NCBI GenBank assembly: GCA_938743325.2
Contig: OW568886.1
Coordinates: 496,001-560,000, forward strand
Source of the DNA: Pycnococcus provasolii
Lineage: Eukaryota; Chlorophyta; Pseudoscourfieldiophyceae; Pseudoscourfieldiales; Pycnococcaceae
Direction: 5' to 3'
Length of the DNA: 64,000 nucleotides
The translations under genes were made by a program, and so were the position numbers. Shown here piece by piece: positions 1 through 64,000 of the stretch (the first letter of the stretch is position 1; the number at the start of each line of letters is the position of its first letter). The notes beneath the pieces are model-generated. The model ran no database searches and was not told the origin of the DNA. It worked only from the letters and a program-made list of their open reading frames with translations.

Positions 1-850
1 AAATGATGACCACTCGCTCATACACAAGCTGGCGACGAGCATCGACGATACCACCAATGCGGACAACATCAAGACGTCGCGCAAACTCACATCAGAGGAG
101 GTGATCAGCAACATCATGACGTTTTACTTCGCGGGCATCGACACCACGGCGATAGGCCTCGCGTGGAGCGTGCTATTTCTCGCGGCTGATCCAGATCTGC
201 AGCGTCGCGTCGCGCACGAGTCGCGTGAGGCTGGCATTGCAGCTTGGATCGAGGCTGAAGTTGAGAAGCGCGCCCGTCTTTCGCCGGCGGAACAAAACAA
301 GATGAGCAGCGACGAGCTTTCTTCTCTTTCTTCTTCTGCATGCCCGCTCTCCGATGTGAGCCTCACGACGCTTGTCTCCTCTTACAACAATGAAAATCCA
401 CTCCGACTCGCTCACGGTGTATTCATGGAGGCTTTGCGAATGCACGGCCCTGCGCCAATTCTCGGCGCTGAGCTGGCGGCTGAATCGGCGGAACTCGCTG
501 GGGAGACGTTCAAGAAAGGAGAGGTGTTTTTCATGATGCTACGTCGCATGCAGATGGACTCCACCTACACGCCTCGCGCGGACGAATTTCTCCCAGAGCG
601 CTGGACAGGCGAAGTTCCTGAGCTGGAACCTGCGCCAGAGCTCAAGAACGTGCTGTCGTCTCTCATGTTTGGGGGTGGACCGCGCGTGTGCCCAGGGCGT
701 CATCTAAGTGAGCTCGAGGCCTCGATCACGTTGAGCGCGATTTGCGCTCTTCTCGAACTCAGCCCGACGAGCCCTGAACTTCCCCCTGAAGAGACTGTGT
801 TCACGCAGAAGCCAGAGTCCGCGAACATCCGCGTGACGCCGCGCCACTGA
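1..850 (+). CDS. Cytochrome P450, C-terminal part (5' end outside window)
   Basis: The reading frame is open from base 2 to a TGA at 848-850, so the N-terminal half lies upstream of the window. The part present holds the P450 core: the I-helix oxygen-binding stretch AGIDTT, the K-helix ExxR (EALR), the DEFLPERW region, and the heme-cysteine loop FGGGPRVCPGRHL. Known family role: heme-thiolate monooxygenase, normally fed by an ER or plastid reductase. A low-complexity insert rich in Ser and Glu lies between the I- and K-helices. The substrate and CYP clan cannot be told from this part. No intron is visible. The gene is convergent with the SOUL gene, with about 115 bp between the two stops. Confidence 0.93.
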   Translation, partial: NDDHSLIHKLATSIDDTTNADNIKTSRKLTSEEVISNIMTFYFAGIDTTAIGLAWSVLFLAADPDLQRRVAHESREAGIAAWIEAEVEKRARLSPAEQNKMSSDELSSLSSSACPLSDVSLTTLVSSYNNENPLRLAHGVFMEALRMHGPAPILGAELAAESAELAGETFKKGEVFFMMLRRMQMDSTYTPRADEFLPERWTGEVPELEPAPELKNVLSSLMFGGGPRVCPGRHLSELEASITLSAICALLELSPTSPELPPEETVFTQKPESANIRVTPRH

Positions 851-965
851 GAAGAGTGGTGAACAAATTTTGTTGTTGGCTACAGTGATTCTTTTTTTCT
901 TGACGGTTGTTTTCTTTCTTTTTTGGAAGAAAGAAGTAAACAAGGCAAAGAGGCAAAGCTTTTAG

Positions 966-1775
966 CTAATTCTTGTGCACCCACACCTCGTTGTGCCTAT
1001 CCAGCAGACGAAAAGGACTGTCGTAGCCAGCGGACGCGAAGCTCGACTGCGAGTCGACGTGAACGCCGTCGTCCTTCAAGGCTTGCACGAGCTCACCAGC
1101 CTGCTGGAGAATGTCGTCGCCCTTCGCGCGCCCGCCAAAGCTTTTCACGTACACCTCGAACGCCTCGTCGCGCTCGATCGTGATGGTGTCGTCCAGCGGA
1201 GTTGCCGGATTTTTCTCGAACGCGAAAGGGACGAAGAATGCGACGGTGAAGTTCGAGCTGCACGTCGGTCCCTGTCCCGGCGTGATCGTCACGCGCACTG
1301 GCGCGGCCATGGGTACTTTCTCGTTCTCCTTATTTTCTCCAGATATGTAGTGGAAGAGTTTCATGAATCCGACGTTCACCGCACTGTCGTAGTCGCTGAA
1401 TCCCGTGACAAGCGTCTTCGCCCATACGGCACCTGCTTCATACTTCCTGACTTCGTATTTTTTTGTGGATGACGCCTCGACGGAGAAGCGCGGGCAGTCG
1501 AGGTCGTGGCAGAACGCCGGTTTGGACGACCCTAACCCGCCACGTGAGGACGATGATCCCTCCAAACCAGCCAAGAAACTCCCCCCAGAGGATGAGGATG
1601 AGATGAGCAAATGATCACTACTCGTAGCACCACTGTGAGGAGTTCGCGCCGCCGCCACGACAGTGCTTGATGATGACGACGACACACCTGTACCTACTAA
1701 GGTTACGAGGAGCAGAAAGATAGTACTACCTTTACGTACGAGGAGCGACATGAAGCGACATGGAGCTGACCACAT
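966..1775 (-). CDS. SOUL-family heme-binding protein, secreted or organelle-targeted
   Basis: About 269 residues from the ATG at 1775. An alternative ATG lies at 1751, and a more distant one at 2000 would add a stretch that looks like leader. The N-terminus has a hydrophobic segment (TIFLLLVTLVGTG) followed by a Ser-rich linker, so a signal or transit peptide is likely. The SOUL/HBP domain follows, with VRKYEAG, MAAPVR, and the near-invariant C-terminal block YDSPFRLLDRHNEVW. Family members bind heme or other tetrapyrroles; in algae and plants they occur in plastids, eyespots and cytosol. Location here is inferred only from the hydrophobic leader. Confidence 0.9.
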   Translation of the reverse strand: MWSAPCRFMSLLVRKGSTIFLLLVTLVGTGVSSSSSSTVVAAARTPHSGATSSDHLLISSSSSGGSFLAGLEGSSSSRGGLGSSKPAFCHDLDCPRFSVEASSTKKYEVRKYEAGAVWAKTLVTGFSDYDSAVNVGFMKLFHYISGENKENEKVPMAAPVRVTITPGQGPTCSSNFTVAFFVPFAFEKNPATPLDDTITIERDEAFEVYVKSFGGRAKGDDILQQAGELVQALKDDGVHVDSQSSFASAGYDSPFRLLDRHNEVWVHKN

Positions 1776-2732
1776 GGAGATGACGGTGCGAAGAATGAGG
1801 GCCCCGGGGGATGCCAAATGGATTTGGGGCTGGAAACTCACATTTGCAAATCTATCTCTTTTTTCTCGAGGGGGGTTCTGCGCCGCAAATAAAATAATTC
1901 CCGGAATCCACGCTCCCGGGAGGAAACTTACCCTACCCGTACCACGAGCATGTCCAGAGGATTTGGGGACACGTGCCAAACCACGTTGCCAACTTGCCAT
2001 CGGCGTGATGGATGCCGACCACTGAGGCAATGACTTCCGTCACGTGCCAAAATATAGTACTAGGTAGTCTACCTTGCCATCGGCGTGATATTGGCGCACC
2101 TGGAGGAGGCCTGCCAGGTCGTACTCTTCATGTCCGTAGTTCTTAGTCTGCCACCACCCTGTTCCCTACCTGGTATTCTACCATCCGCGCTGTGCGTCGA
2201 GGCGTTCACGTTTTGGGCTGGTTTGGTGAATTTGAGCCACCGCTGAAGTCGCGGCAGCGTGGCACTTTCCATCGCCGTGCTGCTGATCAATGGCGGTCTT
2301 GTGCTTGCGTACATCGTCGGCCTCGTGTCTTGTGACTTGTGTCTTGTCTTGTCTTGTCTTGTCTTGTCTTGTCTTGTCTTGTCTTGTGTCTTCTGACTCT
2401 TCTGCGCGAACGTTCCGGCACGAAGACGCGCAATTCCTCTCATCGTTCTCCTCCTCACACCACCATCGAGCTTGCCACACTCCGCGATTCGGGTAGCCGA
2501 GATAGCGCCACGACGATCGAAAGTCGAGACGAGCGCTCGGGTTCGCTGATGATGGCGGAGATGGCTCGATGTGATGATGACGATGAAGAAGAAGAAGGTG
2601 GGCAGAGTTCCTCCAACAACAAATCTTCACACAAAATGTTCACAAATCCACTCTGCAAAGGGATGTAGTAAGTAAACGAAAACTCTATTGTCAACTAAGA
2701 ACACTTGAAGGATTACTGAATGGTGAGCGATC
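1776..2732. other. Intergenic region with a (GTCTT)n array and short direct repeats
   Basis: No convincing gene. It holds the 5' flank of the SOUL gene, then two nearby copies of CACGTGCCAAA followed by TTGCCATCGGCGTGAT (about 1971-2008 and 2042-2089), a partial local duplication. A perfect pentanucleotide array runs from 2341 to 2387. Short open frames across the array are low-complexity and were not called. Confidence 0.6.
2341..2387. repeat. (GTCTT)n pentanucleotide microsatellite
   Basis: About nine uninterrupted copies of GTCTT. It lies between genes and is likely length-variable between strains. Confidence 0.95.
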
Positions 2733-3379
2733 TTAGCTTATAGCCTGCTCGCCGAGTGCGAGTGATTGGGCGATGCTTTCAAGCAGCACGTCGCGTGTAC
2801 GCGCACGTGCCGCCAGTCCTGCCGCGGCGCTTGCAATTGCTTCAAGACGCACGCGTATGTCAGCCTGCGCACGAACCTCGTGATCGAAGTGCACAAGCAG
2901 ATCAGCATGTGCTCCTGCCATCGCATCAGCATACGCGCCGAGCTCGTCGATGTCGGTGGTACTATCGTCGCCGTCGCTTTGAATTTCATCATCGTCCTCA
3001 GAAGTAGTAACGATTGGCGCCGCATTCTTCTTACTTCCCAGCACCACCACATTTCCATTGTTGTTGTTGCCTCGACGATCTCGCCTACGCCTTCGCCGTT
3101 CTGCAGCTAGCGGCGAGATGAGTTCCGCGGCGGCGCGTGCCGCCAGCAAGCCCGCCTTACGCAGTCTCTCGCCGAGTTGTTTCGCCGAAACGCGCACACT
3201 TCGCGTAAACAGACCCGCGGCAAGCGGCTCGGCAACGATGCGACGCTGCGCCTTGGCGAAGACACTCAGAGCCTTGCACGCGTCCTTGACAATCTTGCAC
3301 TGCCCTGCCCCGGCGATTGCAGGTCCAGGGCGTCCTCTCGTTGTGTCGAGAATGTCAAAGGCAGGGTGCGGCAGTAAGC

Positions 3380-3413
<34 letters not shown>

Positions 3414-3452
3414 CATCATCATTGTTGTTGTTGTTGTTGTTGTTGTCATCAT

Positions 3453-3527
<75 letters not shown>

Positions 3528-3552
3528 TGGTGGTGGTGGCGTCGGGGGTTCT

Positions 3553-3593
<41 letters not shown>

Positions 3594-3618
3594 TGGTGGT
3601 GGTGGCGTCGGGGGTTCT

Positions 3619-3659
<41 letters not shown>

Positions 3660-3929
3660 TGGTGGTGGTGGCGTCGGGGGTTCTGTCGTCGTCGTCGTCG
3701 TCGTCGTCGTCGTTGTCGATGTCGTTGGTGGTGGTGGCGGCGGGGGGTCTGGATCATAATCATAATCGAAGGGTGTCATCGGTATCGGTGTATCTACTAG
3801 AAACGCACACGCTGGCATCATCAGACCCATCCTCCACCACCCCGATTCATCCGTCATTGTCGTCGTCGCCATGAGCATCAGCAGCATCATCATCGCACGA
3901 CGCCAAGTCATCATCGTCATCGTCGTCAT
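2733..3929 (-). CDS. Secreted or membrane protein with Pro/Thr tracts, function unknown
   Basis: 398 residues from the ATG at 3929. A Met-rich hydrophobic N-terminus (AMMMLLMLMA) resembles a signal peptide. Residues about 45-190 are nearly pure Thr, Pro and Met, including a 22-residue unit beginning EPPTPPPPTTSTTTTT encoded by 66-bp DNA repeats. Such tracts are typical of heavily O-glycosylated wall proteins in green algae. The C-terminal half is different: Ala/Arg-rich, probably helical, with a basic RRRRRRDRR stretch and an acidic EDDDE segment, and matches no family I recognise. The tract is encoded by GTT/GTC-type triplets on the plus strand, so length polymorphism is likely. Confidence 0.6.
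3379..3520. repeat. (GTT)n/(GTC)n trinucleotide tract inside the Pro/Thr gene
   Basis: Long runs of GTT broken by short CATCAT groups, then GTC. On the minus strand they encode poly-Thr with Met triplets. Confidence 0.9.
3520..3740. repeat. 66-bp tandem repeat in coding sequence
   Basis: The marker GATGTCGTTGGTGGTGG recurs at 3520, 3586, 3652 and 3718, exactly 66 bp apart. The unit is a multiple of three, so the frame is kept. It encodes the repeated EPPTPPPPTT block of the secreted protein on the minus strand. Confidence 0.92.
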
Positions 3930-4580
3930 CGCGTGCACACTTCCTTGAACAACTCAATCAAGCAAGCAGCAAGCAAGGAAGGAAAGAAGGAGCAGTTTGT
4001 TGTTGTTGTGTGACTTGTTTCTTATTTATTGACTGAAAAAAATAAGAATAAAGTCAAAAACGAAAAATCAACCGTGCACGCAATCAGGCGGCAGGAATAA
4101 TAGGCACTCAAGAGGACTTACAGCATTCCGCCATGAATGGAATATTCGAATCACACACACAGGTTATGAGTAGGGAAAAAGTGACATCACGCACGCACGG
4201 ATGGATGTCCAGAGAGAGAGTCATCCCCGACCCCGAGGCTGCTGGGTTAGGGTTAGGGTTTGGGTTAGGGTTAGGGTTAGCACAAAGCAGGCCTTTTTCG
4301 TACCGATTTTTCGTCTCCCTCCCTTGAACCGAGAACAGAACTCTACGCGCGCACACAGCACGTGTCACGTGTCACACTTCCCTTCTCGAGGAATCTGCCG
4401 AGGCCACCACGGATGATGGCTTAATGGTGGTACAAGTATATAGAGGTGAAGAAGTTGACGATGATACAGCAACATTTTGACAAATTTTTGATATTCGTTA
4501 CACAACAACTCAGTAACTCGTTTGGTTTGATTTAAACGCACATCATGAAAAAGAAATCTCGTGCAACAGCAGCAACACTA
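3930..4580. other. Intergenic region with a telomere-like array
   Basis: Upstream region of the Pro/Thr protein and 3' flank of the duplicated acidic protein. No gene seen. It contains a TTAGGG-type array at 4245-4280 with one variant unit (GGGTTTGGG), and AT-rich stretches near both gene ends. Confidence 0.55.
4245..4280. repeat. Interstitial TTAGGG repeat (about 6 units, one variant)
   Basis: GGGTTAGGGTTAGGG, a GGGTTTGGG variant, then further TTAGGG units. It is too short and internal to be a chromosome end. It is one of several such tracts in non-coding gaps of this window. Confidence 0.9.
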
Positions 4581-6269
4581 CTACCCTGCTGATCGGTCGT
4601 CGGCGTGCTGACGATGATTGAACGATGAAAACGTAGAGGAGGAGGGTGGTGGCAGCGGCGGCTTGTGATGCTTTCCGATTCTGCTAAGGTATCGTACGGA
4701 GTCTTTTGGCGTTGTTATTGTTGTGCCGCCGCCACTGTCTTCGTCGTCGTCGAACAGGGAACGACGGCATGCACCTTCCACCTGAAGAACGCGAAGCGGT
4801 CTAGTCTTCGCGAGGTGTGGAGGACACGAAAGCGAAGTCACAGCCCTATCATCACTGTGCGTGTTTTCCATCATCTTCGTGTCATTTTCCTTATTATCGA
4901 AAGGTCCTCGAAGGAGGAGGTCCTCGAGGGATCTTATTATCGAAAAGAGGTCCTGGTGGTTGCTGGAATGATGAGGAGGAGGACTCGGAAAAAGTGGAGG
5001 AGTTGCCGCTGTTGTGGTCGTTATTGTTGTCGCCGAATCGTTGTCATCATCGGTCATGTTCGCGTACTGGTCTCGTAATGCCCTCAGGACGTCCACAGCG
5101 CTCACCAAGCCGCACCCTTCGTCGATGCTGGTTTCGTATGCGCTGCTGTTGTTGTGATCGGTGGTGAAAGACAGCGGAGAAGGTGAACGCGTGCAGCATG
5201 CCGCTGCCTCGTCAGTAGTTTCCTCCTTGTCGTCGTCGTCTTCGTGAGGCGCTAAGTTGAGTGCGCGAATCAAGCCCGGCGTGATCTGCACGAGATTGTG
5301 TTGCTGCTTTGGCACCACCACCGCATCGTCGCCGTCGTCGCTGTCCACGTCGTCGTCATCCACGAGATCGAGCGCGCGAATCAAACCTGGCGTGATTGAT
5401 ACCAACTTATCACTGCTCCTTTGCGCATCGTGATCACCATCGTCGTCGTCGTCGAACAGGGAACGACGGCATGCACTTTCCGCCTGAAGAACGCGAAGCG
5501 GTCTAGTCTTCGCGAGGTGTGGAGGACACGAAAGCGAAGTCACAGCCCTATTATTGTGCATGTTTTCCATCATCTTCGTGTCATTTTCCTTATTATCGAA
5601 AAGAAGGTCCTCGCTCTGGTTGCTGCAATGATGAGGAGGAGGACTCGGAAAAAGTGGAGGAGTTGCCGCTGTTGTGGTCGTTATTGTCGTCGCCGAATCG
5701 TTGTCATCATCGGTCATGTTCGCGTACTGGTCTCGTAGTGCCCTCAGGACGTCCACAGCGCTCACCAAGCCGCACCCTTCGTCGATGCTGGTTTCGTATG
5801 CGCTGCTGTTGTTGTGATCGGTGGTGAAAGACAGCGGAGAAGGTGAACGCGTGCAGCATGCCGCTGCCTCGTCAGTAGTTTCCTCCTTGTCGTCGTCGTC
5901 GTCAGGCGCTAAGTTGAGGAGAGAGAGCTCGCGAATCAAGCCCGGCGTGATCTGCACGATATCGTGTTGCTGCTTTGGCACCACCACCGCATCGTCGCCG
6001 TCGTCGCTGTCCACGTCGTCGTCATCCACGAGATCGAGCGCGCGAATCAAACCTGGCGTGATTGATACCAACTTATCACTGCTCCTTTGCGCATCGTGAT
6101 CACCATCGTCGTCGACGTCGTCCTCATCGCTTTCAACAAGGTTCATCGCGTTAAGAATTCCCGGCGAAAGCTGGTTATGTGTATTTGCTGTCGTACTGTC
6201 TCGATAGCGAACCACATTCCACGTGTAAGGAGCAATGCTGGTGTTGCTGTGCCATTCCATTGGCATCAT
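4581..6269 (-). CDS. Acidic disordered protein with duplicated KEN-box and cyclin-docking motifs
   Basis: 562 residues from the ATG at 6269; two more in-frame ATGs follow within nine bases. No folded domain is apparent: long Asp runs, poly-Thr and poly-Ser. The bulk is two copies of a roughly 225-residue unit created by an in-frame DNA duplication. Each unit carries a KEN box (FDNKENDTKM), the RxL-type sequence RRSLF before an Asp run, and copies of ITPGLIRAL. Five versions of that last motif occur in total, the first as LSPGILNAM. Known: KEN boxes direct APC/C ubiquitination, and RxLF motifs dock cyclin-CDK. Inferred: a cell-cycle-regulated APC/C and CDK client. No homologue is recognised, so the function stays open. 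Confidence 0.65.
   Translation of the reverse strand: MMPMEWHSNTSIAPYTWNVVRYRDSTTANTHNQLSPGILNAMNLVESDEDDVDDDGDHDAQRSSDKLVSITPGLIRALDLVDDDDVDSDDGDDAVVVPKQQHDIVQITPGLIRELSLLNLAPDDDDDKEETTDEAAACCTRSPSPLSFTTDHNNSSAYETSIDEGCGLVSAVDVLRALRDQYANMTDDDNDSATTITTTTAATPPLFPSPPPHHCSNQSEDLLFDNKENDTKMMENMHNNRAVTSLSCPPHLAKTRPLRVLQAESACRRSLFDDDDDGDHDAQRSSDKLVSITPGLIRALDLVDDDDVDSDDGDDAVVVPKQQHNLVQITPGLIRALNLAPHEDDDDKEETTDEAAACCTRSPSPLSFTTDHNNSSAYETSIDEGCGLVSAVDVLRALRDQYANMTDDDNDSATTITTTTAATPPLFPSPPPHHSSNHQDLFSIIRSLEDLLLRGPFDNKENDTKMMENTHSDDRAVTSLSCPPHLAKTRPLRVLQVEGACRRSLFDDDEDSGGGTTITTPKDSVRYLSRIGKHHKPPLPPPSSSTFSSFNHRQHADDRSAG
4752..6119. repeat. 0.7-kb tandem duplication inside the acidic gene
   Basis: Copy 1 spans about 4752-5453 (702 bp) and copy 2 about 5454-6119 (666 bp). 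The marker GAACAGGGAACGACGGCATG starts at 4752 and again at 5454. The copies are almost identical, and their length difference of 36 bp is a multiple of three. The reading frame is kept through both, which suggests a recent duplication under coding constraint. Confidence 0.92.
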
Positions 6270-6712
6270 CGTCACCGCCACCACGGCACTGCCTGGTGCC
6301 AAACGAACGAATGTGTGTACTAGTAAGTAGTAACGTGAACAGTGAAACCCAAATGAGCGCGCGGACGACGACGACCACGTGCCACTGATCGACGACGACG
6401 GACAGGTAGGTTGTTGACTTCTTGGAATTCAAAAGTCGTGTTTTTTCGTCGGGGGCTGTCACGGGGGCAAGAATAGAAAGAAGAAAGAAAAAAGTGTCGA
6501 AGAGGAAGTGAGATCCCAACGGCTAGTTTTTCCTTCATCTCGATTCGGGGTTTGCTTTTTTCAATTCCCCACCAATCCTGAAAAAATCAGCCATTTAACC
6601 ATTTTACATGATAATTATGGCGTCTCGGTCAGCTTCCGTGACTCAACCAGCAGTGCGCGTACGCGCAGCAGCGTCAAACATCTTCTCTAGCTAGTTACAG
6701 CAATCAATGATG

Positions 6713-8275
6713 TTACGCTTCTTCTTCTTTATCCAAACTAGCAGCAGCAGCATCCGCTGTTGTAAGGGCCAACACCGCATCCGCCGCGCGATCGATCGTC
6801 GTCCGTCCATTGGAGTCCTCGGCAATGCGAGCGGAGACTTCCTGTGCGCGCGTTCGGTAGATCGAGTCAAGTTCGAGCACCGCGCGAACACTCGAGGCGG
6901 CAACGTCCGCGTCTTTCACAAACGCCTTGGCGGATGGACGCACGCCGCATTTCAGATGTTCCGCAACGGCCCACGCGTTGTCAAACTGATCAAATGCATT
7001 TGCCAAAACCACGCTTGGAACGCCGCAGCGCAATGCCTGTGCAACCGTGCCAATACCACCGTGGTGCACAAGTGCCGCATGCTTTGCATGCGCAAGTACA
7101 CCGCTCAGCGGCGCGTAGGAAGCGTGCAGAGCCTCTCCACGTGCGTGCATAGCCTCGTACCGATTCGTCGCCAGCACGGCATCCTTGTGCGGCGTAAGAA
7201 GCAGAACGCGCACAGGGATCGTCGTCGTTTGGGTTCCCGGACGTGAAGAAGAAGCCGCCTCCTGCGCAGCGCCTAGCGCCGCGTCGAAGAAAGCCGTCGT
7301 GCACAGCAGTGGATTGGTCGTTCCAGGCGTGACTACAAGCAGCGGCGCCTTGTCGTCAACGCACGTCTTCACGAACGATGCAACCTCCTCACTTCCCAGA
7401 TCATCGTCGTCGTTCTTTTCGTCAAACAAAGGAAAACCACCGCAGTTGACGAGCTGCGTAGGCCAGTCTGGCTGCTGTGGATAATACCAACTTGGCCAAA
7501 GCGCTAAAATGCGCATTGGTGAGTGAAACCAGCGATCGAGAATTCGCCGCGGTGGTGGTGGGATTGGTCGTGTGGTGTTGTTGGCGTCGGTGCAAGTGAC
7601 CGTAATCGTAACGCTGCTGCTGCTGCCCTCCTGCTCCTCCTCCTGCTGCTGAGTACTACTGCTCGGCACATTGTCCACCGCGACGAGGTCGTCGTACATC
7701 GAACGCAATCCAAGCTCTCCAGGCACGACGAGCGAGTCAATCAGCAGATCGATGACATAGTAGCCCATTTCCTTGATCCAAGCGGGTGTCCAGCTTCCTC
7801 CCGAAACGAGTGGCCATCCGTAGCACTGCGCCCGACTTCGCATCAGCCACGGCGCAAGAGCGACCGTGGCGTACGGCAAGCCCGTGGCATCGTGCAGCAG
7901 CCTTGCGGCGAAGTTGAGCGGGTGCGCGACGATGACGGTGCTTCCCGACGTGGCGATGCGTGCCTGCATGAGCGCGTACAGGGGTCGCGCCGTCAGCAGC
8001 CACCTGCGTGCGATCGCCTTTGGTCCCTTCACCGCACCCTCCCATTTGCCAGGAGACCACTTGTCGTCGACATCCGGCTCCTGCACGACGATCACTTCGT
8101 GCAGCATCGTCGCATCTTGACGCGCCGCGAGTCGATCGGCATGTTTGCTGGATACGAAGAAGTGCACGCGCGTGTTTGGTTTGCGCGCGAGTGCGATGGC
8201 GAGCGCGTACATGGGCTGGACGTCGCCGTGGGATCCGTACGCGGCGGCGACGAGCACCGTGGTTGGGGACGCCAT
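6713..8275 (-). CDS. Family 1/28-type glycosyltransferase (UGT-like)
   Basis: 520 residues from the ATG at 8275. The N-terminal Rossmann half opens with VLVAAAYGSHGDVQPMYALA, the classic GSxGDxxP start of sterol-type and bacterial macrolide-type glycosyltransferases. The C-terminal donor half has VHHGGIGTVAQALRCGVP and NAFDQFDNA, the nucleotide-sugar site equivalent to the plant PSPG box. A low-complexity Gln/Glu/Ser insert sits mid-protein. No signal peptide or membrane span is seen, so it is probably cytosolic. Likely role: transfer of a sugar from a UDP donor to a sterol, lipid or small acceptor. It is divergent from the FkbM methyltransferase, with 243 bp between the starts. Confidence 0.88.
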   Translation of the reverse strand: MASPTTVLVAAAYGSHGDVQPMYALAIALARKPNTRVHFFVSSKHADRLAARQDATMLHEVIVVQEPDVDDKWSPGKWEGAVKGPKAIARRWLLTARPLYALMQARIATSGSTVIVAHPLNFAARLLHDATGLPYATVALAPWLMRSRAQCYGWPLVSGGSWTPAWIKEMGYYVIDLLIDSLVVPGELGLRSMYDDLVAVDNVPSSSTQQQEEEQEGSSSSVTITVTCTDANNTTRPIPPPPRRILDRWFHSPMRILALWPSWYYPQQPDWPTQLVNCGGFPLFDEKNDDDDLGSEEVASFVKTCVDDKAPLLVVTPGTTNPLLCTTAFFDAALGAAQEAASSSRPGTQTTTIPVRVLLLTPHKDAVLATNRYEAMHARGEALHASYAPLSGVLAHAKHAALVHHGGIGTVAQALRCGVPSVVLANAFDQFDNAWAVAEHLKCGVRPSAKAFVKDADVAASSVRAVLELDSIYRTRAQEVSARIAEDSNGRTTIDRAADAVLALTTADAAAASLDKEEEA

Positions 8276-8518
8276 GGATCTGAACAAGTCTGGTGAAGAA
8301 TGAAAGCCCTTTATGTGCGTTACCGAACTAGAGTCTAGATTGGGGGATTGACCTGTCCCCTCTAACTCTCTAAGGCTCTAAATTACATGCCCGAGGGCCC
8401 AGACTGCCCGGTCTAAAAGTTACCTTTAGTGTGGGAATAAGCCCCCCCACACAAGGACAACTGAGCTTCGTGGTATCACGCATTTGCGACCGAGAAATCG
8501 TCACAAGTTTTCATTATT

Positions 8519-9649
8519 ATGTCGTCGTCGAATATGAGCGCCGGCGGCGGCGGTGGCACTACTTCCAATAACAACAGTGATAGTAAAAAAGGCGGCATGC
8601 GTCGTCCGGCGTCCATGCCGAAGCTGCGCAGCGTGGCGCTGTGCCTCAACGGAGCCACGACGACGACGGATTCTCACGGAGGAGACGACGACGATGCTGC
8701 TGGGGCGACGCCCGTGAATGTTACGCCCTTCTACGAACTCGCGTCCGCGCCAGGACAGGCGCAGGTGATCGTCGACCAAGTTGCGGACTATTTCGCGTCA
8801 GGGAAACTCAACCACCTGCTGAAGCCAAATGTCGTCGCGCTCGACGTTGGCGCGAACATCGGAAGCTTCGCGCTCGAGCTGATGCGACGCACCGGAGGGC
8901 ACGCGCAGGCGATTTACTGCTTCGAGCCTGTCGATCGCACGCGACATGCGCTGATGGAAAATGTCAAGCGCACGCTTGATCCCGCGACGCCGCTGCGTGC
9001 TGCCGGCACGATCGTTCGCGTGCAGGACTACGGACTCGGACGCGAGACTGGCACAATCACGTTCGACGTACGACCGCACGCGCCGGCGTGCAGCGGCGCG
9101 GAGGGACTCGCCGCTTCGGCGATGAACAGGGATGCGCAGGTAGCACGAATTGTCGACAAAATGCAAGATCCGGAGAACGATGACATGTGGGCGAAAGGGA
9201 AGCCGCGCTTGGCGTCAGCCGTGCGAGCTCTCGTTCCCACGTTCATGCTGAAGGCTGGCGTTGGGCTCTGGGTCGATTACTACAACAAGGTGGAGAAGGA
9301 GGAGGTGAAGCTCGACACGATTGCCAACTTCATGCAGCGCGAGCATCTAGATCACGTCGACCTGCTGAAGGTGGATGTGGAAGGTGCCGAGGAGGATGTG
9401 CTCATGGGCATGGCTGACGGCCTGGATTTGGAGAGTCAAGGTGGGATCGCGGAGCTCAAAGAACGCTGGAGCCGTGTTGGTGCTATTGTGATGGAGCTGC
9501 ACGACGTGGACGGACGTCTCCATCGCGTGCGCCATCTCTTGGAAAGCGTGGGCGGATTTCGCGTCGACCTTGAGCAGGAGGAGGTGTTCAAGGGTGGCGA
9601 TGCGCAAGGAGTGGACGTGTGGAATGTGCTCGCGACACGTGATGATTAG
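8519..9649 (+). CDS. FkbM-family SAM-dependent methyltransferase
   Basis: 376 residues from the ATG at 8519. After a disordered Ser/Gly/Asn leader comes the SAM-binding motif I (VVALDVGANIGSFALEL), an acidic strand-2 end (YCFEPVDRTR), and the FkbM signature DLLKVDVEGAEEDVLMG near residue 285. The protein ends in the usual WNVLATR-type strand. Family members O-methylate sugars or polyketides. The neighbouring divergent gene is a glycosyltransferase, so glycan or glycolipid modification is a reasonable guess, but only from context. An insert of roughly 60 residues separates the two halves of the domain. Confidence 0.87.
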   Translation: MSSSNMSAGGGGGTTSNNNSDSKKGGMRRPASMPKLRSVALCLNGATTTTDSHGGDDDDAAGATPVNVTPFYELASAPGQAQVIVDQVADYFASGKLNHLLKPNVVALDVGANIGSFALELMRRTGGHAQAIYCFEPVDRTRHALMENVKRTLDPATPLRAAGTIVRVQDYGLGRETGTITFDVRPHAPACSGAEGLAASAMNRDAQVARIVDKMQDPENDDMWAKGKPRLASAVRALVPTFMLKAGVGLWVDYYNKVEKEEVKLDTIANFMQREHLDHVDLLKVDVEGAEEDVLMGMADGLDLESQGGIAELKERWSRVGAIVMELHDVDGRLHRVRHLLESVGGFRVDLEQEEVFKGGDAQGVDVWNVLATRDD

Positions 9650-9799
9650 GAAGAAGGGGATTGATTGATTGAGTGGGACATCGTGGTCATTTGAAGAAGA
9701 TGATGATGATGATGCGTTGTTAAAGTTTTGTTTCAACTAACTTGATTTGTTTTGTTAACCCATCGTACTCGTCTTGTCAACTCTGTCCATCCTCCTATG

Positions 9800-10408
9800 T
9801 TAGACTATGTAAGCCATCACGAGTGCTTGCAGTGCGTGTCCTCGACTCGCCGTGGTACGGAGGTACTCCGTCCACGACGACTGATTTGACGTGTACGTTT
9901 CGCGTGCACTTTTGACTGAGCCATGTTCCGAGATGATCGTCTTCCTGACGATAGCCGCAAGCAAGAGATCGGATCGCACACGCTGCTTGTGCTTCTCCCA
10001 TTCTAGGCGCCAGGTATCGTAGCCTGTATTGCGCTCATCTACAATGTAATCAAGCATCGCAGACTTGACTTCGTACAAATTGCCAATCCAATACGGACTC
10101 TCTTTTTGTAGCATGGCCACCTCATCAATTCGGAAATTTCGAAAGAATTCCGTCTTCATGCGAGAGCGCTCAGCGACGAATGCATTCCGGTACGTCTCGT
10201 AATTTGCAGTATGACGAGCACCAAGTTCATGTTCATGGCATTGTTGGCCACGGTACATGCTCCCTGTGTCACAGAGAGTGCAACGCCACTCGCTGTCGCG
10301 AAAGTAGCCATGGCGTTGAGCTTCAGGAAATTCTTCTTCGCCCAAACTGTCATAGCGCACTTTGTCTTCTCGCGCATGTTCCCTGCCCAATCGTTCTGGG
10401 TAAGACAT
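9800..10408 (-). CDS. Small U1/matrin-like zinc-finger protein, function unknown
   Basis: 202 residues from the ATG at 10408. Residues about 42-68 read WRCTLCDTGSMYRGQQCHEH then ELGARH: a Cys-x2-Cys pair followed by spaced His residues, resembling U1-type or matrin-type C2H2 fingers that bind structured RNA. The rest is helical and charged, with no other recognisable domain. Codon usage is less GC-rich than in neighbours (many AAT, TTT, CAT codons), and the 3' flank is AT-rich. RNA binding is inferred from the finger type alone. Confidence 0.65.
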   Translation of the reverse strand: MSYPERLGREHAREDKVRYDSLGEEEFPEAQRHGYFRDSEWRCTLCDTGSMYRGQQCHEHELGARHTANYETYRNAFVAERSRMKTEFFRNFRIDEVAMLQKESPYWIGNLYEVKSAMLDYIVDERNTGYDTWRLEWEKHKQRVRSDLLLAAIVRKTIISEHGSVKSARETYTSNQSSWTEYLRTTASRGHALQALVMAYIV

Positions 10409-10795
10409 GCTATTATTATGGATGGTACTACAACAGTACTACTACTTGGATTTAATTAATACCGCCGTGCCACACTGCCACTCCTTTACAACGTAGATGT
10501 GGCAGCGGGCAGCGCAGCGCGTCGATTAAAACGGTATGTAAGAATAGCGTTTAAGACTGGACGGTACGTGAAGTGAGTGACGGAAGACGCGGATCCTCAA
10601 GTAGAGAGAGAGAGGAAACGAGGAGGGCAAAATGAAAGGTTTACCTAGGGGTTTGACGAGAAATCGCTCGAGACCTGAATTCATTCTAATCCAAACCCCA
10701 AAACCGTCCCTTCCTAATCCTCGCCTTGGCCTTGGAAAACGTGAAAAAATTCATTCTTCTGTGACACCCCTTCAGGAACTGAAGTGATTCCAAGA
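10409..10795. promoter_or_regulatory. Divergent promoter region between zinc-finger and TauE genes
   Basis: 387 bp between two diverging starts. An AT-rich part next to 10409 is followed by purine-rich sequence (AGAGAGAGAGGAAACGAGGAGG near 10600). No gene seen. Confidence 0.5.
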
Positions 10796-12418
10796 ATGGC
10801 CGTCCTTGATGTGCCTGCTGTAGCACCATGGCGCGAGGTTCTCGGCTTCGCGCTCGCCAGCCTAGTTTCGTGCGTGGCGGCGTGCTCGGGCGTCGGAGGC
10901 GGCGGTCTTCTCGTTCCCATATATGCCATCATTATGCAGCGTGGCGTGCACGGCGCCGCGCCTCTCTCAGCCGCAACGATTTTAGGTGGTGCTGTCGTCA
11001 ACCTAATCGCCAATGCGCAGCGGATGCACCCACATGCGACACGGCCGCTGATCGACTGGGATATCCTCCTCACGCTCGCGCCCTGCATGATGGGCGGTGC
11101 CGTGTTTGGAAGTCTGATCAACAAGGCGACTGAGGCATGGTTGACCGCTCTCGGCATGGTGTTAATGTTCGGATGGGCGGCACATACTGGCTTTCGCAAA
11201 GGAACACAGCTCCTTCGCCGTGCTCAAGAAGAGAAGCAGATGATTCAACAGCACGAAGGAGGAGAGGAGGAACGCGACGGCGGCGAAGTAGGCGGTGAGC
11301 ACCGCCATCAGCATTATCAACAGCACGAAGAAGAAGAAGAAGAAGAAGAAGATCCAACTTCTTCTCCTGCTAGGATGATGTTGGTGCCAGCAGCGACAGC
11401 GGAACAACAGACCGACGATATCTGCAGTGGTAGCAATGCCCAGAGTCTTGAGCGTTCGCTATCGCTGCTTCACGAAAGCTCGTGGGCGCAGGTGAACGAA
11501 TGCGTCAACAAGGGTAAGGAGAAGAAGAAGAATGACGACGACGACGACGACGACGCATCATTACCATCGCCGTGTGCCGATCACGACGTTGTCGTCGGGA
11601 CTCTTGCTTCATCTGAATCTGCGAGATTTGTCAACGCCACCACCGCAGGCAACTACGAATTGGCGCAGATCCTTACCGACGAGCAAAAGACACCGACATG
11701 GAAGGTGGTGTGGCTGTGTGCACTGCAGGCGCTTGTGCTAATCGCGACGAATCTGCGAAGCCATCCGGAAATTGGTACGGCCTGTGGCAGCTTGGCTTAC
11801 TGGCTGCTGACGACGGCATTGCCAGTTTGCCTCGTTCTAGCAGCCCTTGTTTACTTCCGCTGCCTCGTCCGCCCGCTGCGCATTCGCATGGCGAATTGCT
11901 CCTATCCGCAAGTTCCAGGCGACGAGGCGAGGCCACTGAGCTGGAGAACGCGACTATTTCTGAAACTTGCGCCGATGGCATTCTCAGCCGGGATGCTCGC
12001 AGCTTGGTTCGGGACGGGCGGGGCGTCTCTACTAAGTCCTGTCATGCTCTTGCTTGGTGTTCAGCCAGAGGTGTGCGCCGCAACTTGTGCTACTCTGGTG
12101 TTCTTCACAAGCACGAGCTCTACCGTAACGTTTGGGAGTCAGCACCAAATCGAATACGGACTTGCGACCGTGGCAGCGGTGGTTGGCGCTGCATCTGTCA
12201 AATTAGGAAGGACTATCGTGTACGGCTTGCTCGAGAAAATGGAAGGTGCGCACCGAAACCCGCACGTATTCGTGTTTCTCTTCGCCGTCATCAACGCGAC
12301 GAGCTCAGCAGTCATGACTGGATTTCTGGTCGAAGAGGTGATATCTAAGGCGACTGGACCTCGTGCCAGCGATTGGCGCTCGTGGCTGAGGTTCAAGGAC
12401 GTGTGCCGCCAAGACTGA
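10796..12418 (+). CDS. TauE/SafE-family membrane transporter with acidic central loop
   Basis: 540 residues from the ATG at 10796; an in-frame TGA lies just upstream at 10742. Two homologous membrane halves are typical of the family. The first starts with SGVGGGGLLVPIYAIIM and LSAATILGGAVVNLIAN, and the second contains GTGGASLLSPVMLLLG and AATCATLVFFTSTSSTVTF. They are separated by a long hydrophilic loop (residues about 150-280) rich in Glu, Asp, Gln and Lys runs. Relatives in bacteria and plants export or import organosulfur anions. The substrate here is unknown. The loop is unusually long, and its poly-acidic runs could be regulatory. Confidence 0.88.
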   Translation: MAVLDVPAVAPWREVLGFALASLVSCVAACSGVGGGGLLVPIYAIIMQRGVHGAAPLSAATILGGAVVNLIANAQRMHPHATRPLIDWDILLTLAPCMMGGAVFGSLINKATEAWLTALGMVLMFGWAAHTGFRKGTQLLRRAQEEKQMIQQHEGGEEERDGGEVGGEHRHQHYQQHEEEEEEEEDPTSSPARMMLVPAATAEQQTDDICSGSNAQSLERSLSLLHESSWAQVNECVNKGKEKKKNDDDDDDDASLPSPCADHDVVVGTLASSESARFVNATTAGNYELAQILTDEQKTPTWKVVWLCALQALVLIATNLRSHPEIGTACGSLAYWLLTTALPVCLVLAALVYFRCLVRPLRIRMANCSYPQVPGDEARPLSWRTRLFLKLAPMAFSAGMLAAWFGTGGASLLSPVMLLLGVQPEVCAATCATLVFFTSTSSTVTFGSQHQIEYGLATVAAVVGAASVKLGRTIVYGLLEKMEGAHRNPHVFVFLFAVINATSSAVMTGFLVEEVISKATGPRASDWRSWLRFKDVCRQD

Positions 12419-12489
12419 AGGCTCACACTTTCCAAGGAGTTGCATATCAAATGTTACCTTACAAGTTTCTTTTTCGCACGTGTTCACAT

Positions 12490-12834
12490 CTACTTCTTCT
12501 TCTTCTTCTTCGTGGGCGCATCGTCTTCTTTGTTGTCGTCATCCTTCTTGCGCTTCTTGTCCTTCTTCTCTTTCTTCTCCTTCTTGTCCTTCTTCTCCTT
12601 CTTCTCCTTCTTCTCCTTTTTGTCCTTCTTCTTTAATTCTTGCTCGGCGGCGGGTTCAGGCTCCGGCGACTTCGCTTGCTCCGTCTCCGGCTTAGGCGCC
12701 GGCTCAGGCGCTGGTGCAGCAGCCGGCGTTCCTCCCGAAAGCGCCTCCTTATAGATTGTCCACACCTCACCAGCGACGTTCTGATGCTTGTGCAAGTTGA
12801 GCGCGGATATGCAGACTGGCGTTGACATGTGCAT
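12490..12834 (-). CDS. Small protein with lysine-rich KKDKKEKK tail
   Basis: 114 residues from the ATG at 12834. A short N-terminal part (ISALNLHKHQNVAGEVWTIY) is followed by a Pro/Ala/Glu spacer and a C-terminal half made of KKDKKEKKEKK repeats ending in KKKKKK. The tail is encoded by a CTT-rich repeat on the plus strand. The composition suggests a nuclear or nucleolar, RNA- or ribosome-associated protein, but no family is recognised. It lies just 36 bp downstream of the UBA-like gene on the same strand. The two could be exons of one gene, which transcripts would show. Confidence 0.5.
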   Translation of the reverse strand: MHMSTPVCISALNLHKHQNVAGEVWTIYKEALSGGTPAAAPAPEPAPKPETEQAKSPEPEPAAEQELKKKDKKEKKEKKEKKDKKEKKEKKDKKRKKDDDNKEDDAPTKKKKKK

Positions 12835-12870
12835 TTGTAGACAAAGTTTGTTTATTGTCGTGTGCGTTTA

Positions 12871-13239
12871 TTATGGGTTGTGAGTGCTTTGTGCATTCGT
12901 GGAAATCAGGCTTGTTGGAGTGCCGACTGGTTGTGACGTACAGTTTTGGAAAGCCTTTTGTTTTTGCGGGAGTCCCTGTGTTGCGGCTTTTGTGTCGAGC
13001 AGTCGCGTGAGTGCGTCGCGGAGCACACCTGGCTGCATGGCGTCTCTTCGTGCGGCGACGATCGGTCTCCATTCCTTGGTTTGTTTTCTGCGTTTGTTGA
13101 GGTACGCGACGCACTTGACTCTGTCGTTGTCGCAGTGGTCGAGCGCGGCGGCGATTTCCGCGTCGGTGAACCCGTCAATTTTCAGCCCACCCGTGCGGTG
13201 CGAGGTGCCCCACCCGCCGGCCGCTGGCGCCTTCACCAT
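12871..13239 (-). CDS. Small UBA-like domain protein
   Basis: 122 residues from the ATG at 13239. Residues about 18-52 (IDGFTDAEIAAALDHCDNDR then KCVAYLNKRRK) fit a UBA/CUE-type three-helix fold: a hydrophobic-Gly-Phe start, an Ala-Ala-Leu helix and a final Tyr-Leu helix. Ubiquitin binding is the usual role. The C-terminal 40 residues look less like protein, and AATAAA sequences overlap and follow the stop on the minus strand. The real 3' end could therefore be spliced into the Lys-rich frame downstream. Confidence 0.5.
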   Translation of the reverse strand: MVKAPAAGGWGTSHRTGGLKIDGFTDAEIAAALDHCDNDRVKCVAYLNKRRKQTKEWRPIVAARRDAMQPGVLRDALTRLLDTKAATQGLPQKQKAFQNCTSQPVGTPTSLISTNAQSTHNP

Positions 13240-13768
13240 ACTAAAATAAATGTGACTTTTGGCGAATGGCAGAATGGCGGAATGGCGGAATGGCGGCGGC
13301 GGAGATGAAAAAGTGATCGGGGATAGCTGTTGGGAAAAGTTTGGAGCCGAGGCCTCAGAGATTATTGATCGGAGGGGAGGGGGGGGTTAGAAAAAAAACC
13401 TGCGAGAAAAGGGGGCAAGGAAAGGACAGTGCGCAAGGAAACCTGTCCAGGAACTGCTAAAGGTAACTTTATTGTAGCTACCCGGTAAAATTAGAGGATG
13501 GCAATGCCGGTGTTGTTGTGCGGTGATGGATGGTGGGAAGCACGTGGTCAGGCAGGTCGTGAAGGCCTCCATGTGTGAGTTTTATTTTTTAACGGTGGTG
13601 GTCAACATCAACATCCTGCGCCCATCACCTCTATCCCCTATCACCGCATTCACCGGCCGCGCCCGACCAACCTACTGTATTCCACCATTTTACCTCTCTG
13701 CCCAACTTAGACTATAAACCTTTTAGGTACCAACTTCAGACTTCAGGAAGTTCAGTTTTTAAAGGATC
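13240..13768. promoter_or_regulatory. Divergent promoter region, UBA-like and S-formylglutathione hydrolase-like genes
   Basis: 529 bp without a gene. It includes a small (GGAATGGC)-type repeat at 13268-13294, a G-run at 13374-13387, and one TACCCGGTA element at 13479-13487. TTAGACTATAA lies about 55 bp before the downstream ATG. Confidence 0.5.
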
Positions 13769-14625
13769 ATGGGCGAAGTCGCCGAAGTGTCGTCCGTGCG
13801 CGCGTTCGACGGATACTGGAAGAGGTACGTGCACCTCAGCGCGACGTGCGCGTGCAACATGCACTTCTCCGTCTACCTGCCAGCTGCTGCAACGCAAGCA
13901 AAAGTGCCCGTCGTCATGTGCCTGTCTGGACTCACGTGCAACGACGAGAACTTTCCCACGAAAAGTGGCGCGGCCAGAAGAGCGAGCCAAAAAGGAATTG
14001 CGCTCGTGGTGCCTGACACCTCGCCGAGGGCCACAGACGTCGCGTACGCTGCAAACTCGTACGACCTGGGGTACGGCGCGGGCTGGTTTGTCAACGCGAC
14101 GGAGGAACCGTGGAAGCAAAATTGGAGGATGTTTGACTACGTACGTCGCGAGCTCGTCGACGTGCTGGCGGAGGCGTTCCCGCAAGTTATCGACGTCAAC
14201 CGAATAAGCCTACTGGGACACGGAATGGGAGGGCACGGCGCGCTCGTGCTGGCGTTGCGTTGCCCTGGAGTGTACAGAGCCGTAAGCTGCTTCGCGCCCG
14301 TCTGCTCCGCTGCCAACTGCCCGTGGGGCATTAAGGCGCTACAGGAATATCTCGGGCAGGACCGTGAGAGCTGGGGCGAATACGACGCAACGCTTCTCAT
14401 GAAAGCATACGCCGCCGCAGAACCTCCGCCGCCCTTGCTGATCGACCAGGGAACGAGCGACGCATTCCTGAGAGAACAGTTGAAGGTGAACGCCTTCGCG
14501 GCAGCTGCGCTAGATCGCGGCGACGTCGTGCTCACGTTACGTATGCAGCCAAACTACGACCACTCGTACCAATTCATAGCCACTTTCATCGACGACCACA
14601 TCGACTTTCATGCACGACACCTCCA

Positions 14626-14657
<32 letters not shown>

Positions 14658-14659
14658 AG
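13769..14659 (+). CDS. S-formylglutathione hydrolase (esterase D) homologue lacking the catalytic serine
   Basis: 296 residues, matching the usual family length and the esterase D pattern from end to end: YLP, LSGLTCNDENFPTKSG, PDTSPR, GAGWFVNATEEPWK, FDYVRREL, LLIDQGTSDAFL and YDHSYQFIATFIDDHI. Known role: hydrolysis of S-formylglutathione to formate and glutathione in formaldehyde detoxification. The nucleophile elbow is normally GHSMGGHGAL but here reads GHGMGGHGAL. Codon 152 (14222-14224) is GGA, two base changes from any serine codon. The Asp and His of the triad remain. Either it is a pseudoenzyme (binding or chaperone-like role) or another active copy exists elsewhere. A Ser tract ends the protein. 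Confidence 0.93.
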
Positions 14660-14726
14660 CACGACTGACGAAAACAATTTGGTGTAATTCTAATTATGTT
14701 TACAAGAGAGAGTATGAGTGGTTAAC

Positions 14727-17700
14727 TTAAATCACCACGCGCCACTGCAGCACAAGCTGATCCGCCGAAACGCTGATGCAGAATGTGTCATCGAACAAAA
14801 AGCACACGTTCAAGACGCGGCTGCCGTGCCCGCCAAACACACGACGCGCGCACCCACGGTGCGCCGGGTACTGCGTGACACTCAGCATACCGTGCTCGTC
14901 GCCGTAGGCGGCGCACGTGCGCGTGTGGCTGCGATCCAAACACAGGATATCGTAGCCCGTCGAATGGCGCGGCCAGATGCCCTGCACAGGGAAGCCCACC
15001 ACGCTCGTATACGTGAACCAATCGACGTTGCGAACCTCGCTTGGGTACCGAACGAGCGTTCCATTGGGCATGTCCCAGAAGAAGAGCTCCATGTCGCCAG
15101 AGCACGACATCAGCAGAGCACTGTCAGCGCTCCAGTCGATGTGACGGATGTAGCTCGAGTGGCCGCGCGCAACGCCTACGCGACCGTACTGCTTTGATAT
15201 GTCGTAGATATCGATGCAGTTGTCCGCGGAGCCCACCGCCAGGTACGACCCATTTGGCGAGTACCTCAGCACCGGAATGCTTTCGTCACGATCCTTCTTC
15301 GTGTGAAGGGTGTCCAGGCTGTCAGAGCTTAAGATCACGATGCCGCCATTGTCCAGGCCAACGGCGAGGCTGCTGCCATCCGGATGGTAGTCAATCGCAC
15401 GGCCCCTTGCCTGGATGTTGCGTACCATGATCAACCTTCTCGCGTACGCGTCCCACATGCGTACCGTGCCGTCGTCGCTGCACGTGACAAACTGGTGCTC
15501 GTTCGGGTGCGTGGCAAGGCCGGTGATCGCGCCGTACGCGTGGCCTTGCTGGACAAGACCGTAGCTGTAAGACGTCGTGTCCATCTCGTAAATCTCACCC
15601 GTTCGCGTTCCAATGAGCAGCATGCTCCCGAGCAGGTGAAGGCTCTTCAGGCAGCTTCCCATCGCGAGCGGATGCGAGATGTCACACTCCTTCATGCACT
15701 GCGAAAGGTCGTTGCTCCAGAACTTCACGCGACCCTCCTTGCCACCCGTCACGATCACCTCGCGTGTCGCGGTGCAACTGTGCGTCACGCTGTGGACCCG
15801 CTTGACGTTCGTCACGAGCTGGTACGCGCGGAACAGGTAGACGGAGCCATCCTGCGTTCCCATGACCGTGGTGTCAGGACCGGGGAAGCAGCAGCACAGC
15901 ATCGTCTGAATGTTGCCGCGCGATGAGAAGAGCGCCTTGCGGCGGCGGAACGGGTCGGTGGCCCAGAAGTAGCAGTGCTTCACGCCGAGCGTGACGATGT
16001 AGTCCTGAAACGGACTCCAGTTGATGCTGACAATTTTCTCGCGCGAGCCGGGCGAGCTCGCGAGCAGCGTTCCACTCGCCCACCGGTAAACGCCCACGCT
16101 GTGATCGTCGTCCGCACCGACGGCGGCGAGAAGGTTTCCATCGCGAGAGAATGTGATGGAAACGACTGCCTTTTTGAAAAAGCCCTGCAGCATCGCCTTG
16201 GGCTTCTTCACGTCGTCGCTGCTGAAGATCATGATGCGCGGATTGCGCCCAACCTCGCCAGTCGCAAAAATCGATCCGATCGGATGGCGGGCGATGCATA
16301 CCACCTCTGATGTGGGTCCCGTGATGGACTCAGACGCCGGGTCGCTGACGAGAAATCTTTGCGTGTTTGTGTCGCGGTTGTACACCACCGCCATCGCACC
16401 AGACGGGTACACCACCTCACCTCGGTTCGTGTAGAAGACGCCGTTGCGAACGTCGTGCGAGCGCACGCCGTAGGCAAAGTCGAGCTCGAATGCCTCCATG
16501 CTTGGACTCAGCGCGTCTGGCTCGCGCAGGTAGCCGTCGGGAGGAAAGATGGCGCTCGCGCACGGCAGATACGCAAGCCTCGAGCCGGGATCGAGCCCAG
16601 TTCCCTGCGGAATATTCTTGTTCGGGACCAGCTTCATCGTCGTCAAAGGCGCGTACACGGGTGCGCCATTCGCGTACGACGTGATCACCAACTCGTTGAT
16701 CGCGTTGCACCGGCTCGTCGTCGCCTCGTAGTCCTCAATGCTCTGGTAAACCTCCTCCTCCACCTCGCTCGTCACGTCCTCGTCCCCCTCGTCCGCCTCG
16801 TAGTGGCGCCACTGCATCACGCAGCTGTCCGAGGCGCCGGTGGTGATCAAAAACTCATCGTTGAACGCAAATGCGACGGAGCTCGCGTGGTTGCCGTGAC
16901 CGGTGTAGAACGTGTACTCGCCCCGCCCGACGTCGCACGGGTACCGAAATAGACGCAGCCCACCAAAGTCGTCGATCGCGGCGAGAACGCAGTGATCCTT
17001 CGATCGGTCCGCGGCAACGATGTCCGTGGCGTCCGCGTACTTGGGCCAAATGCCCTGCACAGTGTACCCCACCGTGCATGTCTGCGTGTGCCACACCACG
17101 TCTCGCATCGCGTTTGCGAAAGCGACGTGGTCGCAGCTCGGAATGTCCCAGAACATCAGCTCGAGATCGCCGCTGCTGCTCTGCAGGAACGTTGAGTCAA
17201 CGCTCCAGTCGACGTGCGTGACGTAGCTGCTGTGCCCCTTGCACACACCGACGCGCTTGTAGCTTCGTTGCGTGTCGTAAATGTCAATGAAGTTGTCGTG
17301 GCTTGCTACCGCGAGCCACCTCCCATTCGGCGAGTACCGCACGACGCTCACCTCCTCGCGACGGTGCTTCTTCGCGGCATGCTCGACTCCCGTCGTGGAG
17401 TCGAACACAATAAAGCCGCCGCGCAGGAATCCCACGGCGATGTACTTGCCGTCTGGCATCGAGTAGCCGACAGATCGGGCACGGCTGGGCATGCTTCGCA
17501 TGAGAATCATTCGCCTCTCGTACATGTCCCATATGCGAACCGTCTTGTCGTCGCTCGCGGTTGCCATCTGAGGCTTGGTGGGGTGCGTCGCGAGTCCCCA
17601 CAGCTCCGTCGTGAACGTGCGCTTCATCTCGTCCAGCTGCCCTGGCGAGTGGCCCTGCGTGATGAGCGTTCGATGCGTCTTCCAGCTCTCGGTCGTCGTG

Positions 17701-18968
17701 ACGTCGAACTCGTAAATCTCAGCGCTGCGCAGCCCCACGAGAAGGCGCTCGTCGCGCATGCAGATGCTTCGCACGCACGGCGATCGCGCGTCGTAGAAGC
17801 TGAGCGGCTTTCCCTGCACGTCCACGGTGTTCTCGAGGATCTTGCACATGTCGATGGTGAAGAGCTTCTCCATGCTCTGGTTGAAGAAGTTCACCTTGCC
17901 GTCCTTGCCCGCGGTGACGACGTACTCGTCCGTGCACATGATGTCGTGCACCGGGCCCTGGTGCACGCTCTCGTACTTGTTTATGCACTCCTCGCCGCCG
18001 CTGGCGCTCCACTGGAAGATGTGCCCGCTCTGCGTGCCGGTGACCGTCGAGCCGTCCTTGAGGAACTCGATCGAAAGCGTCGTGCACGGCGCGCCGAGCC
18101 GGCCGTACATGCCCTTCTTGCCGACGAGGTAGCCGCCGTCCATGACCCAGAACTTGAGGTGCCGCACGCCGCCGGTGACGAGCCGGCCATCGTGCGGATT
18201 GTAGCGGCAGACGAACAGCCGATTTTCGTCACCCTTGGAGTTGGCGACCATCTTCCTCAGGTTCCAGTCGTACACGGCGATGCTGTGCGCGTCGTCGAGC
18301 CCGACGGTGGCGAGGTAGCGCCCGGTGACGTCGAACGCGAGCTGCACGACCGCGCGCTGGTGGAAGCCTCGCAGCTCAGCCGCCACCTGCATGGTGGTTG
18401 CGTTCCACACGAGCACGATGGGGTCGCGCCCAGCCTGGCCGGTGGCGACGAGCTCGCCCGCGGGATGCAAGGCTACACTGAGGATGTCGTCCGTGTGCCC
18501 CGCGAAGTGCCTTTGCACGTGCGTCTCCCTGTCGTACGCGACGCCGAGAGCTCCGGCGGGGTACACGACGGCGCCGTCGCGGCTGATAACGACGCTGTGC
18601 CTCGTGTCTCTCGCCCGGTAGCCGTACACGAAGTCGAGCACGAGCCTATGCTCGGGCGCGGTGTGCGCGTTCGCCGACCTTTCGTACGCCGTGGGCGCGA
18701 CAATCGCGCTTCGGCACGGCTGCCTTGCAAGGTACCCGCTTGCGGCGGACGTCTCGACCGGTCCATCGGCGGGCACCGGCCGTCGCGAGTAGCGTTCGTT
18801 CGCCTCCGCCTCGACGTCGCTGTCGTATCCCTCCTCCGCGTCGTCGGCCCCCGCCTCGCCGTAGTACTCTTCGTACAGCAGGTCTTGCGCGAGTGGGTCT
18901 TCGAGCGCGCCCTCTCCATCTTCACCCGCCGCCCCCTTCTTTTTCAAAATGGACGCCGCCGCGCCCAT
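14727..18968 (-). CDS. EML-type protein with two HELP-WD40 units
   Basis: 1413 residues without introns, from the ATG at 18968. The protein is a tandem of two EMAP-like units. Each begins with a HELP-type segment (FVYGYRARDTRHSVV near residue 113; FAYGVRSHDVRNGVF near residue 827) leading into VVYP[AS]GA and a long run of WD40 repeats. This doubled layout resembles animal EML5/EML6 and ciliary or microtubule-associated EMAPs. EML proteins bind tubulin through the HELP/TAPE fold. The N-terminus MGAAAS fits an N-myristoylation site, followed by an acidic disordered segment; membrane anchoring is inferred from that. The gene is head-to-tail with the fucosyltransferase-like gene. Confidence 0.93.
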   Translation of the reverse strand: MGAAASILKKKGAAGEDGEGALEDPLAQDLLYEEYYGEAGADDAEEGYDSDVEAEANERYSRRPVPADGPVETSAASGYLARQPCRSAIVAPTAYERSANAHTAPEHRLVLDFVYGYRARDTRHSVVISRDGAVVYPAGALGVAYDRETHVQRHFAGHTDDILSVALHPAGELVATGQAGRDPIVLVWNATTMQVAAELRGFHQRAVVQLAFDVTGRYLATVGLDDAHSIAVYDWNLRKMVANSKGDENRLFVCRYNPHDGRLVTGGVRHLKFWVMDGGYLVGKKGMYGRLGAPCTTLSIEFLKDGSTVTGTQSGHIFQWSASGGEECINKYESVHQGPVHDIMCTDEYVVTAGKDGKVNFFNQSMEKLFTIDMCKILENTVDVQGKPLSFYDARSPCVRSICMRDERLLVGLRSAEIYEFDVTTTESWKTHRTLITQGHSPGQLDEMKRTFTTELWGLATHPTKPQMATASDDKTVRIWDMYERRMILMRSMPSRARSVGYSMPDGKYIAVGFLRGGFIVFDSTTGVEHAAKKHRREEVSVVRYSPNGRWLAVASHDNFIDIYDTQRSYKRVGVCKGHSSYVTHVDWSVDSTFLQSSSGDLELMFWDIPSCDHVAFANAMRDVVWHTQTCTVGYTVQGIWPKYADATDIVAADRSKDHCVLAAIDDFGGLRLFRYPCDVGRGEYTFYTGHGNHASSVAFAFNDEFLITTGASDSCVMQWRHYEADEGDEDVTSEVEEEVYQSIEDYEATTSRCNAINELVITSYANGAPVYAPLTTMKLVPNKNIPQGTGLDPGSRLAYLPCASAIFPPDGYLREPDALSPSMEAFELDFAYGVRSHDVRNGVFYTNRGEVVYPSGAMAVVYNRDTNTQRFLVSDPASESITGPTSEVVCIARHPIGSIFATGEVGRNPRIMIFSSDDVKKPKAMLQGFFKKAVVSITFSRDGNLLAAVGADDDHSVGVYRWASGTLLASSPGSREKIVSINWSPFQDYIVTLGVKHCYFWATDPFRRRKALFSSRGNIQTMLCCCFPGPDTTVMGTQDGSVYLFRAYQLVTNVKRVHSVTHSCTATREVIVTGGKEGRVKFWSNDLSQCMKECDISHPLAMGSCLKSLHLLGSMLLIGTRTGEIYEMDTTSYSYGLVQQGHAYGAITGLATHPNEHQFVTCSDDGTVRMWDAYARRLIMVRNIQARGRAIDYHPDGSSLAVGLDNGGIVILSSDSLDTLHTKKDRDESIPVLRYSPNGSYLAVGSADNCIDIYDISKQYGRVGVARGHSSYIRHIDWSADSALLMSCSGDMELFFWDMPNGTLVRYPSEVRNVDWFTYTSVVGFPVQGIWPRHSTGYDILCLDRSHTRTCAAYGDEHGMLSVTQYPAHRGCARRVFGGHGSRVLNVCFLFDDTFCISVSADQLVLQWRVVI

Positions 18969-19660
18969 AGTCTATGCGTTGAACATGTCAGTCAGTCAAC
19001 AAAGTGTGTTGACGAGTTGGAACTGCTAATGCCAAAGTTTGAATGCAATCCGCGGCGCAGACTGGACGGGACGAGAAGCAGAAGCAGAAGCAGAGGGAGC
19101 AGTGTGCAGTGCAGTGCAGAAGTCAAACACATGATTTACACATCGTCGTCGTGCTCAACGAGGCTCATCGAGGTTGCTCCTCGTCGTCGTCGATTCGAAT
19201 CATCAGCACGGGTCAGCGTGAAGTCACAACTCACTGCCCATTCATCGCTCACACGCCGTCAATGTGATCGTTCTCCATGCCCTCTCCATGTGATGTGTAG
19301 CGCCGACTTTGAGATTTGCCTGAGCGCGATCGACGCAAACACGCGCGAACGACACGGACTACGTGTGGACCATCCGGCCGGTCAAGTGGGTGCTTCGCCG
19401 GCCCATTGCGCAGATTCAGCACTTCGCACGCGCACTCACCCGAACGAGCCTGCGCGAGCTGGTGCAGTGCGTGCGCATGGAGAGCGACGCGCTCATGGCG
19501 ACGTACCGGTCACAAGCTGGCGTCCTCGAGGACGCGATGGCGGAACGCGCTGACAACAGTGCACAAAGTAACCAGTTATGTGAGAATGAAAATAATTGTA
19601 AAACTACATTTTGTCAGGAAAACGGCGGCGGACCGCTGCGCGTCAAGCGCGCCTGCTGAC
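18969..19660. other. Intergenic region, with a coding-like GC-rich patch at 19324-19659
   Basis: 5' flank of the EML gene and 3' flank of the fucosyltransferase-like gene. A plus-strand frame open from 19324 to a stop ending at 19659 reads like protein (TDYVWTIRPVKWVLRRPIAQ) and is much more GC-rich than the sequence either side. It lacks an upstream ATG and has no family match. It may be an exon of an uncalled gene or a gene remnant. Confidence 0.35.
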
Positions 19661-21622
19661 TCAGCCGTTCCTTCCGCCCGGGCCGTGGTAGTCGCGCAGA
19701 GCCTTCAGCATGCCCGCCTGCTCGTTCGCCTTTTTGATGACGTCGTTGCGCGACTTCTCGAGCTGGTCCGTGTGCACGCTCCGGTCGAACATGCCGTTGC
19801 CGAGCCCCTCGCCGTCGACGCTCATGAAGGGTGGGAAGAAGCCCTTCTTGCCAACCATCAGCTGGTACGTCATCCGGCTCAGCGGGTTCGAGAACGCGCC
19901 GACGAAGAAGTGGCAGCGGCTCATCAGCTCGACGCGCGTCACCTGCGTGAGTCCCTTGTTCTCGAGGTCGAAGTTGCTCAGCCCGGGAATCTTGCGCGCC
20001 CTCTTGAAGAACCCCTCGCTCTTCGCGAGAGGCACGCCGCCGGCGTACACAAACTCAAACTCCTGGCTGTACACCTCCGCGCTCATCGTGAGCGCGTCGT
20101 GGTTGTCGCTCACCATCAGGATGCGCGACACGCCGTAGCGCTTCTTGAGCAGCATCGCGAGGTCCATGTACCGCGAAAATGGCAGGCAATCCTCGACGCC
20201 CTGCGCGAAGAGCTCCCCCGCGGCATTCGCGCGCCTCTGCTCCTCGAAGCGGCGATTGTGCGTGCAGTCGCGATGGTGCGAGACGTGCATGGCGATCATC
20301 GAGCCACCTCTCATTCCGATGGCTGAGCTCAGCGCCTCGACGACGTCCATCGTCTTGTCGTTCAGCGTCCAGAAGAAGCGAGCGAGCTGGGACGTCCACC
20401 AGAAGAGTCCACGTGCAGTGTACGCCGCGGGAATGTCCTTCTCCGATATCGTCCACGAGCCCGCCTGCGCGCCCATCTTGCCGTGAGCTGGAACGATGAG
20501 TGCTCGCTCGTTGAGGTCGTCGCTGCCGTCGCTGCCGCACCTCGACGGCGAGTCGAAGAAGCAGCTCACGCCCGTGTAGATGCCCTCGCAGAAGTCAGCC
20601 TTGCTCGTGCTGAGCGGGCTCTTCTCCGTGCGATCGAGGCGAGGGGAGAACTGAGGCACGTGCCCGCCCTTGTACGCCTCCGTGAGCGCGACGACGGCGT
20701 AGTTGACGAGCATGGGCAGGTTGCTCAGCATTTCGTCGTTGAGCATGAAGATGCGGTAGTTGTACGGGCAGAAGTCGGGCACGACGTGCCCAGGGTCCAT
20801 CTCCGCGTGGAATAGGCACGTCCTGCCTCCGTCGAGTCCGTTGAGCACCTCCCACGCCTCCTTCGTCTCGATGCGGCACGTGCTCGGCCCAGGCCGCTTC
20901 CACATGGTTCTCATCTCCATCTGCAGCTGCGCGCTCGGCGTTCGATCGGGTGCGTTCGCGATGGCCCCTGCGCGGCTTCCCACCTTGACGAAGGGGCAGG
21001 GTAGGAGCGCCTCTGGCGCGTACGGCAAGTACTGCGCCGTGTGGAAGTACGTGGCGTTGCACTGCTGTCCGAAGGTGGTTGGGTGCGCGCACTCGCATCC
21101 GCCCGGGTCTCCTGGCTCTGAGCTTACGGTGGTTTCAGGCTTGTAGTCGGCGAATATGGCGGGGTACCCGCACTTGGCCGTGACGCACTCGAAGTCCGGC
21201 CTCATCGCGCGCACGGCGGCCACCGTGTTTGACAGCCCTTCCCCGAATATGAAGACGAGCACGAGCGCGCACGCGGACACGGCGGCGAGTATGGCGAGGC
21301 ACCACGACACGGCGTTCCACTTCGTGTCCACGACCTCCGACGTGAACTTGTTGATTGATCCGACGCGTCGCTGTAGCGCCTTGCGCACGGGGTCGGAGAC
21401 GAGCGTGAGTTCTGCGGGCAGTGCGTCTTGCATTCGTTCGGGCATCTTCATGAACTTGTGTTTGATGAGGAACATCATGACGGAAAGCACGACCGTGTCC
21501 AAGAAGGACAAAGAGTCTGGTGCAGATGCAGATGACTCGCCTTCAACCATGGAAGATGAACCGTGGCCGCGAACCACCGAGGACGGCATCGACGACGCGA
21601 CGCGCATAGGCTTGAAGTCCAT
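19661..21622 (-). CDS. Type II membrane fucosyltransferase-like protein (GT23/FUT8-like fold)
   Basis: 653 residues from the ATG at 21622. A membrane segment (CLAILAAVSACALVLVFIFG) near residues 108-130 precedes a large lumenal domain, the usual Golgi glycosyltransferase layout. C-terminal blocks recall FUT8/NodZ-type enzymes: GGSMIAMHVSHHRD (position of the HVRRTDK motif), ILMVSDNHDALTMS (position of the YLATDD motif) and FFVGAFSNPLSRMTYQLM (position of the FSSxxxRxAYE motif). The arginine that contacts GDP-fucose in HxR is replaced, so donor or activity may differ. A Cys-rich segment (GGCECAHPTTFGQQC) follows the membrane span. The assignment is at superfamily level. Confidence 0.65.
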   Translation of the reverse strand: MDFKPMRVASSMPSSVVRGHGSSSMVEGESSASAPDSLSFLDTVVLSVMMFLIKHKFMKMPERMQDALPAELTLVSDPVRKALQRRVGSINKFTSEVVDTKWNAVSWCLAILAAVSACALVLVFIFGEGLSNTVAAVRAMRPDFECVTAKCGYPAIFADYKPETTVSSEPGDPGGCECAHPTTFGQQCNATYFHTAQYLPYAPEALLPCPFVKVGSRAGAIANAPDRTPSAQLQMEMRTMWKRPGPSTCRIETKEAWEVLNGLDGGRTCLFHAEMDPGHVVPDFCPYNYRIFMLNDEMLSNLPMLVNYAVVALTEAYKGGHVPQFSPRLDRTEKSPLSTSKADFCEGIYTGVSCFFDSPSRCGSDGSDDLNERALIVPAHGKMGAQAGSWTISEKDIPAAYTARGLFWWTSQLARFFWTLNDKTMDVVEALSSAIGMRGGSMIAMHVSHHRDCTHNRRFEEQRRANAAGELFAQGVEDCLPFSRYMDLAMLLKKRYGVSRILMVSDNHDALTMSAEVYSQEFEFVYAGGVPLAKSEGFFKRARKIPGLSNFDLENKGLTQVTRVELMSRCHFFVGAFSNPLSRMTYQLMVGKKGFFPPFMSVDGEGLGNGMFDRSVHTDQLEKSRNDVIKKANEQAGMLKALRDYHGPGGRNG

Positions 21623-22642
21623 CACGGACGGAGCGGAGTATGTGTGGTGATCGAAAAATTAATCTTAAGATCGCACCAATGAGACAAAGAAACACACAAA
21701 CCCCGAATTCGAAGCAAGCCACTCCTCAGAGGCTCAGATCCTTGGGGAGGGTTGGATTGATCCTTGCGGCCTCCCTTTGGGGTCACTTGAAACCACTGGA
21801 ACTGGGTTGTGTTGTGTTGTTTGTTGTTGTTGTGTTCTTGTTGTACCACCTCAGGCAACTCGCTTCTTCGTCGGTGTGTTACTGGTACTGGTACTTCCTA
21901 GTCCTCTTTTATGTATGGTAGAGAGTTCGCGGTTCGCACGGTGACTTTTTATTATTAGCACGGACCGGATTCCTTACATAGACTAATGGTGGGAGCCACA
22001 AAGATTCTTTTGACTATGCACTTGGACGTGACATCACTTCTTACAGTGGATCCGTTTTACAGAATGGTACATACTGTAGACTATCAGGTTTGAGCGCGCG
22101 AGTGACGAGTGTGTGTCCCTCTCGCTCCCCGCTGCAAATATTTGTCTTTGGAGCAGCTTATGAGAGCTCTCCATGCTGCCACAATGGGTCAGACCTCATC
22201 GGAGGAATGACAGGACCTAATCACAGGTGTGTCAAGGGCATATTAACCCATGGGTGTGTTGTGCACCCTCCATCTCCAGCAATCTCCTGACTGCCTGATC
22301 TCCAACAAATACCACTACGGGTACAAGAGACAACACCACAATACGAGGGATCCGTCGACCAAAATACGTACAAGGCCTCGAAGAAATAAATTTTACAAGG
22401 CATTTTACGGTCGGCTTCGAAGCCTCGAAGGCCTTCTATCACCATGGGGGAGGCTCGACCAAGGCAAGGGAAGGGAAGGGACGGGTTGTAGTGGTACGAT
22501 AAAATAGTACCCGGGTACTTACACGAGCTTTATTCTCCGCCGAACGACGATCGGGATTCGGGGCCCACCCACTGCCCACTGGAGGGGGGGGGGAGTTGAG
22601 TTCTCCTCGACGGACGATCGGACGGACGGAGGGCACGGATCG
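21623..22642. other. 1-kb intergenic region, no gene seen
   Basis: Divergent promoter region between the fucosyltransferase-like gene and the proline-rich membrane protein. AT-rich in the middle. It holds (GTT)-rich sequence near 21811-21840, an imperfect inverted pair around 22371-22432 (AAGGCCTCGAAG and GCCTCGAAGGCCTT), and the 12-bp palindrome GTACCCGGGTAC at 22507-22518. Short open frames do not look coding. Confidence 0.5.
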
Positions 22643-23592
22643 ATGCCATCATCGACGAAAGGCCTGCTGCCTTTTGGTTTGTGCACCCTCGAGGGCTCCC
22701 ACCGCTTTCAGCAAGTCGCCCCGAGCTCGACCTCGCACCGCAAACGTGCACGCTCAACCTGTGTCTCGATGGCGACGCGACGGCCCTCATCGGCGATGGC
22801 CGTGCATGTCAGTGGTGTCAGGCCGGTTGTTCCCCTGTGGTTCTCTCGGCCGTTCTCCAGACTCGCGCCTCTCTTGATTGCACTCGCGATATCTACGCGA
22901 TATCAAGGCGCGAACGCACAGCCGACGCGCACCGGGTGGTACATGCTCGCAAGGCAAAACAACCTCGACAGCGACGTGCTGCGACCGTGGACGCACGGCG
23001 TGAGCGACTTGAACACGGATAACGTCGACGCGCGCGAGTACTCCATACTGTCGCAACGGGCCAACTACGTCAACCCGGGCGACGGACGGTACGAGTTCGC
23101 GCTCTACTGGCCGCAGCTGAGAGGCTCGGCACTGCCGTCGTACGTGCAATGGAAGCAGGCGAGCGACCCGTTCGGATCACTCGACGTCGACGGCAAGGTG
23201 AGCGACTTCCAGCTCAGCGACGAAAGCCTCGGCGCAGGCTTTGACGAAGGGTTTCGTGGTCTCGCGTCGGACACGACGTGGGCCACGCTGTCTGACGGCT
23301 ACCCAGGAGGTCTCTGGTACTTCTCGTTCGGATACGTCAGAGAAGCGTGGTGGGCGCTGACGTTCGGGGAAGGAAGCTGGCTCGGGCCGTACTTCAAGTC
23401 CGACCTGCCGCAGAACAACCCGTGCACCGGCCAGACGATACGCGGCTGTGGCGTTCGAGCGACGGAGCTGTGGGTGCACTACGACGCCAGCGGCGCGACG
23501 GAATTTGCCAAGTTCCTTGAGCCTGGGCCTCCCCCGCCGCCCGTGCCGTCCATCCCGCCACCTGGAACACCACAGCCTCCGACGCCACCGTC

Positions 23593-23623
<31 letters not shown>

Positions 23624-26116
23624 TCTCCACGGCCGCCGCCGTCTCCGCCGCCGTCTCCGCCACCTCTTCCGCCGCCACCGCCGCCACCCATACTGCCGCC
23701 GTCTCCGCCACCGCCGTCTCCGCCGTCTCCGCCGCCGCCGTCTCCGCCACCCCCGCTTCGCCCCAGCCCACCATCTCCACCTCCACCCCCTTCACCACCA
23801 CAACCGCCAAAGTCGCCGTACCCAGCCTTCCCGCCGCGCGCGCCTCAGCCTCCGCCTCCGCCGACGTGGCCGTCGCCGCCCGTGCCTCCTCCTCCTCCCC
23901 CTCCTCCGCCGCCGCCCAGCCCGCCGCCTCCACCACCGCCACCTCCACCGCCGTTTCCGAATCCACCGCCGCCGAGTCCACCGCCAACTCCTCCTCCTTC
24001 GCCGCCTACCGAGCCAATCCCACCGCCCCCGCCTTCGCCACCTCGGCCGCCATCTTCGCCGCTGGCTCCTTTGTCCCCTCCCCCGTCACCTCCTCCACCC
24101 CGGCCGCCCCTGAAGTCTCCACCTCCACCATACGCACCTCTGCAAAAGCCGTCGAAAGGTGGTGGCGCCGTTTACCCTCCCACGCCTCCGTCGCCTTTCC
24201 CGCCGCCTTCTCCGCCTTCCCCGCCCTCTCCGGCCCTACCGTCACCACCCCTTTCGCCAATGCCACCGCCATTTATCAGCACAGATCGACGCGTGACGTC
24301 GGAGGTGCTCGCGAGATCAACCGCGATCGCGGCGTATGTCGCGGTAGCGGGCTCAGCCGTGGTGCACGCTGCACTGGCGTGGGTGCCATCGCAGGCATCA
24401 GCCGCGGCGAGTGCTGCGAATGGCCCACTGGCGGGCATCGGGGCGACAAATCTGCTGATGCACGTGCAGTCCGTCGCCGCAGGAGCGTACCTGTTCCGTG
24501 CAGGCGCCGACCGATTCATTCCCGTGGAGGCGGTCGAGGGATACCGCGCCTTTGCTGAGGCTACGCTCGTAGCCACGAAGGTACCCGCGTCTGGAGAAGA
24601 GACGCGGCGTCGACGAAAGCTCGAAGGCACCTCCGATCACGGTGTGGCGACACAGTTGGAGAGTCGCGCGGTTCTGGTGCACCGCGCCATGTTCTGGACC
24701 GTACTTACATTTTTTGTGGTGGCAATTATTCGCGTCGCGCTTTCGCTGACGCAGCACCTAGATTCGGGAACGATCATGGACTACCACACTGGCGAGGTGG
24801 TGGATTCCCCCGACGATACGACACCAATCGCCACGCTCTTCCCACGTTTCGAATTTGCCGCTGCGATTGCGCTGTCGCCACCATGCATGCTCGCAGCGTG
24901 CGCGTACTGGTCTGAGGGTGGCGGCAAGTCCGAGGCTGGCGGCGTGACGGTGTTTTGTGCGTTTATGATCACGCTGCTTCCACTTGTCACGTCGCTGATC
25001 CTGGGAATTGTCGCGGTGCTGAGTCGATCTCGATGCGCATTCCACGTGCTCGAAAGTGCTGCTCCCCAAGCATCAAACCCGGCGTCTCCCGGATTGGCAT
25101 TTGCCGAGAAGATTGCTGGATCGCCCGCACCGTACACGTCGGGTAAGCTTGAGACGATGTCTCCCTTGCGCAGCGCAGCGCTCGCGGCGCAGGTGCAGGA
25201 CAATGAGGCGTTATTGGCACAAAACGGGCTCACGAAGACGCACTTTTTTGCGAGCGACTTTGGCACGGCACCAGACTTGGTGGAGTTCCTTCTCTCCTCG
25301 CGCGTCGAAGGCTACTGGGAGACGTCGTTTGGCGTCGACGATGTCATGAACGACCCCGAGTCGCAGCAAGCGACGGATAAGAAACCCATGCGATTTGTGG
25401 AGAGGTTCGGCTTCGTGTTCGACAGCCTTCGCGGTCCGCAGCCTGAGCACATTACAGAAGACTGCTTCGACCACCGCATGTTCATTCCCGCGGTATTCTT
25501 CCTTCGTATTCTTGCGTGCGCCTGCTGCGGCGCGGCGGGCGCCGCAGACACGGGCGATGGCGCGCGTGCCGCCGCGGGCGCGTACCTGGCATTCGCGTTG
25601 CACCTTGTCGTGGTCATTCTGCTGGTGGCTATGCAACCTTTGGTGACGCGTCGTGCGATGACGTTCCGCTTCCTTTCGGAGGTTCCTCTGTGTATTGGGT
25701 ACTTGTGCCTTGGCCGCCACTTCGACCTGGAGGGATTCCGCGACGGCGAGATGAGCAGCAGTCTGAATGCCGCGGCGATCTTCCACATGATCAGCATCTT
25801 AACGCTTGTTCTCTACACCGTGATTGAGACGGTTCGCGGCGTGGCTGTTCTGATGCTCGAGTGGAGGGAGAGGGTTATTCTGGATCGCCTGGCGACTCGC
25901 ATTCAGCTTACCATAAAGGAACAGAAGGCTGTCTCAGTGGCTGACAATGCTCCGTTCGAGCAGTCAGATGGAAGGTTCGCGTTTGGCGTGTACGCGACGC
26001 CACCTGCGAAACCGGACACTTATGGCCGTCAGCCGACTCGAGGGAGCTTTTTGGGTATGGGTGGTGGCGCTGGCGCTGGCGCTGGCGGAGGTGAAACGGA
26101 GACGTTCCAATTTTGA
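22643..26116 (+). CDS. Large secreted/membrane protein: N-terminal ectodomain, hydroxyproline-rich rod, multi-span C-terminus
   Basis: Up to 1157 residues. ATGs at 22643, 22769 and 22796 are in frame; the signal-like segment LAPLLIALAISTRYQGANAQ fits a start at either of the two later ones. After it comes a roughly 200-residue ectodomain rich in Trp/Tyr/Gly (GGLWYFSFGYVREAWW, TELWVHYD) that I do not recognise. Residues about 294-545 are Pro/Ser repeats (SPPPPSPPPP), the hallmark of green-algal wall glycoproteins. The last 600 residues hold at least seven hydrophobic spans. Likely links the extracellular matrix to the plasma membrane; the arrangement with a polytopic tail is uncommon. The C-terminus ends in Gly/Ala repeats. 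Confidence 0.75.
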
Positions 26117-26126
26117 GATTGAGATT

Positions 26127-26129
<3 letters not shown>

Positions 26130-26169
<40 letters not shown>
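26130..26169. repeat. (AG)n microsatellite
   Basis: About 20 uninterrupted AG units, starting 14 bp after the stop of the proline-rich membrane protein, so within its 3' UTR. Confidence 0.95.
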
Positions 26170-26173
<4 letters not shown>

Positions 26174-26285
26174 AAAAGAAAACATTTTTGGGTGGGATGT
26201 GTAGCGGCGGGAGAGTATAAATAAGTTAAAGAATAAAAAATCTTAACCATCCCCATATACTATCCTGTGCAACCTCAAACGGTTT

Positions 26286-26664
26286 TTAGTACGTGACTGC
26301 GATTGAAATGCGGGAGCCGTCCGCTCCAGTGATGCCGTGCACCTCTTGGCTGTCATAGTCCCAACCCAACAGCGCCGCATCCCAGACATCCCACGCCTTC
26401 CCGCCAAATGCAAATGTTGCGCGAGCAGCACCCGCCTCCGTCGCGATCCACTTCACCGTCGGCACGGCACCGCCTCCACCACAATGGTAGGAAACGCGAG
26501 CTGAGAGATCCGAGAACGAGAGATCCGGACTAAGCTTGGACGGTTCGGAGGGGGACACCGGGGGGTCGCAGGCAAAGAAGAGGATCTCCGTTTGCAGTAG
26601 CAGCAGCAACCTTGCGTTTCTTTCCGGACACAGGTATGACTGGTGTCGTCTTGACGCGTGCCAT
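26286..26664 (-). CDS. Small spliced protein, function unknown
   Basis: Proposed two-exon gene: exon 1 26559-26664 (ATG at 26664), a 58-nt GT-AG intron 26501-26558, exon 2 26286-26500, giving 106 residues. The join is in frame (LCLRPP then ARVSYHC). Exon 1 carries a basic cluster GKKRKV similar to a nuclear localisation signal. Exon 2 is coding-like (VKWIATEAGAARATFAFG, GADGSRISIAVTY) and ends in TAA. No family is recognised; the C-terminal strand pattern alone is too little for an assignment. Evidence is the in-frame splice sites and composition. Confidence 0.5.
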
Positions 26665-27635
26665 TGATTGTTGACAGATGGGGAGTGATGATGGCGGCGG
26701 GAAATGAATGGAATTGCATGGACGGAGTCGAGGGAAAAAGAAAAGAGATTTTTAGTCGTGTAGCAGCGTGTAGCGGGCTTACGTGCTCTCTCTGGAGAAT
26801 CCGCGCGCGTTTTGCTCAACAACACGCGCGCCCCTTTAACGGCGCGCGTCACCACCGCGTGCACCAAACCGAATCGCTTTCCTGCACCAAAGCAAGGTTG
26901 TTGTGAAGGTTGTTATCCTAAGGTTTAGTCTAAGGTTAACATGCTTACATTCACAGGTGCCGGACCGGGATCCCCCCCAGGGGCCAGGAACGAAACCAGA
27001 ACCAAACCAGAACCAAACCAAATCTTCAGTTCTACTTGTTTAATTGGGGTTTTTGATTATGTTTAATTGGGGTTTTTGATTAGGGGGAGTCGCTCGCGCA
27101 GCTGGTTCTGGGGGGCCGCCCGGCGGGTCTCGAGACCCTCCGGCGGCCTCTCCCTTAAGGCTGCTCGCGCGTATCCACTCTTGCTGTTGGTTGCTTGCTT
27201 CGCAAACAACCTCCCACCCTCCCTCCCTGTTGACTATAGTTGGTACTTGGAGCAGGAGACCTACTTTTGGTTTTAATTTCGGTTTGTGTAAAAGATGACC
27301 TTCATTGGCAATACTGGCCCCCCCTAAAACCCAACCAGAACCACCCCAACCCAGGAACCATGACCAAGAAAGGATCCCCATCTAGGAAGTAAATGCACAA
27401 AACAGAGACCCTTTCCCCAACCAAACCAACCCTCCCCGCCAACCAAACAAATCTCGGTCGGAACATTCCACGAACACGTCACCTCTCACACGGTCGAGGA
27501 CGGTTGACGCGGAAAGGAAAGGTTCCCGTGGGGGGAGGAACGCGTCAGAGGCCCCCGGGGCAGCCGGGGCCGTTCTCGTTTGTCCCTTTCCCTCCCTCTC
27601 TGTTGGTTGTCATTTCCACCTCACTCTTTTCACCT
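26665..27635. promoter_or_regulatory. Divergent promoter region with a 22-bp tandem duplication
   Basis: No gene seen. It contains a direct duplication of GTTTAATTGGGGTTTTTGATTA at about 27039-27082, a 14-bp palindrome GGGTCTCGAGACCC near 27125-27138, and AACC-rich runs (27290-27460) on the 5' side of the rhodanese gene. In-frame ATG upstream of that gene (27393) is considered leader sequence. Confidence 0.5.
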
Positions 27636-28541
27636 ATGGCTGTCATCTTATCCACTCGTGCTCCCTCTGCTCGTGGTGCTCGTGGTGTTTCATCTGCTCG
27701 TGCTCTTGTTTCTTCTGCTCGTGCTCGTGGCGTTTCTTCGTCTGGTCGTGCTCGTCGTTCTTTGGTTACGTTTGCGCGTTCGAACGAGGCGTATAGTAAA
27801 GCATGGGAACACGCCTCCGTCATTTCCAACGCGCGTCAAGGTGGCTTGCTGCAGACCATCAACCGCACGAAGGCGGTGAGAATGATCGAAGGTGGTGGCG
27901 AGGACAACTCCGGCACGCCCACGCCAATAATCGTCGACGTGCGCAGGGAGTCGCACGTGACGCGCGCGCCCATCGACGAGTTTCAAGACAACACGACGAA
28001 CGTACCCATACACAGCGAACGCGTCTTCGACGTCCTCAAGACGTGGAGCAGCCACGCGAACCTCAGGGACTTTCTGCTCTACTGGCCCACGGGAACGCTC
28101 GTCAACTACGCGTTCGTCGACGAAGTGCTCGAACTCACGAACCAGGATAAAAATACACCCGTCATACTCGTGTGCAACTACGGAGGAAACACGACGAGCG
28201 GGCCCACGTCAAGCCTGCACGGCGCCGCAATGCTCCTCGACGCGGGATTCAACTCAATCTACGTCCTGCACGGCGGGGCGTTTGCCACGAACGACCCGAA
28301 AGAGCGCGTCAAAAAACTCACCGCACTCATGAACGGCGGCGGCATCACGGGGAAAAAGGGCTCGATTCTGCCAAAGCCTCTCTTGGCGTTTTTCGAGGAG
28401 TACAAGGAGTACCACCAGTGGCCGCGTCTCCTTCTGCTCGTCTCCGTCTGGTACGCCATGTTTTACCCGGCAGCGGCAAAACTTGCTCTCACCGTTCCCG
28501 CTGGTGTTCAGATGAAATTCACTGGGCTGTTGAACTTTTGA
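27636..28541 (+). CDS. Rhodanese-domain protein, probably plastid-targeted
   Basis: 301 residues from the ATG at 27636, chosen because the following 45 residues are Ser/Ala/Arg-rich without acidic residues, as in plastid transit peptides. The rhodanese fold follows: IIVDVRRESHV, and the active-site strand VILVCNYGGNTTSG with the cysteine in place but a longer loop than the usual CxxGxR, then AAMLLDAGF and VLHGGAFA. A hydrophobic segment (RLLLLVSVWYAMFYPAA) near the C-terminus suggests membrane association. Plant relatives sit in thylakoid or envelope membranes. Sulfurtransferase activity is uncertain given the altered loop. Confidence 0.8.
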   Translation: MAVILSTRAPSARGARGVSSARALVSSARARGVSSSGRARRSLVTFARSNEAYSKAWEHASVISNARQGGLLQTINRTKAVRMIEGGGEDNSGTPTPIIVDVRRESHVTRAPIDEFQDNTTNVPIHSERVFDVLKTWSSHANLRDFLLYWPTGTLVNYAFVDEVLELTNQDKNTPVILVCNYGGNTTSGPTSSLHGAAMLLDAGFNSIYVLHGGAFATNDPKERVKKLTALMNGGGITGKKGSILPKPLLAFFEEYKEYHQWPRLLLLVSVWYAMFYPAAAKLALTVPAGVQMKFTGLLNF

Positions 28542-28697
28542 TTTTACCTTTCCAATGCAAATTTTTTGTATAATCCTTCTAACGATTATTTCTTTTTTGT
28601 GTAACCGTAATCATTCATCATTCCGTCAAACGGTTGGCCATTCACAACCACATCACTTCGTACCACATGACGGGTCAAGGGTTAGTTAAAATTTTGA

Positions 28698-30578
28698 TTA
28701 CAAAATCTTCTCCGCGCCGTTCCAGTCGACGTCGACACCCTGCCACTTCGTCTCAAGCACAAACTCGAGAGGCGGTACCGCCTCACGCCCGTGGTCGGCG
28801 AAGCGTGCGCGCTCCTCCGCAGTCCGTCCGATGCGCTGCGTGTGCCCTCCCGTGGGGCTTGGACTTAGTGTGAGCCGAAGCAGACGATCCTGGCGATGCA
28901 ACCCGTCGTAGTAAAGCAGGTCGCCCGCAAACGACGCACCGGCACGTCGAGGCTCGGCAAGGCCAAAGAGAACGGAGAAGTGGCTCTCTGAGCAGATCAC
29001 CCACGTTGGCGTCGACGGGCACTTCAGGCGCTTTCCCACCTCGTGGCTGCCGTACCACTCGAACAGCGTGAGAAGGCCGACGTCGCCGCCGCTCGGCACG
29101 CCACGCATCCTCATGCCGCCGACATCCATGTCGCCGTCGAAGACGTTCGACACGCACCGACCAAGCGTCAGCAGGTTGACTAGGTCCTGCGTGCAATATC
29201 CGTGCATTGCCAGCAGACTATTCGTCGGCTCGTCCATCTCGCCGCGGCATGTCGCAACGCCGCGCGTCAGCACGGCGCTGAGCAGGAACTGCACCATGCC
29301 AAATCCATCCTTGGACGTCCAAGCGGGCAGGCACGAGCGTTCGAGCTCACGCGCCACCTCCGCACGACTTGACGCAGGCACCCGCGTGACGTGCGCCGAG
29401 CGTAGCATGGTGTCGAAGCTGACAGAGCCTGAAGCCGCGACGAGCGCGACGGTCGTCGATGCACCATCCGCGGTGGCGGCGGCGACGAGAGCGTCGGCAA
29501 GCGCGTCGCGAAGCAGGCTTCGTGCAGATCTCGGGTCGCACGTCGCGCGCACGAACGCGTCGACGCTCGAAGGTGCGTGCGTCCTGTACGCGTTGGCTAC
29601 CATGCGCGCCTGCACGGACGCGAGCAGGCCGCATGGCCCGCCTTTATCTTGCACGAGCCCAAACTGCTGATCGGCCATTGGCGGTGGGTTGAAGTAGAAG
29701 CCCTGCTTCCAGCTATCCGGCGGCGTGCCGAAGCACACAGCGAAGCACAGCTCGCGGCACTCGCGCGCCTCGCTCGGGCTCAAGGAACCTCCACTGCCGC
29801 CACCCGCGCCGCCGCCAAAGCCGCCGAAGTTGGGCGAAGGCGCGGTACCCGGTCTTGTCAAGTCACCCACGACGCGCCTGGCACCTCGTGGCACCATCTT
29901 CGGCGCGAGCGAGAAGTTTGACAACTCGTCTTCCATATCCTCCATCGCCCAGCTCTCGGTCGTCTGCTTCAGCTGAGCGGGGCTGCCGGCCAGACCACCG
30001 CCTCGCCGGGACACGGGTGCTCGAGGCGCGGACAGTTCCTCGATGACAGGGTCTTCGTCGTCGTCTTCGTCGTCGTATTCGTTTCGGCTCTGCGGGGCGG
30101 GTGGCTTTTTGGTGGGCGCCGCCGCCGGCTTAGGTTCTGTGTATTCGTCGTCGCGCATCGCCGTCGGCGCCGCAGGTTGTGCGAAACCCGGTCGCGCCGC
30201 CGAACGCGGGTTCGGCGGCGGCCAGATTTCGGCGGGTGGGTTCGTTTCGGAGGATGTCGCATTCTCTGACCCCCCCGCCGCCGCCGCCGCCGCCGCCGCC
30301 GTCCCACCAGCCTTGCGCAGATACTCCGAGACGATGATGTGGAGCGTTGACGGCAGGCTTACGCTCGGGTCCGCCTGTTGTTTTTTGTACTTGAGAATCA
30401 CCTTCTCGAGTCCGAGCGACTTGCGCAGGACGTTCCTGTTTGTGACAGAGGAGGGTGACCGCGGCGCCTCCAGCTCAAACGACGCGAGCGTATTCCCGTA
30501 GCGCACGGGGTCTTTCGCGAGAAACTCGCGCACCAGAGCCTCGACCAAAGCATGGCTCTGAGCAGACATTATTGCCAT
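28698..30578 (-). CDS. MINDY-type deubiquitinase (MINDY-3/4-like)
   Basis: 626 residues from the ATG at 30578 (another at 30569). The N-terminal 90 residues form a helical LisH-like segment, followed by disordered sequence (poly-Ala, Arg/Pro-rich, Gly-rich), then the catalytic domain. That domain has QFGLVQDKGGPCGLLASVQA with the Gln and nucleophilic Cys near residue 315, and CSESHFSVLFGLAEP with the catalytic His near residue 531. MINDY enzymes trim Lys48-linked ubiquitin chains. All key residues are present, so an active enzyme is expected. Head-to-tail with the SPX-EXS gene. Confidence 0.88.
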   Translation of the reverse strand: MAIMSAQSHALVEALVREFLAKDPVRYGNTLASFELEAPRSPSSVTNRNVLRKSLGLEKVILKYKKQQADPSVSLPSTLHIIVSEYLRKAGGTAAAAAAAAGGSENATSSETNPPAEIWPPPNPRSAARPGFAQPAAPTAMRDDEYTEPKPAAAPTKKPPAPQSRNEYDDEDDDEDPVIEELSAPRAPVSRRGGGLAGSPAQLKQTTESWAMEDMEDELSNFSLAPKMVPRGARRVVGDLTRPGTAPSPNFGGFGGGAGGGSGGSLSPSEARECRELCFAVCFGTPPDSWKQGFYFNPPPMADQQFGLVQDKGGPCGLLASVQARMVANAYRTHAPSSVDAFVRATCDPRSARSLLRDALADALVAAATADGASTTVALVAASGSVSFDTMLRSAHVTRVPASSRAEVARELERSCLPAWTSKDGFGMVQFLLSAVLTRGVATCRGEMDEPTNSLLAMHGYCTQDLVNLLTLGRCVSNVFDGDMDVGGMRMRGVPSGGDVGLLTLFEWYGSHEVGKRLKCPSTPTWVICSESHFSVLFGLAEPRRAGASFAGDLLYYDGLHRQDRLLRLTLSPSPTGGHTQRIGRTAEERARFADHGREAVPPLEFVLETKWQGVDVDWNGAEKIL

Positions 30579-31037
30579 GGGAAGCGAGAAGGGGGAGCGG
30601 AAAGAACAGGCGGGAAGGGAAGGGAAGGCAACTGGCCCCCAGGAGGGTCTTAGGGCTAGGAAGTACACGACTGTATTATAATTTTATGAGGCCGCAAGTG
30701 CAAGTCCTTAAGCAACCACACACAGGATTAAATGATGATTTGGTCAAACCACCTACCCTAAGAAGTACCGTAGGAAGTAGTTGGTCAAAGCAAGCAAGTC
30801 CTTAATCCATTTCAGGTTATAATGGCCTTTAAAGCCCTTGCAAGGGTCCTCCATGGCAAGTCACCTCACCTAAGGTTAGGGGGGCGGCCGGGCTGCGGGG
30901 GGTCCCGGGAAAGTTTAAGGTTACCGCTGCCCTCATCACTCATCAGAGGTCCCGTCACGACCCTACCCGGTACCCCCGCGGGTAGGCTATGTATCGTCCG
31001 TTTTTAGTTTGACTACTGTATGTTACACTGTAGCACG
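30579..31037. promoter_or_regulatory. Intergenic region upstream of the MINDY gene
   Basis: 459 bp covering the MINDY promoter and the 3' flank of the SPX-EXS gene. No gene seen. It has one TACCCGGTA element at 30964-30972, followed at once by a related inverted GGGTAGG, and a short CCTAAG-type repeat around 30760-30880. Confidence 0.45.
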
Positions 31038-33518
31038 TTACACTTCGGTTTTCAACGCCGTGATGAACATCTCCGTGTGGAGTATGCCCTGCTCGACGGA
31101 ACTCGCGTTCAGGTTCGCATACTCCTCGGACGGACGCCGCGAGCCCGAATCACGCGCAGTGGGAGGAGAAGCGCGAGGCGTGAGGCCACCTTGAACCTGC
31201 TCAAAGTGCTCACGAGGAGCGCTCGACGACGGGCCGCCGCGCAATATCAGCTCCGTCTCGTGGCAGTTGCTGCTGTGCTCGTTTTCCACGCGAAAGATGT
31301 TCCACATAGATCGACGCGCCACCTCGAGCGCCGCAAGCACCGTTACCATTCCCTGTGCGCCGAGCTGGTCGATATGGGCCGCCGGAACTACCGCCCAAAC
31401 CCATGTCGCACGTAGAATTGCATTCGCCACCGCCGCGGCAACGCGCCATTTCGCCGTGATCAGGCGCTTGCGCTCGTCCACCTGCACGGTGCACTTCGAA
31501 ACATCCACGCGAATGATGGCCCAGTCCATGGCAAGATCCCACGTGAGGGCGTAACAAGCATACGCGGCGACGATGCAATGCGCAACTGGCCACGGAATGT
31601 AACCCGTCTCGGCAGCAATCAGCCTCGCGATGATGGCGAAGATGGAAAACGCGTACTTACCCGTGTTCACCAAGTGAGACGATCGCCACCACCGCTGGAG
31701 CCCACTACTGTCGTCGTCTTTGTACTGCGCCCGTCTTATCGCCGACCACCAGTCATTGTGACGACGAAGGCATTGCATGACGCGGATGTAGCTTGGGAGC
31801 AATCCAGCCGCCGCTCTCAGGATACGCGAGTCTGGCGTGGCGAAGAAGAGGATCGCGCAATCTGCGAGAGCGGTGCTCTGGCTCGTGAGCTGATCTGCCA
31901 CGAAGAAGTCTGGAAAAGTCACCAACGTCAGGGGCGCCGTTATCAGCCTCACAATGTGCTGGCAGAGGAAGTGACGTGTCTGCACGGGTGGGATCACCCA
32001 AGTGTACTTTTCAAGCCATCGCGGCAGCGGGAAAAGAGTGCCGACGAGCAAGACGATGAGGAACGGGCGCAGCCAGTCAGTGCTCACGACGCCGGGAAAT
32101 GCGACCACGACGAGAAGCACGAGCGTGATGGTAGTCCACAGGACACCCGCGCAAAACGCAATCTGCGATGCGAGGAGGTCGTCGCTCGACGAGTTGCTTC
32201 CGTAGAAGATGAGCGACCAATTGACGCGAAGCCGCTCCCAAATCAGGACGGAGCCGCTGTACATGAGCGCATGAAAGGCTGGCAGGGCGAGCCCACGCAG
32301 CATGACGAGCGTCTCCGAAACGTGCGAGTTGCCGGCAAAGTCCGAGCGCGTGAGCATGCCCACCATCCAGAAGACCCACAGCGGGACGGACATGCCAAGA
32401 ACGAAGCCGCTGCCGAAGACGCTGCCTCCCACCTTGCTCGCGCGGTAGCGCCGGTTCTCAATCACGCGTCCTCCCTTATGCAACTCAGCGAGCAGCTGCT
32501 TGCGCACAATGAGATTATGCGTTGCATCGTCGTCGCCTTCGTCGAGCGCGGTATTCAGTTCCACGTACATGTCATCTAAGGCTCGTCTCGCGTCGTCATT
32601 TTTGGAGATGCCGCGTGCACTCCACGGCCAAAATCGCAGTTTCTCGGCATTTGTGCAGTACATTTCGCACACCGTGCTGCTGCCCGTCACCTTGTCATAC
32701 TTTTTCGCAATCTTTCGAATCGCCTCGGCGTTCAGTTCGCGGAAGTCTTTGAGCATCACCACCTGCGCAAAGAGTTCTCGCGCATGTTCCAGGCACGCCC
32801 TCACGCGCTGCTCTGGCGTCAGTCCCAGTCCTCGGTGTGACTTCTGGTACACTCCGTTGTGTATCATCTCCGAGACTCTCATGCTTCCTCTTCGAAGTGC
32901 TGCACGAGTTGGCGCATCGTTAGCCTGGCTTTCCTGTTGCCTCAGCTCTGCACACGCGCTCGCCGCCTCGGCTCGCAGTTGGTCGAGGCGCTCGCCTTGT
33001 TCGAGGTCGTGTCTCTCGAAGAATGCGTTGCACTTGTTCACCTCTCCATCAAGCAGTACGAAGAAGCGCGCCTGTGCGTTCGTGCGTCGATTTGACGACG
33101 TGATCTTGGTCGCGGCAAGCCGCCATCGCTGCGTCTCGTCATTGGTTTCGTCCTGGTTATCGCTGTCGGACGTTGCGTTTCTGTGCTGTCGTTCGTTCGT
33201 GGCTGCAACTTCCGTGTTTATGGTCGCAACGTCGCCGACTTCTCTGGGCAAGTTGATTCGCACGCATATGTTTGCGTCTTCGTGAAAGAAGGGCGCGTCT
33301 TCGTCGGGCGAGCTCAGCGCGTCCGCGTCGTCGGAGGCGAATCCCTCGTTGTCTTGTGCATACGATCCGTTTCTCGGCCGGCTTTGTGTTGCCGCCGCCG
33401 CGGCCCACGGGAAGTTGTCGAGGTCGTGCAGCGCTTGTTTGAGTTTGTGGTAGTCGACGTACGCGGCTTCCCACTCGGGGACGGTGCGTTGTCGCATGCG
33501 AGAGCCGAACGCCACCAT
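31038..33518 (-). CDS. SPX-EXS phosphate exporter (XPR1/PHO1/SYG1 family)
   Basis: 826 residues from the ATG at 33518, chosen because SPX domains begin near the N-terminus and RTVPEWEAAYVDYHKLKQAL follows at once. The SPX domain is split by an acidic, disordered insert and ends with the basic helix IRKIAKKYDKVTG that binds inositol pyrophosphates in relatives. The EXS half has several membrane spans and conserved blocks: RWLEKYTWVIPP, SYIRVMQCLRR, GKYAFSIFAIIARL, TWDLAMDWAI and RRSMWNIFRVENEH. Known role: export of inorganic phosphate from the cytosol, gated by inositol pyrophosphates. Complete, with no missing key blocks that I can see. Confidence 0.93.
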   Translation of the reverse strand: MVAFGSRMRQRTVPEWEAAYVDYHKLKQALHDLDNFPWAAAAATQSRPRNGSYAQDNEGFASDDADALSSPDEDAPFFHEDANICVRINLPREVGDVATINTEVAATNERQHRNATSDSDNQDETNDETQRWRLAATKITSSNRRTNAQARFFVLLDGEVNKCNAFFERHDLEQGERLDQLRAEAASACAELRQQESQANDAPTRAALRRGSMRVSEMIHNGVYQKSHRGLGLTPEQRVRACLEHARELFAQVVMLKDFRELNAEAIRKIAKKYDKVTGSSTVCEMYCTNAEKLRFWPWSARGISKNDDARRALDDMYVELNTALDEGDDDATHNLIVRKQLLAELHKGGRVIENRRYRASKVGGSVFGSGFVLGMSVPLWVFWMVGMLTRSDFAGNSHVSETLVMLRGLALPAFHALMYSGSVLIWERLRVNWSLIFYGSNSSSDDLLASQIAFCAGVLWTTITLVLLVVVAFPGVVSTDWLRPFLIVLLVGTLFPLPRWLEKYTWVIPPVQTRHFLCQHIVRLITAPLTLVTFPDFFVADQLTSQSTALADCAILFFATPDSRILRAAAGLLPSYIRVMQCLRRHNDWWSAIRRAQYKDDDSSGLQRWWRSSHLVNTGKYAFSIFAIIARLIAAETGYIPWPVAHCIVAAYACYALTWDLAMDWAIIRVDVSKCTVQVDERKRLITAKWRVAAAVANAILRATWVWAVVPAAHIDQLGAQGMVTVLAALEVARRSMWNIFRVENEHSSNCHETELILRGGPSSSAPREHFEQVQGGLTPRASPPTARDSGSRRPSEEYANLNASSVEQGILHTEMFITALKTEV

Positions 33519-34474
33519 GACCTTAACTATCAGGATCAGTGGCCGGCCAACAACAAGCCTGCTAATCAAATCAACCGCCCAAAGGCCGCCGGCCGCCACG
33601 CGCGTGCAGAGGTGTCCGAAAGGGAGGGAATGAAGAAGCGGGCAGGAGCGGAAAAAGCGACCCTAGTACTTACCAACTTGGTCAAGGAATCTAATAAACT
33701 TCCTTTTCATCTCCCTCGGAATCAAAATTGAAAATTCCTGGTTCCTTTTCCCCAACCAAATGTCCCGTTATACGGCGTAGTACGGACTACGGAGATCAAC
33801 GAATCCATGTCCATTTTAGCTCGGAGAAAGAAGACGGGGTTTCTCGCAGGTGGCTGCCCAATGTGTCCTCTTCAATTGCCCATAGAGTGCGTTGATGGAA
33901 CACGCACACAGCGCCAATTATTAATTTATAACGGGGATCCCCGTTATGGAGGGAGAATGATCCGGCTGTGGCGGGATGCCGGTCTTTTTCCCCCGTTTTT
34001 TTTTAAGGTAATTTTCGCATGACACATGGGGGGAATTGTCATGAGTGGGGAATGCCACCGGAAAATAGACCCGAACCCAACGTGACCTTAAACTTTAACT
34101 TATTTTTCTGTCGACAGGGCTTATCCTAGCGGTAACTCAACGACACGCCTCAACGGTGCCTTCCTCAGGCTTCCTGTACTGCCAAGTACTTTTTACAGTA
34201 AAATTACTACCGGGTAGGAAGGGAAGTCGGGTTCCACACCTCCCCCTATCATAGTCTATGTACGGTAATAATAAGGCACACCGTACAGTACTGTACCCGG
34301 TAAACTTACTGTTGTTCGTAACCTTGCATAGACTAAGGTAATTCCTCTTCTCTTCCTCCTGTTTTCTGTTCCCCTGTTCACTTCAGCTGTTCTGGCTCCG
34401 TTTCCCTCCTCTTGCTCTTGGCCTTCGGCTCTTGGCCTTTTCTTGGGCACACGCACAGACCCATATTCGGTACG
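33519..34474. promoter_or_regulatory. Divergent promoter region with TACCCGGTA elements
   Basis: 956 bp between the SPX-EXS start and the small spliced coiled-coil gene. No gene seen; AT-richer than the flanks. TACCGGGTA (34208-34216) and its complement TACCCGGTA (34294-34302) form a pair 77 bp apart. CATAGTCTATG (34252) and CATAGACTAAG (34327) lie nearby. Confidence 0.5.
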
Positions 34475-34994
34475 ATGGCGTACAACCTTTACCAGGTAAG
34501 GTTAAGTTTTCTTAAGAGTTGGTTGTGGGAAGTGATGATGGTTTCGTCGCATGATGTTGTACTATCTTGGGTATTCAATATGATAAATAGGTTGACTCAC
34601 TGTTCCCACCTCACTGTTACGTCTGCAAACGAACGGTAACAACTCCTCATGTCAAACACATGACGAAACACAGGTGCAGATGGCCAACGCGTGGAGCGAA
34701 CGTGTGGGCAAGGAGGCGTCGTCGGCGGAGAACTGGTGGGGAAAATACCGCCACATGGTCAGCGGGGAGCTGCCGCCGATGCCAACAGGACCTGCGGCGG
34801 AGCGGTACACGCTCAACTCCTCGCTCGAGCCTGTAAGGCCCGATAACAGCTTGCCGCTGCCTGGGATGGAGGAGGAGAAGATTGCTAATGTGCTCGCCTC
34901 ACTCGAGAGCCAGGTTGCGGCGGAGAAGGCACGTCGCGACGCCATGCAAGGCGACATTGACAGGCTCACAGCACTCGTCAACGGAACGTCATGA
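34475..34994 (+). CDS. Small coiled-coil protein, two exons
   Basis: Exon 1 is 34475-34495 (MAYNLYQ), the intron is 34496-34673 (CAG|GTAAGG ... ACACAG), and exon 2 is 34674-34994, giving 113 residues. An alternative acceptor six bases later would drop Val-Gln. The protein has a conserved-looking middle (WSERVGKEASSAENWWGKYR) and a C-terminal helix of heptads (IANVLASLESQVAAEKARRD). No family is recognised; the size and helix are compatible with a small complex subunit or axonemal protein. It is convergent with the next gene, with the stops 113 bp apart. Confidence 0.6.
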
Positions 34995-35107
34995 AGAGCG
35001 ACGAGACCGTGTTACGAGAACCATTTGGAAGACCCGCCCCACCCTTGGGGTGAGGGAATCGGGCCTACGACGGGATCCCCGAATGAGCGGGAATGGCGGA
35101 ATTTGCC

Positions 35108-35641
35108 CTAGTTTACATTTGTGGCGTCCTCGGCGCGCTTTTGCATCTCCTTGAGTCTCTTGACGAGTCCCATTTGTTCCTCCTCCAAGCTGGACATGGT
35201 CGCCCTTAGCCGCGCGAGCTTCTCCTGTCTCTGCTGCGCCCTTGTGGTGTGCTCGTGCTCGAGCCGCGCCACCTCCGCCTCGCCCTAAGTTAGTTCGTAA
35301 CAACGGAAGAGTTTGCGTTGTGTCAGTGACCGAAAGGGAATCGTCGTAAAAATACGTACCAAGACATAAAGCGATCGTACCTCTTTCAAGATGCGCTCTT
35401 CTTCTTCTCTGGCTAGTCGCTCATCCCGCTCACTTGGCGTCTCTACGTCCACTTCCATGTTAGCTGCCGCCTCATCTTGAAGTTGCTCCTCCTCTTCGGG
35501 TGGCAGTTGTGCGACGCGTATTCCTAGCGACGACAGTTCCGCCGCGCGTCGTTTCGAGAGCGCGCGCGTGAACGCCTGCAGCGACATGCGCTCCGACGGC
35601 GGCACGAGCAGTGACCCGGAACCACCAACCTGGGGCGCCAT
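35108..35641 (-). CDS. Small coiled-coil protein, two exons
   Basis: Exon 1 is 35381-35641 (ATG at 35641), the intron is 35285-35380 (GAG|GTACGA ... CTTAG), and exon 2 is 35108-35284, giving 145 residues with a phase-0 join. The N-terminus MAPQVGGSGSLLVPPSERMS leads into SLQAFTRALSKRRAAELSSL, then an acidic segment and a long charged helix across the splice join, ending RATMSSLEEEQMGLVKRLKE. No family is recognised. The second exon on its own has no other plausible reading, which supports the splice model. Confidence 0.6.
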
Positions 35642-36142
35642 GGCAAAGAACACGCCAAACAACGCCGCCGGAAAAATGGAAAAACGAATAATAGTAGGCG
35701 ATGAACCCAGGGGAACAAAAACGCAAAAAGCCAAAACAACAAAAGGAAAGGAAAGGAAAACAATAGGGCAATAGGGTTTTGGCAAAAGGATTAGGGTTAG
35801 GGTTAGGACTAGGGTTATTTTATTAGCCGGACCTTAATAATAGGAAGGGGGATGCCGCCCCTCGCCCGGGGTTGGATCAACGAGGTTCGAAGGAAAGGTA
35901 TGGCGGACAGGGCAGGATTATTTATCGTCGACGCACACGATAAGGTATGTACACGACACTTTATGACTACCCGTATGTAGTACTACACATGTACACACTG
36001 CATGCACGTGCACGTAAGATACCAGGTGAACGTCCAGTCTCCTGTCACCTGTGAGTGAGTGAGTCTATAGGGAATGTTTCGTAAGTATGTTACAACACTG
36101 TCACTGACTGTATGGATAACTTATCGTAGTGGCGAAACGTTG
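35642..36142. other. Intergenic region with TTAGGG repeats
   Basis: Promoter side of the spliced coiled-coil gene and 3' flank of the DHHC gene. TTAGGG-type array at 35790-35817, 150 bp upstream of the coiled-coil start, then AT-rich sequence with GAGTGAGTGAGTC near 36053. No gene seen. Confidence 0.5.
35790..35817. repeat. Short TTAGGG array (3 units plus variant)
   Basis: ATTAGGGTTAGGGTTAGG followed by an ACTAGGG variant. It sits upstream of the minus-strand coiled-coil gene. Confidence 0.88.
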
Positions 36143-37213
36143 TCATTGCCGTGAGGCGTCGTTCCCCGCCGGAATGTCGACGTTCACGTGCTGCGGCTTC
36201 GTGGGCGTCGCGTCCGGTGTCGAGCCAGGCGTATCCTCGCGCGCGATTTGCGTCATCAGGCGCCGCATGTCCGCGCCGCGTGCCTGCGCCTTCGACGCCT
36301 GCTGCGAACGCACGCGGAGAAGTGCACAAGGGTCAATCGAAACCTTGATTGGGGGCTTCTTCGCGCCATTCGTGGCGCGCGGCGTCTCGGCCATAGGCGT
36401 GGGGGCGACCGTGCCAGCGCGCTGGCCGCATGGAATGCAGAAGCATGCCTGCGACGCAGGTGCCTCACCCGCCGCGATAGACGCATTTTTCGCCTCCTCC
36501 TGCCTGCGCTTGATGAGAATGTAGTCGTACGTCGAAATGCCCTTGATTATGAGGATGACGTGGAACATTAGCAGCTCGCCGACGACGTAGCATAGCAGCA
36601 GGGCGATGGCCGCAAAGCCGACGACAAGTCCGACGAACCCGTCCCATCTTAGGTCCGTGTTGGCGAGCGAGTAGCTTGCACGCAAGTCGCGCTCGAGCGC
36701 CTCGCGCTCGGCAACCGCTCTCCAGATGAGGTAAGCGGAAAGGCACACCTGCGTGCAGATGAGACCTATGGTTGAGCACAGCAGCGCGAAGAACAGCTTG
36801 TAGTTCTTCTCGCCTATGCAGGTGTTGAGCCAGTTGCAGTGGTGGTCGAAGCCGCTCACGCACTTATCGCACACGCGGCAGTGCTTGGACCTCGATGAGA
36901 CGTGCAAGTCGCATCGCGCGCAGTACAGCACGTCTTCGCCCGAGTCGTTCGCGGGAAACTCAGCCGGGTTGACCGCGCCTTCGTCTGCGGGGTCGGTTAG
37001 CGTGCACAAGATGTCGAGCCCTGCAACGGTGCAAGCCAGCACGCCGTACAGAGTCGAGATGATAACGAGAGCCGTTCGCGTCGGCAAGCACGGCAGCTCG
37101 AAAAACGCGGCTCCCACGATAAGCGTGAAAAATGCGGCCGCGGCGATGGTCTGGTGCTTCGACGGCGCAGACGCGCCGTTGAGGTTGTCGAAGCCGTGGC
37201 GTCTGCGCACCAT
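36143..37213 (-). CDS. DHHC-type protein S-palmitoyltransferase
   Basis: 356 residues from the ATG at 37213. Two membrane spans precede the Cys-rich domain, in which CARCDLHVSSRSKHC and CDKCVSGFDHHCNWLNTCIG carry the zinc-binding Cys/His set and the intact catalytic DHHC. Two further spans and a cytosolic tail follow, the standard four-span layout. Enzymes of this family transfer palmitate to cysteines of membrane proteins at Golgi, ER or plasma membrane. Both TTxE and other C-terminal motifs are unclear. Divergent from the next gene, with 417 bp between. Confidence 0.93.
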   Translation of the reverse strand: MVRRRHGFDNLNGASAPSKHQTIAAAAFFTLIVGAAFFELPCLPTRTALVIISTLYGVLACTVAGLDILCTLTDPADEGAVNPAEFPANDSGEDVLYCARCDLHVSSRSKHCRVCDKCVSGFDHHCNWLNTCIGEKNYKLFFALLCSTIGLICTQVCLSAYLIWRAVAEREALERDLRASYSLANTDLRWDGFVGLVVGFAAIALLLCYVVGELLMFHVILIIKGISTYDYILIKRRQEEAKNASIAAGEAPASQACFCIPCGQRAGTVAPTPMAETPRATNGAKKPPIKVSIDPCALLRVRSQQASKAQARGADMRRLMTQIAREDTPGSTPDATPTKPQHVNVDIPAGNDASRQ

Positions 37214-37630
37214 GCCGGTAAGAGCTGTTTGCTCAACGACGCAGTCGTGTAACGGCGCGGCCGCTCCACGAACACCTGGCTGGTGCGACTGGCCGGACTG
37301 GACCTGGTCGAGGCGAGTCGCGGGCGAGGTGCGGCTGAGGCACCTTGGCTCAGGCCGTTGAGGCGTTCCGGTGAGCCAAGAGGGAACCGCCGAGTGGCTG
37401 ACTGGCGGAGTCCATCGACCTCGCGCATGACGTCACGATTGCGCGCTCCAAGCATCCATCCATCGCAGCGGATTGAGACGGTCCTCTCCGCGCCATTTCT
37501 CCCCAGCTCGCCTGCGGGTCTCGCGCCGAGCCGTTTCGAGTTTCGCAGCTCTGACCTTGATCGGCGCTGCTGCGCGTGTTTTACAGACACAGACGACCAG
37601 GAAGGGAGGGCTGTGGTGCTTCGAGCAGTC
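37214..37630. promoter_or_regulatory. Divergent promoter region, DHHC and Ala/Pro-rich genes
   Basis: 417 bp. It stays open in the plus-strand frame of the following gene, and an in-frame ATG at 37427 could extend that protein by 68 residues. The sequence looks more like leader than coding sequence, and nothing else is seen. Confidence 0.4.
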
Positions 37631-38701
37631 ATGACAACGCCGGCGTCGTCGCCATCTGCGCCATCGTCGGCGTCTTTCGGCGTCGTCTTCGACGCGCTGT
37701 CGTTCATGATTGACGGCTCGCGATTCGCGGTGATGGCGGCAGACCGCACGACGACTGCCATCTGGAGACGCGAGGCATCGCTGTTCGTGCACCCGCTCGA
37801 GCACGTGTCGAACGTGACGGCCATCTTCTTCCTGAAGGCGCCGCTGCACGCCTCGACGGCGGAGCTCGTCTTCTACATGCAAAACCTCGAGGACGGAGCG
37901 TGGAGGCACGTGTGCAGGCTTGACAACGCAAGGCCCACGTGCGCCGTCAAGCTGCCTTACGTGCCAACGCTTGCCGTGGAAGCGCTGCCGAGCCTCGCCG
38001 CGCCAAGCGCGAGAGGCACTTCCGCGGCGGCTGCCGCTGTTCACCAGAGGACGCCTGGGTATGCCGCAACGCCCGAGCCAGTCGTGCTTCGCCCGCCGAC
38101 GTCGTCAACGCCCGGAAACTACCCGGCTGCCACTCCGCCGGTGCGTCACGCCGCCATTCCTACGACCACACCAACTCCAGCCACCGCACCTGCACGGCCG
38201 AGTTCGAGCCGATTCCGGCACGGCGCTGACGCCCATGCCGCAGCAACTCCCACGCAGCAGCATCTTCCTTCCATGCCGGGTGCATCGGCGGCGGCAGCCC
38301 CCGCCTCCGACAACTCTCGCCTGCAGCGAAGCGCGAGTGTGCAGCTTCGTGCAAGTAGCACACGCGACATCGAGCACATCGTCTTCGAGGGGAAGATGAC
38401 AGGCCCGGCAGGCTTGCCGAGTGACCCTGCAGAGCTGCTTCAGCTCGGCGCTCAGAAGCTTGGCACGTTCAAGTCAGCTCTGGAGGCGAGCGTAAGCAGC
38501 CTGAAGGCTGAGTCTAGCGACCAGGCGAGCTTGAAGGGTCTCTTGAGAGACCGCTGGGTGAAGCTGACGGAGGAGTACGTGACGTGGGTTCAGATGACGC
38601 TGCTCGATCCTGTCAAGGCGCCTGACCTGAAGAGCGAGCGTAGGCGCTTGAACGCCATGGCGGATGCTATCATAGAGAAGCTGAAGAGCGAGTGCGCGTA
38701 G
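37631..38701 (+). CDS. Unknown protein with N-terminal globular part and C-terminal helical domain
   Basis: 356 residues from the ATG at 37631. Residues about 20-130 look folded (FGVVFDALSFMIDGSRFAVM, VSNVTAIFFLKAPLHASTAE), then a long Ala/Pro/Thr-rich linker and a helical C-terminus (LGAQKLGTFKSALEASVSSL to IIEKLKSECA). The N-terminal part could be a PH- or PX-like or vesicle-coat adaptor fold, but nothing identifies it. No signal peptide or membrane span. I do not recognise a family. Confidence 0.6.
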   Translation: MTTPASSPSAPSSASFGVVFDALSFMIDGSRFAVMAADRTTTAIWRREASLFVHPLEHVSNVTAIFFLKAPLHASTAELVFYMQNLEDGAWRHVCRLDNARPTCAVKLPYVPTLAVEALPSLAAPSARGTSAAAAAVHQRTPGYAATPEPVVLRPPTSSTPGNYPAATPPVRHAAIPTTTPTPATAPARPSSSRFRHGADAHAAATPTQQHLPSMPGASAAAAPASDNSRLQRSASVQLRASSTRDIEHIVFEGKMTGPAGLPSDPAELLQLGAQKLGTFKSALEASVSSLKAESSDQASLKGLLRDRWVKLTEEYVTWVQMTLLDPVKAPDLKSERRRLNAMADAIIEKLKSECA

Positions 38702-39031
38702 TACCCCGAATGGCCAACGAGAAAGGCCTAACGCTTGCGAACGTACTTGAAAATTGTTACCGAAGTATACACACTACATTATTAGAACACGCTTATTTGA
38801 ATGAATTATATTGTATGATACCTTCTTCTTCTAATAAAAAGGTTCTCGAGATATACGTATACATACAGTACATGTGGTCTATTGTCTGTCCTATGGTGTT
38901 ACACCTGGCATTATTAGAGCAAGAAAAATACAACAAGAAACCTGGGAAAGGTTACTGCAGCACATCACATCACATACACAGACTACTTTTTAGTGCAGAA
39001 CGGAGGCGTCACGCAGCGGGGGTGAGATCCT

Positions 39032-39049
39032 CTAACCCTAACCCTAACC
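39032..39049. repeat. Short CCCTAA (telomere-like) array
   Basis: Three units of CCCTAA on the plus strand, the opposite orientation to the other arrays in the window. Confidence 0.85.
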
Positions 39050-39784
39050 ATGGCATGGCTCCTCCAGGCTCCGGCATCCCCCGTCCCCTTGCGACAAAAT
39101 ATCAACGCGATGTCAGGAGCGTCCCTCCGGTGCGCAGGGCAGGACTCACTCGTTGGGGACCGCGGAATCTCGCGTAGAAAAGCGTATCGTCGTCAATCAT
39201 TTGTCCCCAACAAGCGTGCTGAGGCGTAGAAGACTTGAAAGGAACAAGGCCTGACACCTGAGGTGAGGCTCACCAAAGCAACGCAAGGCAACAAAGACCT
39301 GCAACAAAGCAACGCCAGTCGCCAGGCGAAGAACTCATGAAGAAAGAGACACACAACGCAGACACGATAGACTAGGGTACGATCCAACGAGTGACCGGCT
39401 ACCTATTATAATGTTCTGCGACGTCACAGCCGAATTCAACCCAGGACAGGTTTTTCTTCCTTTCCCGTAAGGAAGAGGACAAGGGCGAGAAAAGAGAGAA
39501 GGGTCCATGGCATGGAGGGGGAAGAAGAAGGAATGAAAATGAAGATGAGTGAGATCTTTCTTGCGACGAGACCTGAGAGGAGGCGTTCTTCCGCGAGGGT
39601 TTTCCTCCCCCCTCCCCTCCCTACAGTCCTTCTATTCGGTATTCGGTTCGCTTGTGTAGGGTTGTTGCCCGGTCCTCCTTTCTGGGAGTGTGCTGGGCGG
39701 CGCGCTCACGGGTCGCGTTAACCTCCCCCTCCCCCTTGGGCGACATCTCGCGTTGTTGTCATCTTCTTTAAAGGCTTGTCTCAG

Positions 39785-40235
39785 GTATGTCTTGTGCTTG
39801 TGCTCCTTGGTGTGTGTGCTTGTGTTTGTGTTTGTGTACATGCTTGCCCGATCCTTGGTGTTGCGAAGTTGTTCTATACTTTGTTGTTCTTCGCGTTGGT
39901 TTGCGATTTCTATTACTTCTATATACATGTCTATTGCGGGTTGGCGTGGTCTGGCGTGCAGAAAGAGAGAAAGAAACCTGCCCCGTGAGAGTGAGTGAGA
40001 AACACACACACACGCGCGCGCGACAAGTGTGTGTGTGTGTGTGTGAGCACTTGCTCATGCGTGCGCGTTGGTTTGTGGGCTCACGGGTGTGGGTGGATCG
40101 CGGTTGGTCGGGGGGTGGCTTGTGTGCGGCACGCTCGTCGGATGCCTGTGTGTATCCGTCTTGGGATGTTCACATATGTACGCGCGCGTGCGGGAACCCT
40201 CCGGTTAGGGATCTGAGCCGTCGAGTAGAGGCACA

Positions 40236-40276
<41 letters not shown>

Positions 40277-40376
40277 CTGGCATGTACAGCCTTCACGCAC
40301 TCACAAGAAACACCCCTTCTGGCGTCATCATACGCTTCGCACACAAAACAACCTTTCTTTTTTAACGCCTCCACAG
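39785..40376 (+). other. Probable 5'-UTR intron of the ADP/ATP carrier gene with CA/CG/GT tracts
   Basis: Donor CAG|GTATGT at 39785 and acceptor CCTCCACAG ending at 40376, 22 bp before the ATG. Inside are (AC)6 then (CG)5 at 40002-40022, (GT)9 at 40027-40045 and (AC)19 at 40237-40275. The CA and GT tracts are complementary and could pair in the transcript; the alternating purine-pyrimidine runs can also adopt Z-DNA. Leader introns are known to raise expression of highly expressed genes. The intron itself is inferred from splice-site matches. Confidence 0.6.
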
Positions 40377-40398
40377 GGACCAAAACCAGAAACAAAAG

Positions 40399-41520
40399 AT
40401 GCTTAGCACTTCGTTCTACATGAACGCGCTGAACACGCCGTCCGTGGCGCCCGCGCCGGCGTCCGCGACGTCCTTCCGCCCGTCGTTCACGTCCATGGTG
40501 GCGCGCGCGGCGCAGCCTGCGATGGCGCGCCCGCTCGTGGCGGCGTCCGCCTACGAGGCGTCCGGACCCATCACCATCCCGCAGAAGAAGGAGGGTTTCG
40601 ACGTCCAGGCCTTCCTCCAGGACTTCATGATCGGAGGAGTTTCCGGAGCCATCGCCAAGACGTGCACGGCGCCGATCGAGCGCGTCAAGCTGCTCATCCA
40701 GACACAGGATGCCAACCCGAAGATCATCTCCGGCGAGGTTAAGCGCTACACGGGCATCATGGACTGCTTCTCGCGCGTGGCGTCGGAGCAGGGCATTGGC
40801 AGCTTCTGGCGCGGAAACGTGACGAACGTGCTCAGGTACTTCCCCACGCAGGCGTTCAACTTCGCCTTCAAGGACACCATCAAGACGCTCTTCCCCAAGT
40901 ACAGCCCGGACAAGGAGTTCTGGATGTTCTTCGCCACCAACATGGCGTCTGGCGGCCTTGCCGGCGCCGGATCGCTGTGCATTGTCTACCCGCTCGACTA
41001 CGCGCGTACCCGCCTCGCCTCGGACGTTGGATCGGGCAAGGCTGAGTTCAACGGCCTTTTCGACTGCCTCGCGAAGACGGCCGCCGCCGGCGGCCCGGCG
41101 GCGCTCTACAACGGCTTCGGTGTCTCCGTTATGGGAATCATCCCGTACCGCGGAGTGTACTTCGGACTCTACGACACGCTTTCGTCGAAGAACCCGTACA
41201 AAAAGGACCTCGGATTGGTTGGCATCGCCTCGAAGTTCGGTGTCGCGCAGGTTACGGCCATTACGGCTGGATACGCGTCGTACCCCTTCGACACGGTACG
41301 CCGTCGCCTTCAGATGCAGAGCAACAAGCCGCGATCGGAGTGGATCTACAGCGGCACGGTCGACTGCTTCTTTAAGATCATGAAGGACGAGGGTGTTGGC
41401 GCGATGTTCAAGGGTGCTGGTGCCAACGCGCTCCGTACCGTTGGCTCCGCGCTCGTGCTTGTGCTCTACGACCAGATCAAGGGCATTTTGGCCGCGCAGG
41501 AAGCGGCGAAAAACGCGTAA
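40399..41520 (+). CDS. Mitochondrial ADP/ATP carrier
   Basis: 373 residues. Three mitochondrial-carrier repeats with PIERVKLLIQ, PLDYARTRLA and PFDTVRRRLQ. The sequence follows classical ADP/ATP carriers closely (FWRGNVTNVLRYFPTQAFNF, FKGAGANALRTVGSALVLVL). An N-terminal extension of about 70 residues (Ala/Ser/Pro-rich, with MARPLVAASA) precedes the first repeat, as in plant carriers. The family signature is normally RRRMMM; here it is RRRLQM. Codon choice is strongly biased to C/G third positions, fitting high expression. It exchanges cytosolic ADP for matrix ATP across the inner membrane. Confidence 0.93.
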   Translation: MLSTSFYMNALNTPSVAPAPASATSFRPSFTSMVARAAQPAMARPLVAASAYEASGPITIPQKKEGFDVQAFLQDFMIGGVSGAIAKTCTAPIERVKLLIQTQDANPKIISGEVKRYTGIMDCFSRVASEQGIGSFWRGNVTNVLRYFPTQAFNFAFKDTIKTLFPKYSPDKEFWMFFATNMASGGLAGAGSLCIVYPLDYARTRLASDVGSGKAEFNGLFDCLAKTAAAGGPAALYNGFGVSVMGIIPYRGVYFGLYDTLSSKNPYKKDLGLVGIASKFGVAQVTAITAGYASYPFDTVRRRLQMQSNKPRSEWIYSGTVDCFFKIMKDEGVGAMFKGAGANALRTVGSALVLVLYDQIKGILAAQEAAKNA

Positions 41521-41813
41521 AGCTTCGTCTCATACCGACCGTGGGACATGGATGGTAGAGAAGAAGCGAGAGCGAGAGAGGATGCGAGTGAGAGTGTGTG
41601 AAAGTGACGGAGGTGAGGGCAGAGGTAGGTTTGTCTTATGAAGCAGGCAAGCAATCCTGGATTGCGTGGTGGTGATTTTTTTTTCTCTTAGAAAACCAGC
41701 TAAACAAAAACCTTTTTTTTACCCAGTAAAGATTAAAAAAAATGAAAAAATCGTTTACTTTACAGATTGAAACGTTGAATACATGGACTGATGTATTCTA
41801 ATACACATGAGAT

Positions 41814-43379
41814 TTAGTGAGGCTCCAGCTCGACGTGCAGAATACCAGGCTCAACTTCGCGGATCTTCCTTTCGACACGATCCACCTCGTCACCAATAGC
41901 CTCCACCAAACCTTCCCCCCACTGGCTCAGCTCGTCCGCAAAGGCTTCAGGTTTGGCATCGGCGCGTGCGAGTCTGCGGAAGCGCTCCACCACCGTGTCA
42001 TCTGTTGGTGGGGTGGTCATCATCGATTTCGTTGCCGACAGATTATTGCACCCTCGGTCGATGCGCGCAAGATACCGCTCGACCACCGCGCGGCCGTTGA
42101 ACTCCACCTCGGCCATGAAACGAAACTTACCAGGTCCAATCTCCTCAGACTTTGACTCGTAGACGTACGAAATCACCGGATCTTCCATGAGCAGCGCAAG
42201 CACTCGCTTCTGCCTCGCCTCGTCCATCGAGCGGCCCAGCAGGAGTTGCCGGTTCACCTGCACAATGGCGTAGCTTACACCCATCAGCAGACTTCCCACG
42301 CCAAGGCTTCCGATCGCATCAGGGATGTGCGACGACATTGCCGACGACGCGGCGAGCGCGACTCCGGCTATGGCGCAGCCCACGACGGCGGCGCTGTCCT
42401 CTGCCAGTATGACGATCGAGGTTGGGTCGCGTCCCTTGGTGATGTATTCGCTCACGGAAAGGTTTTGCGCGGCTGCACCGTGTGCGATGGCGCGATACGC
42501 GACGGCGAGGCTGTAGCTTTCTAGAGCCAGGCTCATGGCGAGAACTGCTATGCCCGGTAGATGGTGGCTGACACTGTGGTCGCCGCTCACGAGTGCCGCA
42601 ATGCCGTGTGCCGTGCTGGCACACGCGCCGCCGGTGAAGATGATGACGCCTGAGATGAGGCTGAAAACGAACCTGTCTCGCATGAATCCGTAGTTGTAGC
42701 TTCGATTAGGCGTTCGCATGCTCTGTCTGATTCCGACGCGCAGCAGGTACTGGTTCGCGACGTCCGCGACGCTGTGCATAGCCTCACCGAACATGGCTGA
42801 CGACCCTCCGACAGTGAAAGTGGCCGCCTTGGTCAGAGCGATGGCGAGGTTCACCTTGACAGCGGTGTCGACAGCGTCGAGTGCGTGCTGGTCGAGGACC
42901 TTCTGTGCATCTTCCGCCTCCGCTTCGGCGGCCAACCTTCTTCCCTTGAAGAGCAGTCTGCTTTCGACTTTGCTTTGACTACTACTGCTCCCTTGCGAGC
43001 CTGAGGAGGCTGATGCTGATGCTAAAGCTGCTGCTGCTGCTGCTGCTGATGGTGCCTTGCCGCCGCTGCTCAGTATGTTCGTCGTGCACGAGTTGACTTG
43101 GGTTTGCCACTTGTTATTTGTCTTTGCCTTTTCCTCCTTCGTTGCCGCCGCGGGAGAAGGCGTGTGATTCGTGTCGTCGGAAGTGTATTGTCTTAGGTGT
43201 GCTGGTATCATGCGTGCCGCCCCCAGAGACGGGGAGAGTGGTAAGGAGCAGGCACGCACATGCACGTGCACATGCACATGTGTATGGACTCGTGCGATTC
43301 TCTGAGACCTCACACTCACAGCGAGCGTTGACTTGGAGTGAAGCATGGACGCGCAGTGTCGCAGCAGAGACCACGACAT
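41814..43379 (-). CDS. ZnT9/SLC30A9-like cation-efflux protein, probably mitochondrial
   Basis: 521 residues from the ATG at 43379. The start gives an N-terminus rich in Arg/His/Ser without acidic residues (SVRSQRIARVHTHV), compatible with mitochondrial import. The membrane part contains HSVADVANQYLL (HxxxD metal site in the second helix) and ILAEDSAAVVGCAIAG, where ZnT9-type proteins have ED in place of HxxxD in the fifth helix. Known role of ZnT9: zinc export from mitochondria. The cytosolic C-terminal domain is present (ARQKRVLALLMEDPVIS). The start lies 346 bp from that of RTF1, on the opposite strand. Confidence 0.87.
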   Translation of the reverse strand: MSWSLLRHCASMLHSKSTLAVSVRSQRIARVHTHVHVHVHVRACSLPLSPSLGAARMIPAHLRQYTSDDTNHTPSPAAATKEEKAKTNNKWQTQVNSCTTNILSSGGKAPSAAAAAAALASASASSGSQGSSSSQSKVESRLLFKGRRLAAEAEAEDAQKVLDQHALDAVDTAVKVNLAIALTKAATFTVGGSSAMFGEAMHSVADVANQYLLRVGIRQSMRTPNRSYNYGFMRDRFVFSLISGVIIFTGGACASTAHGIAALVSGDHSVSHHLPGIAVLAMSLALESYSLAVAYRAIAHGAAAQNLSVSEYITKGRDPTSIVILAEDSAAVVGCAIAGVALAASSAMSSHIPDAIGSLGVGSLLMGVSYAIVQVNRQLLLGRSMDEARQKRVLALLMEDPVISYVYESKSEEIGPGKFRFMAEVEFNGRAVVERYLARIDRGCNNLSATKSMMTTPPTDDTVVERFRRLARADAKPEAFADELSQWGEGLVEAIGDEVDRVERKIREVEPGILHVELEPH

Positions 43380-43724
43380 TATTATAATAGTTCGAAGAAA
43401 GAGGTGAAAAGAATAGGTTGGTAGGGGAGGGGATGGCACCCCAGGTCCAGGTGGTTAGGGTTTCGAGTTAGGGTTAGGGTTAGGGTTAGGGTTAGGGTTA
43501 GGGTTAGGGCTGGTCATTTTCTTTCCCTTTACCTCTTTAGGGTTCGCCTTTCCCTCCCGGCCTCATTCTGTTCCCTCATTCTCACTCTCGCGAGTTCGTC
43601 CCTCTCTCTCGGCGCCGCCATACCATACCATAGGGTACCTTTCAAGCCTTCTTCTTTGTGTTTCTTTGCTTACTTCGGTAATAAATAAGCTTGTTCTATT
43701 CTTTGTTGTTTTCAAGTAGCAAGA
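43380..43724. promoter_or_regulatory. Bidirectional promoter with TTAGGG array (ZnT9-like / RTF1)
   Basis: 345 bp between two diverging starts. Seven perfect TTAGGG units lie at 43468-43509, preceded by two degenerate ones. Pyrimidine-rich sequence (43520-43620) then leads to the RTF1 start. Similar telo-box elements in plant promoters bind Myb/TRB proteins and mark growth-related genes. Confidence 0.55.
43468..43509. repeat. (TTAGGG)7 perfect array
   Basis: 42 bp of perfect TTAGGG, flanked by degenerate units from 43454. It is the longest perfect telomere-like tract in the window and lies in a divergent promoter. Confidence 0.96.
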
Positions 43725-45971
43725 ATGGGCAAGAAGGCGTCTGCTGCATCCTCGAAGAAGGCTCGAAGCAAGCTCGACCTTCCTTCGGAGAGTGATGATG
43801 ATGATGAGAATGAGAATGAGAATGAGGATTTGGGTCTCTCCGACTCAGATGACGAGGACTTGGGCTTGGGGGAGGATGGTGGCGCTCCTGAAGCTGCGTT
43901 AACCGAAAACCTGCCTATGAAAAAGAGACGCGCAGGGGCTCCCGTGGAGGCTTCATCCCCCTCGGCGAAGAAAGGGAAGCGTGCTGGTGTTTCTGCGGCT
44001 TCGGCGGTCGCTGCGGGCCTTGGACTGGACGACTCTGAGGACTCGGATGATCACGAGGCCGGGGACGACGATGACGGCGACGATCCTCCGTTTGACGACG
44101 ACGACAACGACAACGACCCGTACGGATTCGGGGACGGGTACGACGAACACCTATTGGGCGACGAAGAAGACCGAACGCGACTCGCGCAAATGACGGAGAT
44201 CGACCGCGAGGAAGAACTCGCGAAACGACGAGAAAGGAGGGACCAGCTCTACTTCATGAATAAAACCAAACTAGCAAGAAAGAAGGATGCGGAGAAGAGG
44301 GAGAAACGCGTCACGAGACGTGGAGGGTCCACCGCGAAGAAAACGAAGGACGCACAGGAATCCGCACTGCAAAGGCTTGAGCGACAGAGAAAGAAACAAA
44401 CCAAGTCGCGGCGGCGTGAGGACTACGACGACGACGACATGGAAGACGACGACGACGACGACGACGACGACGAGGAATCCGAAGAGATGGACTACGCCGA
44501 CGACGGCGCGACGTTCGACGTTGGCGGGCTCGAGCGTGGAGGACGCTCGAGGCGTGGCATGGTGATGATGCAGGAACCTCCGGAAGATCTCGAGCCACTC
44601 GACGTCGAGGAAGACAAGGCTCAGGAATTTTTGAAGGGGTGTGTGGTCACGCGACCCACCCTCGCGAAGTGGCTTGGCGAGCCATTCTTTGAGAACGCCG
44701 TGAAGGGCCTGTTCGTACGCATCAAATACCCAACGCCGAGAGGCGAGAAGTACCTCGTAGCCACCATCGAGCGTGCTGTGGACTTGCCTACCGGCGAAGG
44801 GAACCGAAAACTTCCTGCCATACCCGAGCTTGGGAAAGACTTCAAGGTGACTCATTACATTCGCTGCCGCCGTGGAGACGAAGGCACGGAGAAGGCGGTG
44901 ACGATTGACCAGATCAGCGGCGATCCTCCTCACACGAGCGAGTGGGTCGAGTACAAGAACACGGCGGCAAAGACGGGCGTCGCGCTTCCGTCCAAAAGCA
45001 AGGCGAAGAAGCTGATTGCGCAGATTGAGAATGCGAACAACTACCGCTACACGGCAGAGGACGTGCGAGCGATGGTGGAGCGCAAGAAGGCGAAGCGTGG
45101 CGGCATCGCCGGCGGCGCATTCGCGATCCAGAAGATGCGTCTGACGGAGCTGCGCATCGAGGCGGAGATGCAGGGCGACACGCAGCAGCTTGCGGAGATT
45201 GACGCGAAGATTGCGTCGCTCAAGGCGCAGGAAGTGGCAAAGCACGAGGAAATGATGCAGAGCCGCCGTCGCGCGGATCTCAGCATGATCAACAGCCGCA
45301 ACCGCAACTTGAACTTTGCCGACATCGTCGAAGAGAAGGGGTGGGGCGAAAAGAGCCTTGGCGGTGCTATCGCACGCGCGGCGCAGGCGGCTCTCGAGGA
45401 CATGTCCGCGGAGGACATGGAGGGCATCATGCACGGCAGGCACGAGACGACCGCGGCAAATGCCATGCCTGACGTGGACATTTTCAGCCGACGCAACACA
45501 GCTCCCAAGGTTCTGTGGAACGTGAAGAAGGAATCTGCCGGCGGCGCGTCCGACGCCGCGGCAGCTTCGGCGCCAACATCCGGCGCAGCGAATGGATCGG
45601 CGGCGGCAGCTGGCGCAGGTGGCGCGCCGTCCGCAGCCGCGCCAGCCGCGCGAGAGCCTGAGCTCCCGCCGCTGCCTCCCGCGGTGGCCAATGTGGCCTC
45701 ATCGTGGGGACGAGGTCTCGCGCTCGGGCACGTGTCACACGCCGTGAAGGTGGACCTGAGCCGCCTTCCCCCCTCGCTTCGCGGCACTTCGAACCCTTCT
45801 GACCCTGACGACGACCAGATGAATGCCGGCGTTCCTCTCGGCGGTTTCGGGAGCGGCTACGAGCGCGTGGGTAAGGAGTTGGCCCCCGGTTTCCTATGCA
45901 CGCAGCCGCGCCGTGAGACGATCAGCCTTTCCGACTACTTCCGGCTGCACCCCGGTCGTCGCAGCTCGTGA
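43725..45971 (+). CDS. RTF1: RTF1, Paf1-complex subunit with Plus3 domain
   Basis: 748 residues from the ATG at 43725. The N-terminal third is acidic and basic low-complexity sequence, as usual for RTF1, followed by a region with YFMNKTKLARKKD and RDQL. The Plus3 domain (residues about 300-430) contains VTRPTLAKWLGEPFFENAVK, FVRIKYP and KVTHYIRCRRG. After it come a helical segment (MRLTELRIEAEMQGDTQQLA) and RNRNLNFADIVEE. RTF1 binds phosphorylated Spt5 through Plus3 and stimulates H2B ubiquitination during transcription elongation. The gene is next to a second chromatin/elongation-type gene on the same strand. Confidence 0.92.
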   Translation: MGKKASAASSKKARSKLDLPSESDDDDENENENEDLGLSDSDDEDLGLGEDGGAPEAALTENLPMKKRRAGAPVEASSPSAKKGKRAGVSAASAVAAGLGLDDSEDSDDHEAGDDDDGDDPPFDDDDNDNDPYGFGDGYDEHLLGDEEDRTRLAQMTEIDREEELAKRRERRDQLYFMNKTKLARKKDAEKREKRVTRRGGSTAKKTKDAQESALQRLERQRKKQTKSRRREDYDDDDMEDDDDDDDDDEESEEMDYADDGATFDVGGLERGGRSRRGMVMMQEPPEDLEPLDVEEDKAQEFLKGCVVTRPTLAKWLGEPFFENAVKGLFVRIKYPTPRGEKYLVATIERAVDLPTGEGNRKLPAIPELGKDFKVTHYIRCRRGDEGTEKAVTIDQISGDPPHTSEWVEYKNTAAKTGVALPSKSKAKKLIAQIENANNYRYTAEDVRAMVERKKAKRGGIAGGAFAIQKMRLTELRIEAEMQGDTQQLAEIDAKIASLKAQEVAKHEEMMQSRRRADLSMINSRNRNLNFADIVEEKGWGEKSLGGAIARAAQAALEDMSAEDMEGIMHGRHETTAANAMPDVDIFSRRNTAPKVLWNVKKESAGGASDAAAASAPTSGAANGSAAAAGAGGAPSAAAPAAREPELPPLPPAVANVASSWGRGLALGHVSHAVKVDLSRLPPSLRGTSNPSDPDDDQMNAGVPLGGFGSGYERVGKELAPGFLCTQPRRETISLSDYFRLHPGRRSS

Positions 45972-46175
45972 TGATAGCACTACATAGAACTATGATGTAA
46001 CCGATGTCTCCCTTTTCTTTTGACAAAACCATCTGACAAAATGAATGGGGTTTTGTTTTGTGTTCTGCTAATTATTCGGGGATGGATGGAGTGTCCTGCT
46101 CGGCCTGGTTCAACTTGCCCTTCTGGTCCCGGTTGCCAAACTGTTTGACCGCCTTGCCCTTCTCCCCTCCCCGTC

Positions 46176-48092
46176 ATGGCCGAAGACTTCCACGCCGTTG
46201 AAGGGCGTCCGTCGCCACCACCATCGCCAACGCTAAGCGCGCTCTTCAGACAGAGTGAGGATCTTCAGAAGAGTAGTGAAATTGAAGATGAAGAGAGTAA
46301 GGGGGAGAAGAGTCTTACTGCGTTCGAGCGTCTCGCTGCCGAGCGCGCGCGCCTCCTCGCACTCGATGAAGAGAAAAAGACCGCCGCCGCCGCTGCTGCC
46401 GCTGCTGCCTCTGCCTCCGATCTCGGCCCGTCGTTCCTGACGGACGACAACGCGATCGTTCGCGAGGGCGACTTCGTCCTGGTGCACGGTGAGCATTTCT
46501 ACTCCCCTGAGGACGATCTTGGGGATGTCGATGAGGACGGTCGTCCGTGGGTCGCGCACGTTTTAGAAATCGACAACGACTCAGAGACGTGCAAGGTGCG
46601 GTACTTTTTCAGACGAGAAGACGTGAAGATGCCGCACGGGGGGGAGCCGCCAAGAAGGGAGGACTGGAGGAGACACGACGCGCGTGAGGTGTTCTACGCC
46701 TTCCACGAGGACACGGTGGAATTCGTGAGTGTGCTGTACCCGTGCACCGTTCACTTCGTCCCATACAAAAGGAGAGCCGACTGGGACCTGGCGGCACGCA
46801 ATGCGGCGAGCACACCGGGACTGCTCTGCTCGCGCGTCCACAAACCGGCGTCGGATGATTCCGACGCAGTTGTGCACTGCATATCGGACGTTAAGATTTA
46901 TTCGACGTACAATCAGAAAGACCGAGACGTGGTGAACGGTGCCATACAGCAAACGTTTGAAGCCCTTAACGTCAAGCTAGAGGGCGTCGCCGTGAAAACG
47001 AAAAAAGGCGCTCAGCCACATACGTCGCTGTGGCTGAGCGCGGGCGATCGCGTCGTGCACGACCCGAGGAAGGAAACGAAGATGACAGTTGTGGGCGCTG
47101 GTGCTGGCGCACAGGCGGCTGCGGGGAAGAAGCGGACACACTCGACTGGAAAGTTGGACAAGCTGAGGACGAAAAAGGCGAAGAACAGCTCGGACGCAGC
47201 CGTCAAGGTTGTCACTCCGGTTCAGGGTGTATCAGCAGCGGCGGGTGCAGCCCCAGACATTGAGGAGGGGGATGGCGATGTTCCTTTCCCACTCAGCTCG
47301 CCTGTTGAAATACCCAAAGACGACGATCGGCTCCTCCAACTTCTCCGAGCAGTGTCACTTCGCTTGAAGCTGCTAGTCAGTCCCAAGGATTGGACTGTGG
47401 AAGACAAAAGACAGATTAAAGAGCTCCCTGATGGCGATGCAATTATGAACTTGGAAGCATCTCCCGTGCTCCAGATACTGTGGTGGGTCCCTCTGACATC
47501 AAACGATCGATTTAATATGATCGGGGAAGTGCAACTCGGCAAGATTATTTCAGAGCTGAAGAAGAAGCACGGGAAGAACGAGGTGGGCATGAAAGCTGCG
47601 GCTGTCAAAAATAAGTGGAAGACCCAATTAAATCGATTTGCGAAGGAGCAAGAGGAGAAGGCGGAGAAGGAGGAGGAGAAGGAGGCGAAGGAGGAGGAGA
47701 AGGCGGAGAAGGAGGAGGAGAAGGAGGAGAAGGAGGAGGAGAAGGAGGAGGAGCAGGAGCAGGAGGAGCAGGAGGAGCAGGAGGAGCAGGAGGAGCAGGA
47801 AGAGGAGGAGGATGGCGATGATGACGATGATGGCAATGAGGTTAATGAAGGCAAGGTCGTGTCCTCCTCGGAGGACGACGGGATGGCGGATGGCGAGGAG
47901 GAGGAGGAGGAGAAGAAGACAGTGCCGCAGGTTGTCGTCATCGACAATGGATCGACTGACGAAGAAAGCGATAAGGAGGAGGAGGAGGAGGAGGAGGAGG
48001 AGGAGGAGGAAGACAGTGAAGAGGAGGAGAATGCTGTACCACAGGTTGTTATCATCGACGACGGGTCGACCGACGACGAAGGCGCAATTTGA
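46176..48092 (+). CDS. BAH-domain plus TFIIS N-terminal-like domain protein (SUO-like layout)
   Basis: 638 residues from the ATG at 46176. The BAH domain spans about 95-265 (VREGDFVLVHGEHF, WVAHVLEI, VRYFFRREDV, EVFYAFHEDTVEF). Residues about 395-487 fit the TFIIS LW/TFS2N fold (IGEVQLGKIISELKKKHGKN, AAAVKNKWKTQLNRF). The C-terminus is almost all Glu, then Asp/Ser, with two copies of PQVV[VI]ID[ND]GSTD, a pattern reminiscent of SUMO-interacting motifs. BAH modules read nucleosomes or histone marks, and LW modules bind elongation factors. The plant protein SUO has this domain order. The Glu run is encoded by GGAGAAGGA-type repeats at 47650-47810. Confidence 0.8.
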   Translation: MAEDFHAVEGRPSPPPSPTLSALFRQSEDLQKSSEIEDEESKGEKSLTAFERLAAERARLLALDEEKKTAAAAAAAAASASDLGPSFLTDDNAIVREGDFVLVHGEHFYSPEDDLGDVDEDGRPWVAHVLEIDNDSETCKVRYFFRREDVKMPHGGEPPRREDWRRHDAREVFYAFHEDTVEFVSVLYPCTVHFVPYKRRADWDLAARNAASTPGLLCSRVHKPASDDSDAVVHCISDVKIYSTYNQKDRDVVNGAIQQTFEALNVKLEGVAVKTKKGAQPHTSLWLSAGDRVVHDPRKETKMTVVGAGAGAQAAAGKKRTHSTGKLDKLRTKKAKNSSDAAVKVVTPVQGVSAAAGAAPDIEEGDGDVPFPLSSPVEIPKDDDRLLQLLRAVSLRLKLLVSPKDWTVEDKRQIKELPDGDAIMNLEASPVLQILWWVPLTSNDRFNMIGEVQLGKIISELKKKHGKNEVGMKAAAVKNKWKTQLNRFAKEQEEKAEKEEEKEAKEEEKAEKEEEKEEKEEEKEEEQEQEEQEEQEEQEEQEEEEDGDDDDDGNEVNEGKVVSSSEDDGMADGEEEEEEKKTVPQVVVIDNGSTDEESDKEEEEEEEEEEEEDSEEEENAVPQVVIIDDGSTDDEGAI

Positions 48093-48186
48093 ATCGGAAT
48101 CGCATGATTTTGTATTACTACTGTATCAACAAATCTCCTCCTTCTCCTTCTCCTGTCCTTTCTCCAATTTCCCCAGCCTCTTATTC

Positions 48187-49560
48187 TTACTCGATGCCAA
48201 GTTCCTTGGCATTTACGATAGATGGCGCAGCCTTGGGAACCTCCGCAATGGGCATATCCAAGAATGGCGTGATGTCCTGCTTGTTCCAGACAGGGTATCC
48301 GTTGACGAGAGCAGCAACGTTCTGTGCGGCGAGCGTCGCCATTCCTCCACGCGTGTACAACGACGCGGACGCGATGTGCGGCACGATGACGGCATTTGGG
48401 CAGTCTGCGAGTCCCGGCTTCATGAGCGGCTCATCCTCGAACACGTCAAGGCCGCACATGAACGTGGGATTATCCTTGAGATGTTTGACGAGAGCCACCT
48501 CGTCAATGACCGGACCGCGTGCGGCGTTGACGAGCACCGCCGTGTCCTTCATCATGTTGAGGCGCGCCTCGTTCATGAGGTGGCGCGTGTTGTCGTCGAG
48601 CAGGCAGTGAAGCGACACGACATCGCACTGAGGAAGGAGCTCTTCGACCGACTCCGCGCGTCGCCACTTTATGGGCTCGTCACCCTGGCTTTCGAGAAAC
48701 TTTCCGTACCCGTCGAGGTACTTCTCGAATGCCGGCTGTGGGAATGGGTCGTAGTACACGAGGTCCATCTTGTGCCCCTCGACGAGCATCTTCGCGTACG
48801 CCTGCCCGATACGCCCGGCTCCGACGATGCCAACCGTCTTGCGCTGCAGCAGGTGTCCGACGAACAGCGTTGGAAGCCACCCTTCGTACTTGCCTGCGCG
48901 CATGAAGACGTCCGCCTCGACGACGCGTCGTGCGGCTGCTAGCGTGAGTGCCGCGGCAAGCTCGGCGGTAGTCTCTGTGAGAACACCCGGCGTGTTGCCT
49001 ACGGGTATGCCTCGCTCGGTGGCGCTGGGAACGTGCACGTTGTTGTATCCGACGGCGTAGTTGCTCATGCCTTTTCCGCCCGCTTGTTTGAGCGCCTCGA
49101 ACAGTTCGTGGTTCCAGTTTTCCGTTAGTTGTCCTAGTACTCCGTCGCACTTGTGTCCAATGAGGCTGACAATTTGTTCGTTGGAGAGTATGACGTCAGG
49201 CGACGTGCACACCTCCACGCGGCAGTCTGCGGCGACGAGGAGCTGCATCCACCTTTCTCCAGGCAAGTTTTTCGTGACGAGCACGCGGTGTTTTCCCGCC
49301 GGGTTGTGAACTTCCACGGGAGGTACTGCAGCTGATGACGAGGAGGAGGAGGAGGAGGACGCTGCTGCAGAGGCGGCTGACGAGGAGAATGACGATGACG
49401 ACGACGACGACGAAGTAGAAGATGGAGACAGGGACGACAGAAGGGTAGCAGGAGCTGCTGAGGGTAATAAGAGCCCCCCCAAGCACTTAAATCTCCTGGA
49501 GCTGTATTGTTGTGCTGCTCCTGCTGCTCCTCTTAGAGACTTGAAAAGCAGAGAAGCCAT
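48187..49560 (-). CDS. HPR1: Hydroxypyruvate reductase (D-2-hydroxyacid dehydrogenase), photorespiratory
   Basis: 457 residues from the ATG at 49560, the first in the frame. A leader of about 80 residues ends in a Ser/Ala-rich tract. The enzyme follows the plant HPR1 pattern: VLVTKNLPGERW, SNYAVGYNNV, the NAD site GIVGAGRIGQAYAKML, catalytic Arg (VNAARGPVIDE), Glu (DVFEDEP) and His (VPHIASASLYTR). Role: reduces hydroxypyruvate to D-glycerate. The C-terminus (AKELGIE) lacks the peroxisomal SKL-type signal of land-plant HPR1, so with the leader a mitochondrial or plastid site is inferred. Divergent from serine:glyoxylate aminotransferase. The 5' leader has a (GGAAA)n tract at 49584-49610. Confidence 0.93.
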   Translation of the reverse strand: MASLLFKSLRGAAGAAQQYSSRRFKCLGGLLLPSAAPATLLSSLSPSSTSSSSSSSSFSSSAASAAASSSSSSSSSAAVPPVEVHNPAGKHRVLVTKNLPGERWMQLLVAADCRVEVCTSPDVILSNEQIVSLIGHKCDGVLGQLTENWNHELFEALKQAGGKGMSNYAVGYNNVHVPSATERGIPVGNTPGVLTETTAELAAALTLAAARRVVEADVFMRAGKYEGWLPTLFVGHLLQRKTVGIVGAGRIGQAYAKMLVEGHKMDLVYYDPFPQPAFEKYLDGYGKFLESQGDEPIKWRRAESVEELLPQCDVVSLHCLLDDNTRHLMNEARLNMMKDTAVLVNAARGPVIDEVALVKHLKDNPTFMCGLDVFEDEPLMKPGLADCPNAVIVPHIASASLYTRGGMATLAAQNVAALVNGYPVWNKQDITPFLDMPIAEVPKAAPSIVNAKELGIE

Positions 49561-50420
49561 GGGACGGATCAATAAAGCTGGTAAAGGAAAGGAAAGGAAA
49601 GGAAAGGAAAGAGAGAGAGATAGCAAGGATAGATAAGAAACAGGCGACGGATACGGAGAGATAGAGTGCCAGCGTGGACGGACCAGGGTCAGAGGGATTC
49701 CCCACTCGAGAGGGGTGTTTGCTGTTACGGAAATGAACCAAGGAGGGATCCCGCATCCCAGGTTTCTAAGTTAGATTCGAGGGGGGAAATTGGGGATGTT
49801 GATTTGCAATTTGTTTTCGAGGGGAGGGGAGGCAAGCAAGCTCGGACTACTTCCTACTCCAAGGCTTGCGGCTGAGAGCGGGGCTGGCATATCATTTCTG
49901 ATTTCTCCGAGCCTTTCTGCTCAGACTACAATCCCAGGCACCACGCGTCCTCCGTGGCAGAACTCAACCGAGAAATCAACCGAGAAGAAGAAGAGAAGTC
50001 TCAAGAGAAATCAACAACTCTTTGGGTTTCTTTGCGCGTGTTCCTCCGCGTGATCCCGTGAGGCTCGTCGTGAAGCTCGTGAAGCCTAACCCTCGGGAAG
50101 CTTGAGTTGGATTCGATTCTAGCTAGAGGTCCGTTGGATTTGACCTGCAGTATTCTATCAGGTGAGCCGGTGAGGCTCGTGCCCCTTCCTTGGTGTATCT
50201 TGTGCCCCTTCCCTTCCAGCTCAGCACGCAGAAGGCCGACCTCCTCCTGCTGCTCCTCCTCCTGCTCCTCCTGCTCGTTCCTTCCGACCTCCTCTTCAGT
50301 GCAGTCCTCACCTTCCCAGTACCTCGTATTCGTGTTCGTATTCTGCTCCACGCGTCCACTCCGCGTCTCCATAAGCCTTCCTCTCCTCACTCCGTCCGTC
50401 TGAGGGTGTATCTCAGCTCT
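49561..50420. promoter_or_regulatory. Shared divergent promoter of the HPR and SGAT genes, with probable SGAT leader intron
   Basis: 860 bp without another gene. On the HPR side lies the (GGAAA)n tract. On the SGAT side a probable 5'-UTR intron runs from ATCAG|GTGAGC at 50161 to TCTCAG at 50416, only four bases before the ATG. Repeats of GTGAGGCTCGT occur near 50058-50070 and 50170-50180. A common control region for two sequential photorespiratory enzymes is inferred from the arrangement. Confidence 0.6.
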
Positions 50421-51929
50421 ATGTCATCCGTGCTCTACACCGCGATGTGGCGCCCGCTCGTCAACAACTCCAACGCACTGCTGACGAGTGTTGCGGCGAA
50501 TAACTGCCGCTACCACTTTCCATCCGTTGCCGCGCTCTCGACGCGCACATTCGCATCGTCCTCGGCATCCTCCTCCTCAGCTGCATCCTCCTCCTCATCT
50601 GCTGCTTCTGCTGCTGCTGCTTCCTCATCCTCGTCAGCTGGTGCAGCCTCGGAGTACCTGTGCCCGGAATTCTCGTACACGCCGCCGGGGAAGCACCACC
50701 TCTTCGTGCCCGGCCCGACGAACATCCCGGACAGCGTGCAGCGCGAAATGCACCGAGCATCGCTCAACCACCGCGACCCGTTCTTCAAAACGGTCACCTA
50801 CCAGGCACTCAACGACGTCAAGTACCTCTTCAAGACGCACCAAGGACAGCCGTACGTCTTCCCAGGAACGGGAACGGGTGCGTGGGAGGCGGGGTTCACC
50901 AACACGCTCTCCGCGGGAGACAAGGTCATCATGTTCCGCTACGGGCAGTTCAGCCACCTGTGGGTGGACATGGCGCAGCGCCTCGGACTGAACGTCATCT
51001 GCCTCGAGGAACCGTGGGGCAACGGCGCCGACGAGGCGAAACTCGAGCAAGTCCTGAAGGAGCACCCCGACACGAAGGCTGTCTGCGTCGTGCACAACGA
51101 AACGACCACGGGCGTGACCAGCGACCTGCCAGCGTGCCGTGCTGCCATGGATCGCGCCGGATCCGACGCCCTGCTCATGGTTGACGGCGTGTCCAGCATT
51201 GGTGCTTGCGAATTCAAGATGGACGAGTGGGGCGTGGACATCGCCGTCACCGGATCCCAGAAAGCGCTCAGCCTTCCCACGGGCCTTGCGCTCGTCTGCG
51301 CCAGCCCCAAGGCGAAGAGCAAGCTCGCTTCGTCAAACCTGAAGAAGGTGTACTACAGCTTCGAGGACATGGACAAGTTCAACGCCGTCGGCGGATTCCC
51401 GTACACGCCATCCATCCCTCTGCTGTATGGCCTCATTGAGGCGATGCGCCTCATCAAGGAGGAGGGCCTCGACAACGTCATCGCACGCCACGCACGATTT
51501 GCGGAGGGAACGCGTGCGGCTGCCAAGGCTTGGGGCTTGGAGACGCTCTGCACACAACCGAGGTGGCACTCAAACAGCCTGACGGTGCTCAAGGCTCCGC
51601 CGGAAATTACGGACACGTCGGATTTCGTCACGTACATGTACTGCAAGTACAACGTTTCCCTCGGCCTCGGACTCAGCGAGGTGCAGGGTAAGGTGTTCCG
51701 CATTGGGCACCTAGGGTCGATGGACGAGGTGAGCCTGCTCGGCGCGATTGCCGCCACGGAGATGGGACTTCGCGACTACGGCGCGCTCAAGAACGTGTCG
51801 AATGGCGCGGGCGTTGGCGCCGCGCTCGACTACTTCCGCCGCACGGCGAGGATGATTCCGACGCGCGACCACGTTGTGCATGATCCGATGATCCAAGACA
51901 ATCAGACGCCGATGACGGCAAGTGGCTAA
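50421..51929 (+). CDS. Serine:glyoxylate aminotransferase (alanine-glyoxylate type), photorespiratory
   Basis: 502 residues from the ATG at 50421. A presequence (MWRPLVNNSNALLTSVAANN) and a Ser/Ala-rich tract precede the class-V aminotransferase domain. The domain has HHLFVPGPTNIPDSVQREMH, GTGTGAWEAGFTNTL, the PLP-lysine region VTGSQKALSLPTGLALV (Lys near residue 281), QPRWHSNSLTVLKAP, and the C-terminal RIGHLGSMDEVSLLGAIAA. Role: converts serine plus glyoxylate to hydroxypyruvate plus glycine. The end (MTASG) is not the SRI/SKL peroxisome signal of land plants, so mitochondrial or plastid targeting by the leader is inferred. Head-to-head with HPR, which uses its product. Confidence 0.94.
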   Translation: MSSVLYTAMWRPLVNNSNALLTSVAANNCRYHFPSVAALSTRTFASSSASSSSAASSSSSAASAAAASSSSSAGAASEYLCPEFSYTPPGKHHLFVPGPTNIPDSVQREMHRASLNHRDPFFKTVTYQALNDVKYLFKTHQGQPYVFPGTGTGAWEAGFTNTLSAGDKVIMFRYGQFSHLWVDMAQRLGLNVICLEEPWGNGADEAKLEQVLKEHPDTKAVCVVHNETTTGVTSDLPACRAAMDRAGSDALLMVDGVSSIGACEFKMDEWGVDIAVTGSQKALSLPTGLALVCASPKAKSKLASSNLKKVYYSFEDMDKFNAVGGFPYTPSIPLLYGLIEAMRLIKEEGLDNVIARHARFAEGTRAAAKAWGLETLCTQPRWHSNSLTVLKAPPEITDTSDFVTYMYCKYNVSLGLGLSEVQGKVFRIGHLGSMDEVSLLGAIAATEMGLRDYGALKNVSNGAGVGAALDYFRRTARMIPTRDHVVHDPMIQDNQTPMTASG

Positions 51930-52235
51930 GTGCACATCTTCTCTCTAAGAAATCTCCGAGGGACTTTGGAAGAAAATACAAAAACAAACAAACAAAATAA
52001 GCAAAATTCCGTGTGATTGCTCACCCTTGTGTTTTGCGTATTTGCTAGGATAGAGAGGAAAAAGAAAAAAAAGTAGGGAGAGGAGAGAGAAGAATCAGGC
52101 TGAAAAACAAATAATTCCTTTTCCGATGTTGTGGTTTTACGGCGTGTGCGCCCTTTGTTGTTTCATTTGGTAACCAAAAATAATATCTTCTTTGCTTTAC
52201 AACGAAAAAACAACAACAAATAATTCATCTTACAA
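51930..52235. other. Convergent intergenic region, AT-rich
   Basis: 306 bp between the SGAT stop and the TPR-zinc gene stop. A-rich runs (AAACAAACAAACAAAATAAG, GAAAAAGAAAAAAAAG) probably form the 3' UTRs. Nothing else seen. Confidence 0.5.
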
Positions 52236-54284
52236 TCATATCGTCGCTCCCGAAGCATCGTACGCCTCCTGCTCCAGGTTTCTTCCACGATCGGAGAATG
52301 CACGCGCACTGTCGCGCATCGCTCGTCGCGCGGCATCCTTCCATGCGCCCATATCCTCAGCCTCGCCATCAACCACTTCCTCGAATCCCACGTGCGCCAG
52401 CGCCGCGCGCATGCCAGAGCTCGTCACGTCGTGCCTCGCGATGCCATCTTGCCACGCGCTCAGCCACGAGCGCATACTCGCGTGTGCGTCGTTCGGCTTG
52501 CCGCACCTGCGGCAGAAGAGAACAGACGTGTCGTTCCCGTGGGTCATGTTCGATCCAAACGGCTTCCAGCGTTCTTGCCTGCAGTACCCGATGCACTCGA
52601 CATGCTCTTCGTGACGCACCGAACAGTCGCCGCCGCCGCCGCCGTCACGAGTAAGCTGCGCGAAGTACGCCTGACCAGCCTCACCGGCGCCCTGCGACCA
52701 TCTCCCACCCCACTCGGTGCCGAACACGTCCTCCGTCATAAACAGGTCGCGTGCCGTGGACGCGGCGATGTCGCTCGACGATATCACCTGGGCCTTCTGC
52801 TGATCGTTGTTTTTGCTACCACGCTGCGTGTCCTCGCGCTGCTTGCGCACCTGCGCCGCGGCAGCGCCATCGTCCACCACCTTGATGTCAGAAACCGGTG
52901 CACCCATTTCCTCGCCGGTGTTCGGGTTCACGCCGGCATACACGCCGTCAATCTGCGGCTTCGCCTCCTTCGTGCCCGGCCTTCGCGGCGGAGGCGGATC
53001 CTCGTCGTTGTAGTATCCGCAGTCCTCGTGGCTCGTGTGCAAGCAGCCGCACACCTCGCAGTTCAGCACGGTCGTGTCCGACCAGTTGCGCATCGTCTGC
53101 ACGTCGCGCTTCCACATCGTGCACGCACAGTCGCGGCACGCTCCGCGAAGTCGCGAGAAGATGTCGACGTGCACGCTTCGCCCGCGGTCGTACACCGGCT
53201 TGTCTAACTCGTTCGTCGCACCCGTCGATCGCTTCCAGCGAGCGACGCATTCGCGCCGGTGACGACGCTGCGCCGTGCGCTCTTCGTCCCACTGTCGCAG
53301 TGCCGCTTCGTAGTCCGCCCACTCGTTAGCCTCTCGCTGTGGCCGCTCTTGAATCTCGCGCAGGCGACGCTCCTCCTCCGCACGCTTGAGAGCCGCTTGT
53401 TTCGCCTCGTACCTCTCGTGGCTTCCGCCCTGCTCGGTGGCATACTCGCGATTTTCCCTGTAGTCGTCGCGCGACGGGTCAATTTCGATCGCTCTTCCGT
53501 AAGCAGCCACAGCCTCGTCGAACTGCTTGAGGCAGATGTGCGCGCGCGCCTTTCGCGCCCACAGCTTGGGCCATTCCGGATCGTACCTCAGCGCGCGGTC
53601 GGCGTCGCAGAGCGACTCCTTGTTCCTTCCGAGTCGCGCGTACGCCGCGGACCTGTTGCTGAGCGCCTTGGCATCGTCGGGGAGCGCGTTCACCGCCTGC
53701 GTGTACTTTTCGAGCGCCGCCTTGTACCTCGGCGGCGTTGCGTTGTAGTGCTCGTTTCCCTCCAAACGGTACCCTAGGCTTCTTTCGTGCGCCGGCTTTC
53801 TCCTGTGAATCGCCATCTGAGCCAGGTGGCTGGACACGGTCGTGGTGGTATTTCTCGTTGGCTTTAGCGTGGTTTTATCCGTAGCGCGCGTGATGCTGAC
53901 GGACGCGTGTCCTTTGACAAGTACGGAGTGCCCTCTTTGTATCCACGGTATGTCAGCGATGGGCATGTCGTCGGGTATTTTTGCCGTTTGCTGTGCGTCG
54001 TGTGTTCCCCCGGACGTTCCGTCCCACGACGGCCACTCTTGCCTCGTGGTTTTGACGTTCGTCGCGAGTTCGAATTCCCTCTTGAGGTCTCTGAAGCACG
54101 CCTTGGCTGCGTCCATGTCGAGCACGTACGCGTTTCCCTGCCATCTCACGGCGACTTCTTTGGTTTTGACGGCGGAGTCGAGTGCTGCGAATAGGTTACT
54201 GCAGTTGACTTTTTTCAAAGGTCGCATGACAAAAGAGGACCCTGGGGCTGAGGAGGAGGTGTCACCATTTTCCATCAGAGACAT
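52236..54284 (-). CDS. TPR protein with two copies of an unrecognised Cys/His module
   Basis: 682 residues from the ATG at 54284. Residues about 160-275 form a TPR block (EGNEHYNATPPRYKAALEKY, LSNRSAAYARLGRNKESLCD, EIDPSRDDY) like those in SPAG1/RPAP3-type co-chaperones. A charged helix follows. The C-terminal half holds two similar Cys/His modules: near 376-415 (CRDCACTMWK, SDTTVLNCEVCGCLHTSH) and near 557-600 (CIGYCRQERWK, NDTSVLFCRRCGKPNDAH). Each pairs an early Cys cluster and Trp with DT[TS]VLxCxxCG and a late His, as for a zinc site. I do not recognise the module. The gene sits inside the photorespiration block, head-to-head with glycerate kinase. Confidence 0.75.
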   Translation of the reverse strand: MSLMENGDTSSSAPGSSFVMRPLKKVNCSNLFAALDSAVKTKEVAVRWQGNAYVLDMDAAKACFRDLKREFELATNVKTTRQEWPSWDGTSGGTHDAQQTAKIPDDMPIADIPWIQRGHSVLVKGHASVSITRATDKTTLKPTRNTTTTVSSHLAQMAIHRRKPAHERSLGYRLEGNEHYNATPPRYKAALEKYTQAVNALPDDAKALSNRSAAYARLGRNKESLCDADRALRYDPEWPKLWARKARAHICLKQFDEAVAAYGRAIEIDPSRDDYRENREYATEQGGSHERYEAKQAALKRAEEERRLREIQERPQREANEWADYEAALRQWDEERTAQRRHRRECVARWKRSTGATNELDKPVYDRGRSVHVDIFSRLRGACRDCACTMWKRDVQTMRNWSDTTVLNCEVCGCLHTSHEDCGYYNDEDPPPPRRPGTKEAKPQIDGVYAGVNPNTGEEMGAPVSDIKVVDDGAAAAQVRKQREDTQRGSKNNDQQKAQVISSSDIAASTARDLFMTEDVFGTEWGGRWSQGAGEAGQAYFAQLTRDGGGGGDCSVRHEEHVECIGYCRQERWKPFGSNMTHGNDTSVLFCRRCGKPNDAHASMRSWLSAWQDGIARHDVTSSGMRAALAHVGFEEVVDGEAEDMGAWKDAARRAMRDSARAFSDRGRNLEQEAYDASGATI

Positions 54285-54713
54285 CGCTATTAGACTATTA
54301 GCTGTAATTTCTAGATAAAAGTTATGTACCAGCCTACTACTGTAATAACGAGTATGTCAAAGTGCACTACTGTAGTGAATGAGCGTTACTTCTTCTTCGA
54401 GGTAATAACGACACACGCCATGAATGGAGCTCTGGATGTGCTCTGGGAATGTTCCAAAATACCAAATACGTTACGGAAACCTTCACGGAATACGGTAGAT
54501 GGTTCGTAACCCCTAATTGATTGAATGATTGATTAGGGGTTACGAATCGCGTTAGGGTTTAGTGGTAGGGTTCGGAAAATCATCAGAAAATCTTTGTTCC
54601 ATCTTTTTCTCCGTTTTGTTTTTCTTTCGTTCGTTCCAGTTCCCGTTCCCGTTGAAGTGTTCCACTCTGTGTTCCACGTCAGACGAGACTTGGACGGGTT
54701 TTGAGGAATCGCC
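54285..54713. promoter_or_regulatory. Divergent promoter of the TPR-zinc and glycerate kinase genes, with perfect inverted repeat
   Basis: 429 bp, AT-rich on the left. It contains the 15-bp inverted repeat at 54503-54546, followed by GTTAGGGTTTAG and GGTAGGG (54551-54570), which are telo-box-like. A pyrimidine-rich leader with GTTCCCGTTCCCGTT (54636-54652) runs to the glycerate kinase ATG. Confidence 0.6.
54503..54546. repeat. Perfect 15-bp inverted repeat, 14-nt loop
   Basis: Left arm TTCGTAACCCCTAAT at 54503-54517 and right arm ATTAGGGGTTACGAA at 54532-54546 are exact complements, with loop TGATTGAATGATTG. The arms contain a CCCCTAA telomere-like core. It could be a dimeric factor site or a hairpin. 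Confidence 0.95.
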
Positions 54714-55781
54714 ATGGCAGGCGACAACGCCAATGATACCCTTCTCAGCGTCTTCTCGTCGTCGCCGCTCGCACCTGCATCTGCATCTGCTCTCCCCTCC
54801 GTTGACGTCTCGTCGTCGCGACTGCTTTCACTGGCTTCGCGGTGTGCTTCTCACTTGAACCTCGGAACCTCGGGTCCCTCCCCCTCCCTCGCTTCGCTCT
54901 CGTCAGCAGAACGGAACCGGCTTTTGGCGTACTACGTACCCGTGTACCTGTGGTGCGAAAACCTACGCGAGGAAATAATCAAGCAAAAGAAGATGAAGGA
55001 AGCAGAAAACGACAGCACGCCAACGCTCGTCGTCGGTGTGTCCGCGCCGCAGGGATGTGGGAAAACAACACTCGTCGAGGAACTCGCGCGGCTCTTTCGT
55101 GACGACGGAGTCAACTGCTGCAACGTCTCGCTCGACGACTTCTACCTGCGAGGGGAACAGCAGGACGAACTTGCCGCCAAACACCCGGAGAACTCGCTGC
55201 TGCAGTTTCGGGGAAACTTTGGAAGTCACGACCCTGACTTGGGCATAAGGACCATAGACGCGCTGCGGCAGGCTTCCAAGGGAGACGTCGTAAAGCTGCC
55301 GCGCTACGACAAGGCACTCAGAGGTGGAAGAGGAGATCGGGCACCAGAAAGCACGTGGCCTCAGGTGACTGGTCCCGTCGACGTCGTTCTCCTCGAGGGA
55401 TGGAGCCTCGGCTTCACGCCAGTGGGAGAGGAGCGGGCTGTATCCGACGGTGGTCCGGAGCTTGCGCAGGTGGACAAGTACCTCAACGAAATGCCTTACG
55501 GCGACCTGCACGAACGTTGCGACGGGTGGATCGTCGTGCAAATTGAAGATCCGAAGGTGGTGTTCGAGTGGAGGCTGCAGCAAGAGGTGGCGCTGCGAAA
55601 GGTGAAGGGCGACGAGAATTGCTTGACCGACGAACAGGTGTCGGACTTTGTCGACCGCTTCATGCCCGCGTACAAGGGTTACCTATCAGGCTTGTACGCC
55701 AACGGGCCGCACCGCGCCAACGGACGGCCGACGCTCGCATTTTACGTCGACGCAAATAGGACTCCCTTCGCAAGCCCCTGA
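54714..55781 (+). CDS. GLYK: D-glycerate 3-kinase
   Basis: 355 residues from the ATG at 54714. After a Ser/Ala/Leu-rich N-terminus comes the kinase: P-loop GVSAPQGCGKTTLVEELARL near residue 108, VSLDDFYLRGEQQDEL, FRGNFGSHDPDLGI, VKLPRYDKALRGGRGDRA, VDVVLLEGWSLGF, and FVDRFMPAYKGYLSGLY. It matches plant GLYK along its length. Role: phosphorylates D-glycerate to 3-phosphoglycerate, the last step of photorespiration, in chloroplasts. The N-terminus begins with acidic residues (MAGDNAND), unusual for a transit peptide, so plastid import is not certain from sequence. It lies about 2.8 kb from serine:glyoxylate aminotransferase. Confidence 0.93.
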   Translation: MAGDNANDTLLSVFSSSPLAPASASALPSVDVSSSRLLSLASRCASHLNLGTSGPSPSLASLSSAERNRLLAYYVPVYLWCENLREEIIKQKKMKEAENDSTPTLVVGVSAPQGCGKTTLVEELARLFRDDGVNCCNVSLDDFYLRGEQQDELAAKHPENSLLQFRGNFGSHDPDLGIRTIDALRQASKGDVVKLPRYDKALRGGRGDRAPESTWPQVTGPVDVVLLEGWSLGFTPVGEERAVSDGGPELAQVDKYLNEMPYGDLHERCDGWIVVQIEDPKVVFEWRLQQEVALRKVKGDENCLTDEQVSDFVDRFMPAYKGYLSGLYANGPHRANGRPTLAFYVDANRTPFASP

Positions 55782-55840
55782 GTGAGCTTTTTGTTTGAGT
55801 AAGAAAAACAATAATTGCTTTTGATTTAAAAAAACATATT

Positions 55841-58417
55841 TCACACATACACACCGTCGTCTTGGCACTTGCCAAAGTCGCAACGCAAAAGCATGGCGAG
55901 ACGATCGGAGATGGCCAAGCACCTCGCATCCACAAAGCTCGACGGATCGTGGCAGCCTCCGGCGGGCAAACGACCAGCCGCACGTTCGAGCGTTGCAAGC
56001 CACTCATTCGCACCAACAGCTTCCTCGTCATCCTCCACTGGGTACTGAAGCGCTTGCCTCCACTGGTCGTGCAGAAGTAGCCCGACGAGACGAGCGTCGT
56101 GGCACATGGGTAGGTAGCGAGACGCGTCGGGCACGCATGCAAGACCCATGCAGGAGCACGATCGCCGATCGAATGGGCTTTTACCGGATGCAACCGCGTC
56201 AGAAGAGATCAAGGCGGAACACCACGACGGATATCCCGCTTTCGACTCCGTTTCGTCAAACTGACTCAACGCGATCGCGGGGAGGTGACGGCCGATGCGG
56301 CAGAGGCTTTCCACCGCGAGAGGGTTGAGCATCTGCGGCGGTAGGCTACCAGCACCCGACGCGAGCGCGTGCGCAACCGTGTCGTGAAACGAGCCGTCGT
56401 CGAATGACGCAATCGCCAGCACCGCTCGCCTCCAGCCATTTTGCCACACATCATCGTCGGGCGCCATCAACGCGTCGAGGCGATGAATACATGCAACGAG
56501 CACGCGCCTCGCATCCCGCGCCGCGTGAGAGGGCATGCGTGGGCGCTTTTGACGAAGCCGGGCGCAAGCGAGGCATGCGGCCCATCCGCCGAGTGCAAGC
56601 CAGACGACGCGATCTGACGCGTCGCCGCTGAAGAGCGCTGCCGCGGCTGTGGCGCACGCATGTGCCGGCGACGTGGACGTGGACGCGGCGCCGGCATCGG
56701 CGCCCGCCGTGTGCCGCGGCGCCGCCGTGGCCAGCCAGCCAATCGCTGCCAGCGCGACGTCCGTCAACACCACCGCGCTTGCACTTCGCTGAATGACGTC
56801 GCAGAGCGCGTGCGTGTGCGCCGCCGCGGCAGCATCCGCTTCCGCTCCACTATCCGATTGCGGGAAGAGTCGTTCCACGTGCGCAATTCCCGACGTTGCA
56901 TCTGACGCGAGTGCCAGGCGCTCGCTTGCACGTAGCAGCGCCGCGTGCGAGGAGTCCGCGCCGCTCACTTTCAGAACTCGGATGATGCGCTCGGCGTCGG
57001 TGGATGCTGCGCTGTCCACTGCGAGATCCTCCGGTGGCGACTTGTCCGCGGCACTGGCGGCGAGACCTACGCACCGCGCCGCGCTGGCAGCTGCGAGCAG
57101 CGACGCCGTGGCCGCGGCAGCGGATGCACCACGCGCACGAAGGACTCCTGCAGCAGTTTCCGCAGAGTCCGCGTCAGCATCGTCCAGAAACGTCGCGGCG
57201 GCCGCTGACGCCGCAGCGTCGCGCACAGCCCTTGCGATTGGCGTCGTTGTCGCGGGCGCGTCGAGCGCACCTGGAAAGAGTGCTTTTGTAGCCTCGAGGA
57301 CGGCATCAGCATCGCGCCTCCGCTTCGAGCCTACTACGTCCGCTTCATGCTTCTGAGCCCCGCATGCGGCAAGCACCGCGGCGACGTGTGCGAACTGTGC
57401 CTGCGATGCCGCATCCGAGATTGCCTGTGGAGTCCACGCAGCACTCGGATTGCGCGCAACCGCCATAAGCGCCATCGCACATCCGCTGTCATCTCCCACG
57501 TGCGGTTGTGGTGCCGTGGGAGATGCGCCGGGTACCTCGTCCACCTGGCCCTGCTTCCTCCTCGTGGTGGGAAGCGCGCTCCACGATGCGTCATCCCTTG
57601 CCGACCGCGGTTGCGGCGAACCTGTCTGTGCATTTCGATCCTTCGCCGAGGCTTCCAGCGCAGCATTGAGGGCGTCGACGACTTTCTTCCGCGGCTCGAC
57701 TGCGACAAACTTCTCGAACAGCAGCGCGTCACGGCACGCAGAGGCGTCCACACTTCCTCGTGATGAAGAGGCGATTTCTTCCGAGAATGCAAGGGCGTCG
57801 TCGTACTTGATGGTTGTCGTCGTCGCCGCCGTTCCGCCGGCACCGTTTCGCGCAACTCCGTCGCGTGTGCATGCGGCTGCGAGAGCCGCCCTGACAGCCA
57901 TTTGAGCGGGCAGCAGCTTGTGCACCGTACCTCGTCTTGCGAGCGCGCACGCAACGACGAACGCTCGGAGCGGCGCGGGCATGCCTCCCGCCTCGCACGC
58001 GATGCTGTCCACCTTCTCGGGCGTCCACACCGTATCTGCGCCATCTTCCGCAGCATCGATCGCCGCGGAAGCGCACAGCGCGAGCGTGCCTCTCTCTTTC
58101 GCGGACAATTTTCCAGGCACCGCGAGCAGCTCACGCGACGCGATGAAGGTTCCACCACCACCGGCACCACCACCGCCGCCGCCGGCTGCTGCAGCTGCTG
58201 CTGCGGCTGCTGCGGCGGCAGGAGGTGACGTCGTGGACGGCGATGGTGCCAAGGCGGCGGCGATGGTGGCGTCGGCGCACTGCACGGCAATGAGTCTTAT
58301 GTGCGACGAGGAGGCGACATCCCAAGTTGGGCTTATTTCTGCCTCCCGCGCTTCTTGCGGGAGAGTGAGCAGGTACTCCCACCACACGCGAGGCGTTGGT
58401 GCGTCGGCGGCCGCCAT
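55841..58417 (-). CDS. Large Ala-rich helical protein, function unknown
   Basis: 858 residues from the ATG at 58417; the frame continues upstream but that part reads as leader. The first 50 residues look conserved (TPRVWWEYLLTLPQEAREAE). A poly-Ala/Gly stretch follows, then long alanine-rich helices with many CA and LA steps, suggesting a HEAT- or ARM-like solenoid, and a final part with several Cys, Trp and His (FDRRSCSCMGLACVPDASRY). No catalytic motif or membrane span is evident. No family is recognised. Its stop lies 59 bp from that of glycerate kinase (convergent). Confidence 0.6.
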   Translation of the reverse strand: MAAADAPTPRVWWEYLLTLPQEAREAEISPTWDVASSSHIRLIAVQCADATIAAALAPSPSTTSPPAAAAAAAAAAAAGGGGGGAGGGGTFIASRELLAVPGKLSAKERGTLALCASAAIDAAEDGADTVWTPEKVDSIACEAGGMPAPLRAFVVACALARRGTVHKLLPAQMAVRAALAAACTRDGVARNGAGGTAATTTTIKYDDALAFSEEIASSSRGSVDASACRDALLFEKFVAVEPRKKVVDALNAALEASAKDRNAQTGSPQPRSARDDASWSALPTTRRKQGQVDEVPGASPTAPQPHVGDDSGCAMALMAVARNPSAAWTPQAISDAASQAQFAHVAAVLAACGAQKHEADVVGSKRRRDADAVLEATKALFPGALDAPATTTPIARAVRDAAASAAAATFLDDADADSAETAAGVLRARGASAAAATASLLAAASAARCVGLAASAADKSPPEDLAVDSAASTDAERIIRVLKVSGADSSHAALLRASERLALASDATSGIAHVERLFPQSDSGAEADAAAAAHTHALCDVIQRSASAVVLTDVALAAIGWLATAAPRHTAGADAGAASTSTSPAHACATAAAALFSGDASDRVVWLALGGWAACLACARLRQKRPRMPSHAARDARRVLVACIHRLDALMAPDDDVWQNGWRRAVLAIASFDDGSFHDTVAHALASGAGSLPPQMLNPLAVESLCRIGRHLPAIALSQFDETESKAGYPSWCSALISSDAVASGKSPFDRRSCSCMGLACVPDASRYLPMCHDARLVGLLLHDQWRQALQYPVEDDEEAVGANEWLATLERAAGRLPAGGCHDPSSFVDARCLAISDRLAMLLRCDFGKCQDDGVYV

Positions 58418-58618
58418 AGATATATTTAGATTCGGCAAGTGCAGAGGAAAGGTGCAGAGGAACCCAAAAAACCCAACCCCGAAACCGAACCCCGGATTTC
58501 TGTAACTATCCAGGTTTACCCGAAACCGAACCCCCTTCTGCGAAAACCCCATCCAAAAACAGCTCTTTAAAAACGTTACGTTACAGCGGCTTACAGCTTG
58601 CACTTCTCGACCACCCTA

Positions 58619-60106
58619 CTAGAGAGCGCGCGGGTCGAGCGTGGCGTGCTTGATGCCCTTGCGGTCGTACGTGTACGTCACGTGCAGCAGCCCGCTCGAC
58701 CGGCCAAGCGACACGCTGGGATAGCTAAACTCCGGGCCCATGGACTGGCCTTGTTGCAGCTTTGTTTTCGTCGCATCTTCGAGCACGCAAGCAACGCGCC
58801 AGCTATCGAGGTTGCGCGTGCCGCTCACGCTCACCACCAGACGACTGCGGCTGTACGCGTCGTCGCTCTTGACGCTGTTGTCCGATCGGCTGCGCGGATC
58901 CCAGTCGTTGTGCACGACGACAAGCCGGCCGTCGGGCAGCATAGTGGCGTCCAGGCCACTGTTTGGGCATGGAACGGCGATTGCCCTCGCCGGCTTGACC
59001 CAAACGCTGCCCACGCGATTCTCGCTCACGGCCATCACGGCGTACTTCTTCCCCGGGTAGATCATGCGCTTGCGATTCTTCGGGTCCCGGTGCGGGTCAA
59101 CCTTACGCTGCGTTCGAATGTCGTAGTCCGTCGCCGAGCGCGCCACCAGCGCGAGCAGTTGCGTTTCAGGATGCACGAAAAGCGAAGGCTGGATGGCGTT
59201 GCCGTCGTACGGAACGGGGCCGTATCGCGTCCAGCTCGACGCTCGGTTATCGTACGCGTCGACGAACAGCTGCCACTTGCGCTCGCGACCTCCCGTCGCG
59301 GTTGCCTTGCCGTACTCCTCCGTGGACGCGCCGCACAGCAAGCTCCACGCGTTTCTATCGGCGCTGGGCAGATCGTGCCACACGACGATGGGCGCGTTCT
59401 TCGCGCCGCAGGTGATGCCTTTCGGCAGGCTCTGCTCGCTGCCGAACGACTTGCCGCCGTCGTCGCTTCGCACGTAGTATCCCGCCCATTCGCTCGGGCT
59501 TGGACCGCGCTTGTAAAACAGAAGCGTCGTGCCGTTTGGTAGGTGCGCGAGCGCCGGATTCCACGTGGACATCTGGCCCTTGCACTTCGTCTCGAGCTTG
59601 CGGCCGCACGTTACGGGTGAGCTGTCGACGGCATCGACGACACGCCTCGGTGGCGTCCACTGGCTGCTATTCGACTCGCCCGCACGTGGCATGCGCAGAG
59701 TGCTTCTGTACACAGCGACGTCCGGCGCGTTCTCCTCGGTTCCCTGAAACCACGTTGCGACGAAGTCTCCGTCAGCCGAGGTCTCGACGATCGTCGACGC
59801 GTGGCATTCGTACGGCTGGCCGGCTGTGGTGCCCGGCTTGCGCACGAATCGCTCGGCGATTATGGCACGTCGACTCGTCGTGAGGCTTGGCGGCAAGGCG
59901 TCGTTCGCGGCGTGCGCTTTCGAGCTCTTCGACGAGCCACCGCGCAAGGTTGGCCCACTCCCACCCTTCGGCGAGTACTCCGCGTGGTGGCCGGTGCGGT
60001 ACGAAGCGTGCAGGAAAGGAAGCTTGTCGAGGTCGGAGGCCGCTAAGCACGGACGGACGGTGATGGCTGCTAGGCACAATAGAAGAAGCACAGCAGCGAC
60101 GCGCAT
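58619..60106 (-). CDS. Secreted sialidase-like (BNR/Asp-box) protein
   Basis: 495 residues from the ATG at 60106, which gives a clean signal peptide (MRVAAVLLLLCLAAITVRPC). The propeller domain has ECHASTIVETSADGDFVATW, WNPALAHLPNGTTLLFYKRG, an Asp-box SDDGGKSFG, NAPIVVWHD, and QPSLFVHPETQLLALVARSA, followed by LDATMLPDGRLVVVHNDW and EFSYPSVS. This is the layout of exo-alpha-sialidase-like proteins used on sialic-acid or related sugars such as Kdo. Which sugar is cut is unknown. The secretory and glycan-related genes at 6.7-9.6, 19.7 and 22.6 kb give general context only. Confidence 0.82.
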   Translation of the reverse strand: MRVAAVLLLLCLAAITVRPCLAASDLDKLPFLHASYRTGHHAEYSPKGGSGPTLRGGSSKSSKAHAANDALPPSLTTSRRAIIAERFVRKPGTTAGQPYECHASTIVETSADGDFVATWFQGTEENAPDVAVYRSTLRMPRAGESNSSQWTPPRRVVDAVDSSPVTCGRKLETKCKGQMSTWNPALAHLPNGTTLLFYKRGPSPSEWAGYYVRSDDGGKSFGSEQSLPKGITCGAKNAPIVVWHDLPSADRNAWSLLCGASTEEYGKATATGGRERKWQLFVDAYDNRASSWTRYGPVPYDGNAIQPSLFVHPETQLLALVARSATDYDIRTQRKVDPHRDPKNRKRMIYPGKKYAVMAVSENRVGSVWVKPARAIAVPCPNSGLDATMLPDGRLVVVHNDWDPRSRSDNSVKSDDAYSRSRLVVSVSGTRNLDSWRVACVLEDATKTKLQQGQSMGPEFSYPSVSLGRSSGLLHVTYTYDRKGIKHATLDPRAL

Positions 60107-60262
60107 CGTCGTCGTCGTCGGCGGCGGCGGCGTCACCAACGCGTGCGCGCGTGCGTTGACTTGTCGGAACGGGACCGATCGACGGATCCCGGTAGACTTA
60201 TTATTCGAGGGGGCGGGGGCGATTGGGGTTTTGGGGTCGGAAACAGAAGAAAGTCAATACTT

Positions 60263-61594
60263 TTAGAAAGAAATGGCATCCACAGACTCGTCCTCCTCCA
60301 GCTGCGTCTGCGGCTCCACGCCCTGCTCATTCGCGAAGAGGTTCTTCAGGTTGACGAACGATAGGCGAGACACGTCGCGAAGCACCAAGTCCGCCGACCC
60401 TAGCTCGTACGTCGGCTGACACGGTCCCGGAACCACGACGCACTTCATGCCCGCGTCGTGCGCGCCTTCGATGTGCGCGTTGCTCGTTCCGAACACCACG
60501 CAGCGCACGGGCGGCCTTTCGATGAGCGTGCTTGCATAGTTGTACAGGTCGAGCCTGTCGTAGAAGTCCTCCGCGGCAACGAGGTGCTCGGAGAGGTGCT
60601 CGACTCCCGCGGCGGCGAGCGCGCTCTGCACGTCAGCGCGTGGGCGCGTGGAGGCGACGCACACGGGTGCGTCCGCCTCGTGCAGTGTGTTGAGGAATTC
60701 CACCATGCCAGGCTGAAGCACGTCCACCTTGTCAGCCTGAAGGTTCCTGAATATGTTCTCCTTGACTTCGGACATGCGACGCACGGCGCTGGGCTCGCGC
60801 GCCCAGTGAAAGACTTCGCTCACGGCGACGTCGTTGCGCGCGTTCACCGCGCGGTCGAGCTGAAATTTGAGCGGCGGCGTCTTTCCTAGTTCCTCCGCCG
60901 CCATGAGCCACGCGGTTCGCTGGTCCGCCTCCTTGTTGGATAGCAGCACGCCGTCGAGTTCGACGACGGCGCCGAGCCACGCGGTTCCGAGCCGGTTGAG
61001 TCTCTGCAGAGGGTTGGCGAGCGAGGGATCGTCCGCGACGTTCTCGAGTATGCGCTGCTGCTGCTGCTGCTGCTGCTGCTGCGTCGACGACGACGTGGAC
61101 GTGGACGGCGGCTCAGGTACGGATGCCGAGCTTCTGTCCGGCTGCTGCGCGTACTGCAGACTTGATTGTCTCTGGTACGCGACGGTGAGGTTGGGTATGA
61201 AGCTGTTGTTTGGGCTTGACGAAGACGGCCCTGTATTTTGTGAGGCGTGTTCGAAGTACCTCGCTGGCGTGGTGATGACTCTGCTTATGTTTCTTCTTCT
61301 TGAAGATCGCACGGCACTTAGCGAGCGCGCGACCCACGACGAGTTGAACTGTTGCGAGATTTGAGAATGAGCTCCAGACGAAGATGACGACAGTTTTAAA
61401 TCAGCAGCAGCAGGAGGAGGAACCACCCCATTAACCACCAAGTTTGAAGATGGACGCACCCGAGAGGACACACCCCCAAGAGAAGGAGCAACCCCACACC
61501 CACCGCCAAGACCTGAAGTGTGCCCTGAAGAGGCGTGTGGTCCAGGATGCCGCTTCCATGTCGTGAACGTTGGAGGAGTCATTGTCGTGAGCAT
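60263..61594 (-). CDS. PyrP2-like HAD phosphatase of riboflavin synthesis
   Basis: 443 residues from the ATG at 61594. A leader of about 200 residues, rich in Ser/Gly/Gln with ten Gln in a row encoded by CTG repeats (61046-61081), could hold a transit peptide. The HAD domain follows plant PyrP2: TAWLGAVVELDGVLL, EVFHWAREPSAVRRM, VCVASTRPRADVQSAL, VVFGTSNAHIEGAHDAGMKC and TYELGSADLVLRD. Plant PyrP2 dephosphorylates 5-amino-6-(5-phosphoribitylamino)uracil in plastids. Motif I, normally DxDG, reads ELDG, so the first Asp (nucleophile) is Glu. From memory plant PyrP2 also deviates here, so this may be a family trait. Confidence 0.83.
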   Translation of the reverse strand: MLTTMTPPTFTTWKRHPGPHASSGHTSGLGGGCGVAPSLGGVSSRVRPSSNLVVNGVVPPPAAADLKLSSSSSGAHSQISQQFNSSWVARSLSAVRSSRRRNISRVITTPARYFEHASQNTGPSSSSPNNSFIPNLTVAYQRQSSLQYAQQPDRSSASVPEPPSTSTSSSTQQQQQQQQQRILENVADDPSLANPLQRLNRLGTAWLGAVVELDGVLLSNKEADQRTAWLMAAEELGKTPPLKFQLDRAVNARNDVAVSEVFHWAREPSAVRRMSEVKENIFRNLQADKVDVLQPGMVEFLNTLHEADAPVCVASTRPRADVQSALAAAGVEHLSEHLVAAEDFYDRLDLYNYASTLIERPPVRCVVFGTSNAHIEGAHDAGMKCVVVPGPCQPTYELGSADLVLRDVSRLSFVNLKNLFANEQGVEPQTQLEEDESVDAISF

Positions 61595-62145
61595 GGAGTG
61601 AGAATGGGAAGGAGCTTAATGCGGAGGGAGGGAGGGACGTGTTCGGGGCCCGGAGGGGAGGAGGGGAAGCAGTCCAGGGAAGGGAAGGGCTTGGATCCGA
61701 ACCCGGCCCCGGGGGGTTGATTCAACGCGTTGAGGTTTGTTCTTCGGGGGAATCCGGGGATCGCTGTTCAACCACAGACCACAGAGAAGGAAAGAAACCC
61801 ACCGAAGCACGCGTCCTTCAGATTTTTCCTCTCCCCTTCTCCTGGCACCAGGAGGACGGACAAGTTACTTTAGGACTTTAGGGTTTAGGGTTTTAGGGTT
61901 TTATTTTAGGGTTTTCGGGTTTTAGGGGTTTAGGGGTTTGGTTGGTTTGGTTTGGTTGGTTTGGGGTTTGGGGTTTAGGGGTTTTGCTTTTGTCTTGTTT
62001 TGGGGCTTTGGGTGGGTCTCCTTCTAAATACAGATTCTGCTTTCTTTTTGGGGGAGTTGTTTTTTGGCGTTATTATTTTTCTTCCCGACTCTCCTCTCTT
62101 CTCTTTCCAGCAGTTATTTTCCGCAAGCAAGAAAGAATTCTGCAC
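61595..62145. promoter_or_regulatory. Divergent promoter region with degenerate TTTAGGG repeats
   Basis: 551 bp without a gene. A degenerate tract (TTTAGGG, TTTTAGGG, GGTTTGG) spans about 61877-61980, just upstream of the ubiquitin-fold gene, then a T-rich leader. Confidence 0.55.
61877..61980. repeat. Degenerate telomere-like G/T-rich tract
   Basis: Mixed TTTAGGG and TTTTAGGG units decaying into GGTTTGGTTTGG. Strand asymmetry is strong: G/T on the plus strand. Confidence 0.85.
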
Positions 62146-62970
62146 ATGGCGTCGTCCGTGAAGACTCTTCGTGTGAAAATCGCGCACGGCGACCTGCGCC
62201 ACGACGCAAACACGCTCACGGGGTTCGTGGAACTCAGTGTGAATGCCGACGGATCAGATACCATCGAAGATATCAAGAAGAAAATTGCGGTACGTTCTGT
62301 TTTGTTCGTCCTCTTAAGAGCCTTTTTTTTTCTCTTTTAAAGTGGATGTGCGTTACTCACATTATCCACATCCAAATGAATACAAAAAAAATACTAGGCA
62401 ACGACGTCGGACGCCATCACGTACGACCAGCTTTTACTGGAGTTTGGGCCCAACGAAACCAAGTACGGGAAGACGTTCTACGACGACCCCGCGCACGACG
62501 AAACCGCGCTGACGCTCGGAGACTACTCCGCACTTCACTGGATTGAGAAGTTCCCGCACTGGTATCTGCTCGCTCGACTCATACCGCCCGCACCACCCAT
62601 ACCCGGATACGCAGCGCACAGGGCGGCGGCGCTGGGGAAAAACGAAGACCCGGACAAGGCGATTGAGGCGGCTATCCAGAAGGGCGAACTCCTTAAAATG
62701 GAGGACTACCCCGCGCCGTGGGGAAAGGCGCCGAAGCAGCCGTCGCTGCCGAAGATCTTCGAGCCTATCGCGGACCCAGACGAAGATGGACGCGTCTCAG
62801 GACCGAGCAGCTTTGGGCTTGGCGGAGAAGGGTCGTTCATCAAAACGGCAGGTGCGATGGCACCTGACGGAAAGAGGCTAGGTTACTCAGACATCACCAG
62901 CACACCGACGCCCATGAAGGCGGGTGCGTTAGAAACGCCGCATGACAACGTCGCTGGACGCAAGCAGTAA
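62146..62970 (+). CDS. Ubiquitin-fold-like protein, two exons, function unknown
   Basis: Exon 1 is 62146-62289, the intron is 62290-62397 (GCG|GTACGT ... CTAG), and exon 2 is 62398-62970, giving 238 residues with an in-frame phase-0 join. The N-terminal 85 residues look like a ubiquitin-like fold (KTLRVKIAHGD, DTIEDIKKKIA, TYDQLLLEFG). After it come LGDYSALHWIEKFPHWYLLA, a Pro-rich RLIPPAPPIPGY, an Ala/Glu helix and a disordered tail. The aromatic block suggests a membrane-surface or complex subunit, possibly mitochondrial, but I cannot name it. Confidence 0.7.
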
Positions 62971-63055
62971 GGCGTTCTTTGTATTGCAAAACAGAAAAAG
63001 AAAAGAAAAAACGATTTCATCTCTAGAAATTTACATACACACATACACGTCGTCA

Positions 63056-63283
63056 TCACGTCTCCTTTTTCTGTTTCGTCACGTCTCCTTCAGTTTCATC
63101 CCCACCACCACCTCCACCACCTCCTCCTTCTCCTCCTTCTCCGCCACCGCCATAGATGGCATAGATGACGTAGACGAGCTGGAGCGCCGCGGCTAGGACG
63201 AGTCCGCACGTGATGAGGTTATCGACGAGAAGAGCGTGGGCGTGCGCGTCTTCGGCAAACGCGTGTGTGAGCAGAGGCGCCAT
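63056..63283 (-). CDS. Small single-span membrane protein with Gly-rich tail
   Basis: 75 residues from the ATG at 63283. One hydrophobic stretch (LITCGLVLAAALQLVYVIYA) is followed by a Gly/Glu tail. The N-terminus reads APLLTHAFAEDAHAHALLVD. Size and layout fit a small subunit of a membrane complex. No family is recognised. Divergent from the next gene, with 127 bp between. Confidence 0.5.
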   Translation of the reverse strand: MAPLLTHAFAEDAHAHALLVDNLITCGLVLAAALQLVYVIYAIYGGGGEGGEGGGGGGGGGDETEGDVTKQKKET

Positions 63284-63410
63284 GCACGCATACCTTACTA
63301 AGAACTACGACTCCAAAGGCAAAGCACGAGGTCGAGGGGAAAAAAAAAGAGGACAATTTTCGGGGTTTGACTTCGCCGGTCCCGCACTTTTCTGTTCTGT
63401 TCGGACAGCC

Positions 63411-64000
63411 ATGGCCAACGTGGCGCCTCCGTCCTCCTCCCACTCCCCCTCCCAGCCGCCGCATCCCTCGGCGTCAGCCGACCAGACTCAGACGCAGTTC
63501 GCGCACGGCAGACGCAGGGTATCGCGTGGCTCCGTGGAACGCCGGCCTGCTCCCTCGCTCGCCTCGCACGACGCGCAGTCACCGAGTCAGAACGGCGACG
63601 CGCCGTCGTGCTCAGCCACGCCTCCTTTGGCGACGTCGTTGGAACTGGAATCAGCAGACGGCAGCCACCTTCCGTGCGTGCAGGAGTGCGTGTCGCGCTG
63701 CAGCGGAAACAACAGCCTCCCCGGCAGCACCAGCTTGTGGGGAGAGAAGTTTGACCAACGCACCGTACTCACCGTACTCACAACCTTCTTGCTCACCGCG
63801 TTTGTGACGTACCTCTATTCCAGACGCAGCGGCAGGAGCAGAGGAAGAACGGCAAGTTCAACGCCAGAAAAGGAGGAAAGCGGCGCCGTGAAGGCGAAAT
63901 CGAACGAAAATGAAACGCCAGACGCAGGAGCAACACCGACAACGTCGTCCTCGTCTCTGGCACGAGCACTTGCCCATGCCGTGGACGCCGTGCCTCTTTC
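63411..64000 (+). CDS. Tail of window: disordered protein with one membrane span (3' end outside)
   Basis: The frame is open from the ATG at 63411 to the window end, at least 196 residues. The N-terminus is Ser/Pro/Arg-rich, with CVQECVSRCSG near residue 100. One membrane segment (VLTVLTTFLLTAFVTYLYSR) lies near residues 124-144, then a basic stretch SRRSGRSRGRT and a Ser/Thr/Glu-rich continuation. The rest and any domain lie beyond the window. Function unknown. Confidence 0.6.
   Translation, partial: MANVAPPSSSHSPSQPPHPSASADQTQTQFAHGRRRVSRGSVERRPAPSLASHDAQSPSQNGDAPSCSATPPLATSLELESADGSHLPCVQECVSRCSGNNSLPGSTSLWGEKFDQRTVLTVLTTFLLTAFVTYLYSRRSGRSRGRTASSTPEKEESGAVKAKSNENETPDAGATPTTSSSSLARALAHAVDAVPL

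Follow-up and report, generated by a model that had tools for sequence, protein, structure and literature searches.

A probable gene cluster for the last steps of photorespiration in the green alga Pycnococcus provasolii

Three genes of photorespiration lie within 7.6 kb of one another in Pycnococcus provasolii. They encode hydroxypyruvate reductase (HPR), serine:glyoxylate aminotransferase (SGAT) and D-glycerate 3-kinase (GLYK), and occupy positions 48187-55781 of the window, the 64-kb stretch of DNA analysed here, which sits inside a 616-kb contig (C26). A eukaryotic metabolic gene cluster is recognized by at least three non-homologous genes of one pathway lying close together, and HPR, SGAT and GLYK are such a set. 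We consider it probable that the trio is a genuine eukaryotic gene cluster passed on by vertical descent, and we infer that co-regulation and selection, acting through co-switching and co-inheritance, have kept it linked. The reading is strengthened from beyond the window, because another set of three photorespiration genes appears to lie together elsewhere in the genome.

Results

The four genes of the block alternate in strand, and each coding sequence is a single open frame. HPR is on the minus strand, in an open reading frame at 48187-49626 whose first ATG is at 49560, giving a protein of 457 aa (48187-49560). SGAT follows on the plus strand, from an ATG at 50421 to a stop at 51929 (502 aa). 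The 860 bp that separate the two start codons (49561-50420) form a divergent intergenic region that may act as a shared promoter. The sole intervening gene, on the minus strand at 52236-54284, lies between SGAT and GLYK; GLYK itself is on the plus strand at 54714-55781 (355 aa), with a second divergent region of 429 bp, ATG to ATG, at 54285-54713. The intervening gene had been described at first as a TPR-zinc gene; the TPR repeats are present, but no zinc-domain family was matched in a domain search. In the 30 kb flanking the window on each side, inspection by eye of the opening 130 residues of open frames with at least 200 aa showed no further obvious pathway gene.

All three enzymes are encoded by intact genes of green-algal or plant type. 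HPR has a 2-Hacid_dh_C match (E 9.7e-48), shares 69% identity with Chlamydomonas CHLRE_06g295450 across 84% of the query, and carries the motifs GAGRIG, AARGPVIDE, DVFEDEP and PHIAS. The best solved relative of SGAT is a serine--glyoxylate aminotransferase (6pk1, E 1.1e-129); the motif GSQKAL is present, and a protein labelled Pycnococcus provasolii matches SGAT at 98% with the same start methionine. For GLYK the best solved relative is a D-glycerate-3-kinase (7xpc, E 3.5e-79), the motif GCGKTT is present, and the Pfam PRK match is barely above its cut-off (22.5 versus 22 bits). Prokaryotic NCBIfam models fell below their cut-offs for HPR and SGAT (at best 243.7 of 455 bits for glyoxylate reductase and 468.2 of 650 for BhcA), so the names of these two genes rest on their green-algal and plant relatives. 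Among the best-scoring candidates in the genome there was no second close copy of any of the three: the next HPR-like protein is 35% identical, the next SGAT-like protein 29%, and GLYK has none. The leaders of HPR and SGAT suggest that both enzymes are mitochondrial. The block of genes named in the first-pass annotation is thus borne out by relatives, domains and intact frames, as are its algal host and the direct succession of the enzymes from serine through hydroxypyruvate and glycerate to 3-phosphoglycerate.

An assembly join or chimera between 48 and 56 kb, which would have undone this linkage, is scarcely credible. There is no N anywhere in the window, and the published assembly is described as built from 444-fold HiFi reads and Hi-C, with a QV of 58.2 (PMC11130579).

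A directed search for the rest of the pathway found the second trio on another contig of the same genome, C31. Within 9.1 kb it holds a glycolate-dehydrogenase-like gene, a class-V aminotransferase gene (AGT-like) and the only close gene of the alanine-aminotransferase family. The 1114-aa protein encoded by the first of these combines FAD_binding_4, FAD-oxidase_C and Fer4_8 with a GlpC-like end. In Chlamydomonas GYD1, FAD domains are fused to Fe-S and GlpC-like domains in about 1100 aa; the C31 gene has this layout, which is the one expected of a chlorophyte glycolate dehydrogenase. Among solved structures its best match is a probable D-lactate dehydrogenase (E 9.4e-20), and the GlcD and YdiJ models score far below their cut-offs. 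The trio on C31 provides candidates for the earlier steps from glycolate through glyoxylate to glycine, with substrates predicted from sequence.

The phosphatase, GDC, SHMT and LrgB-family genes are dispersed in the P. provasolii genome. A HAD-like gene in the window (60263-61594) was rejected as a phosphoglycolate phosphatase, with a PGP_bact score of 29.5 against a cut-off of 180; matches to PGP_euk above the cut-off are on contigs C1 and C19. Two strong FMN_dh genes were not counted as glycolate oxidases, since GOX-like proteins of chlorophytes have been described as lactate oxidases (PMC7020209).

How often would such trios arise by chance? Under random placement, a simple and optimistic model, one trio has a probability of 1e-4 to 9e-4, for a window trio chosen after the fact. 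Two disjoint trios have a probability of about 5e-9 to 4e-7 in the same model, with the first again chosen after the fact; on these simple and optimistic terms, two such trios by chance are very unlikely.

Nine upstream regions were set against 200 random sets drawn from the other non-coding stretches, a weak test in which no shared promoter word stood out. Three eight-mers occurred in four of the nine regions, and no ten-mer in three or more. Sharing of words was lower in the photorespiratory set than in the null, which is itself inflated because it was drawn with replacement from only 28 stretches.

The first-pass annotation had proposed a check of linkage in related genomes, where the picture is mixed. 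HPR and SGAT share a contig in Micractinium conductrix and Chlorella sorokiniana, two of the eight named chlorophytes with pairable data, and in one further source, all of these being shared contigs rather than measured distances. HPR is apart from SGAT in the remaining six. GLYK is apart from HPR in five of five other species.

The three activities also lie next to one another in bacterial serine-cycle gene sets, and relatives of HPR are present in records that bear a bacterial-MAG label. Could the block be a bacterial operon, of serine-cycle genes for example, that was transferred and later broken up? In the tree, which was made for HPR alone, HPR falls inside a green-algal set with 100/97 support while the bacterial-labelled rows lie outside, and on this tree HPR is vertically inherited among green algae. 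Because HPR descends in this way, a transferred operon is unlikely. Bacterial serine-cycle sets resemble the block in the adjacency of the three activities, but they are not the source of HPR here, and in P. provasolii an unrelated gene intervenes and the strands alternate, unlike the same-strand, co-transcribed layout of an operon. A contig scan with six short peptides, whose reach was too limited to establish that bacteria lack the block, confirmed one bacterial locus (57%), with no SGAT or GLYK next to it. That locus, the single one fetched (14.7 kb), is also without a relative of the C31 trio. A scan of viral contigs with SGAT gave five stretches that matched the pattern and no relatives. 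The annotation had itself argued against a transferred operon, and the HPR tree and alternating strands support it to the point that we regard such a transfer as very improbable.

Discussion

Clusters for central metabolism are, to our knowledge, uncommon in eukaryotes. In P. provasolii the last three steps of photorespiration are encoded by what appear to be single-copy genes that lie together, with the C31 genes as candidates for earlier steps. Neighbouring genes may be switched together as CO2 falls, HPR and SGAT from a putative common divergent promoter, and co-inheritance of the linked genes could ensure that reactive intermediates do not build up.

Besides the second trio and the HPR tree, the contigs that carry both HPR and SGAT in other green algae, the CO2- and CIA5-dependence of the Chlamydomonas genes and the earlier photorespiration cluster of green algae (both described below) speak for a cluster. 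Several observations point away from it: the lack of a shared promoter word in the weak test, GLYK apart from HPR in the five other species, HPR apart from SGAT in six of eight named species, the dispersal of the phosphatase, GDC, SHMT and LrgB-family genes and the interrupting TPR gene. Neutral linkage would account for the trio as a coincidence without shared regulation, perhaps an old accidental adjacency of HPR and SGAT later joined by GLYK. It fits with GLYK being linked in P. provasolii and in none of the five other species, with the unrelated gene in between, with the outcome of the weak promoter test and with a window trio chosen after the fact. However, the probabilities calculated for one trio and for two disjoint trios speak against it, as does the fact that the second trio emerged from a search aimed at this very pathway. 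We judge neutral linkage rather unlikely, and a maintained cluster the probable reading. More tentatively, and with somewhat less than even confidence, we propose that there are two pathway-ordered nuclear clusters, running from glycolate to glycine on C31 and from serine to 3-phosphoglycerate on C26, which would be co-induced at low CO2 and partly ancestral to chlorophytes.

Why would a constantly needed pathway be clustered? Should co-regulation hold for both trios, Pycnococcus would offer a simple system in which to weigh reactive intermediates, shared promoters and co-inheritance as reasons, and would bear on whether the photorespiration genes of green algae were linked from the start. Both loci are ready target sets for expression under shifts of CO2 and O2.

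The linkage had at first been thought to be without known precedent, which is not the case. A photorespiration cluster was described in Picochlorum (Foflonker et al. 2016) and recaptured in a ten-genome comparison of green algae (Foflonker and Blaby-Haas 2020, PMC7826186). Photorespiration clustering in green algae is thus already known; the linkage in P. provasolii is a variant of that kind, and its novelty is limited. The likeness, drawn from the description of that cluster rather than from its member genes, is that photorespiration genes are linked in a green-algal nuclear genome; the difference is that Pycnococcus is not among the ten genomes as that comparison presents them. Nitrate-assimilation clusters of green algae are likewise clustered primary-metabolism genes in nuclear genomes (PMC7826186), but they serve another pathway and are described as holding a transporter and reductases (PMC12198440). 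Chlamydomonas reinhardtii has the same photorespiratory enzyme set, including an HPR1 reported to be mitochondrial and NADH-dependent (PMC8264790), and its AAT1, GLYK, GDH, HPR1, SGAT1 and GDC genes are reported to be CO2- and CIA5-dependent (PMC8320531). Unlike in P. provasolii, the identifiers of SGAT, HPR1 and GLYK place them on chromosomes 1, 6 and 12. Since Chlamydomonas co-regulates these genes from three chromosomes, co-regulation does not require linkage; the identifiers of SHMT2, AGT1 and HPR1 lie near one another on chromosome 6, possibly as a loose remnant.

A photorespiratory gene trio and a candidate second one

Hydroxypyruvate reductase (HPR), serine:glyoxylate aminotransferase (SGAT) and D-glycerate 3-kinase (GLYK) lie together at 48187-55781. 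Each is encoded by one open frame, and the families, nearest relatives and solved relatives are all as expected. The order is HPR (-), SGAT (+), a TPR-repeat gene (52236-54284, -) and GLYK (+), with start codons 860 bp apart for HPR and SGAT and 429 bp apart for the TPR gene and GLYK, which confirms the first-pass annotation of three clustered enzymes with one gene between them. With only the best candidates in the genome scored, no second close copy of HPR (next match by score, 35% identity) or SGAT (next match, 29%) was found, and GLYK had no further match. A one-carbon enzyme gene, S-formylglutathione hydrolase (13769-14659, +; NCBIfam equivalog above cut-off), lies about 34 kb from the cluster.

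The gene order is accepted as real. The window occupies positions 496001-560000 of contig C26, which has 616,396 bases in a genome of 32,333,900 bases and 46 contigs, and its SGAT shares 98% identity with a protein labelled Pycnococcus provasolii. For strain CCAP190/2 there is a published assembly, ucPycProv1.2, built from 444-fold HiFi reads and Hi-C data (QV 58.2), with 44 chromosomal scaffolds, the longest of 1,490,684 bases (PMC11130579). An assembly join at 48-56 kb had been named as a possible artefact; the window contains no N bases, and there is no sign of a join.

Three candidate pathway genes also occur within 9.1 kb on another contig (C31:22037-31171). Here the second class-V (AGT-like) aminotransferase gene of the genome (24276-25595, -) adjoins one of four genes with FAD-oxidase_C matches (27827-31171, +), and an alanine-aminotransferase-family gene (22037-23692, -) lies on the aminotransferase's other side. 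The last matches solved alanine aminotransferase 3tcm (E 5.7e-179) and has no other close copy in the genome (next, 31% identity); plant glutamate:glyoxylate aminotransferase belongs to the same family. For the class-V enzyme the best match is 3ke3, a putative serine-pyruvate aminotransferase (E 3.5e-113), with no Pfam match at E 0.001. In the 1114-aa dehydrogenase-like protein, FAD domains are joined to Fe-S and GlpC-like ones, the layout of Chlamydomonas glycolate dehydrogenase GYD1. Among its solved relatives a probable D-lactate dehydrogenase comes first (E 9.4e-20), with a glycolate oxidase chain after it (1.1e-15), and GlcD and YdiJ models match far under their cut-offs; the name glycolate dehydrogenase is therefore not firm. 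We infer the substrates of all three C31 enzymes from family alone. Between the AGT-like and dehydrogenase genes lies a 214-aa ORF (L028, a stretch of C31, 2333-2977, -) that matches neither Pfam nor NCBIfam. By eye it resembles the end of a tyrosine recombinase, and a mobile element may have inserted inside the trio.

The other photorespiratory families searched for are dispersed over the genome: phosphoglycolate phosphatase on C1 and C19 (PGP_euk matches above cut-off), GDC-P on C27, GDC-T on C3 (strong match; weak matches on C31 and C4), GDC-H on C35, three SHMT genes on C7 and C17, and two genes on C11 and C37 of the LrgB family, to which the plastid glycolate/glycerate carrier belongs. 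The two C17 SHMT genes (179971-181377 and 211567-213399) are about 30 kb apart.

Chance, transfer or descent

Could two such trios arise by chance? We distributed 14, 18 or 22 pathway loci randomly over 10,000, 12,000 or 15,000 gene slots, gene numbers guessed from 26 ORFs picked by hand in the window, and counted three pathway loci within five consecutive genes as a trio. The probability of at least one trio was 1.1e-4 to 9.5e-4, a figure that needs a discount because the first trio was chosen post hoc and a reader could notice many pathways. The C31 trio was found by looking specifically for further genes of this pathway. Two disjoint trios have an analytically estimated probability of about 5e-9 to 4e-7, and in each of nine settings they turned up no more than once in 2 million simulated draws; this joint figure is optimistic, since both aminotransferases were put in the pathway by family after their positions were seen.

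A transferred bacterial operon had already been argued against, and the one tree built, of HPR (28 rows, midpoint root), speaks against it for that enzyme. The window HPR groups with two relatives (100/99) and then with Pyramimonas (92/86), and all green algae in the tree fall with it in a 24-row set (100/97). Because the window HPR is nested inside the green-algal set, its placement fits vertical descent. Outside the set are a Deltaproteobacteria-labelled row, with two further rows, and a Thermoleophilia MAG row on a long branch. Among the best 120 rows for each enzyme, nearly all named rows come from green algae in the case of SGAT, and from algae or land plants in the case of GLYK. The plant-like HPR in the Thermoleophilia MAG contig (L050:3569-4678) has 57% identity, and the Deltaproteobacteria-labelled MAG protein P0117 has 65% identity to HPR; these are either true bacterial relatives or products of misbinned contigs.

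Linkage in other algae

Linkage of the orthologues in relatives gave a mixed picture: HPR and SGAT share a contig in 2 of 8 named species, and GLYK is linked with HPR in none of 5. Among the best 120 HPR and SGAT rows, linkage was scored per contig, regardless of distance, with the longest contig in every protein cluster as its label; agreements among short contigs (1,354, 1,416 and 1,445) were excluded. The linked species are Micractinium conductrix (contig of 552,609 bases) and Chlorella sorokiniana (4,101,822), the latter weak evidence on a 4.1-Mb contig. The genes are on separate contigs in Chlamydomonas reinhardtii, Myrmecia bisecta, Bryopsis sp. KO-2023, Astrephomene gubernaculifera, Pedinophyceae sp. 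YPF-701 and Raphidocelis subcapitata, whose short contigs bear on its score. One more pair, on a contig of 323,881 bases with an HPR that groups with Nannochloris (84/81), has no denominator, as it was noticed only through contig agreement. GLYK was scored by contig or scaffold in Micractinium, C. sorokiniana, Parachlorella kessleri and Botryococcus, and from PMC8320531 Table 2 in Chlamydomonas. Chlamydomonas gene identifiers rise by about 50 from one gene to the next. On its chromosome 6, SHMT2 (g293950), AGT1 (g294650) and HPR1 (g295450) have near identifiers (PMC8320531), a proximity that hints at an older, looser linkage.

A possible common route

In Chlamydomonas, a mitochondrial dehydrogenase oxidises glycolate (PMC8320531, PMC8264790, PMC12174325) and HPR1 is mitochondrial and NADH-dependent (PMC8264790). 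By eye, the first 60 residues of the Pycnococcus proteins contain few acidic residues (HPR 0, SGAT 0, alanine-aminotransferase-family protein 1, AGT-like protein 2, dehydrogenase-like protein 0) and some Arg and Lys, followed by Ser/Ala-rich stretches in all but the alanine-aminotransferase-family protein, features that would suit mitochondrial presequences. GLYK (54714-55781) has an acidic start, with Asp at positions 4 and 8. Judging from N-terminal composition and the Chlamydomonas data, one mitochondrial route probably unites five of the six clustered enzymes, with GLYK acting outside it at the final step. By eye, GLYK shows no clear chloroplast transit peptide; it may have an upstream exon or be a cytosolic enzyme. 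The linkage would most likely be explained by common chromatin and by a divergent promoter that neighbouring genes share. In a weak comparison of upstream regions, no common promoter word stood out, and in Chlamydomonas these genes are co-regulated from different chromosomes (PMC8320531), so co-regulation does not require linkage.

Comparison with known clusters

The first-pass annotation knew of no such linkage in land plants and model algae, a view that is not borne out, as a photorespiration cluster is already reported in green algae. A comparison of ten green-algal genomes recaptured the photorespiration gene cluster of Foflonker et al. 2016 (Foflonker and Blaby-Haas 2020, PMC7826186), and Picochlorum SENEW3 has functional clusters, including photorespiration, some co-expressed under salinity stress (PMC12198440). 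In a literature search that covered few subscription papers, no title or abstract opening described these Pycnococcus loci or a glycolate-dehydrogenase trio. In Chlamydomonas, expression of the AAT1, GLYK, GDH, HPR1, SGAT1 and GDC genes depends on CO2 and CIA5 (PMC8320531). Thus, the kind of cluster is known; the two-trio layout, GLYK as a member and the presence of such a cluster in Pycnococcus may be new, depending on which genes make up the Picochlorum cluster.
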